Below are positions 1-64,000 of a stretch of DNA of 64,000 nucleotides, piece by piece. The notes under the pieces are model-generated. The model made no database searches, was not told the origin of the DNA, and worked only from the letters and a program-made list of their open reading frames with translations. The position numbers and the translations under genes are program-made. Each line of letters opens with the position of its first letter. Position 1 is the first letter of the stretch. The DNA comes from Pegea sp. RAD2-039 (lineage: Eukaryota; Chordata; Thaliacea; Salpida; Salpidae): NCBI GenBank assembly GCA_034620365.1, contig JAQGEQ010000255.1, positions 912,596-976,595 of the forward strand, in the 5' to 3' direction.

Positions 1-229
1 CTCGGCAGATTTGTACTAATCGTGATACAAACTGTTACTACAGTGTCTAGATCATTCTTTCTAATGAATAAGTTGCAATAAAGATACAAATCGTAAAAAA
101 TTAAATCACAAACTTATTTACATACTAATTAATTTGAAATATTTTGTTTCAACTTTGTGTAAATGCTGTGGATAAAATTAGACTTTCTAGAAATTTGTTT
201 TAATTGCAACAGAATACCGCTGCAGTTGA

Positions 230-245
230 TATATAAGATGACTCA
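230..245 (+). promoter_or_regulatory. TATA box fused to AP-1 site, unit 1
   Basis: TATATAAG (230-237) is followed one base later by TGACTCA (239-245), inside a conserved block preceded by ACCGCTGCA. This is a plausible RNA polymerase II core promoter for the monomer, with start expected near 260 where TCAGTA occurs. Promoter function is inferred. Confidence 0.6.
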
Positions 246-1349
246 TCAAATACACACAATTCAGTATAGAGCTGAACAATTTTAAACAATTGAGTGTATA
301 GAGCTGAATTTGTTAAATTAAAGAAGATAATAGAATTATTAGTTCTTATATTACATCAAAATTAAAATAAAAAAACACATAGCCAAAAACGAAGAAATAC
401 AAGAAGTAATATCTACTATACTAAGTTAAACATGATAACATACTTTTCTGTCGAAGTTTATGACTTACCACTTAAAGATTAAGTTGTTGGTTATCGCACA
501 GAGCAATAGTATTTCTTTTTTACCTTATTCGAACTGCTCTTTCAATAAAACTCATTTTTAGCAATAAAATCAGTTGTAGATATAAAATTTAATTGCCATG
601 TTATATTGGTATTACCATTGTTTTAATACATGTAAAATGTAAGCTATTATAAGTATTTAAATTATTACACTTAGTTCATGTGCTTTGCACTAGGTAGACC
701 AAAACAAGTTTGTGTATTAATAATTCTAAATACCAAATCCAAACTTTTTTCGAGAACTCGTTGGTATGCTAATTAATTAAGAGCACTAACTTGACAATGC
801 TTCTTACTCGATAAAAGACAAGAGAAAAGGCATCAAAAACATTCCTTTGTGTACTTTGTTTACTATTCATTAAACAGAATGTTAAAAAATAAATATATGT
901 CGAATTGAAAAAATTATAAAACCTTTTAAAATTTGCTTTTGAATTTTTTTACTAATGATGTTGTAGAGATGTAGCAAATTTTAAATCTTTCTGTACTAAT
1001 CAAAAAAAAATTACTAAATTGATTTTTTCAGTTTGTAGATTTGGACAAAAAATAATATTTTATCAATCGCAGCACAAATCACAAATCACAAAAAAAAATC
1101 ATGAAACCAAATATTACAATGTCATAAAATGTTAATTAAATATTTCAAAAGAACAAGGTAAAAGCTGAGATAATGTTAAGTTAAAAAGTTAGTTTTGACA
1201 TTTACTGTTTAACTCTTAGTTTATTAATTTTTAACTGTTCGTTTAATATAAACTTAAAATGTACTATTATACTACTATTATAGTAATACTACACTTTATA
1301 GAGATTTACTTCAGATAAATAAAAAAACCGCAGTATTTTATAATCCAAA

Positions 1350-1501
1350 TGAGTCACTAAATGCTAATAATCAAATAATTTGGATGAATTAAAGAAGTAA
1401 GTGAAAAGGTCATAAAATACAAATGAAATCAAATCTAAACAAGCTAACTGTAGTAAGTTATAAATGAAAATCTTATCGTGACGCCGCAGGATATGACGTC
1501 A
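1350..1501 (+). promoter_or_regulatory. AP-1 plus CRE block, unit 1
   Basis: TGAGTCA at 1350-1356 follows an ACCGCAGTATTTTATAATCC lead-in that resembles the one before the TATA block. A perfect palindromic CRE, TGACGTCA, lies at 1494-1501 in the context GGATATGACGTCATAGACTC. These are consensus bZIP sites; occupancy is inferred. Confidence 0.5.
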
Positions 1502-2958
1502 TAGACTCTTCTTCTGGTTGACTTTTAGTACTGATGACTTGATGATTCAGTTTTATTAATTAAACAATATAATGAAGGATAGATTATCGTTTTTAAAAAT
1601 AAAAGGATGTTTAGCTATTAATAAACTTATTAGTTTGACAAGGTTGAAATTAAGTCATAAACCGCCTTTGGTGTACTGTTAACGCTGATAATTTAACAAT
1701 TCATTTTTCATCTTAAAGATGATGGTGAAGAACATATTTCCCATTTCATACATAAAATGAAAGCTGAATTATGGATAAAATAAATAGCTGATAAATTTTC
1801 TTAAAGTTTTTGAAACTTAAATTTAAAAAAATATTTAAAAAAATAACTTTCCATACTTGGGTTATAAATTACAATTACTACAATAGATATGAAAAAATAC
1901 TTTAGATAAGAACAACAACTCGAGTTAAAAGAAGTAAAATCGTTTGTAAGAATCTTACTTTGACAGATAAGTAATGTTAGTTTAAAGAAAATAGAATTTG
2001 ATCTATAATTATTATTAGGAAATTCATGATTTTTTTCAAAAGAACCTAATACTAATATATTTGCCTTTTTTAAAATAACTTTTCAGAAACCTCCTAAGTA
2101 CTTAAAATCTCAAACTCTGTTTAATTATCTGCCGATATTGATTAAAATAATTTTTTAATAATTCCTTTTGTCTTTTGAAAAGTTTAACATCATCTTAAAA
2201 CAACTTTTAAAATGCTTAAAACTTTTTAATAAAGCAAAAATACCATTTTCATTGCAATTTATATAAAGGCTTGTAACAAATTGTTGTTAAATTACTTAAT
2301 ATTTTTAGGCCACTAAAAATAAAAGTACTAATAGTTTATTTTACTACTGTAGAACGTCATTTTTATTTTTCCCTATATACTTAGTAGTTGTTTTCATGCA
2401 ATTTTCATAATGGTTTGTAATCTATTAAAATATTGTTTATAATTTTGCTAAAACTTAAAATTTACTATAAGAAGATTATTTTAGATTTAAATAATTGAGA
2501 AATCAGGTAATTTTTGAAGTATTATTATTTATTTAATCTTATAAGTATTTATTTAAATATAAATCATTAGTTTTGAGAGTTAATATTTTGTCCTTTTAAT
2601 TTAAAAAATGTTTTTTTTCTTATGGATTTTTTACTATAGAGTTCTCTTTATGAATTTTTCTACTTAAATAAAAAGTATTTATGTTTTTTAAGCTAGAAAT
2701 TTGAGATATATTTTAATTTATTTTAGTCCATACTCTATTTTTTAGATTTCTATTTTTTAATCATAAAGCAAGTTTTGTATCACACACTTTTTTATAGTTA
2801 TAAATTATTTCAAAAGTATACTTAAAGATTTATGAATTTTAACTAAATCTTTAAATAGTATAATTAGTAATAATAAACTTACTTTTACATTTAGAAAGGA
2901 TAATTATATTTAAATTTTTTGTTTTTTCAGGTTTTACTATTTAGTAATTATCTAATGG

Positions 2959-3144
2959 ATGAATATTATGGTAATGGTTGATATATTAAATGAAATCTTT
3001 GTTTTAATCAAAAAGGAATACTTTAAACAGAAGTTTGATGGATTTGGTTTGTATGCAAATTTTGATTTAATTAGTTTGATAAATTCTGAATTTAAGAGTT
3101 TGTTTATATTTATTTCAATTTCTATTTTTCATTTAGATTTTTAA
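2959..3144 (+). CDS. Small conserved repeat ORF, 61 codons, unit 1
   Basis: An ATG-initiated frame starting MNIMVMVDILNEIFVLIKKE and ending at TAA. It lies just after a strong splice-acceptor-like tract (pyrimidine run and CAG ending at 2930), so it may be the start of a coding exon rather than a free-standing gene. I do not recognise the product. It is hydrophobic with a lysine-rich middle and no obvious cleavable signal. The frame is open in all five full bodies of the array (2959, 7847, 14831, 21813 and, shortened, 25470), and most replacements are conservative (D to E, I to L, F to L). That could mean past selection or simply recent copying. Confidence 0.35.
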   Translation: MNIMVMVDILNEIFVLIKKEYFKQKFDGFGLYANFDLISLINSEFKSLFIFISISIFHLDF

Positions 3145-3952
3145 ATTAAAAAGTTCATAATGTCTGTGAATGCGTTTAGCGTCTTGAGTTCATGTATTAT
3201 TTATATCATATTGACTCATTGTCCTTTATATTGATTAATAAACAACCTATTGTTGATTCAATGTTACCTTTTGTTGCAATTTCAATTATGAACAAATAAG
3301 TATCAAGTTTGATAATAGCTGATAGTATTTCATTTTCAACTTCTTTGTTTTATGTGGTTTATATCATCTTTCTTTTAAGGATGTTTGTTTTATAGTTGCT
3401 TCACTGATACCTGTTTGTTCATAAACTTTACTCAAAAATTTAGAATTTAGTTTAAATTTGACACAATGTCCTATAAACAGATTATAGAATATTATATTTA
3501 TAGTATTTATGAAACATTGCTTATTTAAAAGTTTTGATATTCTTTTAACTTTTTATTATAAATAACCCTTTGCTGATTTTTGTTAAGTTAGTTTTTTCAA
3601 CCTATGATTTAGATTTGCTGTAATCTCTTTTCTACAATTCAATTGAAATAATTTTCTTTTAAAATAGTTGTTAGTAAGACAACAATGAAGTTTTTGGATT
3701 TTTAATTGACTTTTATAGCTGAAGATAAACTCATAAATATCTAATAAGTTTGTTGAATGTTAGTTGAAATGTATTCTGCTAACTGCTGATAAACTTATGT
3801 TTAATGTTACTTTTTATTGATCATAAGATTTAATGAAATTATAACACAACTTACATTTGTCAAACAACCACAACTAAGTAAAAGATCTAATGAAGATTTT
3901 AAATGAAACATCAGAAGAAGACTTATAACTTGTTCTTTCAAATGTTTTTTAG

Positions 3953-4054
3953 TCATACCAGCTTATACAACACATGGCTGATAGTGAACAATTGTATAAT
4001 AGTAAAAAGCGAATACTGAAGAATAAGATCTCAGAAAATGGTGAAAAATCTTCA
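3953..4054 (+). pseudogene. Exon-like block beta of the repeat gene, unit 1
   Basis: A pyrimidine-rich tract and AG (3951-3952) precede 34 open codons beginning SYQLIQHMADSEQLYNSKKR and rich in lysine. A GTATGA donor-like site follows at 4055. The block recurs in units 2, 6 and 7 with synonymous or conservative changes. In unit 4 a TAG interrupts it (after GEQL, near 15,871). Function unknown. Most copies of the gene are decayed, hence the pseudogene label. Confidence 0.35.
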
Positions 4055-4446
4055 GTATGATCAAGTGTTTAATATTGTGAGTTAAATTCTTTTATTGTTG
4101 TATTCATTAATAATAAGTTGAAGTAGTTTTAAAGTGATTTTATATATGGTTATATTTCCTTTATTATTTTATTTCTGTTACATCTATACCAAATAAACTA
4201 ATATATCCTTTTTATATACTTATGAAAAGATTAAGTTTAGCCAATTGATTTATAATTTAAATTACCATTTTTAATAACTTTCTGTTAGATCTGGACCAAA
4301 TAAACTAATATATCCTTTTTCTTAAGTTATGAAGATATTTTCTTTAGTTGATTGATAATATTGGTTTTTCAAAACTCTTCAAAATTGATTTATCCTAATC
4401 ATTTGGTTTAATTAGTATAATTTATCTAAATTGAATTAGTTTGCAG

Positions 4447-4588
4447 ATTGAATGAAGAAAAACATCAAAAGGTTGTATTGATTACAACATTCAAACTAAA
4501 GTGGAAACAAATTATGATTCTTTCAGGAAACAACTTTCTTATAAAATCAGAATGAACACAAGAAGGAAGAGAAAAACTCTCTTTCCAG
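4447..4588 (+). pseudogene. Exon-like block gamma of the repeat gene, unit 1
   Basis: Flanked by an acceptor (TTTGCAG ending at 4446) and a donor (CCAG followed by GTAACT at 4589). In phase with block beta it reads IE, a TGA, then a basic segment containing KVETNYDSFRKQLSYKIR and RRKRK, which resembles a nuclear-localisation or DNA-contact patch. The TGA occurs at the same place in units 2 and 7, so either the exon start is really further in or the stop predates duplication. Two other frames are also partly open, so the coding frame is not settled. Confidence 0.3.
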
Positions 4589-4639
4589 GTAACTATTTAC
4601 AATTAATAGTCAAATCAAAATATAATGGTTAAGCAACAG

Positions 4640-4745
4640 GTCTGGCAGAATACCAACTTAGCTGGATTTTTCTTTCCTCAGCGTGACTTCAGTAAAGATT
4701 TACAGACACAAGTGATGCCATCTGCAAACTGTCTTGCTGATCATT
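4640..4745 (+). pseudogene. Exon-like block delta of the repeat gene, unit 1
   Basis: Follows an acceptor (AACAG ending at 4639) and ends at a GTAAGC donor-like site at 4746. One frame is fully open and protein-like, with FFFPQRDFSKDLQTQVMPS and CLADHC. The unit 7 counterpart near 27,170-27,235 reads similarly (FPQNDISKDVQTQVIP) but opens with TAG. In units 2, 4 and 6 the same region contains TAG and gains a perfect CRE. The splice phase from block gamma favours a different, shorter frame, so the two readings conflict. Confidence 0.3.
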
Positions 4746-4835
4746 GTAAGCTGAAACTCTGATTTGAACCTAAAATTTGAAAAAAGATTTGGAGAAAAAA
4801 GTTTCAAGTTAACTTCTTGTAATCAAATATTTCAG

Positions 4836-5082
4836 GGTCAAGTATCAATCAAATCTTCAGGAAAATACTGAAGACCGTGACGATAGTACTGATATTTTAA
4901 ACAAAGATGAAAAATGTTTTATATATAGTCGTCGACCTTACATTAGAAGGGTTTCACAATCACCAAATGATCTCATTTATCAAACAGATGTAATAAATGG
5001 TTCTGCGTTTCTCTTTTACCTGTTGAGATTTGATCTTTTCATTTTTTGTCAAGATCTTTTGTTGAAGGTTCACTTTTTTTGA
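4836..5082 (+). pseudogene. Putative last exon of the repeat gene, unit 1
   Basis: An acceptor (TATTTCAG ending at 4835) opens an 81-codon frame from 4837 to a TGA at 5080-5082. The encoded tail has an acidic stretch (ENTEDRDDSTDILNKDEK), then a basic RRPYIRR motif, then a hydrophobic end. An AATAAA lies at 5110-5115, 28 bases past the stop, as expected of a terminal exon. No ATG opens the block, so it must depend on upstream exons. I do not recognise the family. Labelled pseudogene because the upstream blocks are decayed, but this block itself is intact. Confidence 0.45.
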
Positions 5083-5410
5083 AATTAAAGTTTGTTTGAT
5101 TTTATGTTCAATAAAAAATGATTAAGATGATTATTTCACATCATTTAGATGATTATTTTAAATGATTTTAGAATACCGTCTAGATAATTTCATTTACAGA
5201 TTAATAAGAAATTGAGATGTAGAAAGTAATAATTGAACCACAGAGTTTTCTATGAGTCTTATCAATTGACTACTTGTTAATTTTAAACAGTTTCTTTTAA
5301 CCTTGTGAAAATACTCTGCTTTAAGTTAGACTTTTTAGAACTTTTTTGTAATTGCAACTAAATTTCAAATCATAATTATTTTAATTGCATCAGAATACCG
5401 CTGCACTTGA

Positions 5411-5426
5411 TATATAAGATGACTCA
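5411..5426 (+). promoter_or_regulatory. TATA box fused to AP-1 site, unit 2
   Basis: TATATAAG at 5411-5418 and TGACTCA at 5420-5426, with the ACCGCTGCA lead-in conserved. Confidence 0.58.
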
Positions 5427-6245
5427 TCAAATGCAAACACAATAGTATATAGCTGAGATTATTAAATCAAAGAATTTAGTTTATTTATTAATTGTCATTT
5501 TACATCAGAACTAGAAAAAAAAACAGCAAAACTAAGAATGAAGAATTACCACAAGTAATATTGCTATGACAAAGTTATGCATCATGAGCTACTTTTCAGC
5601 TTTTGTGTTCTGATGTAGTAGACCACAACAAGTTTCTATTTTAATACTTTCAAATACCAAATCCAAATTATTTCAATTAACTCGTTTTTATGATAATTTA
5701 TTAATAGCGCTTAATTGATAATGTTTCTTAATCGATAAAAGTCATAAGAAGAAGAATAAAAATCAATTATTGGTGTACTTCATCGTCTATGCTTTTAATA
5801 GAGTATTAATATATATATATCTAAATTGAAAAAAAGTATTGAAACTCTTCAAGTTTTTTTAAAAATGATGTTGTGTAATGCATGAAACAATTTAAAAAAT
5901 TTTTTAAACTAATCAAAAGAGAATTTCTAAATTGATTGTTTCAGTTGGTTGAATTATTAAAAAAAATGTTAAATATCATTTGCATCACTAACTGAAACAA
6001 ATCACAAAACATATCGTGAGAGCAAATACTACTACGTTGTAAAATTTTAATTAAATATTTCAAAACATCAAGCTAAAAGCTGAGACCAAATCTAAGTAAA
6101 AAAATTAATTATGACTTCTACTGTTAGCTAATTATTCAATTATTTTTCACTGTTGATTTATGATATTTTCAAACTGTATATTTAGCACTACACTATAGAA
6201 ATTTACTACAGATAAACAAAATACCGCTGTATCTTATAATCCAAA

Positions 6246-6401
6246 TGAGTCACTTAATGCTGATAATCAAATAGTAATATAAGCTGAGTAGAGAAGTTTG
6301 TGAAAAGGTCATTTGTTATATATGAGTTCAAACCTAAGACACTCTCACTGTAGAGAGTTATGAATTTACATAATTTAATGACGCTGCTGGATATGACGTC
6401 A
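6246..6401 (+). promoter_or_regulatory. AP-1 plus CRE block, unit 2
   Basis: TGAGTCA at 6246-6252 and TGACGTCA at 6394-6401. Confidence 0.5.
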
Positions 6402-7846
6402 TACACTCTTCTTCTGGTAAACATTTAGTGCTGACAACTTGATGATTCAGTTTTATTAATTAAACAACATAATGAAGAATAGATTATCTTTTTTAGAATG
6501 AAAGGATGTATAGTTAATAGTAAACTTTTTAGTTTGACAAGATTGAAAATGAAATCTTATATCGCTCTTTTGGAGTACTGTTAGTGCTGAAAACTTTACG
6601 ATTCATTTTTCATCTAGCAAAGATGATGGTGAAGAACATATTTCCCATTTTATACATCAAATGAAAACTGAATTATAGATAACTTAAATAGCATATAAAT
6701 GTTCTAAGAGTTTTTGGTACTTAAAAAAAATATTTAAAACATACGTTTCGGTAATTGTGTTAGAAATTACAATTACTATAATGACTTTAAAAAATACTTT
6801 ATAAAAGAACAACAGATTAAGTCAAACAAAGTAAATCCATTTGGAAAAATCTTACTCTGAAAGATAAGTAATATTAATTTACAGAAAAGACAAATTGATC
6901 TATACTCATTAGTAAGAATTCATGATTTATTTCAAAATAACCTAATATCTTTGCTTCTTTTGAAATAACTTTTCAGAAACCTCCTAAGTAGGCAAGATCT
7001 GTAACTCAGTTCAAATATCTGCCGATATTGATTAAATGATTTTTGTAATAACTACTTTTGTCTTTTGAAATTATTAACATCAACTTGAAACAGCTTTTAA
7101 AATACTTGATTGTTGCTAATAAGACACCTATATCATTTATATTGCAATTTATTACAATAATTGTAACAAATTGTTGTTAAATTACTTAATATTTCTAGGC
7201 CACTAAAAATAAAAGTACTAATAGTTTATTTTTACTACTGTGATATGTCATTTTCATTTTTCCCTATATACTTAGTATATGTTTTCATGCAATTTTCATA
7301 ATGGTTTGTAATCTATTAAAATATTGTTTATAATTTTGCTAAAACTAAAAATGTACTATTAGAACATTATTTTAGATTTAAATAGTTGAGAAATCAGGTA
7401 ATTATTGAAGTATTATTATTTATTTAATCTTATAAGTATTTATTTAAATGTAAATCATTAGTTTTGAGAGTTAATATTTTGTCCTTTTAATTTAAAAAAT
7501 GTTTTTTTTTCTGATAGATTTTTTCTATGGAGTTCTCTTTATGAATTTTTCTACTTAAATAAAAAGTATTTATTTTTTTTAAACTAGAAATTTTAGATAT
7601 ATTTTAATTTATTTTACTCCATATACTATTTTTTAAATTTCTATTTTTTAATCATAAAGCAAGTTTTGTATCACACTTTTATATAGTTATAAATTATTTC
7701 AAAAGTATATTTAAAGATTTATGAGATTTAACTAAACCTTTAAACAGTATAATTAATAGTAATAAAATTATTTTACATTTAGAAAGGGTAATTATATTTA
7801 AATTTTTTGTTTGTTCAGGTTTTACTATTTAGTAATTATCTAATGG

Positions 7847-8032
7847 ATGAATATTATGGTAATGGTTGATATATTAAATGAAATCTTTGTTTTAATCAAA
7901 AAGGAGTACTTTAAACAGAAGTTTGATGGATTTGGTTTGTATGCAAATTTTGAATTAATTAGTTTGATAACTTCTGAATTTAAGAGTTTGTTTATATTTA
8001 TTTCAATTTCTATTTTTCATTTAGATTTATAA
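7847..8032 (+). CDS. Small conserved repeat ORF, 61 codons, unit 2
   Basis: B-type copy of the MNIMVMVDIL frame. It differs from unit 1 by NFD to NFE, INSEF to ITSEF, and the last residue (F to L). The start, stop and upstream acceptor-like tract are retained. Product unrecognised. Confidence 0.33.
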   Translation: MNIMVMVDILNEIFVLIKKEYFKQKFDGFGLYANFELISLITSEFKSLFIFISISIFHLDL

Positions 8033-10195
8033 TTTAAAAACTTCAAAATGTCTGTGAATGCGTTTAGTGTCTTGAGTTCTTGTATTATTTATATCATAAA
8101 GACTAAGTATCCTTTATTGTGATTAATTAACAACCTATTGTTGATTCAATGTTACCTTTTGTTGCAATTTTATTTATTAACAAATAAGTATCAAGCTTGA
8201 TAATAGCTGATAGTATTTCATTTTCAACTTTTTTGTTTTATGTGGTTTATATCATCTTTCTTTTAAGGATGTTTATTTTAAAGTTGCTTCACTGAAACCT
8301 GTTTGTTCTTAAACTTTACTTAAAAATTTAAAATTAAGTTTGAATTTGACACAATCTCCTTTAAACAGATTATAGAATACTTTATCTTTCATTATACTAA
8401 TTATGAAACATTGCTTAATAAATAGTTTTAATATTCTTTAACCTTTCTCTTAAAAATAACCCTTGGATGATTATTGTTAAGTTAGTTTTTTCAACCTTGA
8501 AGTTAGATTTGCTCTAATCTCTTTTTTACAATTTAATTGAAACATTTTCCTTTCTAAAATAGTTGTTAGTAAGACAGCAATGAAGTTTTTGGATTTTTAA
8601 TTGACTTTTATAGCTGAAGACAAATTCATAAATGTGTAATAAGTTTGATGAATGTTAGTTGAAATGTATTTTGCTAACTGCTGATAAACTTTTGTTTAAT
8701 GTTACTTTTTATTGATCTTTAGATTTAACAAAAATATAACACACCTTAGATTTGTCAAACAACCATCAGCTAAGAAAAAGAAGTAATTAAGATTTTAAAT
8801 GAAACATCAGAAGAAGACTTATAACTTGTTCTTTCAAATGTTTTTTAGTCATACCAGCTTATACAACACATGACTGATGGTGAACAATTGTATAATTGTA
8901 AAAAGCGAATACAGAAGAAAAAGATCTCAGAAAATAGTGAAATTTCTTCAGAATGATCAAGTGGTTAATATTGACAGTTAAATTCTTTTCTTGTTGTATA
9001 CATTAATAATAAGTTGAGTTAGTTTTAAAGTGATTTTATATATATGGTTAAATTTCCATTACTATTATATTTCAATTATATCTTAACCAAATGAACTAAT
9101 ATATCATTTTGATATACTTATGAAAGTATTTAGTTTATCTGATGTAAAATATTGACTTTTCAAAATTCTTCAAAATTGGTTTATCCTAATCATTTGGTTT
9201 AATTAGTTTACCTTATCTAAATTGAATTAGTTTGCAGATTGAATGAAAGAAAAGAAACATCATAAGGTTTATTGTTTACAACATTCAAACTAAAGTGGAG
9301 ACAAATTATGATGCTTTCAGGAAGCAACTTTCTTATAAAATCAGAATAAACAGAAGAAGTAAGAGAACAATCTCTTTTAGGTAACTATTTAAAAGTAATA
9401 GTCAAAATCTAACTATAATGTTCAATCAACAGGTGTTGTAGAATACAAACTTAGTTCAAGTGATATTTTTCCTCAGTGACGTCAGTAAAGATGTAAGTGA
9501 TGCCATCTGCAAACTGTCTTGCTGATCAGTGCAAGCTGAAACTCTGATTCAAACCTAAAATTTGTGGGAAGATTTGGAGAAAAAACATTCAAGTTAACTT
9601 CTTTTAATTTAAAAATGTCAGGGTCAAGTATCAATCAAATCTTCAGGAAAATACTGAAGACCGTGACGATAGTACTGATATTTTAAACAAAGATGAAAAA
9701 TGTTTTATATCTAGTCGTCGACCTTACATTAGAAGGTTTCACAATCACCAAATAATCCCATTTATCAAACAGATGTAATAAATGGTTCTGCGTTTCTCTT
9801 CTACGTGGTGAGGTTAGATCTTTTGATTTTTTGTCGAGATCTTTTGTTGAAGGTTTACTTTTTTAGAAATTAAAGCTTGTTTGATTTTATGTTCAATAAA
9901 AAATGATTAAGATGATTATTTCACATCAATTAGATGATTATTTTAAATGGTTTTAGAATACCGTCTAGATAATTTCATTTACAGATTAATAAGAAATTGA
10001 GATGTAGAAAGTAATAATTGAACCACAGAGTTTTCTACGAATTTTATCAATTAACTATTTGTTAATTTTAAACAGTTTCTTTTAACCTTGTGAAAATACT
10101 ATATTTTAAGTTAGACTTTCTAGAACTTTTTTGTAATTGCAACTAAATTTCAAATCATAATTTTTTTAATTGCAACAGAATACCGCTGCATTTGA

Positions 10196-10211
10196 TATAT
10201 AAGATGACTCA
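10196..10211 (+). promoter_or_regulatory. TATA box fused to AP-1 site, unit 3
   Basis: TATATAAG at 10196-10203 and TGACTCA at 10205-10211. It sits on a head-only unit, so any transcript would run through the unit boundary into the next A monomer. Confidence 0.55.
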
Positions 10212-11039
10212 TCAAATGCAAACAGTATAGTATATAGCTAAGATTATTAAATCAATGAATTTGGTTGATTGATTAATTGTCATTTTAAATCAAAAATAGA
10301 GAGAAAAAAACAACATCCTAACGAAAAACCAAGAATTACCACAAGTAATATCTATTATGACATAATTGAACAAGATAAGCTACTTTTAAGCATATTTACT
10401 CCGACTTAGTAGACCTAAAAAAGTTTGTATCTTAATAGTTTCGAATACTATATCAAAATTATTTCAATTAATTCGTTTTTATGCTAAATTATAAGTAGCG
10501 CTAACTTGGTAAGGTTTCTTACTCAATAAAAGACATAAGAAGAAGATTAAAATTCAATATTTTAGGTACTTCGTCGAATATACATTAAATAATATATTAA
10601 TATAGATATCTAAATTGAAATAGGGATTGAAGCTTTTGAAGTTTTTTTTATTAATGAAGTTGTTGTGTAATAGATGAAGCACTTTTTAAAACTGTGTAAG
10701 CTAATCAAAAGAGAATTCCTAAATTGATTGTTTCAGTTGGTTGATTTGTTCAATAAAAATTTTAAATATCATTTGCAGCACAAACTGAATCAAATCACAA
10801 ATCATATCATGAGACTAAATACTACTAAGTCGTACAATTTTAATTGAATATTTCAAAACAACAAGCTAAAAGCTGAGACCAAAGCTAAGTAAAAAAATTA
10901 ATCTTGACTTTTACTGTTTAACTAATAATTAATTTATTTTTAACTGTAGCTTTGATATATGTTCAAACTGTATAATTAGCACTACACTATAGAAATTTAC
11001 TTCAGATGAACAAAATACCGCTGTATCTTATAATCCAAA

Positions 11040-11196
11040 TGAGTCAATAAATACTGATAATGAAATGGTAAGATCAGCAGAATTAGAAAAGTTGGTGAAA
11101 AGGTCAGTTATTATAAATGACTTCAAATCTAAATTACTCTCACTGTAGAGCGTTATGAGTTTATATACTATCATGATGCTGCTGGATATGACGTCA
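11040..11196 (+). promoter_or_regulatory. AP-1 plus CRE block, unit 3
   Basis: TGAGTCA at 11040-11046 and TGACGTCA at 11189-11196. Confidence 0.5.
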
Positions 11197-12103
11197 TACA
11201 CTCTTCTTCTGGTAGAATTTTAGTGATGACAACTTGTTGATTCAGTTTTATTAATTAAATACCATAATGAAGAATAGATTATCTTTTTTAGAATGAAAGG
11301 ATGTATAGTTATCGTTAAACTTTTTAGTTTGACAAGGTTGAAAATGAAATCTTATATCGCTCGTTTGGTGTACTGTTAGTGCTGATAACTTTACGATTCA
11401 TTCTCCATCTAGCAAAGATGATGGTGAAGAACATATTTCCAATTTTATACATCAAATGAAAACTCAATTATAGATAACTTAAATAGCATATAAATGTTCT
11501 TAAAGTTTTTGGTACATAAATAAAAAAAAATCTTTCAAAACATACGTTTCAGTACTTTTGTTAGAGATTACAATTACTATAATAACTATAAAAATAACTT
11601 TATATAAGAACAACAATTTAAGTTAAGCGAAGTAAAATCAGTTGAAAAAATCTTACTCAGAAAGATAAGTAATATTAGTTTAAAGAAAATACAAATTGAT
11701 CTATACTTATTATTAGGAAATTCATGTTTTATTTTCAAAGCACCGAATACTATTATCTTTACTTTATATTGTTATATATATTAAGTTTTACGACAATTTC
11801 AAAACAAATTCAAAACACAGCGTCTTATCGAATCCCTTAAAAGATCTTAATGAGTATTGGAATGAATCACTTAACTCGGCAGATTTGTACTAATCATAAT
11901 ACAAACTGCTACTACAGAGTCTAGATCATTCTTTCTAAAGATTAAATTGCAATAAAGATACAAATCGTAAAAAACTAAATCACAAACTTATTTACATACT
12001 AATTAATTTGAATTATTTTGTTTCAACTTTGTGTAAATGCTGTGGATAAAATTAGACTTTCTAGAAATTTGTTTTAATTGCAACAGAATACCGCTGCAGT
12101 TGA

Positions 12104-12119
12104 TATATAAGATGACTCA
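12104..12119 (+). promoter_or_regulatory. TATA box fused to AP-1 site, unit 4
   Basis: TATATAAG at 12104-12111 and TGACTCA at 12113-12119. Confidence 0.58.
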
Positions 12120-13228
12120 TCAAATACACACAATTCAGTATAGAGCTGAAAAATTTTAAACAATTGAGTGTATCGAGCTGTATAGGTTAAATTAAAGAAG
12201 ATAATAGAATTATTAGTTGTTATATTACATCAAAATTAAAATAAAAAAACAACATCGAAACCAATAACGAAGAATTACCACAAGTAATATCTACTATGAC
12301 AAAGTTAAACATGATAAGCTACTTTTCTAGCAACTATTTAGCACATAACACCTAACGATTAAGTTGTTGGTTATCACACAGAGCAATAGTATTTCTTTTT
12401 TACCTTATTCGAACTGCTCTTTCAATAAAACTCATTTTTAGCAATAAAATCAGTTGTAGATATAAAATTTAATTGCCATGTTATATTGGTATTTCCATTG
12501 TTTTAATATATGTAAAAAGTGAGCTATTATAAGTATTTAAATTATTACACTTAGTTCATGTGCTTTGCACTAGGTAGACCAAAACAAGTTTGTGTATTAA
12601 TAATTCTAAATACCAAATCCAAACTTTTTTCGAGAACTCGTTGGTATGCTAATTAATTAAGAGCACTAACTTGACAATGCTTCTTACTCGATAAAAGACA
12701 AGAGAAAAGGCATCAAAAACATTCCTTTGTATACTTTGTTTACTATTCATTAAACAGAATGTTAAAAAAATAAATATATGTCGAATTGAAAAAATTATTA
12801 AACCTTTTAAATTTGCTTTTGAATTTTTTTACTAATGATGTTGTAGAGATGTAACAAATTTTAAATCTTTCTGTACTAATCAAAAAAAAATTACTAAATT
12901 GATTGTTTCAGTTTGTAGATTTTGACAAAAAATAATATTTTATCAATTTCAGCACAAATCACAAATCACAAAAAAAATCATGAAACCAAATACTACAATG
13001 TCATAAAATTTTAATTAAATATTTCAAAAGAACAAGGTAAAAGCTGAGATAATATTAAGTTAAAAAGTTAGTTTTGACATTTACTGTTTAACTAATAGTT
13101 TATTAATTTTTAACTGTTCGTTTAATATAAATTTAAACTGTACTAATATACTACTATTATGGTAATACTACACTTTATAGAGATTTACTTCAGATAAATA
13201 AAAAAACCGCAGTATTTTATAATCCAAA

Positions 13229-13380
13229 TGAGTCACTAAATGCTAATAATCAAATAATTTGGATGAAATAAAGAAGTAAGTGAAAAGGTCATTAAATACA
13301 AATGAAATCAAATCTAAACAAGCTAACTGTAGTAAGTTATAAATGAAAATCTTATCGTGACGCAGCAGGATATGACGTCA
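13229..13380 (+). promoter_or_regulatory. AP-1 plus CRE block, unit 4
   Basis: TGAGTCA at 13229-13235 and TGACGTCA at 13373-13380. Confidence 0.5.
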
Positions 13381-14830
13381 TAGACTCTTCTTCTGATTGA
13401 CTTTTAGTACTGATGACTTGATGATTCAGTTTTATTAATTAAACAATATAATGAAGGATAGATTATCATTTTTAAGAATAAAAGGATGTTTAGCTATTAA
13501 TAAACTTATTAGTTTGACAAGGTTGAAATTAAGTCATAAACCGCTTTTTTGGTGTACTGTTAACGCTGATAATTTAACGATTCACTTTTCATCTTAAAGA
13601 TGATGGTGAAGAACATATTTCCCATTTCATACATCAAATGAAAACTGAATTATGGATAAAATAAATAGCTGATAAATTTTCTTAAAGTTTTTGAAACTTA
13701 AATTTAAAAAAATATTTTAAAAAATAACTTTCCATACTTGGGTTATAAATTACAATTACTACAATAGATATGAAAAAATACTTTAGACAACAACTCGAGT
13801 TAAAAGAAGTAAATCCATTTGTAAGAATCTTATTTTTACGGATAAGTAATGTTAGTTTAAAGAAAATAGAATTTGATCTATATTTATTATTAGGAAATTC
13901 ATGATTTTTTTCAGAAGAACCTAATACTAATCAATTTGCCTTTTTTAAAATAACTTTTCAGAAACCTCCTAAGTAGTTAAAATCTCAAACTCTGTTTAAA
14001 TATCTGCCGATATTGATTAAAATAATTTTTTAATAATTCCTTTTGTCTTTTGAAAAGTTTAAAATCATCTTAAAACAACTTTTAACGTACTTTTAAGTTT
14101 TTAATAAAGCAAAAATACCATTTTCATTGCAATTTATATAAAGGCTTGTAACAAATTGTTGTTAAATTACTTAATATTTTTAGGCCACAAAAATAAAAGT
14201 ACTAATAGTTTATTTTACAACTGTAGTACGTCATTTTTATTTTTCCCTATTTACTTAGTATTTGTTTTCATGCAATTTCCATAATGATTTATAATCTATT
14301 AAAATAATGTTTATAATTTTGCTAAAACTTAAAATTTACTATAAGAAGATTATTTTAGATTTAAATAATTGAGAAATCAGATAATTTTTGAAGTATTATT
14401 ATTTATTTAATCTTATAAGTATTTATTTAAATATAAATCATTAGTTTTGAGAGTTAATATTTTGTCCTTTTAATTTAAAAAATGTTTTTTTTCTTATGGA
14501 TTTTTTACTATAGAGTTCTCTTTATGAATTTTTCTACTTAAATAAAAAGTATTTATGTTTTTTAAGCTAGAAATTTGAGATATATTTTAATTTATTTTAG
14601 TCCATACTCTATTTTTTAGATTTCTGTTTTTTAATCATAAAGCAAGTTTTGTATCACACTTTTATAAAGTTATAAATTATTTCAAAAGTATACTTAAAGA
14701 TTTATGAATTTTAACTAAATCTTTAAACAGTATAATTAATAATAATAAACTTACTTTTACATTTAGAAAGGATAATTATATTTAAATTTTTTATTTTTTC
14801 AGGTTTTACTATTTAGTGATTATCTAATGA

Positions 14831-15016
14831 ATGAATATTATGGTAATGGTTGATATATTAAATGAAATCTTTGTTTTAATCAAAAAGGAGTACTTTAAAC
14901 AGAAGTTTGATAGATTTGGTTTGTATGCAAATTTTGATTTAATTAGTTTGATAAATTCTGAATTTAAGAGTTTGTTTATATTTATTTCAAGTTCTATTTT
15001 TCATTTAGATTTATAA
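14831..15016 (+). CDS. Small conserved repeat ORF, 61 codons, unit 4
   Basis: A-type copy; notable replacements are DGF to DRF and SISIF to SSSIF. Same length and flanks as the other full copies. Product unrecognised. Confidence 0.33.
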   Translation: MNIMVMVDILNEIFVLIKKEYFKQKFDRFGLYANFDLISLINSEFKSLFIFISSSIFHLDL

Positions 15017-15235
15017 ATTAAAAAGTTCAAAATGTATGTGAATGCGTTTAGTGTCTTAAGTTCATGTATTATTTATATCATAAAGACTCATTGTCCTTTA
15101 TCGTTATTAATTAACAACCTATTGTTGATTCAATGTTACATTTTTTTGCAATTTCAATTATGAACAAATAAGTATCAAGCTTGATAATAGCTGAAAGTAT
15201 TTCATTTTCAACTTCTTTGTTTTATGTGCTTTATA

Positions 15236-15514
15236 TCATCTTTCTTTTAAGGATGTTTGTTTTATAGTTGCTTCACTGATACCTGTTTGTTCATAAACTT
15301 TACTCAAAAATTTAGAATTTAGTTTAAATTTGACACAATGTCCTATAAACAGATTATAGAATATTATATTTATAGTATTTATGAAACATTGCTTATTTAA
15401 AAGTTTTGATATTCTTTTACCTTTTTCTTGAAAATAACTCTTAGCTGATTGTTGTGAAGTTAGTTTTTTCAACCTATGATTTAGATTTGCTGTAATCTCT
15501 TTTCTACAATTCAA
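15236..15514 (-). pseudogene. Antisense open frame with helix-turn-helix-like motif, unit 4
   Basis: A 92-codon open frame on the minus strand, without an ATG at its head (its first codon is TTG). It can be extended upstream about 20 codons further. It is lysine-rich at the start and ends FLSKVYEQTGISEATIK, which looks like the recognition half of a helix-turn-helix domain. It lies in the interval between the + strand 61-codon ORF and block beta, that is, in a putative intron. No family could be assigned. It may be an exon or remnant of a transposon or transcription-factor gene. Confidence 0.35.
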
Positions 15515-16600
15515 TTGAAATAATTTTCTTTTTAAAATAGTTGTTAGTAAGACAACAATGAAGTTTTTGGATTTTTAATTGACTTTTATAGCTGAAGATA
15601 AACTCATAAATATCTAATAAGTTTGTTGAATGTTAGTTAAAATGTATTCTGCTAACTGCTTTGAAACTTATGTTTAATGTTACTTTTTATTGATCATAAG
15701 ATTTAATGAAATTATAACACAACTTACATTTGTCAAACAACCTCTAACTAAGTAGAAGAAGTAATTAAGATTTTAAATGAAACATCAGAAGAAGACTTAT
15801 AACTTGTTCTTTCAATCGTTTTTTAGTCATACCAGCTAATACAACACATGGCTGATGGTGAACAATTGTAGGATAGTAAAAAGCGAATACAGAAGAAAAA
15901 GATCTCAGAAAATAGGAGATTTCTTCATTATGATCAAGTGGTTAATATAGTGAGTTAAATTCTTTTATTGTTGTATTCATTAATAATAAGTTGAATTAGT
16001 TTTAAAGTGATTTTATATAAATGGGCTAAATTTCCATAACTATTATATTTCAATTACATCTAAACCAAATAAACTAATATATCATTTTGATATACTTATG
16101 AAAATATTTAGTTTATCTGATGTAAAATATTGACTTTTAAAAATTCTTCAAAATCGATTTATACTAATCATTTGGTTTAATTAGTATACTTTATCTAAAT
16201 TGAATTAGTTTGCAGATTGAATGAAAGAAAAGAAACATCATAAGGTTTATTGTTTACAACATTCAAACTAAAGTGGAGACAAATTATGATGCTTTCAGGA
16301 AGCAACTTTCTTATAAAATCAGAATAAACAGAAGAAGTAAGAGAACAATCTCTTTTCAGGTAACTATTTAAAAGTAATCGTCAAAATCTAACTATAATGT
16401 TCAATCAACAGGTGTTGTAGAATACAAACTTAGTTCAAGTGATATTTCTCCTCAGTGACGTCAGTAAAGATGTAAGTGATGCCATCTGCAAACTGTCTTG
16501 CTGATCAGTGCAAGCTGAAACTCTGATTCAAACCTAAAATTTGTGGAAAGATTTGGAGAAAAAACATTCAAGTTAACTTCTTTTAATTTAAAAATGTCAG

Positions 16601-16847
16601 GGTCAAGTATCAATCAAATCTTCAGGAAAATACTGAAGACCGTGACGATAGTACTGATATTTTAAACAAAGATGAAAAATGTTTTATATCTAGTCGTCAA
16701 CCTTACATTAGAAGGGTTTCACAATCACCAAATAATCTCATTTATCAAACAGATGTAAAAAATGGTTCTGCGTTTCTCTTTTACCTGTTGAGATTTGATC
16801 TTTTGATTTTTTGTCGAGATCTCTTGCTGAAGGTTTACTTTTTTTGA
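16601..16847 (+). pseudogene. Putative last exon of the repeat gene, unit 4
   Basis: Same length, frame and TGA (16845-16847) as in unit 1. The acceptor is AATGTCAG and the AATAAA lies at 16875. One arginine codon of the RRPYIRR motif is changed (CGA to CAA). The frame is open throughout. Confidence 0.42.
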
Positions 16848-17175
16848 AATTAAAGTTTATTTGATTTTATGTTCAATAAAAAATGATTAAGATGATTATT
16901 TCACATCATTTAGATGATTATTTTAAATGGTTTTAGAATACCGTCTAGATGATTTCATTTACAGATTAATAAGAAATTGAGATGTAGAAAGTAATAATTG
17001 AACCACAGAGTTTTCTATGAATTTTATCAATTAACTATTTGTTAATTTTAAACAGTTTCTTTTAACCTTGTGAAAATACTCTACTTTAAGTTAGACTTTC
17101 TAGAACTTTTTTGTAATTGCAACTAAATTTCAAATGATAATTTTTTTAATTGCAACAGAATACCGCTGTATTTGA

Positions 17176-17191
17176 TATATAAGATGACTCA
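17176..17191 (+). promoter_or_regulatory. TATA box fused to AP-1 site, unit 5
   Basis: TATATAAG at 17176-17183 and TGACTCA at 17185-17191. The lead-in here reads ACCGCTGTA. Confidence 0.55.
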
Positions 17192-18164
17192 TCAAATGGA
17201 AACAGTATAGTATATAGCTGAGATTATTAAATCAATGAATTTGGTTGATTGATTAATTGTCATTTTAAATCAAAAATAGAGAGAAAAAAACAACATGCTA
17301 ACGAAAACCAAGAATTACCACAAGCAATATCTATTATGACATAATTGAACAAGATAAGCTACTTTTAAGCATATTTACTCCGACTTAGTAGACCTAAAAA
17401 AGTTTGTATCTTAATAGTTTCAAATACTATATCAAAATTATTTCTATTAACTCGTTTTTATGCTAAATTATAAGTAGCGCTAACTTGGTAAGGTTTCTTA
17501 CTCAATAAAAGACATAAGAAGAAGATTAAAATTCAATATTTTAGGTACTTCGTCGAATATACATTAAATAGAATATTAATATAGATATCTAAATTGAAAT
17601 AGGAATTGAAGCTTTTGAAGTTTTTTTTACTAATGAAGTTGTTGTGTAATAGAAAAACACTTTTTGAAACTTTCTAAGCTAATCAAAAGAGAAATCCTAA
17701 ATTGATTGATTCAGTTGGTTGATTTGTTCTATAAAAATTATAAATATCATTTGCAGCACAAACTGAATCAAATCACAAAACATATCATGAGACCAAATAC
17801 TACTAAGTCGTAAAATTTTAATTGAATATTTCAAAACAACAAGCTAAAAGCTGAGACCAAAGCTAAGTAAAAAAATTAATCTTGACTTTTACTGTTGGTT
17901 AATTATTCAATTATTTTTCACTGTTGATTTAATATATTTTCAAATTGTATATTTAGCACTACACTATAGAAATTTACTTCAGATGAACAAAATACCGCTG
18001 TATCTTATAATCCTAACAAGTCACTTAAAGCTGATAATCAAATGCTAATATAAGCTGAGTAGAGAAGTTGTTGAAAAGGTCATTTATTATAAATGACATC
18101 AAATCTATATTATTCTCACTGTAGAGAGTTATGAATTTATATAGTCTAATGACGCTGCTGGATA

Positions 18165-18172
18165 TGACGTCA
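18165..18172 (+). promoter_or_regulatory. CRE, unit 5 (AP-1 partner mutated)
   Basis: TGACGTCA is intact at 18165-18172, whereas the expected upstream AP-1 site reads CAAGTCA. Confidence 0.45.
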
Positions 18173-19079
18173 TTCACTTTTCTTCTGGTAAACTTTTAGT
18201 GCTGACAACTTGATGATTGTGTTTTATTAATTAAATACCATAATGAAGAATAGATTATCTTTTTTAGAATGAAAGAATGTATAGTTATCGTAAAACTTTT
18301 TAGTTTGACAAGGTTGAAAATGATATCTTATATCGTTCTTTTGGTGTACTGTTAGTGCTGATAACTTTACGATTCATTTTCCATCTAACAAAGATGATGG
18401 TGAAGAACATATTTCCCATTTTATACATCAAATGAAAACTCAATTATAGATAACTTAAATAGCATATAAATGTTCTTAAAGTTTTTGGTACATAAATAAA
18501 ATAAAATCTTTCAAAACATACGTTTCAGTACTTTTGTTAGAGATTACAATTACTATAATGACTATAAAAATAATTTTATATAAGAACAACAATTTAAGTT
18601 AAGCGAAGTAAAATCAGTTGAAAAAATCTTACTCAGAAAGATAAGTAATATCAGTTTAAAGAAAATACAAATTGATCTATACTTATTATTAGGAAATTCA
18701 TGTTTTATTTTCAAAGCACCTAATACTAATACCTTTGCTTTATATTGTTATATATATTAAGGTTTACGACAATTTCAAAACAAATTCAAAACACAGCGTC
18801 TTATCGAATCCCTTAAAAGATCTTAATGAGTATTGGAATGAATCACTTAACTCGGCAGATTTGTACTAATCGTAATACAAACTGCTACTACAGAGTCTAG
18901 ATCATTCTTTCTAAAGATTAAACTGCAATAAAGATACAAATCGTAAAAAATTAAATCATAAACTTATTTACATACTAATTAATTTGAATTATTTTGTTTC
19001 AACTTTGTGTAAATGCTGTGGATAAAATTAGACTTTCTAGAAATTTGTTTTAATTGCAACAGAATACCGCTGCAATTGG

Positions 19080-19095
19080 TATATAAGATGACTCA
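19080..19095 (+). promoter_or_regulatory. TATA box fused to AP-1 site, unit 6
   Basis: TATATAAG at 19080-19087 and TGACTCA at 19089-19095. The base before the TATA run differs from other copies but both motifs are perfect. Confidence 0.57.
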
Positions 19096-20202
19096 TCAAA
19101 TACACACAATTCAGTATAGAGCTGAACAATTTTAAACAATTGTGTGTATAGAGCTGATATTGTTAAATTAAAGAAGATAATAGAATTATTAGTTGTTATA
19201 TTACATCAAAATTAAAATAAAAAAACAACATCGAAACCAATAACGAAGAATTACCACAAGTAATATCTACTATGACAAAGTTAAACATGAAAAGCTACTT
19301 TTCTAGCAACTATTTAGCATATACCACTTAAAGATTAAGTTGTTGGTTATCGCACAGAGCAATAGTATTTCTTTTTTACCTTATTCGAACTGCTCTTTCA
19401 ATAAATCTCATTGTTAGCAATAAAATCAGTTGTAGATATAAAATTTAATTGCCACGTTATATTGGTATTACCATTGTTTTAATATATGTAAGAAGTAAGC
19501 TATTATAAGTATTTAAATTATTACACTTAGTTCATGTGCTTTGCACTAGGTAGACCAAAACAAGTTTGTGTATTAATAACTCTAAATACCAAATCCAAAC
19601 TTTTTTCGAGAACTCGTTGGTATGCTAATTAATTAAGAGCACTAACATGACAATGCTTCTTACTCGATAAAAGACAAGAGAAAAGGCGTCAAAAACATTC
19701 CTTTGTATACTTTGTTTACTATTCATTAAACAGAACGTTAAAAAATAAATATATGTCGAATTGAAAAAAGTATTAAACCTTTTAAAATTTGCTTTTGAAT
19801 TTTTTTACTAATGATGTTGTAGAGATGTAGCAAATTTTAAATCTTTCTGTACTAATCAAAAAAAATTCCTAAATTGATTTTTTCAGTTTGTAGATTTGTA
19901 CACAAAATAATATTTTATCAATTGCAGCACAAATCACAAATCACAAAAAAAATCATGAAACCAAATACTACAATGTCATAAAATGTTAATTAAATATTTC
20001 AAAAGAACAAGATAAGAGCTGAGATAATGTTAAGTTAGAAAGTTAGTTTTGACATTAACTGTTTAACTAATAGTTTATTAATTTTTAACTGTTCGTTTAA
20101 TATAAATTTAAACTGTACTATTATACTACTATTATAGTAATACTACACTTTATAGAGATTTACTTCAGATAAATAAAAAACCGCTGTATTTTATAATCCA
20201 AA

Positions 20203-20354
20203 TGAGTCACATAATGGTAATAATCAAATAATTTGGATGAATTAAAGAAGTAAGTGAAAAGGTCATTAAATACAAATGAGATCAAGTCTAAACAAGCTAA
20301 CTGTAGTAAGTTATAAATGAAAATCTTATCGTGACGCAGCAGGATATGACGTCA
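20203..20354 (+). promoter_or_regulatory. AP-1 plus CRE block, unit 6
   Basis: TGAGTCA at 20203-20209 and TGACGTCA at 20347-20354. Confidence 0.5.
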
Positions 20355-21812
20355 TAGACTCTTCTTCTGGTTGAATTTTAGTGCTGATCACTTGGTGATT
20401 CAGTTTTATTAATTAAACAATATAATGAAGGATAGATTATCAATTTTAAGAATAAAAGGATGTTTAGCTATTAATAAACTTATTAGTTTGACTAGGTTGA
20501 AATTAAGTCATAAACCGCTTTTTTGGTGTACTGTTAACGCTGATAAATTAACAATTCATTTTTCATCTTAAAGATGATGGTGAAGAACATATTTCCCATT
20601 TCATACATCAAATGAAAACTGAATTATGGATAAAATAAATAGCTGATAAATTTTCTTAAAGTTTTTGAAACTTAAATTTAAAAAAATATTAAAAAAAATA
20701 ACTTTCCATACTTGGGTTATAAATTACAATTACTACAATAGATATGAAAAAATACTTTAGATAAGAACAACAACTTGAGTTAAAAGAAGTAAAATCGTTT
20801 GTAAGAATCTTACTTTGACAGATAAGTAATATTAGTTTAAAGAAAATAGAATTTGATCTATAATTATTATTAGGAAACTCATGATTTTTTTTCAAAAGAA
20901 CCTAATACTAATATATTTGCCTTTTTTAAAATAACTTTTCAGAAACCTCCTAAGTAGTTAAAATCTCAAACTCTGTTTAAATATCTGCCGATATTGATTA
21001 AAATAATTTTTTAATAATTCCTTTTGTCTTTTGAAAAGTTTAAATTCATCTTAAAACAACTTTTAACTTACTTTTAAGTTTTTAATAAAGCAAAAATACC
21101 ATTTTCATTGCAATTTATATAAAGGCTTGTAACAAATTGTTGTTAAATTACTTAATATTTTTAGGCCACTAAAAATAAAAGTACTAATAGTTTATTTTAC
21201 TACTGTAGTACGTCATTTTTATTTTTCCCTATGTACTTAGTATTTGTTTTCATGCAATTTCCATAATGGTTTGCAATCTATTAAAATATTGTTTATAATT
21301 TTGCTAAAACTTCAAATGTACTATTAGAATATTATTTTAGATTTTAATAGTTGAGAAATTAGGTAATTATTTAAGTATTATTAATTATTTAATGTTATAA
21401 GTATTTATTTAAATATAAATCATTAGTTTTGAGAGTTAATATTTTGTCCTTTTAATTTAAAAAATGTTTTTTTTCTTATGGATTTTTTACTATAGAGTTC
21501 TCTTTATGAATTTTTCTACTTAAATAAAAAGTATTTATGTTTTTTAAACTAGAAATTTTAGATATATTTTAATTTATTTTACTCCATATACTATTTTTTA
21601 AATTTCTATTTTTTAATCATAAAGCAAGTTTTGTATCACACTTTTATATAGTTATAAATTATTTCAAAAGTATACTTAAAGATTTATGAATTTTAACTAA
21701 ATCTTTAAATAGTATTATTAATAATAATAAACTTACTTTTACATTTAGAAAGGATAATTATATTTAAATTTTTTGTTTTTTCAGGTTTTACCATTTAGTA
21801 ATTATCTAATGG

Positions 21813-21998
21813 ATGAATATTATGGTAATGGTTGATATATTAAATGAAATCTTTGTTTTAATTAAAAAGGAGTACTTTAAACAGAAGTTTGGTGGATTTG
21901 GTTTGTATGCAAATTTTGATTTAATAAGTTTGATAACTTCTGAATTTAAGAGTTTGTTTATATTTATTTCAATTTCAATTTTTCATTTAGATTTATAA
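21813..21998 (+). CDS. Small conserved repeat ORF, 61 codons, unit 6
   Basis: A-type copy with DGF to GGF and ITSEF. The length is identical to the other full copies. Product unrecognised. Confidence 0.33.
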   Translation: MNIMVMVDILNEIFVLIKKEYFKQKFGGFGLYANFDLISLITSEFKSLFIFISISIFHLDL

Positions 21999-22217
21999 AT
22001 TAAAAAGTTCATAATGTCTGTGAATGCGTTTGATGTCTTGAGTTCATGTATTATTTATATCATAATGACTCATTGTCCTTTATTGTGATTAATAAACAAC
22101 CTATTGTTGATATGATGTTACCTTTTGTTGGGATTTCAATTATGAACAAATAAGTATCAAGTTTGATAATAGCTGATAGTATTTCATTTTCAATTTCTTT
22201 GTTTTATGTGCTTTATA

Positions 22218-22496
22218 TCATCTTTCTTTTAAGGATGTTTGTTTTATAGTTGCTTCACTGATACCTGTTTGTTCATAAACTTTACTCAAAAATTTAGAAT
22301 TTAGTTTAAATTTGACACAATGTCCTATAAACAGATTATAGATTATTATATTTATAGTATTTATGAAACATTGCTTATTTAAAAGTTTTGATATTCTTTT
22401 ACCTTTTTCTTGAAAATAACCCTTAGCTGATTTTTGTGAAGTTAGTTTTTTCAACCTATGATTTAGATTTGCTGTAATCTTTTTTCTACAATTCAA
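22218..22496 (-). pseudogene. Antisense open frame with helix-turn-helix-like motif, unit 6
   Basis: Second intact copy of the minus-strand frame, with a handful of replacements relative to unit 4 (for example KEI to KKI and SQQSAKS to SQKSAKG). In units 1, 2 and 7 the corresponding stretch is closed by stops. Confidence 0.35.
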
Positions 22497-23589
22497 TTGA
22501 AATAATTTTCTTTTTAAAATAGTTGTTAGTAAGACAACAATGAAGTTTTTGGATTTTTAATTGACTTTTATAGCTAAAGACAGATTCATCAATATTTAAT
22601 AAGTTTGTTGAATGTTAATTAAAATGTATTCTGCTAACTGCTTTGAAACTTATGTTTAATGTTACTTTATATTGATCATAAGATTTAACAAAAATATGAC
22701 ACACATTACATTTGTCAAACAACCTCCAACTAAGTAGAAGAAGTAATTAAGATTTTAAATGAAACATCAGAAGAAGACATATAACTTTTTCTTTCAAATG
22801 TTTTTTAGTCATACCAGCTTACACAACACATGACTGATGGTGAACAATTGTATGATAGTAAAAAGCGAATACAGAAGAAAAAGATCTCAGAAAATAGTGA
22901 AAATTCTTCAGTATGATCAAGTGGTTAATATTGTGAGTTAAATTCTTTTATTGTTGTATTCATTAATAATAAGTTGAATTAGTTTTAAAGTGATTTTATA
23001 TAAATGGGCTAAATTTACATTACTATTATATTTCAATTACATCTTTACCAAATAAACTAAAATATCATTTTTATATACTTATGAAAATATTTAGTTTATC
23101 TGATGTAAAATATTGATTTTTAAAAATTCTTCAAAATCGATTTATCCTAATTATTTGGTTTAATTAGTTTACTTTATCTAAATTGATTTTTTTGTAGAAT
23201 GAATGAAAGAAAAGAAACATCATAAGGTTTATTGTTTACAATATTCAAACTAAAGTGGAAACAAATTATGATGCTTTCAGGAAGCAACTTTCTTATGAAT
23301 CAGAATAAACAGAAGAAGTAAGAGAACAATCTCTTTTCAGGTAACTATTTAAAAGTAATAGTCAAAATCTAACTATAATGTTCAATCAACAGGTCTGGTA
23401 GAATACAAACTTAATTCAAGTGATATTTTTCCTCACTGACGTCAGTAAAGATTTACAGACACAAGTGATGCCATCTGCAAACTGTCTTGCTGATCAGTGC
23501 AAGCTGAAACTCTGATTCAAACCTAAAATTTGTGGAAAGATTTGGAGAAAAAACATTCAAGATAACTTCTTTTAATTTAAAAATGTCAG

Positions 23590-23836
23590 GGTCGAGTATC
23601 AATCAAATCTTCAGGAAAATACTGAAGACCGTGACGATAGTACTGATATTTTAAACAAAGATGAAAAATGTTTTATATCTAGTAGTCGACCTTACATTAG
23701 AAGGGTTTCACAATCACCAAATAATCTCATTTATCAAACAGATGTAAAAAATGGTTCTGCGTTTCTCTTTTACCTGTTGAGATTTGATCTTTTGATTTTT
23801 TGTCAAGATCTTTTGTTGAATGTCTACTTTCTTTGA
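23590..23836 (+). pseudogene. Putative last exon of the repeat gene, unit 6
   Basis: Third intact 81-codon copy, stop at 23834-23836 and AATAAA at 23864. It reads VEYQ instead of VKYQ at the start. With units 1 and 4 it shows that A-type copies keep this frame, whereas the B-type copy of unit 2 has a one-base deletion. Confidence 0.42.
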
Positions 23837-24164
23837 AAATAAAGTTTGTTTGATTTAATGTTCAATAAAAAATGATTAAGATGATTATTTCACATCATTT
23901 AGATGATTATTTTAAATGGTTTTAGAATACCGTCTAGATAATTTCATTTACAGATTAATAAGAAATTGAGATGTAGAAAGTAATAATTGAACCACAGAGT
24001 TTTCTATGAGTTTTATCAATTAACTATTTGTTAATTTTAAACAGTTTCTTTTAACCTTGTGAAAATACTCTACTTTAAGTTAGACTTTCTAGAACTTTTT
24101 TGTAATTGCAACTAAATTTTAAATCATCATTTTTTTAATTGCAACAGAATACCGCTGCATTTGA

Positions 24165-24180
24165 TATATAAGATGACTCA
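24165..24180 (+). promoter_or_regulatory. TATA box fused to AP-1 site, unit 7
   Basis: TATATAAG at 24165-24172 and TGACTCA at 24174-24180, intact even though the CRE of this unit is lost. Confidence 0.55.
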
Positions 24181-24999
24181 TCAAATGCAAACACAATAGT
24201 ATATAGCTGAGATTATTAAATCAAAGAATTTAGTTTATTTATTAATTGTCATTTTACATCAGAACTAGAAAAAAAAAAACAGCAAAACCAAGAATGAAGA
24301 ATTACCACAAGTAATATTGCTATGACAAAGTTAAGCATCATGAGCTAATTTTCAGCTTTTGTGTTCTGATGTAGTAAACCACAACAAGTTTGTATTTTAA
24401 TACTTTCAAATACCAAATCCAAATTATTTCAAATAACTCGTTTTTATGATAATTTATTAATAGCGCTTAATTGATAATGTTTCTTAATCGATAAAAGTCA
24501 TAAGAAGAAGAATAAAAATTAATAATTGGTGTACTTCATTGTCTATGCTTTTAATAGAGTATTAATATATATATATCTAAATTGAAAAAAAGTATTGAAG
24601 CTCTTCAAGTTTTTTTAAAAATGATGTTGTGTAATGCATGAAACAATTTAAAAAAAATTTTAAACTAATCAAAAGAGAATTTCTAAATTGATTGTTTCAG
24701 TTGGTTGAATTATTAAAAAAAATTTAAATATCATTTGCATCACTAACTGAAACAAATCACAAAACATATCGTAAGACCAAATACTACTACGTCGTAAAAT
24801 TTTAATTGATATTTCAAAACAACAAGCTAAAAGCTGAGACCAAAGCTAAGTAAAAAAATTAATTATGACTTCTACTGTTAGCTAATTATTCAATTATTTT
24901 TCACTGTTGATTTAATATATTTTCAAACTGTATATTTAGCACTACACTATAGAAATTTACTTCAGATAAACAAAATACCGCTGTATCTTATAATCCAAA

Positions 25000-25006
25000 T
25001 GAGTCA
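25000..25006 (+). promoter_or_regulatory. AP-1 site, unit 7 (CRE partner mutated)
   Basis: TGAGTCA is intact. The CRE expected near 25,147 reads TGACTTTA. Confidence 0.4.
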
Positions 25007-25469
25007 CTTAATGCTGATAATCAAATAGTAATATAAGCTGAGTAGAGAAGTTTGTGAAAAGGTCATTTATTATAAATGACTTCAAACCTAAGACACTCTT
25101 ACTGTAGAGAGTTATGAATTTACATAATCTAATGACGCTGCTGGATATGACTTTATACACTCTTCTTCTGGTAAACATTTAGTGCTGACAACTTGATGAT
25201 TCAGTTTTATTAATTAAACAACATAATGAAGAATAGATTATCTTTTTTAGAATGAAAGGATGTATAGTTAATAGTAAACTTTTTAGTTTGACAAGATTGA
25301 AAACGAAATCTTTTATCGCTCTTTTGGAGTACTGTTAGTGCTGAAAACTTTACGATTCATTTTTCAAAGTATAATTAATAGTAATAAAATTCTTTTTACA
25401 TTTAGAAAGGATAATTATATTTAAATTTTTTGTTTGTTCAGGTTTTACTATTTAGTATTTATCTAATGA

Positions 25470-25628
25470 ATGAATATTATGGTAATGGTTGATATATTAA
25501 ATGAAATCTTTGTATTATTAAAAAAGGAATACTTTAAACAGAAGTTTGATGGATTTGGTTTGTATGCAAATCTTGATTTATATAGTTTGATAACTTCTGA
25601 ACTTAAGAGTTTGTTTATTTTAAAATGA
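25470..25628 (+). CDS. Small conserved repeat ORF, shortened to 52 residues, unit 7
   Basis: The most diverged copy, directly downstream of the deletion junction at 25,366. It still starts MNIMVMVDIL and stays open through SLITSELKSLFILK, then ends at an earlier TGA (25626-25628). Survival of the frame in this eroded unit is the best hint that it was once translated. An antisense frame over the same bases is probably a shadow. Confidence 0.25.
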   Translation: MNIMVMVDILNEIFVLLKKEYFKQKFDGFGLYANLDLYSLITSELKSLFILK

Positions 25629-27695
25629 AATTCTATTTTAAATGTAAATTTATAAATTAAAAACTTCATAATGTCTGTGAAAGCGTTTAGTGTCTTGAAT
25701 TCATGTATTATTTATATCATAAAGACTAAGTATCCTTTATTGTTATTAATTAACAAACTATTGTTGATTCATTGTTACCTTTTTTTGCAATTTCAACTAT
25801 GAAAAAATAAGTATCAAGCTTGATAATAGCTGATAGTATTTAATTTTCAACTTCTTTGTTTTATGTGGTTTATATCATCTTTCATTTATGGATGTTTGTT
25901 TTAAAGTTGCTTCTTTGATACCTGTTTGTTCATAAACTTTAGTCAAAAATTTAAAATTAATTTTGAATTTGACACAATCTCATATAAACAGATTATAGAA
26001 TATTATCTTTATACTAATTATGAAACATTGCTTAATTAAAAGTTTTGATATTCTTTAACCTTTCTCTTAAAATTAACCCTTGGATGATTGTTGTTAAGTT
26101 AGTTTTTTTCAACCTATGAGTTAGATTTGCTGTAATCTCTTTTCTACAATTCAATTGAAATAATTTTCTTTTTAAAATAGTTGTTAGTAAGACAACAATG
26201 AAGTTTTTGGTTTTTTAATTGACTTTTATAGCTAAAGACAAACTCATAAATATTTAATAAGTTTGTTGAATGTTAGTCAAAATGTATTCTGCTAACTCCT
26301 GATAAACTTATGTTTAATGTTACTTTATATTGATCTTTAGATTTAACAAAATTATAACACACCTTACATTTGTCAAACTACCACAACTAAGTAAAAGATC
26401 TAATGACGATTTTAAATGAAACATCAGAAGAAGACATATAACTTGTTCTTTCAAATGTTTTTTAGTCATACCAGCTTATACAACACATGGCTGATGGTGA
26501 ACAATTGTATAATAGTAAAAAGCGAATACCGAAGAATAAGATCTCAGCAAATAGGAAATTTCTTCAGTATGATCAAGTGGTTAATATTGTGAGTTAAATT
26601 CTTTTCTTGTTGTATTCATTAATAACAAGTTGAAGTAGTTTTTATTTTATTTTATATATGGGTTAAATTTCCATTATTATTATATTTCAATTACATCTTA
26701 ACCAAATAAACTAATATATCATTTTGATATACTTATGAAAATATTAAGTTTAGCTGATCAAATGTATTATTTAAATTACCATTTTTAATACCTTTTTGTT
26801 AGATCTATACCAAATAAACTATTATATCATTTTTATATACTTATGAAAATATTTGGTTTATCTGATGTAGAATATTGACTTTTCAAAACTCTTCAAAATT
26901 GATTTTTCCTAATTATTTGGTTTAATTAGTATACTTTATCTTCATTGAATTAGTTTGCAGATTGAATGAAAGGAAAAAACTTCAAAATGTAGTATTGATT
27001 ACAACTTTCAAACTAAAGTAAATTATGATTCTTTCAGGAAACAACTTTCTTATAAAATCAGAATGAACACAAGAAGGAAGAGAAAAACTCTCTTTCCAGG
27101 TAACTATTTACAATTAATAGTCAAATCAAAATATAATGGTTAAGCAACAGGTCTCATAGAATGTCAACTTAGGTCAAATCTGCTTTCCTCAGAATGACAT
27201 CAGTAAGGATGTACAGACACAAGTGATACCAACTGCAGGCCGTCTTGCCGATGATTGAAATCTGGAACTTTGATTCAAACCTAAAATTTGAAGAAAGATT
27301 TGGAGAAAAAAGTTTCAAGTTGACTTCTTGTAATCTGATTCAAGTATCAATCAAATCTTCAAGATGAAGATGGAGATGATATTACTGATAGCATACTTTT
27401 CTAAGAGAAGTAATTTTGATATTATCTAGTAGTCGACCTTAGATTATAAGGGTTTTACAATCACCAATTAATTCCATTTATTATACATATGTCAAAATTT
27501 CTACTGATTTTATCTTTTTCATCATGGGATTCTTTTGATTTTTTTTCAAGCTTTTTTGGTGTAACTTTTGCATTCTCTGAAATTAAAGCTTGTTTGATTT
27601 TATGTTCAATAAAAAATGTTTTAGATGATTATTTCACATCAACTAGTAAGACCATATTGAATATGTTTTAGAATGCAATCGAGATAACTTCATTT

Positions 27696-29600
27696 ACAGA
27701 TTAACAAAAGATTGATTTTTGTGAAAAGCATATGGTTAAACTTAGATTTCTTAGAAATTTATTTTAATTAGAACAGAAAACCGCTGCATCTGATAGAAAA
27801 ATGAAAAGAAAGCACTTACTTTAATAAAGTTAAACATGATTTTCATGTTTTAGTTATTATTCAGCCCTTACCACCTGATGATTTATAGATTAATAATCAA
27901 ACAAGATGAAATTTTTTATATCTTGTCAAAGCTGCGTTTTTACAACAAACTTCTGAAAGTGTGGTTGTGATGCCTAAATTTTTATACATTGCAGCAATTG
28001 TTATTAATTTTGTATAAAATCAAATATATAAACATAATTCCTCAAAATTGATTATTTAAATCTGTGATATTGTGGTAGAAATTGAGATTTAGGATAATTT
28101 TAAAACAAGCTCAAATCACAGCGTCTTATCTAATCCTTTAAAAGTTCTTAGTAGTATTTGAATAAATCATTTAACTGCTGATTTATAACAATCGTAATAC
28201 AAACTTTTACTACAGTGTCTAAATAATTCATTCTAAAGATTAAATTGCAATTGAGATACAAATCGGAAGATATTAAATCACAAACTTATCTTTTATATAG
28301 TTTTTTACATGTTAAATAATTTGAAATATTTTGTTTCAGCTTTGTGTAAATGCTGTAGATAAATTTAGATTATCTAGAAATTTATTTTATTTTTAACTGA
28401 AATTCAATTGACATTTATTTTAATTACAACGGAATACCGCTGCATATGATATATAAGATGACTCATCAAATACAGACTGTTAAGTATATAGCAGTATTTT
28501 TTAAATTAAAGAAGTTAGTAGCAATATCCATTGTTCTACTACATCAAAATTGAAATAAAACAACAACAGAACCAATAACGAAGAAATAGCACACGTAATA
28601 ACTACTATGACAATATTAAACATGATAAGCTTTTATTAATGTATTTTAATAGTTTTAAGTACAAAATCCAAATTTTTAAAGAGCTTGTTTTTATGCTACA
28701 TTATTAATAGCGCTAATTTAATAATATTTCTTACTCGGCAAAAGACATAACAGGAAGAACAAAAAATAAGTAGTCTGTCTACTATTCATTAAGTGCAATA
28801 TTTAGAATATAGATATATTTAAATTGAAAACAGTATTAAAACTTTCAAGATTTGCTTTTGAAGTTTAATTACTAAGGATGTTGTTGTTCAGCAAATTAAA
28901 AAAAAGATGTACAATTGTTAAATCTTTCTAAAATAATCAAAAGAGAATTCCTAATTTGGTTGTTTCAGTTTGTATATTTGATAAAAAAACAAAACTGTAT
29001 CAATTGCAGAACAAACTGAAACAGATCACAAAACATATCATGAAACCAAGTTCTACAACGTCGTAATATTGTATTTAAACATTTCAAAAGAACAAGGTAA
29101 AAGCTGAGATCAAAGCTAATTAAAAAAATTAATCTTGCTTTGTACTATTTAACTAATAAGTAATTTAGTTTTAACAAGTGGTTTGATAAATATTTAAACT
29201 GTACTATTAATACTACACCTTATAGAGACTTACTTCAGATGAACAAGAAACTGCTGTATTTGATAATCCAAATGAGTCACTAAATGCTGATAATCAAATA
29301 TTAAGATTAACAGAATTAGAGAGGTTTGTGTAATAGGTCATTTATTACAAATAAAGTAGAAATTTTAGTTTGAGAAGGTTGGAGATGAAGTCATATACCG
29401 CTCTTTCGGCCAACTGTTAGCGCTGAAAATTTGAAGATTCATTTTTCATCTAACAAATATAATGGTATAGATCTTATTTTATACATCAAATGAAAACTGA
29501 TTTATAGATAACTTATTAATCAAAATAAAAACAAATGAATATTCCTTAAGTTCTTGAAACTTAAACTAAAATAAAATATTTAAAAAAAGTTTATTACAAA
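27696..29600 (+). repeat. Array right edge: degenerate B head plus A-type head
   Basis: A B-type remnant (27,696 to about 28,165) has a ruined promoter block (CCGCTGCATCTGATAG near 27,782). An A-type head follows, with intact TATA/AP-1 at 28450-28465 and TGAGTCA at 29273. The segment that should carry the CRE is deleted near 29,345. Similarity fades between about 29,560 and 29,600, which I take as the array edge. Confidence 0.75.
28450..28465 (+). promoter_or_regulatory. TATA box fused to AP-1 site, right-edge unit
   Basis: TATATAAG at 28450-28457 and TGACTCA at 28459-28465 remain perfect in the most diverged head of the array. Confidence 0.55.
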
Positions 29601-29952
29601 AATTTAAGGCAAGTGGTTATTAGTTTCATCAGATTACGACTGTGGTTTTTTAATTTAAAGTAATCATTAAATACTAAATGTTTCAAACTTAGGTTAAAAA
29701 GTATAACTTTTTGAAAATGATGTCATTATTCGATAAAATTTTACTTTTAGCTCTGATAGTTTGTTTAAATAGAAAAAAGTAATTTCTATTAAATTTACAA
29801 ACCATTAAATTTATTTATAAATTTATTAAATGAGAAATGATAATCCATTACGAATTCTCCAATATATAATTATAACATTAGAATTGATTAAGCTTTCTTA
29901 ATTTCAAAATAAAAAAATTTGAATATTTGGAAAAGTAAGTGAAAACTACTGA

Positions 29953-30290
29953 ATCAACTATTTGATCAGAATAGTTCTGATGCTTGAGCAGAATCAAATT
30001 TATTGTTTTAAAGAATTGTTGAAAGGAATGAAAAATGAAAGTTTAGAAATATCTCAAGTGAAAAAACTTTGAAAAAGATCTACAAATGGTAAGGGTTAAG
30101 TATTACAAGCTGTTCACAAATAAATTAGTTGAATTTATAAATTTTTAAAAGAAAAAAATCTGATGTTAATAATTTTTCGTTAACAATATTAAAAAATAAT
30201 TTAGCTCTTTTGGATATTTTCATCAGCAGATTCAATTTAGTAAGAAAGCAGTTTAATGAAAACAATTTGATAAAATTACTAAAGCTCTAG
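29953..30290 (+). pseudogene. Two coding-like frames just past the array
   Basis: Two + strand frames look protein-like for such AT-rich DNA. One is 29,953-30,072 (39 codons, including YCFKELLKGMKNESLEIS), closed by a TGA that an A-run slip would bypass, with GTAAGG beyond. The other is 30,141-30,290 (49 codons, including LALLDIFISRFNLVRKQF). Neither has a convincing start or family. A decayed gene is the simplest reading; chance is possible. Confidence 0.2.
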
Positions 30291-31918
30291 GTTTCGACTT
30301 TGTGAAATAAGCTTGGTAGTATGCAATATAAAAAAATTGAAAATAACAACAATATGAAGTTGTAGAAACAATATTTCAGTGATTTAAACTGAACTTGAGA
30401 TAAAACTTACAACTAAAGTAAGTTATTGAATACCTTGTTATTGACTTTTATCTGTAAGAATATTAAAGTAAGTTTTTAATAAAATTAAAGTAAATCATAG
30501 TTAGTTACATTAGAGTAGTATCTAAAAGTTGCTGGAAAATCGAGAAACCAAAACATGTTTTAGTATTTTTAGGATGTTTATTAGATATACTTTTAAGTCT
30601 ACACCATTACAACAGTCAGTGTAAAAATTTCCTTATAATTATGTCATTAAAGTAGCTTAAAATAAAATTGGAAGCAGAAAATAGTTTTGTAAATATTATA
30701 ATTTTCTGATTTTAGATCACATATTATCAAAGTAAAATATTCTTAATACTTCTGTTTTTCATCAACAAAATTTATATAAATCATTAGCAATACAACTAAA
30801 AACATAATTACAAGTTACGATCAAAAAAACAGAATAATATTTATCAAAATAATTTTTAAAGGTTTAAAGAATATAATAAATATAAATATTAAATTTTATA
30901 CAAGTTATAGTAGATTGAAGTCAGTCCAAAGTTCAAGCAAATTTAACATAAACAAATCTTCGTTTTGTTGAAAGGCAACTATTTTTAACTTAGTTGGTAT
31001 TAGTTCTAGATATCAATTTCATTTCATCATTTTTACAAAACAATATTTTTTGATATCTACAAGACTATCTGCTAAAAACAAATCAAAAAATCTTTACTGC
31101 AAATATATAGTCGATCTTTAAAACAAACTTCTTCGATTTGAAAAGTTTCTAAGTAAAGCTATTGAATAATGAAATTAAACATTACTTTTTGGAATAATTC
31201 TTATACAAACTTGTCGTGATGACAACTTTAAAAGAATCTTGATTTTCTTTTTTATTATTTCATGTTTGCATTATCGTTAGAATTTAGTTCTTTGGTTTTG
31301 TTATAAAAAACTAATCTATAAAAATTTTAGTTACATCATTCTATTTGCTGCTTTGTAGATATTCTTCATTACAGCTAATAAAAAAATTCAAAATTGTTTT
31401 TAAATGTTTTATTCAGTCTTGAAACGTACGTAGAACTCAGAAATTAGATCAAAATAAAACATATTGACAGAATTTAGTTCAAATGTAACGTTTGGAAAAA
31501 TTTCAGATCGAAAAACGCCCGAAATGACCTTTAACCTTTCTTTCGAAACTTATTATATTTAACTGTTTAGTTAGTACTCCTTAAAATTGTTCATCTTTAT
31601 AGAACGAGTCCAAACACTTGGTGACTAATTCATGATTTTCAAATGTTTTATAAGAGTTTCTTCAATTTCATTCAAGGTTTTTGACTAAACATTTTTAGCA
31701 GATAAAAAGCATTGAGATGAGAAAAAGACAACAAACATTGGAGTAGGAATTACAGAATTAGTTTAATTAATAATCTTTTAGTTAGATTCTATGTTAATTT
31801 CAGTTTTTCGACTTTTAACAAAAAACGTGAAAAAATATAGAAACAAGAGAGAAACACTACTCCAGTGTAATTTTCCTATCTGTATTTTCAACAAAAAATT
31901 TGATTTTTTTGTTCATAT
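30291..31918. other. AT-rich spacer
   Basis: No open frame, repeat or RNA signature that I can support; only short runs of A and T and scattered AATAAA hexamers. Confidence 0.6.
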
Positions 31919-32776
31919 TTAGTCATCATTTTCTACAAACCATGTGAGTACTTCATACGAGCTCCATACATTTTTAGTTACAAATTCGTACTTTGATATA
32001 TCATCTAAAGTCTGTTGATCAACTGCATCAGTTTGTAGACAACTTCCAGTAAACAAGTGAGCATTTTGGCTGAAATTTGGAAATTTCTTTTGGTGCTCTG
32101 GTTTGAGTGGTAGAGGAAAGTTTCCTTCTGCTAACTCAATTATAATCAAGCCAAGTGACCAAAGAAAATCCAAAGAGTTTTGGTTTCTGTTTTCTCGTTG
32201 TTCTGGAGCGTGATAGCAATTTAAGGAAGTAGCATCTTCGTGGCGTAGATATCCAAAATCCGCTAATTTAAATTCTCCTTTAGAATTTAAATATATGTTT
32301 GAAGGATGAACAATTGAATTAGAAACATCAACATCTAACTTTTCCAAATATTTCAAAGCAGCTATAATTGATTTTGCCATATTAGCTAAGACACCTTCGC
32401 AAAGCACACAAAACTTGCTTTTAATTTCACATAAGCTCCCAAATTTCATATACTCATAATAAACGTAAGTATCAGTGAGCTGGTTATCAATCTTACAAAA
32501 TCCTGTAACATTTTGATGGCTAGTCAAAACTGTAAGAAAGCTCTGGTGGTTTGGTGATAACTTCTTAAGAAGTTTTGCTTGTACTAATTGAGTATTTGTC
32601 TTCACAGTTGTTACCAATCTCATCAATTCAAAATGTTGATTATTTGTTGCCAATATCTTTTTATGCTTAATATCCGCCGTATTCAGCAAGATCTCGCCAA
32701 CATAAACTCTTAAATGATGTTTTGTTTTACAAGTTTTTGAAACATCGAAAACAGAAACTTTTTCTTTCTTTTCCAT
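31919..32776 (-). CDS. MAP2K-like pseudokinase, single exon
   Basis: This encodes 285 residues with a protein-kinase fold most like the MAP kinase kinase (MEK/MKK) group. The start is ATG at 32776 in a good context (CAAGATGG), with TAA at 31919-31921. Visible landmarks are the VTTVK segment (about 55-59, possible beta-3 strand), YYEYMKFGSL (hinge, about 106-115), SNSIVHPSNIYLNSKGEFKL (catalytic-loop region), DFG at 173-175, HAPEQ at 189-193 in place of APE, and DFLWSLGLIIIELAEGNFPLPL (subdomain IX onward). The catalytic loop is the oddity: MAP2Ks read HRDVKPSN, but here H157 is followed directly by PSN, an exact four-residue loss of the catalytic Asp and Lys. No glycine-rich loop is visible. 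It should be catalytically dead and act, if at all, as a scaffold or allosteric partner. The intronless frame suggests a retrocopy. The frame is intact, so it is not a simple pseudogene. Confidence 0.8.
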   Translation of the reverse strand: MEKKEKVSVFDVSKTCKTKHHLRVYVGEILLNTADIKHKKILATNNQHFELMRLVTTVKTNTQLVQAKLLKKLSPNHQSFLTVLTSHQNVTGFCKIDNQLTDTYVYYEYMKFGSLCEIKSKFCVLCEGVLANMAKSIIAALKYLEKLDVDVSNSIVHPSNIYLNSKGEFKLADFGYLRHEDATSLNCYHAPEQRENRNQNSLDFLWSLGLIIIELAEGNFPLPLKPEHQKKFPNFSQNAHLFTGSCLQTDAVDQQTLDDISKYEFVTKNVWSSYEVLTWFVENDD

Positions 32777-35700
32777 CTTGGTCAATTATTTCAATAAGAA
32801 CTTAAAAAACCTTAAGTAATTAGATTACTAAATTCTAAAACTAAAATATAATAATAATTTATAAGTAACCTTGCTATGCAAATTTTTATACTAAATTTGT
32901 TCTACTTTCACTTTATAATAAAAGAAGTGGGTAAGATTAAAACTTCCTAAGTATTGTATGTTTTTCTTATTTTTTTCGATATTCTCTCGATTCAATTACT
33001 GATGTTATAAAGTTCAATCTGAAAACGTTTACAAAATAAAACCGTAGTTCTAAGAGCTACAAGTTCAGATAAAATATGTGACTTTTTCTATAGAAACTGC
33101 TTGATATTAAATCTTACTTCCTGCTTTAATATTTCTCAAAACGTATCAATTTTATCCAAAATATTTTCTGGTTTCCTATTATTTAAGTTTCCTGTCAGTA
33201 TAAACATATTTATAAAGCTGCTTCAAAGGTCGTAAACTTGGTTGTACATAGCTTGATAGAGCCATATTTGTTCAAATTATTTAAATGTAGTTACTATAAC
33301 ACAGTAGAGCAAAAAACTAATCTTTTATTAAAAAAAGAATTATTATAAAATATCACATAATAACCAAACTAATCACTTGCTTTATGTTAAATAAGACTGA
33401 TTGTGAACATAATTTAGATATGTTTCACTCTTTTCAAATATACAAGAAATTTATACTCTGAATCAAATTCTAACACTTGAAAAAAGTATCCTTTTAGTCT
33501 TTTAAGTCGTCTTTGAATTGAAATTCTTTACAAAACAATATAGGTCAAACCTAATGAAGAGCATAAAATCCTTTTTGCTAAGTTTCAACAAACACTAACA
33601 TCATTTCTAAAATTATAATGGACTAATATCAAAAATTATTTTGGCTTAGAGTAACCAGTCTAAAGAACAACCTTTTTTTAAATAATAAACATTAATAACA
33701 TGTTTGTCAAAAGTTTATTCAACTTAGTTAATTTATTATTCCCGTTGTTATTCTTTTAATTTTGATAGTAAAACTCTTTTCTTTTTCATTAAATTTTAAA
33801 ATATTATTAGAAAAAAGTCTCTTTTAAATTACTTTCGTAATTTAGCATGGTAGCATTATAAATTAATTTGTCTTTGACATTTCAAGTAATCTGTTTTTAT
33901 TTGCATTTTATTTACATTAAAATGTTAAAAACTTTAGTCAAAGTACAATGATTAAACCTTGTAATTTCTATCTGTAGTATCAAGTCCAAAATTTATCTTT
34001 TGATTATCTTACCAATTATTCAAAACCTATTTTCAAAACAGATGTTATATATTATCGATTTTGTTTTCTACTTTCAGCTTTCAAATAACATAAGATTCGT
34101 TTTAATCAAAATAACTATTACATAGCTTATTGATTTTCTTATATTAATCATTTGATCTTTAAAATTTCTTTTAAAACAATTATTAAAATGTCTGAGCGTT
34201 ATACCATTTTGAAAACTCTACAAATAATATAAGCAAGCAAGAAAATTAGATAAATCTTATTTATAAGGTTTACAATTTTTTTTAACAGCTTAATGAAAGA
34301 CAAATTAAATATATTTTTCAAAAATCTAAGATTACAAATAAATTTGAACTAAAAATTTGAGTTCTGCTTTACCCACTTTCAATTTGTTAGTTATATATGT
34401 ATTTTATTTATATTTTACTTTATTTTAAAACTATTATCTCTTACAGAAGTGTAGTTTTTTCAACCATAACAAAATTTTTAATCTCAGCAATACTTTTCTT
34501 AATTTAGTGCAAATCTAAAAAGGCAAAAGCTTTTTGAAACTATTTACAAGCTTACATTGTGAGAAATGAAATCTGATTTTGGAAACATTGAAAATAAAGG
34601 TTTAATAAAGCAGATTTTTAAATTATCTAAGATAGATTGTTGTAATTAGTTTATATCTTTACATCTTATACTGAGTTTTAAACTATAAACACTCAAGCTC
34701 ACCAGTAATTTTGTCATACTTGCAAACTTACTAATTATGTAAATGGTTTAATGTTGATTTGTATTTTGCTTTTTTTGTTTAAATGCTATACGAGTTTATC
34801 TGTCAATATACATTTTTTGTATAAATTATTGTAAATTACAACCACTGTAAAAGACACATAAATTGATTTTTAAATGATATCATCCTTATTTGTAAGATTT
34901 CTCAGTATTAAACATCGATTGTAACAAGTTTGAATCTTAGATAAACCATTAGTTTGGTGATTCAGGTTAACTTAATGATAAAAATTGTGATAAAAAGTCA
35001 TGGGAAATTTATTTAGAAGTTAAATATATAATAACTAAAATGAAAAAAGAAAATATTTATGTGAAAATAGTCAACAGTTTTATGTGAGTGAAGATTTACT
35101 TTAAAGTGTGTACATCTATGTTAACAAATTTAAAAGGTTTTCTTAATGATAAGGATGAATAAATCACTAACGTAAAATACTAACATGAAAATGATGACAA
35201 AGAAACTTTTTTATAAATTTATTTGATTAAACATTATTCATTCAAGAAGTACTTTTTAGTAATTTTTAGAACTAGAATTTTAGTTCATTAAACAATTCAA
35301 GTTTACTGTATACGAATGTATCATATAGCTTCAAAAAACTTAACTTTGTTTTATGTAGAACGTATTTGCTCACAATATTCTTATTCATTTATTCCAAACA
35401 AAACTTTAAAATTAAGTTAAAAAAACTTATATAAAACTATTAAAATCGTTTTTAGAGATTGTATTTGTAAACTATACATAAATTTGCTTGATTTAAATCT
35501 GGTAAGATTTTAATTTGATTCATATTTATTTTTGCTAATAAAATTTCTTAAAAGATTTAGAAAACTGTTTTTTATTTCAAACTAAGTTTAAGGTTTAAAA
35601 GCAACAAAAAACAATTTTGTTTTTTTGACTTTAGACCCTATATAACTTTATCAAACATCTGTTTTTTATATGATAAAGAAACTTTCTTAAACATTATTTG

Positions 35701-38700
35701 TATTAAATTATAACTCACATTTTAGAATATTTTTTTGACTCTAAATTTTCGTGATCTTTTAGTTAAGCATAAATATTTTACAAACGGTTATATTTTATAT
35801 ATCATATGTATATATAAATATCCAGTAAAAAATCCAGACAGCTTAATATTAACTGTATACTTTTCTATTGGCGGACTATAACTACTGGTAGTACTAAACC
35901 AGTTTTTGTGGTTTTCAGTAGTTTTTCTCAAAGCAGTCCTATTGGATTTGTTTTCTTCAGTATTTATAAACTTTTTTACATTGTTTTAAATTAATAGATG
36001 TTTCTATTTAATCCTTTCTTCAAACGACACCAAGCTTAATGGCATCGATACCTCTGATTTTATTCCTGTTCATTCAAGCTTGCTACTGATAAATGATCCA
36101 TTTTACCAATTAGTAAAACTTTCAATTCTATTTCAATTCTATTTGATTTTTATCTTAACAATTATAAAATCTCCCAAAGTCAGTAAAGACTTAATAATCT
36201 CCACTTCTCATGATTTTAAATAGATTAACCCCGTAAGATGTTTTTTAAATAGGTTCATATTTTTCGTACTAAAGTTTCAAATATGTTAAAAAGAAGAATA
36301 TCTAGAGACTTTTTCCCTTTTCACAATATACATCTATCACAAACTAAAGTTTAACTCCTCTGTATGAATTCCTCATATCAAAGAAAATATTTTAAGGCTT
36401 GTATCCGTTCAAAGATCATTAATTAGAAAAGCTTTCCGCACACAGCGTGCCCTTTTCCTCATCCAAAAACCCCCTTTATATGCTCAATAATTATTTCTTG
36501 CAAAACCTTTGAAGAGACCTTCTAAAACTACTTGGAATTAATAATAGTTTTTTATCAGATTATCTATAATAACGACTTGAGAAATTTTAACTTCATATAC
36601 CATTGTAGAGGTTCATCATTCGAAATTAAACTGTCAGAAAGCTATAGTTACACACAGCGGAGTAACATCTTTTGTAAAAAGGTATTTGATATTTTATTTT
36701 CTTTCAATTTTATCTTTATATCAAATATATATATATTTTGATATTAAAAAAAAATAAAATTAAAGTAATTTTGTTTGCAAGTGATAAGTAGCCAATTATT
36801 TATTGAAAAACCTTTTACTATTGATTTTCAGTGTACCCTTTTGATGTAGATCTACCATCTAATTTTCTATAGACCATTATAATAGTCTCTGTGAAATCAT
36901 CTAATTTGATTTTGCTAAAACCTTTGATTTTTTCCCGCACAACAAACTAATTCTTGTCTTGCAGCAGTTAAAAATCAACTTAGCTTGAATCTCACTAACT
37001 TGGTAGAATTTACTAAACTAACTCGTGTTAAAAATTTTTCTACTTCTATTCTAGTCACCAGTGGGTTCTTCTGTGCTCTGTATTGAAACCCTTCTCTACT
37101 GATTTCTATTGAAGTCTCCATCAAAAAATTTGTAGCAGTAAATGATGTTAGTATGTTGTACAATTTCAATAAATTATTATCTTACAATTCTCTACAATCT
37201 TCATCTACTATGCATGTTTTAGAAAGCTGGTAAGTTAAGCAGCTCACTATCACGCCTACAAAGTCTTTACTTTCTTCAACTGGCCCCACATTTATTCAAC
37301 TAATGTTCTATCAAAAGATTTATTATTCCAAAAGTATCTTTGGCCAGATACCTTCGGTCATCTAACTTTGTTTAAGACAATTATTTTTCCAAAATCTTTG
37401 CAAAGTCAATCAGCTTTGTTTACCTTATTGGAAAAACCTTTAAAAGTTTGGATACATACTTATTTATCAACCTCAGCAAACTTTACAAACGCCCATTTAT
37501 ATATTGATATCTCTTTTACCAAACTTTTCTAACATTTTATCTACCCTAAACATGCTGATCTAATGTTCTGATAAAGTTAGAAGAAAAATTCAAGGAAGTT
37601 GAAAAATATTGAAAAAGTATCAGCTGATGTAAAACATTTTAAATAGAAACACATGATTCAAGTTAAGTTCTTGTAACATTATGTAAATATAAAAGAGTGA
37701 AAATAAACTAGCAACTGGTGGTAATAGTAGCAAGCTAACAACTCGAAATAAAATTTAATAGAATGTGTTATACTATTGTTTGCAGAATATAACTCTTTTG
37801 GTTGCATAAATGAAAAACATTAGTCTTGGAAAATTTTAAAAGAACTAAAGGTATGTCTTAGATGAATTTTATTATAGTTTATAATAGTTTTAATAAATGC
37901 ATAAAAGAAGGTTAGTTCTAACTGAATAGAAAATCATCTTACATTAATAAAAACGATAATCTAACTACTTTCCTTCAAAATAGTTCAATATGTAACATCA
38001 CTTCTCGCACAATTAAAAATTTCAAATAACCCTTACATAAGCAGTGATTTAACTTCCTCAAGAAAAAATGAAGTACCAGAAGTCCAAGCTGATTTTAAAC
38101 TTAAAATATTTTTTGTATCAAAATCTTGTCTATTTTTCTCAACAACAAAAATAGTTTCATTATGAAATTACATCTGCTAAGTAAACATTAAGAGAGCTTT
38201 TATTTGAAACACGTTCTTTGATATGAAAAAAGACGTCTACAATTTTAAGTTTCAAGACACTTGACTTGCTTCATCTTTAATCACAGAATTAGCAAATAGA
38301 ATATAACAGAAACACTCCAGCTATTTACTAATAAGAATATAGAATCATAGAATAAGAATGTAGAATCAAATTACAGATTAATGATTTCAAGTATATTTGT
38401 AATACTTAACAACAAGTTATGATGCTTGAGTTGAATTCTAACAGTCTTTAGTTACTCATCAATCTATCATTGTTTCGATGACGAAAGTTGACTAGAAACA
38501 GTAACGTTGCAATTTGCTGAAACTTCATAGCATCATTTCATGAACAAAAGTGATCACGTCACAGCATAAAATTACTAAAGAAAATATAGGAGATAATCAA
38601 AAATGCAATCTTGTGCACACAGCAGAACAAGAATTCTAGAGATCAAGAAAATATCATTTTTTGAGAAGAAGTTCTTGTGATGATGATAGAAGTCTAGGAA

Positions 38701-38799
38701 GTTGAGGTTGTTGAAGAACTCTTGGTTGGTTTAGAAAAGTAAAGATCAGAGCTGGTTGATGTATTGAAATAGATGATGGATGATCTTTATTCTCAGCTC
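32777..38799. other. Long AT-rich spacer with decayed coding-like stretches
   Basis: Mostly featureless. Two parts stand out by slightly higher GC and protein-like open stretches. One is about 35,990-36,222 on the + strand, an open frame without ATG that includes NGIDTSDFIPVHSSLLL. The other is about 36,900-37,400 on the minus strand, where short frames such as EISREGFQYRAQKNPLVTR are broken by stops. I read these as possible remnants of a gene or transposon, but cannot assign a family. Confidence 0.35.
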
Positions 38800-40325
38800 T
38801 TAATCTTGCTTGGTGTCATCTATGACGTAAGACTTACTAAAAGATTAAAAAAAAGTATCTTTAAAACTTACTTGTGAATTTTAAGATGTCTTGTTAGGTA
38901 GTCAGATCGAGCAAAACTTTTACCGCAACAATGACACATGTATGGTTTACTTCCATCATGTATTTGATGATGACGTTTCAGCTCTTGAGCTCGCAAAAAC
39001 GTCCAAGAACACGAAGGGTATTCACAATGGTAAGGTTTGTATCGAGAGTTACTTCTACAAAACATTAAAAGTCAGCTCACACTTTACTTGTTTAATATAT
39101 ACCTTTTATTCGGTCTCAGATTACATTTGGTTTTTACTTTTTTCGAACTTTTCTTAGATTTGGAAGTGACCTTTTTCTTCAACGGTTTCGTATTCACAGG
39201 ATCACTAATTGTAGATCCTGGAGTAACTCCAGTAGCCAAGCCAACTTGTTGAGCTGAAACCGAAGGCGATGGTGCAGTCATCGTCAGGGGTATATGTGAC
39301 CCAGGTAACACTATGACTTGGTTTTGGGTGGCGATAGGGACCATTTGGGCAAAGATAATTGGGATCAATTGGCCATTAAGCAGCATGAAAATGGAATTTG
39401 GGTTCGCCGCTGTCAGTGTCAAGGGTTGAGTTTGGTTAGCAGGGATAGTCTGAGCAGGATTTGTTTCTTGGATGTCTGTTGTAGTCTGAGTGGATTGATT
39501 TGTTAGCTCCTTAGGTTGAGACGAAGTGATTTCTGCAGAGACTGGTTTTTCATAACCTACTATACAGCTATCACACAGTAATGATTGATGCTCAGTTTCA
39601 CCTTTACAAGCCCAGCAGGAATTTAGCATAGATGATAGGTCAATCGTAGGGACAGAGCTTTCTAAATGAAGGTCTTTATCAGTTGTGGGCTGATCCACGT
39701 GTCCACCTGTGACATGGTCCACCATTGAAGGCTGCTGATTGACAACAGGTTCCGTCTGCAACGCTATCGATTCTTCGTTGACTCGTAAATGGTTGTCATT
39801 ACTGCCAGTGCTTGGGACCATGTTTACTTGTGCAGGTTGTTCCTCGTCGACAAAAAACGAATTGTTTAATGGAGCTTCCTCCGAGGGGTTGCCCACTGCA
39901 TCCATTTCTTGATTCAAACCAGGTAATTCTTCCATACCAAATGCTGATAAGATAGAATCGAGCTCAGATATACCTAAATCAGATGGTGCTTCATCATTAC
40001 TAATCTCTTTAAAAGTAAGATCAACATTTGTACTCAGACTACTCATATCATCTTGCGATGTCATACTTAGATCATGGATGTTCAACTCATTTTCGAAGGA
40101 GTTTTCTGAACTAAAAATGCTATCTGGATCAGAAAATGCCGCCAGATCATCTGGGTCTGGCTCAGAATCCCACGAAACGACGTCACTACCCAGACTGCAG
40201 GAAGTTGTTGAGCACAAATCGATCAAATTTGGTGAAATATCCTCAAAAGGTGTTCGCTGATTGGTAAATGGTTTGGTTACAAAGTTTTTAGCTGGGAGTT
40301 GTGGTGACAATGTAGGTATTTCCAT
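38800..40325 (-). CDS. KLF/Sp-like C2H2 transcription factor, two zinc fingers
   Basis: Three exons (40325-39103, 39054-38872, 38836-38800) join in phase to 480 residues. Introns are 48 nt (39055-39102, GTATAT...TTTTGTAG) and 35 nt (38837-38871, GTAAGT...CTTTTAG). If the second intron is retained, the protein simply ends HLKIHK at 38868. The N-terminus is acidic and Ser/Asp-rich (about 45-165), typical of an activation domain. C237, C240, C251 and C254 make a C-x2-C-x10-C-x2-C motif. A Gln/Thr-rich hydrophobic stretch follows (about 280-360), then a Lys-rich nuclear signal (382-400). Finger 1 is C418-x4-C423-x12-H436-x3-H440 and finger 2 is C448-x2-C451-x12-H464-x3-H468. The linker DGSKPY is non-canonical. 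The SWTFLRAQELKRH and SFARSDYLTRH segments resemble KLF fingers 2 and 3, but the usual first of three fingers is missing. It is presumably a nuclear DNA-binding activator. A GC-richer 5' UTR lies upstream. Subfamily is uncertain. Confidence 0.85.
38837..38871 (-). other. 35-nt intron of the KLF-like gene
   Basis: A perfect GTAAGT donor directly after CACAA, then a T-run and CTTTTAG. Splicing replaces the immediate stop after HLKIHK by a 12-residue tail ending KQD. The strong splice sites favour it, but the alternative stop makes it unproven. Confidence 0.6.
39055..39102 (-). other. 48-nt intron of the KLF-like gene
   Basis: Starts GTATATATT after exon end AATAAAAG and ends TGTTTTGTAG. Removing it joins AG to A, giving arginine and restoring the frame into the zinc fingers. 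Confidence 0.8.
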
Positions 40326-43300
40326 AGCGACTTAGTGATTGATGTTGGTGAACCTTTGACAGGGGCCACTGAAATTGCACGAAAACGACGATAGAACTAA
40401 AAAACAGAAACACAATTAATGTTTTGGCTTTATTTGGATAATTTATATATCTAAAATTATTTTTATGAACTTCTTAAGAGATGAACAACTTGAAATAAAG
40501 TTCAATAATATTGTTTTAATTATAGCAACTTCAAATTTTATACATGTTGGTTATAACAAAAACAAAATTTTAGCTAAGAAAATACTTGGCTTTTTCAATC
40601 CTGCGACAACAATTCATGCTTTTATTTAATTTTTATTTTTCAAACTTTGAAAATTTTACAACAGCTTCCTATAAATGAGTCTGAAGTATTACAAAAATGT
40701 TTTTAAGTTGAAACCAAGTACTGAAGAAACCTTCAAAACTATAATTCAGAACAAATAAATTCTTTTTTATGTAAGAATTCAGGTAGCTTCAAATTAAAGA
40801 AAAATGAATACTAAAACTTTACAAAACGTTGATGGTTAAATTGTTTCCTTAAATTGAATCCTAACTATTATCAGCTTTAAACAAAATATTTTTATGATGC
40901 CAACCTAAAAACTTTGTAATACACATGTTCAAAACAACATAACCATCAAACAATTTATCACACTTGAATGTAAGCTATCTTAATTCTAAATAGATAACAA
41001 GGTATAATCAAGTTGATACTTAAAAGACTTGATTGAATGTGCTTGAAAGTATTTACAAAAGATTTTCAGCTGATTACAAACAATACCAGCTTTTATGAAA
41101 ACATTTTGTTTTTAAAATGTTTTACAAAAACAAAACTTTACATTATCTTCTTAACTTTGAAAAGTAAAATTAAAAATCAAAAAATTATTAAACAAATTAC
41201 ATTAGAGAAATGAAATACAAAAATGCACCAGTAGAGCAATAATTATTTATCTTCAAGTCAAAGAAATTTCTAGAATGTAAGGCAGCTATTATTATAAAAG
41301 TATGTTTACTAAACAAATGAATAGAATTAACTGTTATAAGAGTCTATAAAACTGAATATTAATACATAAAAATTAATTCAAACTATCTAGAGTAAATAAG
41401 ATTGAAAATAAATCAAATTAGGTAGTTTTTAAACTAAACATATTTCTAAGACAAAAGTGTGAAAATGAGTAACATTTTGATGTACTTTGTAAAATCACCA
41501 GGATTTTAGAGCAACCAAATATTACTGAAAGAGTTATAAAACGTTGTGTACAAAATCACTAACCTTATTATAAGGCATAATAATTAATTATTAAAAAATT
41601 TAAAATCAATTAGCAAAAGGCATGTAATTACCATAAAGTAAACTTTTAATAGTTAAATTAATATAGTTATGTACATGAAAATATAGTTTTAATTAGCATA
41701 TTGTACATATGGCATATAATAATGAAACGTTGGTTCACCTTGACGAGTAGTTCATAAAAGAATTTCTTAGTTTGATTAAGGCATGAAGCTAGGTTAATGT
41801 AATGAGCAATTACTTAATGACATTTTCTAAAGAATAAAAAGAAAAGGACAGTTTAGTTAAAATCAATAATGGGTTATATTTCTCTTAAAATCGGTTTCTT
41901 ATTTTGAACTAACAGATAAACAATTACTACTATTTGTCAAAAAAAGTTCTTTTTAAGATTTTTATAAGTTATAACGTATACTTAAAAGTTTTCACAAACA
42001 CTCTTTATTGTTGTTACTGAAAGTTCATAGTAGTTACTTTCAATGAAAAAATATTAGGATAAGAACTAGTCGAAAATTTAAAGTATTTTTAAATAGAAAA
42101 TTATTAAGATTCAGCACTCGTAACGGTTCAATTTTATTAACTAAAATAAACTCGGCTAACCTGAAAACAATAGCCAACATTTTTAATAAATGAATCAAAA
42201 GTTTTCTGCCTTGGTTTACTGTTATAGTCTTTGCCCCTTTTGAAACAACCACAAAGCAGTGGAACTATATGGTTGGAAAACTACTTCTTACACTGGTTAG
42301 CCCATGGTGGAGCGTCATGTCGTATCTTTGACAAGGAGATCGAATGTAAGTCTACACGTCTAATGCACATTAATTTAGGAGCTAATCAATTTAACCACTC
42401 ATTCAGTTCAAAAAATTAGGCATTTTATGATCCGAAGCAACTTATGGTAATTAAAATCAAAGCTTGCTTATTTTTTTATTGAATCAAATCCGATGCAGAA
42501 AAAATGGAAAAAAGTGTCAAGCTCATTCTGGTTTTGCTAAAGTGCAAACGGTTTTCTAACATTGTAATTGCAACTGATAATTATGAATAAACCTGAAACC
42601 TATACCAAGATGTGAAATAACTGAAATCAGTTCTTTCCGTCATAAGATTAGAGAGGTCAGTTGCACAAATGGTTGGTTTTAAAAATTTAAAGCTTTGAGA
42701 GTATAATTTTAAATCTAAAACAGTGTAAAGTTTTTTATGTGAATAAAGTTAGTTAAAATTAATAAAACTTTAAAAACTATTTTCCCAAATAGGAATTCAC
42801 TATTTTCAACACTTTTCTTCAAAAAAAAGAAATTATTATTTAAAAGACAAAATGCATTTAGGCCAAAACATCATAGTTTAAATTGTCAACAAGAAAAAAA
42901 ACCCCTTAACCGAACATTTGCAAAAATGACTTTTATCTTAACATTTCCTATATTAAAAAACTTTATACTATCTAGAAAAATATATTCATCCAAGTTTTCT
43001 GATTTTTTGTTTCATTTATATTGATATTTATTTATATTTCTAAAAAATTCAATAAATGAATAGTTTATAATTTTTTATTCATGTTTTTATTTCTACTAGT
43101 ATATGCTTTAATGTTTTCAAATCTGATATAATCTTTTGGCTTGTTAAATAATTTAAAAAACCACTACCAGTTCCTTCAGTTGTCATATTTGGTCTATTTA
43201 TATGTTTATTTTGAATCTAGTCATTTAACAAAAAATGGTAACTGAAAATAAAACCAAAATAACATTTTTTCAAAAATCAACTTAACTCATAAGCACTTGA

Positions 43301-45866
43301 TTTTTAAAGCACTTTTCAAACTATTTTGATTTTTGTTTAAATTCAATTTATTTATAAATCTTTCCTTAGTAACTTACTAACAAACAATTATATAATAAAT
43401 TTTCTTATGGTATTTTGCACTTCAAAAACTAAAATATTATCATTTTAAAGTTATTAAAGTGATGTATTTGATTTTAACATTTTTTCAAATTGCATGTCAA
43501 AGACCAAAACATAACAAGCCCTTAGACTCTTTAATGTAAATTTGATTGAATATTTCTTTTTTGACCAAAAAAATAAATAAATAATAGATATTAAAATCAT
43601 TTAAGCCAAACACTTTAGATAAAAAAATGATTGTGAATGTATTACAATGAATTCTGTTAATCAAATTTGATATATTAAGAAAGTTAGTTTCTAAGCTTGT
43701 ACATGTGTTTTTATTATTTGATTTATTTATAAATTCTTAACTGTCTAATAAGTTCTACTAATAATAAATATTTTTTACAGCTTTAAAAATTTGTGCATAT
43801 CACTAAGGTGGACTTTAATATTTATGTTGCTTCCTATTTCACAGCTTTTTAAAAAGAGTTAGTAAAAGCTGAGATGTAGATCATCTAATAAAATTACTTG
43901 AGCTTGAATTGAACTAACAGCTTGATTATTGTAAGTTGTTTTAACTGTAATATTTACTAACAAATGAGCCATGAAATTTTACTTATGTATGCCTGAATAT
44001 ATTATTTAATTTTTTTTTTATTAATTGCTTTTTATAAATAATCAAACATCATATACCTTGTTGTTCATGTACCATAGTTAAGTAGGTTGTTTGTTCTTAA
44101 AGATCTCTGAAAATAATTTTAAGAGATATAGCATTCTTTCAATTTGACTTGTAAATTTTATATTAAACATACATTCTAAATTAGTTTAGGGATCTAAGTA
44201 TATAAGAAAGTAAAAGCAACTTAGTTGTTATTCAGAGTGTAATATTTGCTTGTTTCTCAATGGGTTTTTAAAAATATTAACTTAGAAGTAAATCCAATAA
44301 AAAATAGTTTAACTGAAGGTGACAAAGAATTAAACCCGACTTCATCTACTTCTACATACTATTATGATGTTGATTTTAAATTATTTTGGTTGATAACATG
44401 GTTGTAAATTATAGTTTAAATTCTATGTTTTCTTGCATCTTATTTTGCATCTGAATTCTGAAACAAGAGTTGAGCTTGGTATTAAAAATGTGTTGGTAGA
44501 AACAACAACAAAATTTTTTTTAATTCGAAATGTTTTAAGTTGTGTGAAATTATTTTCATGATATCTTTTTCAGAGATGATCACCAAGCATGATTTTTTCA
44601 ACTGGATTAATAAGCCAAAGAAGATCAGATGAGTTGAAGACAAGTGGAAAAGCAAAATTAGATATAAGATGTGATCATTCAAAATTGAGAAGTCTTCAGT
44701 GTATCAGACACTTCAAATCTTTTTTGCAAATCGTTTTTTGATATGAACTTTAGGAAATGTTTATAAAATATTTCTTCAGGTTTGATAATCTCTTTTAAGT
44801 TAACAGTTGTAAATTGATAACGTTTTCAGTCTCATCTTTTACCAAAAGTTCTTTTTCCCAGTAAAAATCAGGCTTATAAGCCACATAAATGTATCCTTAT
44901 TTGATATGATGATGACGTTTCGCGATCATAAGGTTTGGATTTGGTTCAAATCCTAACTTGCCATCAGATGTACAGCAAACCGCGCTATTTACATCCATCT
45001 TCAATGCATGAAAACTACAAGTAGTACAATAGTTGATATATCAATCATACTAACAAGTGATTGATGACGTTTTACTTTTGTATACTTTAATCTAAGTAAT
45101 TTAATCTGAAAATAATGACTTTCTTAGTAGTAGTTTAAGGAATATTACTATTAATAATCTTTATACACTTATCTTTTCTTCTTCTGGTAGATAACTTTTT
45201 TATACTGATCTACAAACTTTGTGAGAATAAATCAAACACAGAAAAATCAACCTTATTATTTGAGTCAAAAACAAGCATCTAATAATAATTAACTATATAC
45301 TTGTTTCGTCTTGTAAGTACACAAAAAAGTAATAATACTTTTTGATTGTTTCAGAAATCATTTTTGTTGTTGTGTATTAAATGTATCTTCAATAAATAAA
45401 TTCAAAATAAACCCAAAATATTATCAAGTTTAACTGAGCTTGGCCTGGACTTGAATATGACTTCAACTGGTTCTGAATTTCATGCAAAGCTTCTTTTAAA
45501 AGCTAGATAATTTATTAAAATAGTTGTTACAAACTCAAGTAACTTTTTTATTCTAGATGTATTATCCAATGTATTATTCTCCCCTGCAACAAACGTTGTA
45601 CATCTTACTCTATAAATGTTTTATTTTGATGTTAAAGAAACTAGATTAAACTAAAACCTGTAGATTAAATCAGTTTTATCGGATACTTTCTAATTTAGTA
45701 GGAATATTTGATATAATGAAGATAATTTTAAAGAGAGTTTCTCAGAAATTTTTCAGAATTTATGATCTGTTTGAAGTCAACAGTTGGTAGTTGGCTAATT
45801 TTTCTGTTTTTCCTTGTTTTGGCCTCTTCTTTTTTAGCAAAAGACACGTTTATACACTACTACTGA
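40326..45866. other. AT-rich spacer upstream of the KLF-like gene
   Basis: The first 80 bases are GC-richer and probably hold the 5' UTR, with a possible acceptor (GCAATTTCAG) just upstream of the start codon. The rest is AT-rich without convincing genes. A short GC-richer stretch at 42,231-42,419 has a 62-codon + strand frame (including WLAHGGASCRIFDKEIECK) of unknown meaning. Confidence 0.5.
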
Positions 45867-46076
45867 CCTACTATCCATCCTACCTTTGAAAAAGACTGTA
45901 AACAAGAACCTGCTAAGCCTGATCAAAAGAAGTGGCAAAAAAAAATTAAAATAGCAAGCGATGAGCTGATCAAAAATGGGATTAGTTTATCCTGTTCAAA
46001 CAAGATGAATCAAAGAAGTATAAAGTTGTATAGCAGATTGAATCTAGAGATTGTTGGCCGAACAAGACTGATGTAA
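45867..46076 (+). pseudogene. Coding-like fragment, 69 codons
   Basis: An open + strand frame with markedly protein-like composition, reading FEKDCKQEPAKPDQKKWQKK early and ending NLEIVGRTRLM before TAA at 46074-46076. A splice-acceptor-like tract (TCTTCTTTTTTAG) ends at 45,837, but the frame is separated from it by an in-frame TGA at 45,864. This is therefore either a decayed exon or a frameshifted one. It is basic and I do not recognise it. A minus-strand frame at 46158-46346 (including ISRSQRVCPDTDTISVVAWM) lies close by and may be part of the same degenerate locus or a shadow. Confidence 0.35.
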
Positions 46077-46346
46077 ATATTAGATTTATTTTAGAACAAT
46101 TTCAACTTTAAAATCACACTGAATATTAAAGAAACTTTTTAAGATGTAATCGACTTATTAATCATATTGGCTATAATAGCGCAGTGGTAACTTGAATATT
46201 CGATACAACAGAACACTTTTTATTTCAGACGTAGAGAACAAAAAACATTTTTCCATCCATGCCACTACTGAGATGGTATCCGTATCTGGACATACTCTTT
46301 GAGACCGTGATATGTCCTTGGAAATGTTCTTGGAGAATATTTCCAC

Positions 46347-48848
46347 CAGCAGTTTCTAAATTAAATCGTTTTGATTTTCTTATTTCTTTTTTCTAAAAGT
46401 CTTTTTGTATGACCGGTGACCAGAGAGTTGTTCTTTCTCACATTTTATTAGATTTAGTTTAGACATAGAAAATGTATTAACAATAGCAATTTCAATTAAT
46501 AACTCGATCAAATAAAATTCATTAAACCATCGTTTTTCTGACGTTTTACCCAAAAGTGAGTTTTTCATCAGGAAAAGCAAAAGATGTTTTGATAATTTCT
46601 GATATAGAAAATACAGTTTTTATCTATTTTAATTAACTTTATTGGGGTTTTTAATTTTATATTTTGTAGCTGTTTTGAACAGTTAATAAATTCTTACAAG
46701 GAAAAATAAAGCTTTAAAATGACTAGTTGTTTATTTTAATCGGCATAGGTTGTAAATCTTCTATTAATTAAAGATTATACAAAAGATCTATAACGCAGTC
46801 AACTAACTAACCAAGATTTCAAAAATTTTATACAAACTTCATCATAAAAACGAAGTTATGCTGTATGTCGTACTTGCCAGACATTTTGGCTTCTTTTTAT
46901 ATAAGTGCTTTTATCAGCGGCTTTTTACTCTAAGAAATCAGCTGTAGCAGACCACTATTGTAATTGAATTGCAACTTTCGAGTTTCTAAGGTTTGAAAAC
47001 TTCTAGTCTAGAGGACTCATATCTACCTAAATTTTTACATTTATTTTGAATTGTTTTTACTGTAAAAAGTCTGCAATTCTCGACTATTATCAAAATTGAA
47101 ATCAAACTTTTAATCTTGTTTGAGTGTATATCTCGAGAAAGGTTTGAGATCTTTTGGTTTGCAGGAAATAAGTCTACTTAGTTCGTTTTTTGTAATTTTA
47201 AACATTTAATGTTGTTTCATTTACACTCCAGCTGTTTGTGATGATTGGGGTTGTTAAAAGGATATCATACTATTTTACTTTGCAACAGGTAAATTTTAAA
47301 GAATGATTTTTATAGCGTCATAGTTACAAGTTGCAAGTAAATCCTATGTCCTTCAGTTTATTTTAGAGGAATCGAAGCCTAGTTAGAAAGTTGCTATTAT
47401 TCTTAAATCAACTCTAAGTGGAAAATTTTAGAAATTTTACAAATTATTTTCCTTGTTATATAAGAGCATTTAAGCCACATAAAATTTCAAAATATTTATT
47501 AGTCAAGACTTTAAGCTGCACTAGTACTTCAAGTTATGAAATAATTACATGGGGGTTGCTACCTTCTTTTTGGTTCAACGGTTTTGGTTGATAAAATAAA
47601 ATATATAAAATAATCTTTTTTGAAATTTGATCGCAGCATCCTTAGATCAATTTTTATCATCAATCGACTCATCATCGTTCTCAATGTGTAAATAATTTCA
47701 AAAATAAAGTTTTTATCCACAAAAGCTGAATCAAAGTTTCTTCTATCAAACATAAGCTGATAAGTTATCAATGATAATATGTATGCTTAAAAGTTGTCCT
47801 TTAACGTGGCGAATGATCAGAATGTTAAAAATGTTTCAAAACCTTTTAAATTAATATTCTGTAAATTGGATAAAATGTTTTTTATAGCTCCTATGGCTTT
47901 GATATATTTTCTTTAATTTCTAAATCTCAGATTCAATCCTTATATTTAAAAATGTACTTTACTTTAATTTGAATAAATATAGAGCTGGAGGTTTAGCTTA
48001 AAACAAATCAATAACTTCAAGGCTTGCTTCAAACATTATTTATTAAAGAAAACTACTGTAAGATTTTGCAACAAATTTTTGATGTCTTTTAAACATGAAT
48101 TTTATTACTAACTATACATTTTGCATACAATTATACACAATCATTCAAGTAAAAAACTAGTACCATGGCATCTGTGTATAATTTGCAAGATATAAGGCAA
48201 CAAACTTATTAGAAAATGAACCAGCAGAAATAAGAAAGATTTTTTAGAAGTTTTAGAAATAAGAGAACAGATAATAGAACCCTCAAAATCATAAGCTTAT
48301 GATAAACATTTAGGAAGAAGAAACATTTCATATCAGAGTTAGAAAAATCAATTTCAGCTATCTCAAAAAATTTATAACTCTGTAAAATATCTTACAGACA
48401 AAAAATACCAACAAATTTGAAAAAGAAAATAAACAGTTTGTATAACTAATAAAAGAAAATTCAAAGATTCAACATCTCAAAAAATTTGTTAACTCAATCC
48501 ATTTACAGTAGCAAACTCAGAGAGGAACAAAATGAGATCTTCATGGGTAGAAAGTAAGGATTACATGTTCTTATGATTGGAAACTGTCCAGCATATGTAA
48601 GTGATTGGAATTTGATTTAGTGATCACTGGTTAATAACTTCAAATAGAGAAATCTGCACGAAAAATGAATTACTTTAGATTCCAACTTTATAAACTATGA
48701 TTAAAAGCATTATTTTCATTAATTTCTATAAAAAATTGTAAAAAGTATTCTGCACCTTATAGGTTTTGACTTATTTTGATAATCTTTCATTGTTAAAAAA
48801 TTATTGATATAAAACAAAGACAATTTTACCCACTTTGTACTTTTTGTG
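46347..48848. other. AT-rich spacer
   Basis: Only short open frames of low credibility, for example minus-strand frames around 46,380-46,580 and 47,559-47,771. Nothing I can assign. Confidence 0.5.
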
Positions 48849-48855
48849 TTTATTT

Positions 48856-50315
48856 TTATGGAATGGATTCATCTTCACCGCAGTTTCCTAATCTATAACA
48901 TTGGCGACATCTGTAGACTCTACATAAGTTAAGTACTTCCTCCTTGTACATCAAATCAGCTTGTGTATGAAATTGAGCATGCTCCAAGAAAGTATCCCAA
49001 TCATGAAAGACTCTGGAACATCTGTAAAATATATTCACCATAATTTTCAAGCGATATCTTTTTAAACTTAAATAGCTTTAAAATCTTATAGCATCGTCTA
49101 ATACATCATTTATAACAAAAGAATTATGTATATTAAGAGTGTTAATAACCTTGTACAGCAGAGCGCCTTGGATTTTGAACAAACATGATCGGCAACCTTG
49201 ATAAAATCAATTTTGTTCAGACTATAAAACCCAGTTTTACATTCATAACAGAAGTAAGGATGTTGCTCGTGGTGAGTTCTAAGTGTGTGCAGTTTGACAT
49301 CAGTATGGTTAGCGAAAATCTTGGAAAATAGATTTTGTTTTACTTTAGTTCCTAATACTATTAGTTATTTTGTTTTTATTATAATATATTACTATAATGT
49401 AAAAAATTATATCACCTCTGTGCAGAATGAACAGACATAGATTCTATCTTCTTTCAGTCGACGACAAGATATAGAACAGTTCTCCTTCTTAACGTCATGC
49501 TCAGGCTTGTTACCTTGTTGAGCGCTAGTGCTCACTTTTGGTGAAGATCGAACACATGGGTTTTGGACAGCCTCTATGCCATTATTGACTGATGAATTTG
49601 GCACATGATCGAAGCCTTTTCCGCGATTTTGGGAAGACATATATTGACTACTATAGTGATTAACACTGGCTTGAAGAGCTTGTTGGTTAACAAAAAAAGA
49701 AGAAAGCCATATTGGAAAATTAGATACATATGGTTTAATTAAAGGTGCTAGGGAATGATACATTTGGTAAGTATTGGTATAACCTTGATCTGGAACCCAG
49801 CTTGGCTGGTTAAAAGAATAGTTTTGAGAAGCCATCGCCTCTGAAGAGTTCATAACTTGCTCATTTTGCTGGTAACGATTACCGTTTGAGGAAGTACCAG
49901 GTGTTGCTTGGGAAACGGTATTTTTTCTCGACAATGGGTTTGGATTACCAGAAAAATCGTTTTCTTTCTTTAAGAGTTGTGAAAGATGAGGAGCATTTGG
50001 GTGTATTTGATTATTACTACTTTCGTTTACAAACATAGGTTTTTGGGTCGAAAAAGTATTTATTGGAATCTGAGGTTGGAAAGGATTCAAATTTTGCGGG
50101 TTATTCATATAAGAAGTCTGCTTATTTCCAGCAACCGTCTTATCATCAACTTTCTGATGGCCTGAATCATGCCCCTTAACCAACGATTTCTTTAAAGGAT
50201 CAAAAATTGGTTGTGAAACACTCTCCACTTCGTGACCATCTTTCAAAAAAGTTTTAAATTCATTTTCAGAAAAGGAATTATTATTTTTCTCAAAAGAATT
50301 TTCGTTAAAAGTCAT
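48856..50315 (-). CDS. C2H2-type zinc-finger protein, three exons
   Basis: Exons 50315-49416, 49319-49150 and 49021-48856 join in phase to 411 residues. The introns are 96 nt (GTGATA...TTTTCCAAG) and 128 nt (GTTATT...ATTTTACAG). The first 290 residues are low-complexity, rich in Asn, Gln, Ser and Pro. Finger 1 (C295-x2-C298-x12-H311-x4-H316) and finger 3 (C355-x2-C358-x12-H371-x3-H375) are good C2H2 fingers, and both are split by introns right after the CxxC. Finger 2 is irregular (C324, C327, then H345 and C347). The C-terminus adds a Cys-rich tail (C390, C395, C398, C404) ending GEDESIP. The fingers lack classical TGEKP linkers, so RNA or protein binding is as likely as DNA binding. An in-frame TAA sits directly before the ATG at 50315. 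A poly(A) signal overlaps the 3' end (minus strand, 48854-48849). No orthologue recognised. Confidence 0.75.
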
Positions 50316-50555
50316 TTAAAAGAAAAACTATGAAATTGTTGAGCTACTTACAAATATTTAGATAAAACTTGATTGGGTTTGAAGTTAAAAAAATCAAAAA
50401 TAATTTAATAAGTTATTTTCAAATAAATAAATGTTTCTATTAGAAAAGCAATCATAATAAATTGATAACATATGCTTTTAAATACTAGTTAAGAAAAGTT
50501 AAATTTGTTTCTTTGTGAAAAAAATATTTGATTTTTGTAAATAGATGCTGCTTAC

Positions 50556-50610
50556 TTTTTGATCTTTTCTGCTCTTCTTCATTTGGAGCAAGTGGCCTGC
50601 CATTTTCCAT
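50556..50610 (-). CDS. Possible alternative first exon of the zinc-finger gene
   Basis: An ATG opens 18 codons (MENGRPLAPNEEEQKRSK) that look unlike the surrounding AT-rich DNA and stop at a good GTAAGC donor (50555). Joined to an acceptor at 50240 (TTTTTTGAAAG), it enters the main exon in frame at GHEVESV and gives a 404-residue variant. The same frame also extends upstream through a hydrophobic stretch to an ATG near 50,680, so a small secreted product is an alternative. Splicing is inferred. Confidence 0.35.
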
Positions 50611-50699
50611 TTTAATCAAGATTTGATTATCCCTAACAAATCCTATTACAAAAACAAAACATAAAATATGAAATAATTTCATATACACTTTTTCTATCT

Positions 50700-53265
50700 C
50701 ACAAAAAGGTAGACAGTTTTAAAAAGATATTTGAAATAATTAATAATGAATAATAATTATTTAAGTTCATGTTTGTAATAGAATAAATTTTATTAAGATT
50801 GTATAAATCTTATTGGTTTTTGAACTTTCAGAGAAACTGCTAGACTAAGATTAAACTTTTTGTTTGCTTATACTAGATACCATAAAAATTTAAAGTATAA
50901 ATTAAAATCTTATGATATAAGCTAAAGGTTTAATAGAATTGTTAAATCAACATAAGCCTAAGTAGTTTTCTAATTATTTCTTATATAGCTTATTAAATAT
51001 ATGATTAGAGAAGTTTTCTAAATTATTAATATTCATTTTTAAACTTATATGTAAAACAAATGTCTAATAGAATATAAGGAAAGATATTACTTTTATTTTA
51101 AGCAACATTTTAACCAAATGTTTATGGAATATTTTTGCATTCTAAAGAAGATATCTTTCCATTCTTAAAGATCGTATTTTTATAAGTAACTACAAGATTA
51201 TTTATGATAATGATCTATAGATCTATAGCTATTCAAACAAAAAAATAAAAATAATTTAAAATAGTTTGTTAAATAAATGCTTTTATGTATAGTATAATTT
51301 AATTATCATTATTTATAATTACTTAAATAATTAAAAAAATTATTTTATTTTATAATTAACATACTTTATAAATATAGATGCAACTAGTTATAAACTAAAC
51401 TTTAACTAGCTCATAATATAATAAGAAAGATAAGATAGTTACTTTCTCTTTTCAAAGCTACAAATAGCTTCTATGAAAACCTTTAATGAGGTTAATCAAT
51501 TATCTAACTAATTATACATGGCCTTTACAACGTGTGCTACTTTGTCACGTGACTTCATTAACTAGTGATTTCGTTCATGAAAATATGATTATTAAAATTA
51601 ATATAATTTAAAAGCATTAGCTAAATTTTTTATTATTTTTCATCGGTTAGATATTAGAAAAAATCAATATTATCGGCAAACCTAAAGTAATTTAAATCAA
51701 TCTTATCTATTATTCTGAAAGTAGAATTTATAGCTTTTGTCTTAGTATTTAGTCTAAAATCGTTTTCTAAAACTAGTAGCTATGAGGTTTATTATTCTAA
51801 TATATTTCTTGAATCAACAATTAAGGATAATGTTAGCGAGACTTGACTTGTCTAATATCAAAATTAAAAAGCTTTCGGGCAGATAGTTAAAAAAACCATT
51901 TAACTTATTTCTACTTTACAAACTGATTAATTCTAAATTTTTTCTGTAATGTCTGAAAATGTTTTTTCCTGAAACATTTTCTTGCTTGGTTTAGTAGCTT
52001 TTAAGGCCAACTCAGACTGTGTTATTATAAGTGGCTGTCTAGTAGCGCGATAGGAACTATATAATTTAATACTTATTCTATGTTTTCTGTGAGTTAAACA
52101 AAGTATCTCAAATCAAGCTTATTAGGCCTTTTACTTACACAATTGTCAAACTATGGCGAGCAGACAAGCAAAACCTATCTTAAATAGAGATCTTGTACTA
52201 GTTTATCAAAGTAAATAACAACAAAGTCCTTTGTTGTTCCTGCAAAATCACCATAAATTAATGATACTGTATAAGCACCAGCTAAATCATAGTTTTTTTT
52301 TTAGATTTTAATATTAAAAACAATAATTATCATTAGTTTAAATTAAGGAACAATCATTAATAAGCATCTTTGTTTGTAAAAATCTAGTTTAGAAAAAATT
52401 GTGAAACTATATTATTATTATATCTTAAGCTGAAAATATAAGATTATTTATTGTTGATGATAATTTTTATATAATCATCTTTAAGAAAACTAGAAATATT
52501 AATTTATCAGCTTACAACTTAAAATCTTCAACTGATGTAATAAACATATCTTTGAGGAACGTTTTCTAGATGTTTTAAAGATGTGACGATCTCTATGAGG
52601 TCAATTTCTGTGAGTTGATTACACCTTCTCTTTTCTTTATATATTGAGTTAGTTTTTAAGGTTTTTAATCAAAATATTTTAGTAAATATTAATAAAATTG
52701 AACTGCTATGTCCTATTAATCTTGATATCTTACTGAAATTATTATTCAAATGATTTGACAATTTATTTGAATTCTCATAGTAGACATCAATCATCAGGAT
52801 TTTAATGTAAAATAAATATTACTTCATTATTATTTCCTAAAAAAAATACTTTAAAAAATAGCTCAAGAAAGACTTCATCGACTCACAAGCAATTTATACA
52901 AAGCACTCAAATAGATTAATTGCTTATTCATCCGTTTGTATTGAACAATCTTAAAAACTTCACACAAAGCTTGATAATGTTTTAAGCAACTTGGTGTTTG
53001 AAGAAAATGGGCTTATTTTATAAAAATGAATTAATTCCAAGAATGATAAAACATTTATTTATTTGATCAATTGAAATAACTATGATAACCTAGATAAATA
53101 ATTTATCAAATATAAATAAAAATTTTAGTTAAATAAAAAGTATTATGTCGGGTAAAAAGTGTTTGTGATTTTTCCGTAAAACCATTGATTTAAAAATGTT
53201 TTAGTAAAGTTATTTGTAAACTCTTTGACATTCTTCTATACTTTTCACAATGAAACAGTTTATTG
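50700..53265. other. AT-rich spacer
   Basis: No supportable gene. One palindromic E-box, TCACGTGA, occurs at 51545-51552; its significance is unknown. Confidence 0.55.
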
Positions 53266-53858
53266 TTAACCTGTTTTGTCTTTTACCAGATCTTCTAATA
53301 CACTAAACAGTTCTTCACTTAAAGTTCTTATTAGCAATTCATCAAGCAGTGAAGGCAGAATCTACGACATGTAGAAAAGATGTATGTGCCAGAGATAATA
53401 TTCCATAAGTAAGAGGAAAGCAAATAAAAAAATCATTGATTCTGTCAGTTTAAAAGTCATGTTTTTCACTAAATCATCAAATGCGCCAAAAGAATGTCTG
53501 ACCATTGAGTTTGTGATTCAGTGAATATGGAACTAATAATTGTCTTATGCTTGCCTTAAGGTACTTTTGATTATAAAGTGATTTCTTACTTATTTTGTTA
53601 TTAATGAAACTCTTTTTCTATATTCGGATAAATTTTGACAGCAATGGTTTCGGATGGCTAGAGATGACGTAGTTATAAAATTAGTGAAAATTTTCCATGA
53701 GTCTGCTGCACTGAAAGCAAATTGTTTATCACAATCTTCATCTATCCGAATATTGAGTCTTAAATGATAATTTTGATTGTTTGTATAATCATAATAATTA
53801 ATCAAATCATTTTGTTTAAAAGTAAATAAAATTCTAGTCGATGAGTAACAGTTTTAGA
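53266..53858 (-). pseudogene. Possible multi-exon minus-strand coding region
   Basis: Three protein-like segments line up on the minus strand. The first is an open frame of about 90 codons from about 53,858 to 53,590, containing DEDCDKQFAFSAADSWKIF and ending at TAA. The second is a stretch near 53,470-53,520 reading MVRHSFGAFDDL. The third is a terminal block at 53,361-53,266 (ILPSLLDELLIRTLSEELFS, stop TAA). A 108-nt GT-AG intron (53,362-53,469) would join the last two in frame. The link to the first block is unclear, because its frame stops and two other frames are open in the middle segment. No family recognised; coding status is uncertain. Confidence 0.28.
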
Positions 53859-54203
53859 TGAAGAAAATTCTCAACATAATATTGAAATTTTAAAATATGC
53901 AATTGAAAAATAAAATTTAAATTTTTACAGATTAAATCATTTATATAAAAAAAAATTATAATTTTTGATGCCTCATAGCTGTTCTAAGTAACGTCAAAAG
54001 AAAATAAATAAGAACGAGAAGAAAAGAACCAACCTCAATCTTAAGCTGAGTTTTTAAAGATACAAAACTCACAAGCTCATGTCTACTTGTTATGTTAGAG
54101 AAATAAAACTTTATTTCAATTCAACTGTGTACAAAACGACTGCTAAAAGTAAATACAAGTTTATATATATAAAGTTATAAATAAAACAGCTAATTAAAAA
54201 TTT

Positions 54204-54486
54204 AAAAAAGAAATGGGTCCAATCTTATTGGTTTGGCTGTGGCAGTTGTTTAGATATATCTGGCAGTGACGGAACTCAGCGAAATAAATCACGAAATAAG
54301 CAATAATAAATAAGAAATAATTAAAGGAATTAGCACGACCAGCACGCTAATTAGAAGTATAATGAAGAAGCAGAGTTCACAATGATACACAACCACAACT
54401 TAGCGCACACAGCTTCAAACCTCATACCGTCCACCATCTCAAGCCTCCCAGCAGCTGGATTACAAGCGCTCGCCACTGCGCCCGGC
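54204..54486 (-). ncRNA. 7SL (SRP RNA)-like gene with recognisable Alu domain and helix 5 but atypical S domain
   Basis: On the minus strand the transcript would start GCCGGGCGCAGTGGCGAGCG at 54486 and continue CTTGTAATCCAGCTGCTGGG. This closely matches the 5' Alu domain of metazoan 7SL, including the UGUAA element bound by SRP9/14. It ends with GACCCATTTC followed by T6 (54209-54204), like the 7SL 3' end and a Pol III terminator; length is about 280 nt. By hand folding, the two ends form a helix 5: RNA positions 47-53 with 271-277, 66-71 with 252-257, 74-79 with 246-251, 87-91 with 239-243, 98-103 with 227-232, 107-110 with 218-221, and 111-114 with 210-213. Between them, where the SRP54-binding helix 8 with its GGAA tetraloop should lie, the RNA is U-rich with one small hairpin, and I find no helix-8 motif. 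It may be a 7SL-derived RNA, a partly converted pseudogene, or a strongly diverged SRP RNA. Confidence 0.75.
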
Positions 54487-54509
54487 GAAAGTTAGTTTGT
54501 AAAATAAAT

Positions 54510-54516
54510 CTTATAG
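54510..54516 (-). promoter_or_regulatory. TATA box of the 7SL-like gene
   Basis: CTATAAG on the minus strand, about 24 to 30 bases before the first base of the RNA. This is the spacing expected of an upstream Pol III TATA element. Confidence 0.5.
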
Positions 54517-57052
54517 TTAAATTTCTCTATGTAAAATTCTCTGGCAAAAATACTTTCCCTTTTTTGCTTTTTAACCTACGAAACAAATAAAAAAATATTT
54601 TGTTCTTTCTAGTTTAATGTATAAAAACCATTAACTAATTTTGCAAACTTATGTCAGCAGAACTCTAGCAGCTATTACTAAACTTGTAGTAACTTTGGAT
54701 TGGAAATTTACCACAAAAAGCTATAAGTATTTTCACGAAACTCTAAACTTGATAATTAATTTTGTAATCATCAGTTTCAGTTGACCGAAAACCTTTTTTA
54801 AATACAATTATTCTTGTTTTGTTGTATTTAGCAAGATTGAAAATTACAAGTATTATTTAAACCCTGCAAAATGTCACAAATGTAAGTAATATTCTCATTG
54901 AAGAAAATGTTTGCTTTACATCCCAATTATACTTTTTTTAAGACTATCTTCTGTGTAATTACAATATCAATAAAATAAAATTCGCGACAAATGTTCTTTA
55001 AAGTTTGGTTTGTTGTTGATCTTATATTGATAAAAACAGATTTTATTTTTGATTATCAGAAAATCTGAAAAAGTTCTATAAGATTTAATTACAAGAAAGA
55101 ACTATTTAAAACATCATGTTTGACATAGAATGTTAAAAAAAATCAAAGTAATTAGAAACATCAAATGCATGTCATTGAGTTTTTTTCAAATAAACAACTC
55201 ATTGGTGAAGCCAAATCTCTTAAAAAGGTTTTTAAGCTTAAAAAGTTACTTCTACTTTGAAAAACTTTTCTGATTCAAGCATCACTGCTCTACTGCCGAA
55301 GGCAAAATATGTATTTATTCTAATAACTTTTCAATTGTTTCCAAAATGATTTTCATGCCTTGACTTGTTAAGTCTTTTTACAAACTTCTGTTCAAATATC
55401 ACAAGAATTGTGTTTGAACTTTCGAGACCTTGTAGCTGGCTTTATTTATGATTGTATCATGAAAAAAGTTTACTTGAAAAGCAATATCAAAGACAATTTT
55501 AATTTACTAAATTTTTGTTTATCAACTTTCTAGTTTTTGTTTACAAAGTACAAACACACACAATACTATCATAAAAGTATTGGAACAGTTTTTAGATTGT
55601 TTTAAACAAACTTTCAAAATTTTTTTTAAATTGTATAGTTAAATAATACGTTGTATTAATTCTTTTACAATACTTATTCTAACTGAAGCAATTTTTCCAA
55701 TTGATTGCAAACAGCATCTTAAGCAAAATAAATGTAATTAAAACAGAACTAAGTTGTAGTTCTTGATTATTTAAATCTTAATTGCAACTAACTTTTCATG
55801 CATTTGTAAATAAAGATCGAACTCATTACAATGAACATGACATGATGACGTAAGATTGAAAAATAAAACTTGAAAAAAATTACAGATTAATTTTTAACCC
55901 TTAAGAACTTAAAGTCGTCGTTAACGTATTTATAATTAGTTAATCATAATTGTTGTGATAATCGTTTAATATATATGCAAGACAGACTTAAAAAAAGTTG
56001 TCATAAAACAGCTTGGTTTCTATTAGAATTTAAAAATAATGCAAACTAAAATGATATTGAATAAAGTCAACTTTAAACAACTTAATAATCAAGAAGCTTT
56101 ATTTAGTAAAAAAATTGTTTCATGAGAGGCATGTAAAGGTTAGTCTTGTCTTCATCCTTACTTTTTAACCACAATAATATTTTACAGATATTTTGAGTTA
56201 TCATGATTGTTTAGAATAAAAAACAATTAGTGTCTTGAAGTTGAATTCTTGTTGAAAATTGATTGTATTTTTAATTTTATCATAAAAATGAAGTTATAAT
56301 ACCATAAGAATATTTTAAGACCAAATTTTTATTATTTTTCAAATAAATTAACGAACTAAATTTTAGTAAAAACCAATTTTAAAATAAGCTATAGAAAATA
56401 TACAAATATTTCTGAAAATTTTTATTATTATTTAGTTCTTTTAGTTGAAACTTTCTAATAGTAATGATAAAATCAGCACAGATGAAACCAATCAAGCGAA
56501 CAGAAGTTTTGATAAAGAAAGAGATGAAACTTTAGAAAACAGCAAATTTAACTTTAATCGAGTTAAATCGTTGTTCATTATCAAGCTATTTCTAACAATT
56601 ATTTGAAGTAAAATGCTATCATTAAATTAAACTTGTTTAAAAAGTTATGTTCTTAAAAAGTGATCTACTTTTGCCAATCATATTTCTTAAAGTCTATGAT
56701 TACTAAGTTTATGATTACTTCAATCAATTAAATTTGTTTTAAACTTTTTTTTGAATTTGTCATTTGTTTTTGCATTTAGATTTCTGTAAGAAGTTTGAAA
56801 GCATTGTTTGAAAAGAAAATGTTCTCATATAGTTGAATTTAAAATATAAATGTTAGTAAATTTCTTTAATATAAGCTGAAAATGAAAGAAAAATTTGTGT
56901 TTTCCTAGATAGTCGACGAAAACTAAAATATACTTTTTTATGTTCAGCTAATGATAAGTCAGTTTTATTAATCTTCTTTTGTTTATCTAAACGTTAAAAA
57001 CAATTTATTTTTAATTAAACAAAACCTACTTTGAATTTTGGAGAGAAGTTTT
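54517..57052. other. AT-rich spacer
   Basis: No gene I can support. A single ATF/CRE-like site TGACGTAA occurs at about 55,845. Confidence 0.55.
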
Positions 57053-57741
57053 ATGAGTGAGAAGAAAAAAATTGCCTCAACGAAAAAAGGATTTTTTTAT
57101 CGAAGTTTCATCAGCAGTTTGTTTGAAAGTTATTCCCATTTACCTCGTGTTCTCGCAGAAAATCTCAAACGTAAGTTGATATTTAAGTTGATTCATTAAA
57201 TTTAGATTGTAAAATTATAATGTCTTTGCTTTTCAGGTACAAAAAGATGATTGAAGATAGAAACTCTCCTCAGGATTTGTTGAAAAAAGAAGTGAATGAT
57301 CTTGAGATCAAGATTAGCAACTTCTTTATACTGAGGTTGCTATGGATTGAAAATTTAAAATCTAAACAAGTTGAGCTCATGGAACGCATTGATGAAGCAA
57401 GAATATTGTTTCCAGAGGCGGAAATTGCTTCCCAGTCAAGATTAAACAGAGCTTTTGAAGCTTTCTTTAATACGACAAGAGATCAGATTAATGAACGTTC
57501 AGCTGATTTTAACCCCAGCTATTATGTAACTTGCAAGAATATGTTGGATATTTTTGATACCTGTGGGCGGGAGATGGCTGCTTTGCTACCCAGAAGAATT
57601 TACAATGCCTTTGATCGTTTTAAAAGAAACAAGACGAGGTTTTTTAGAAAGATTGGGCTTCAAGGCAATGAGATTGATAATACACTGTTAACAGTGTATT
57701 ATCAGAAAATGGATGTGATCGAGCATTTGGAGGATGTGTAA
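57053..57741 (+). CDS. Unrecognised 217-residue helical protein, two exons
   Basis: Exon 1 (57053-57170) encodes MSEKKKIASTKKGFFYRSFI and 19 more residues. A 35-nt intron (57171-57205, GTAAGT...AATTTAG) is followed by exon 2 (57206-57741), giving an exactly in-phase 217-residue product. A stronger-looking acceptor (TTTGCTTTTCAG, ending 57,236) would shift the frame into an early TGA, so the nearer AG is preferred. An internal ATG at 57220 would give 173 residues. The protein is highly charged and mostly helical: a basic N-terminus, a Leu/Glu/Lys-rich stretch at about 60-105 that could be a short coiled coil, a mixed aromatic middle (130-160) and an Arg/Lys-rich segment (169-188). There is no signal peptide or membrane span. 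Poly(A) signals lie at 57822 and 57833. No family recognised; the frame is intact and composition differs from its surroundings, so I consider it real. Confidence 0.65.
57171..57205 (+). other. 35-nt intron of the 217-residue protein gene
   Basis: GTAAGT donor and AAATTTAG acceptor. It has exactly the same length as the second intron of the KLF-like gene. Retaining it would break the reading frame. Confidence 0.65.
57675..57704. repeat. Perfect 30-bp palindrome inside a coding sequence
   Basis: TGATAATACACTGTT is followed directly by its exact reverse complement, with no spacer and no mismatch. It encodes residues 197-206 (DNTLLTVYYQ) of the 217-residue protein. Confidence 0.97.
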
Positions 57742-57841
57742 GAAGACACTGATTGATTCACAAAAAAATCGAAATTAATTTCTCAATTACTTTTCAGTTA
57801 GTTTGAAATCAAGTTGTAATCAATAAAGTTTTAATAAAACA

Positions 57842-58526
57842 AATTCCTTATCTGATCAATGTTTTAGTAGAAAATATCTTCGATAAATTCTTTTGCTCCA
57901 GAAGTTTTCGAAAAATTTGAGAGATTTAAGTTGATGATTATCTGATTTTCAAAAATGCTCAAACTTCAGAAAGAAACAAATCAACTTTTAGTTATTAAAT
58001 TTAAAATTTGGGCTTCAAACTTAGAAAGATAAGACACAATTTCTACTTACAAAAAGTAATTTCAGTTTAATGCTGGTTTAATTAGAATACGACGAGAATG
58101 GTTTATTTATAAAATAGAAATTAATAACTTTTCTTCAATGTGAACACTTTCTGCAGAGGTCAAAAACGTTTACAATTACCACCTGCTTCTATCCTCTTCT
58201 TTAAAATATCCAATTTATATAAAATATAAATAACAAGTCAACATATAAAGTCATATAGACTGTTTCATTGTTGTTTTCAAAGTAAATTTAGTCAATAAAG
58301 GTCGTGAGTGTATAAAAACACCACCTACTTAAACCTATGATCGGCTTTCGAAACAGTATAAGCTGATAGAAAACGAATTCTTTTTAACCAAATAAGGGTT
58401 GTTTTATGAGAAAACCTGGAAGAGAAAACTATGATGCAGATAGCAAGGATATCATTAAAAAATCAAAATTTTCAAATTAAATAATTTTGAATTTATACTT
58501 TTGATTTGCAAATTTAATGTCTTATC
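57842..58526. other. AT-rich spacer downstream of the 217-residue protein gene
   Basis: No open frame or repeat that I can support. Confidence 0.55.
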
Positions 58527-59911
58527 GACTTGTGAATACTTGCTACATTGTTAATAGCTACTTAGAGAAATAATAATTGCTATAGAAACCAATTATTGAG
58601 TATTTTCGTAGAGAAGATACAAAAGTAGTAATACAATAATTACATCTTATATGAAATCAAAAAGAACAGATTTTTAAAAGTTAAAAATGATAAAACCAAG
58701 AGTTTGAAATTCGTGAAATCTTGATCTCAATCTTTTTTTGTGTTTGTAGAATCAACAAACTTTAAGAAAGTCAATCACTATACACTACGTTTTATTTGAT
58801 GAAAGTTGGTTGTTATCTCAACTACTGTTAGTACTAGAAACAATTTTTATTAAACATTATGAATCATACGATTCTGCTTATAGGTGGTCCTAAGTTTTAT
58901 GTATGTATGTGGTTGACACGAAGATGACAGCAGCACCTGCAACAACAAGTGAATACTTAAATATCTAAAATCGATTAATCATCACTAAAATATTCTGCTT
59001 ACTGTTGTAGTATACAGTTTCTTAAATTATAAATGTTTATGATTTAGAAAAAAGAGTTGCTTACTGTTGTTTGTAGGTTAAAAACACATTTCAGTTTAAA
59101 AATAACAATTTTAACATTTTTTATCAATAGAATTACACTATTTTTAAAAGTGTTTATTTCTTACAGATTCTATGAAAGGTTTTTTACAAAAAATTTTAAT
59201 TGAATTTACATTAAAACTTTTTTTTTCAAACTGTGTAAGGTTTTTTGTTCAAACAAACAACTTCTATAAAACGAAATCAAATTTGAATTATTATCGAGTT
59301 TTCTAAGATATAGTAATAGTAAAACTCTCCGTATTGTTTCACTTGAATAAACACGATTTTCTGTCGAAATATTTCTATCATAAAGTATCAAACTGAAGTT
59401 ACTGAATCAAATATAAAAACAAAATTCAATCACAAACGATTAAACAATTTCTTATAGAGTCACAAAAGTCACATGATTAGTTTCAGAACTATTAGAAAGA
59501 CATTATTTCCTTTTTTTCTCAATCATCTTCTTCTCCACATAACAAAAATAGCCATGATAACGATAATGACTTCATTAAACTTCATCTTTGATGGTTGGTC
59601 GTTAATTTAATGAAAATTATTTCATAGTTTGTCACAAATGATATCTCATAGTTAAAACGAAAATTTTTATTGTGTAAGTTGGATTTTTTTCATTTTACTT
59701 CTAGATATACACCAAATAATTTCTAAGAACAAAGAATCAGTTGTAGAAATGCCGTTATCCAAGTTTGCGCGTGCTTATGTATTACGTCAATAATATTTTG
59801 AAAGGTTTAAACAGAGATAAGTAAAGTTATAAATGTTTAAATGATCTTCCAAACTAATATTCAATTAATCAATTTTTTAGTTTTATCAAAAGCAATTCAA
59901 ATTAAGAAAAA
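58527..59911. repeat. Dispersed repeat, copy A
   Basis: About 1.38 kb, alignable by eye with copy B from CGACTTGT to the shared tail TTTTATCAAAAGCAATTCAA. The best-conserved core (about 58,860-59,010) contains GGTTGACACGAAGATGACAG and GCAGCACCTGCAACAACAAG. A segment of about 240 bp (roughly 59,375-59,615) is absent from copy B. The CRE pair of copy B is decayed here (TGCCGTTA and, at 59782, TTACGTCA). Confidence 0.85.
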
Positions 59912-60970
59912 TAATTTTGATATCATTTGCCTAGAGCAACTATTTAGTGTAACTCTTTGTAAGTTGCAGAAATTTGTAGATTTTAAATACTTTACTAAAC
60001 AAAGAAACCAACTTTGAAAAAATTTCTAGAGAAGAAATTTATTTTGTTATGAAAAATTTCTAATAAAATTGATAGAAAAACAAAATTACAAACAAATTAT
60101 TTCATAAAAGATTTGTTTGATTGAAAGTTTTACAAACTAATACCTGCTTTGTTTCAAATTTTTAATCCTTAGATAATTAAATTGTTATAGATTGAATTCA
60201 ATTTTAGATGATCGTTTATGAATGAAAGTTTGGGACGAGTAGTGAGTGCATTTTAATTTTACACTTTCGGTACTTTCACAAAAAAGTTAATGTGGCTACT
60301 TATCTAGCTTAAACCAGTTTGGTTAGTTAGTATACTAACTAAAGTATTATATCACTTTAACTTTTTTAATTCTGTGGCTAACGATAGAGATGTCACATAA
60401 CTTTGGCCAATTATACACATGTCATGTAAATTATCCATAAGTTAACTGTTAAGCTACATATCCATTTTCGCCAGATTTCTGAAATATTATGAAATCTAAT
60501 AAGCAAACCAACAATCTATAATCTTGATAGATTCTTATATTAGTTTTTTTAAAGTGAACTTTTTTATTAAACTATCAATAATGTGGAAAACGACGACCTG
60601 TTAAAATATAAATTCGGCTTGTAAGAAATATAAATTGATAAATAAAAGATGCCTATAAGCCAGATAAGTAAGTAAGATAATAACTTTAAGAGCAAAACTG
60701 AAAAAAAAGATGACGCAGTAAGCAAGGGTAGCTTTAGAAAAAAATCAAAAGTTTCTAATAAAGTTTTTCCAACCAAATCTTTTTAATTTACCAATTGAAG
60801 ACTTATTTGCTTCCTTAGCATTTAATAAGTTGTAAAATCAAAAGTATTAAAATGTAATTGATGACATTTCAAGATGTTTTGGAGTTTTTTTTTGAGTTTA
60901 ACTTGTTCCTATCTCTATGTTTCAGATTTTGTTCTGCATGGTTGGCAATAAACTTATAACTCACTAACAG
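59912..60970. other. AT-rich spacer between repeat copies
   Basis: Nothing supportable beyond short low-complexity runs. Confidence 0.55.
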
Positions 60971-62150
60971 CGACTTGTTAACAGCCGCTACATTGTTAAT
61001 AGTTACTTAGATAAAAGATGATTGCTAAAAAAACCAATTATTGAGTATTGTCGTTGAGAAGATACAACAGTAGTTGTACAATAATTACATCTTATAGGAA
61101 ATCAAAAAGAACAGATTTTTAAAAGTTAAAAATGATAAAACCAAGAGTTTGAAATTCGTGAAATCTTGATTTCAATCTTTTTTTGTGTTTGTAGAATCAA
61201 CAAACTTTAAGAAAGTCAATCACTATACACTTCGTTTTTTGTGATGAAATTTGGTTGTTATCTCAACTACTGTTAGTACTAGAAACAATTTTTATTAAAC
61301 ATTATGAATCATACGATTCTGCTTACAGGTGGTCCAAAGTTTTATGTATGTATGTGGTTGACACGAAGATGACAGCAGCACCTGCAACAACAAGTGAATA
61401 CTTAAATATCTAAAATCGATTAATCATCACTAAAATATTCTGCTTACTGTTGTAGTATACACTTTTTTAAATTATAAATGTTTATGGTTCACATAACTAG
61501 TTGCTCACTGTTGTTTGTAGGTTAAAACACATTTCAATTAAAAAATGAGAACTTCAACAAAATTCATCAATAGAATTACTCCTTTTTTAAACCTTTAGTT
61601 TCTTACAAATTCTCTGAAAGGTTTTTCACACAAAATGTTAATTGAATTTACATACAAACTTGTTTTTTTTTCAAACTGTTTAAGGGCTTAGTTCTTTTCA
61701 ATCAAAAAATTGATTTTAAAGAAAATGGGATTTAATTTTTTTTTTTAGTTTTCTAAGATATAATGATAGAAATAAACCATGCCAGACATCTGCGGTAAAA
61801 TTATCCAAATTGTTCCACTTGAATAACACGTTTTTCTGTCAAAATATTTGTATAAATTTACTTCATAGTTTGTCACAAATGATATCTCATAGTTAAAACA
61901 AAAATTTTCAATATGTCAGTTAGTTCTTATTCATTTTACTTCTAGATATTAACCGAATACTTTCTAAGAACAAGGAATTAGTTGTAGAAATGACGTCATC
62001 AAAGTTCGCGCGTGCTATGACGTCAATAATATTTTAAAAGATTTAAACAAAGATAAGTAAAAGTTATAAATATTTAAATGATCTTCTAAACTAATGATAA
62101 AATAATCAATTTCATAGTTTTATCAAAAGCAATTCAAATTAAGAAAAAAA
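60971..62150. repeat. Dispersed repeat, copy B
   Basis: About 1.18 kb, in the same orientation as copy A and offset by about 2.4 kb. It keeps the conserved core and two perfect CRE palindromes near the right end. No terminal inverted repeats or coding frame were found, so the class of element is unknown. Confidence 0.85.
61991..62025. promoter_or_regulatory. Paired CRE sites flanking a GCGCG core
   Basis: TGACGTCA at 61991-61998 and again at 62018-62025, with GTTCGCGCG between them (62004-62012). The start-to-start spacing is 27 bases. It lies in dispersed repeat copy B. The middle element resembles an E2F-type TTCGCGC site; that assignment is inferred. Confidence 0.5.
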
Positions 62151-63841
62151 ACGTTAACATTTACTGAATGTTTAGTTTTTGAAAAATCCTTTCTTACTAA
62201 AATTTCATCAAAATTTAACATTAAAACTAATCGTCATCTTATGAACCTGCAAAAATTGAATGAAAATTTTTTATTTTGAATTTTTATTTAAATACTTACT
62301 TTTTATCAATTTTAATTTTCAAACATCCGAAGTAAATTTATTTAGAAAATATTAAAGCTACCTTTTTATATATTTTTATTTTTGTGTAAAAACATTTTTA
62401 CCTCAAAAATAAAATTTACAATAAGCTTCACAACATACCTGTAAACAAAACTCTATTTTTAGAATTCGATTAATCACAAAGTTACCGCCAGAAGCACTTA
62501 GTGACACCTAAATGACAATTAAGAGTAATTAGACAAATTTGTAAAAGTAGACTTTAATGAAATTCAGCAAACGAAATTATAGTAATTTGTTATCATGTTT
62601 GTCAAGTTATAATCCATATAAAATGTAACATAAAATTACGTTTCTTAATTAAAAGTTTTTGTTTTAGTTTATTTATAAAAAAAATATATAAAGTAATAAT
62701 AAATACCCAAACGTCTACGAAGTGATAGTTTTTATAAAAAAAATAAAATTTAGGGAATGTTTTGTTTGTAACAATTTCTAAAAATAAAATTTTAATCATT
62801 AACCAATCAAACTTTGAAATCCTATATTTGCTTCAATGCTCGTAAATTTTAGTTTTGTGTTTCTATCACTGAGTCAGAACTTTTATAAGAATTTTTGTAC
62901 ACATGCAGGTTACTAATTTGAACTAAAACTATTTTGAATCTACCAATCGATTATATTTACTATTTGACTTAAACCTATTTACTTTCCAACTAGCTGAATT
63001 TTTGATTTAATTACATCTAAACTTGATTTGTTTAACTTTTATAATAGTACCTAACAGTAATCTACTATGCAATTTTTGATATTAAGAATTTCAAACTAAT
63101 TTCCAAAAAAATTAAACTTTGTTTCTATGATTTATCTTGTATATTAAAAAAAAGTGAAACTAATAACTTTAAAGTTCCCCAAAAAATATCCATAAAACAT
63201 TAGATTTTATCTGTACAAAATTTGTACATTTGTAGTAAATTATATAAAATAAGTTCGAATTAATGAAAAAAAACTAATATTTAACATATAGAATTATAGA
63301 TAAGAAATACTTTTACTGGAATACTTTTGTAGTCAGGGTGATTAAAACCACAAACAAAATAAGAAAATTAGTCTTGAATTTAATTTGAATAGTGAATAAT
63401 AATTCAGTTCAGTAAAAACTTGACAATAAGAAATTGTAAAATATTAAAAACAGTGCAGTCACCACTTATTCAAAAAGATTAAAAATATTTATATTAATTG
63501 AATAAATAAACTCTTTTTTAAATAAAAAGAATAATTATTTAGTTTTATTCGTTTACACAATTTAAACAAACAGATGTTTGGTTTTATAAAGTCCTTTATA
63601 CAGCTTTTCATAAAAAAATGAATCTTATATCACTTTATTTTGTTTTGAACAATCCAGATTTGAATGCTTAACGTCATGATACAAAACTAAATTAAAATTG
63701 AGAAATGTCATTTGGAGTAGTTATATCATAACTATCGTATATAAATAAAATTTAATAAATGAAATTTTGCTGACTTAAAGTAAAACATCTTTTATTTTAG
63801 TAAAGAATTGTGTACAGATTAATCAACTAAATCTTTTTTTA
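62151..63841. other. AT-rich spacer
   Basis: Very AT-rich with frequent A and T runs; I see no gene or RNA. Confidence 0.55.
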
Positions 63842-64000
63842 AAGTGAATACTTAAATATCTACAATTGATTAATGATTACTAAGTTTTTCTGCTTACTAA
63901 TGTAGTTTGCAATTGTTTAAATTTAAAAGTTTAGATTCGATTAAAGAAGTTTGTAACATAAAAAAATGAGTTACTAACTTTTGTTTAGGTTCAAAAAACA
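63842..64000. repeat. Dispersed repeat, partial copy C (runs off the window)
   Basis: From GTGAATACTTAAATATCTA onward it matches copy A near 58,946-59,092 and copy B near 61,395, clearly more diverged. Only the part after the conserved core is present; the left boundary is abrupt, so this copy is 5'-truncated or a fragment. Confidence 0.7.

Follow-up and report, generated by a model that had tools for sequence, protein, structure and literature searches.

A family of 7SL-like RNA genes with a replaced S domain in the salp Pegea sp. RAD2-039

We found that the genome of the salp Pegea sp. RAD2-039 carries at least 42 full-length genes that resemble 7SL, the SRP RNA, at both ends but lack its S domain. 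They fall into three classes, A (16 genes), B (24) and C (2), and the total is a lower bound, as each of the class DNA searches scored 40 of 77–91 candidates. One of the class C genes lies in the window, by which we mean the whole stretch of 64,000 nucleotides analysed here (C58:912596-976595). Judging by their sequences, we propose that these genes encode functional Alu-particle RNAs that act outside the SRP, a reading to which we assign a probability of about 0.6.

The window gene keeps both ends of 7SL

The window comes from an AT-rich assembly of 105.7 Mb in 387 contigs, and its own GC content is 23–32% across 4-kb bins. A first-pass annotation had described a 5′ Alu domain, a 3′ end, a T6 run and an upstream TATA at this locus. 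All were found, with both arms aligned by the Rfam model Metazoa_SRP (RF00017). The parts, and the evidence for each, are as follows.

54204..54486, minus strand: whole class C RNA gene, 283 nt including T6 (RF00017, 64.8 bits over model positions 1–299; identical copy on C53)
54441..54486, minus strand: 5′ Alu domain with helices 2–4, the UGU motif and the loops (RF00017 alignment; pairs kept in all 12 sequences of the alignment)
54402..54440, minus strand: 5′ arm of helix 5 (29 helix-5 pairs; alignment of all classes)
54254..54401, minus strand: replaced middle, 148 nt and 47% U, where the S domain would be (no SRP match; composition)
54210..54253, minus strand: 3′ arm of helix 5 and 7SL-type 3′ end (alignments)
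54204..54209, minus strand: T6, a Pol III-type terminator (sequence)
54510..54515, minus strand: TATA-like box TATAAG at −29 to −24 (sequence only)
54197..58612, no strand: stretch common to the window and C53, its left edge 7 bases outside the RNA gene on the 3′ side (blastn pieces of 97.4% and 99.5%; difference profile)

The match to Metazoa_SRP, obtained by scanning a 901-base stretch, had an E value of 6.8e-16, and the alignment ran through both arms and skipped the middle. Its score is about 5 bits below the Rfam gathering score of 70, and no Rfam hit at the gathering threshold was found within the whole window. Like a metazoan SRP RNA, the window gene has a 5′ Alu domain with the UGU motif and two loop–loop pairs, and a helix 5 formed by its two ends; it has no S domain with helices 6 and 8. 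Since it retains the two ends of 7SL, the gene still has the Alu fold, helix 5, a TATA-like box and a terminator, and it has lost the segment that carries helices 6 and 8.

The tip of the RNA had been described as U-rich and devoid of a helix 8 with a GGAA tetraloop, and our scans bear this out. No helix 8 aligned at the locus. The class C middle alone (54255-54402) matched no SRP family at E ≤ 10, nor did the middle of a class B copy or that of a class A copy, whereas the S domain of one canonical 7SL gene from the same genome, included in the same scan as a positive control, scored 142.7 bits with helix 8 aligned. Direct comparison of the middles with the canonical S domain gave no similarity beyond that of shuffled sequences, which did as well in 435 (class A), 616 (class B) and 678 (class C) of 1,000 cases.

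Elsewhere in the window, positions 1–29400 form a large tandem array that repeats about every 7 kb (1–4239, for instance, matches 11875–16115 and 18851–23098 at 95%), a 700-base piece of which recurs on C53. An open reading frame at 31919–32785 (minus strand) matches a protein kinase (Pfam PF00069, 60.1 bits), and another at 38871–39071 (minus strand) looks by eye like C2H2 zinc fingers.

Canonical 7SL genes lie elsewhere in the genome

A second locus with a canonical S domain was sought with RF00017 across the whole genome, in a search that scored 26 of 347 candidates. Among these 26 there were 25 matches: four canonical 7SL genes (263.4, 263.4, 263.4 and 256.5 bits) and 21 others at 58.2–83.2 bits. 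Sixteen of the 21 lower matches pass the cut-off and all 16 coincide with class A, a point of consequence for annotation, as these copies score above the Rfam SRP cut-off despite their missing S domain. Genes for SRP14 (84.1 bits) and SRP9 (26.4 bits, cut-off 21) were each found in one place. A genome search for COX1 gave no match, with 8 of 14 controls recovered; searches for Chitin_bind_4 and bantam gave none either, and there none of the controls was recovered.

Given the four canonical 7SL genes, we rejected the window gene as the SRP RNA of this genome, and there is no need to invoke an unusual SRP in the lineage, as had earlier been suggested. The other suggestion made for the locus, a free-standing Alu-domain RNA rather than a functional SRP RNA, is favoured by these four genes and by the place of the locus in a family with conserved RNA bodies.

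Three classes share an Alu domain and differ in their middles

Class A has at least 16 copies at 97% identity or more. Class B has at least 30 copies at 91% or more, 24 of them full length and 6 lacking 15 nt at the start, plus a fragment on C22. For class C, the matches listed comprise two identical full copies, on C58 (the window gene) and C53, and a fragment on C3. Contigs C72, C282 and C280 account for all 40 full-length class A and B copies. On C72 these copies are in minus orientation, and neighbouring copies of class A, B or D (described below) are 0.8–38 kb apart. A 10-kb piece of C72 contains a single complete open reading frame of at least 60 amino acids, which is 74 amino acids long.

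Both ends could be extracted for 36 of the 38 loci examined, and each of these genes begins with GCCGGGCG and has a UGU motif and a T run of 4–6; the extraction demanded near-intact ends, so this fraction is no measure of intactness in the whole family. The two misses were a fragment (L011) and a truncated copy (L018), and two other loci (L008 and L038) are one place. The concern that the window gene might be a silent pseudogene with many broken relatives is answered by its identical second copy and by the many full-length relatives, although broken relatives do exist. Half copies with the 5′ Alu part and no 3′ arm, which we call class D, travel in the arrays on C72, C282 and C94 (L040 7109-7211 and L065–L069) and are probably dead.

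Similarity between the middles is weak for classes A and B (27 of 1,000 shuffles as good) and for B and C (20 of 1,000), and for A and C it is not above chance (319 of 1,000). From the common helix-5 features and the weak likeness of the middles, we infer that the three classes are probably of one origin.

RNA bodies are more conserved than distant upstream flanks

We compared the RNA bodies with their flanks as mean pairwise differences among 20 class B and 9 class A copies. The bodies differed by 1.4–6.2% in class B and 0–4.8% in class A, compared with 9.8–19.2% and 11.6–16.8%, respectively, at −600 to −150. The near upstream region (−150 to 0) was almost as conserved as the body, with differences of 0–4.8% in class A and 2.0–9.4% in class B, which fits either a promoter or the copying of a larger unit. 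Downstream, class B differed by 17–25%, and class A by 3% over the first 30 nt and by 23–37% thereafter; because different sequence contexts join there, downstream flanks were not used as a neutral yardstick.

The two class C genes differ at 0 of 282 positions in the RNA and at 48 of 561 just upstream (12/138, 11/141, 11/141 and 14/141 in the next four upstream bins). This divergent patch, about 560 bases long and upstream of the gene, spans 54487-55051, and beyond 55,051 the bins differ by 0–5 per 141. Sharing between copies tends to break off shortly after the RNA gene's 3′ terminus, at 7 bases in class C and about 30 in class A, as if these 3′ ends were preferred breakpoints.

One alternative is that the array copies co-evolve by conversion and duplication and that their RNAs are at most functionless by-products. 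The copies do sit in arrays on few contigs, the promoter-near flank is conserved too, the arrays also carry truncated and half copies, and gene-limited conversion could look like constraint. We consider this account unlikely, as class C lies on two other contigs with an identical RNA yet 48 differences per 561 upstream positions, and the classes differ from one another by compensatory changes.

Pairing of helix 5 is supported by relatives of the window gene

A helix 5 of about 38 base pairs had been claimed for the window gene, and this claim held in part. Folded freely, the RNA gives a long, imperfect hairpin with an energy that does not surpass that of shuffled sequences (z 0.25; 117 of 200 shuffles equalled or bettered it), for which reason we rejected the free-energy fold as support for structure. 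By contrast, 29 helix-5 pairs are supported by an alignment of 12 sequences that represent the three classes and both canonical types. They belong to a 43-pair structure that also comprises the Alu helices and two loop–loop pairs of the Alu domain, whose placement is in part assumed. Across 516 cells, the 43 pairs form in 98.1%, compared with 38–49% when partners are slid by 1–3 columns, and the helix-5 pairs do so in 95–100% of cells per helix. None of 500 shuffles reached the covariation score of the structure, a test biased in its favour, as the prediction came from this very alignment. Two pairs changed on both sides, a number that 7 of 500 shuffles reached; one compensatory pair is G–C or G–U in canonical 7SL, A–U in the class A and B rows and U–A in class C. 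Within class B alone, none of 67 pairs had a compensatory change. The available part of one structural source describes canonical Alu domains as having a U-turn UGU motif recognised by SRP9/14 together with a loop–loop pseudoknot (PMC8137916).

Upstream of the genes, a stretch near −60 is common by eye to classes A and B, and the class B bin from −60 to −30 has only 2.0% differences. Among 13 U6 matches above the cut-off, six loci (L043–L048) all have ACAAACACTAAAC and a TATA box upstream, which makes ACAAACACTAAAC a candidate PSE of the lineage. This element was not seen by eye upstream of the 7SL-like genes, for which we rejected a U6-type promoter.

A 7SL-headed SINE occurs in the same genome

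Searching the genome with the head pattern (at most 3 mismatches) gave 83 hits, against 0 for the reversed control. Twenty loci were fetched and sorted by eye into 13 dispersed relatives (L050–L059 and L061–L063), 5 half copies on C72 and C94 (L065–L069) and 2 that resemble decayed canonical 7SL (L060 and L064). A common tail was present in 12 of the 13 dispersed head-selected loci, which thus combine, as SINE1 does, a 7SL head with a tail common to a LINE-like element; no clear target-site duplications were seen in their flanks by eye. L055 and L061 have the same internal deletion and the same flanks. The tail pattern gave 236 genome hits, of which 100 places were listed, and 0 in the control. 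In a non-random pick of 20 tail loci (L070–L089) judged by eye, 5 have a 7SL head (one truncated), 12 have another common upstream sequence and 3 have neither, which fits a SINE and a putative LINE-like partner.

The class B middle resembles 13 SINE copies with a mean z of 3.4, and for three of these copies none of 300 shuffles was as good; the corresponding mean z was 1.0 for class A, 1.4 for class C and −0.3 for the canonical S domain (L055, L058, L061, L063 and L072 were left out of this comparison). Fifteen SINE copies differ by 30% on average (20–45%). The new middle appears to be old and to predate the SINE. As the 7SL-like genes retain each of the two helix-5 strands along with a 7SL 3′ end, and have no retroposon tail, we rejected their descent from the SINE.

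The main functional rival to a role in translation control is a SINE antidote like mouse 4.5SH RNA, in which the RNA would pair with antisense copies of the 7SL-headed SINE in pre-mRNA and keep them from being used as exons. The genome does hold such a SINE with a class B-like middle, and, in the available parts of the sources, 4.5SH has a comparable array organisation (PMC7279448) and an antidote role (PMC10137851). Pairing would be weak, however, with 15 SINE copies 30% apart on average, and an antidote has no need for a conserved 3′ arm or for Alu pairing; we regard this role as improbable.

Two fragments, nt 4–164 of class C in L011 and nt 35–228 of class B in L041, are joined to a retroposon tail other than that of the SINE. 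Other loci carry this tail as well, and several of these are duplicated copies of a single insertion in an array. Both fragments look reverse-transcribed from class C and class B RNA, a hint of germline transcripts; template switching during reverse transcription would yield such joins, as could other routes. ARAGORN found no tRNA in L011, though a tRNA-like stretch is visible by eye. These joins, and a SINE with the same head and middle, would suit retroposon source genes, that is, selfish masters kept only through mobilisation of their RNA. Such a role is quite improbable for genes that end in a T run and have no tail, given also that the SINE copies are old (20–45% apart) and that few dispersed copies are recent (one fragment each of B and C among the matches listed).

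Discussion

That the family represents an additional type of SRP RNA, still engaged in targeting and with an S domain that escaped recognition, is very improbable, since, for all the 7SL-likeness of both ends and helix 5, the A, B and C middles match no SRP family and show no more likeness to the canonical S domain than shuffled sequences do, and canonical 7SL genes exist. Our preferred reading is that of Alu-particle RNAs outside the SRP. In 7SL, helices 6 and 8 bind SRP19 and SRP54. A 7SL paralogue with a replaced S domain would be transcribed by Pol III and its Alu domain would bind SRP9/14; the resulting particle could contact ribosomes through this domain while having no means of reading signal sequences and no access to the SRP receptor. 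A free Alu particle of this kind may tune translation, although translation control as its task is a suggestion about which we are rather doubtful. The class-specific U-rich middle might decide its partner, place or target, and dosage would be set by array copy number. An early relative that acquired a LINE-like tail would have spread as the 7SL-headed SINE.

More broadly, Alu particles may have been freed from the SRP in a non-vertebrate animal lineage independently of mammals, with the S domain swapped once, the middle diverging into classes, amplification in arrays, and an early relative founding an independent 7SL-headed SINE, a tentative history to which we give slightly less than an even chance. 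If true, it would amount to a naturally occurring series of Alu particles that contact ribosomes and differ at their tips. Comparing classes that combine one Alu domain with different middles allows the tip's role to be tested.

The family genes share with metazoan SRP RNA (7SL, RF00017) the 5′ Alu domain, helix 5, the 3′ end and the terminator T run. They are shorter, however, and lack helices 6 and 8, and classes B and C fall below the Rfam cut-off, whereas class A passes it on its arms. In their 7SL origin, retained Alu part and lost S domain, they agree with 7SL-derived Alu-domain RNAs of the BC200 and 4.5SH kind. BC200 of primates binds SRP9/14 and has a role in translation. It is, in the available part of the source, a free Alu-domain RNA outside the SRP (PMC4233971), and a free particle is predicted here; BC200 derives from an Alu element, whereas the family genes keep the 7SL 3′ arm and sit in multi-copy arrays or pairs. 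According to the accessible text of two sources, 4.5SH of mouse-like rodents is likewise 7SL-derived, with a TATA-like box, tandem units of several kb and a related SINE (PMC7279448, PMC10137851), but this rodent RNA is about 100 nt long and is thought to stem from a retroposed SINE, whereas here both 7SL ends accompany a new middle.

The dispersed relatives are like hagfish SINE1, which has a 7SL head and a tail common to LINE-like elements (PMC7245038, in the part available). Unlike SINE1, the window gene has no LINE-type or A-rich tail; it ends in T6, and the downstream sequence differs between its two copies. The same part of that source (Kojima 2020) lists evident 7SL-headed SINEs in Euarchontoglires and hagfish, putative marsupial cases and 7SL retrocopies in guinea pig. 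Published 7SL-derived RNAs and SINEs come chiefly from mammals, with hagfish in addition, and no title or abstract opening that we searched reported 7SL-derived RNA genes or SINEs outside vertebrates. Because the genes show no passage through a SINE, they would not belong to BC200 or 4.5SH by descent, and the best reading is that they work like BC200 or 4.5SH but have a separate origin. If this is an independent case, the Alu domain has been freed from the SRP more than once, and its role at the ribosome could be studied apart from protein targeting.
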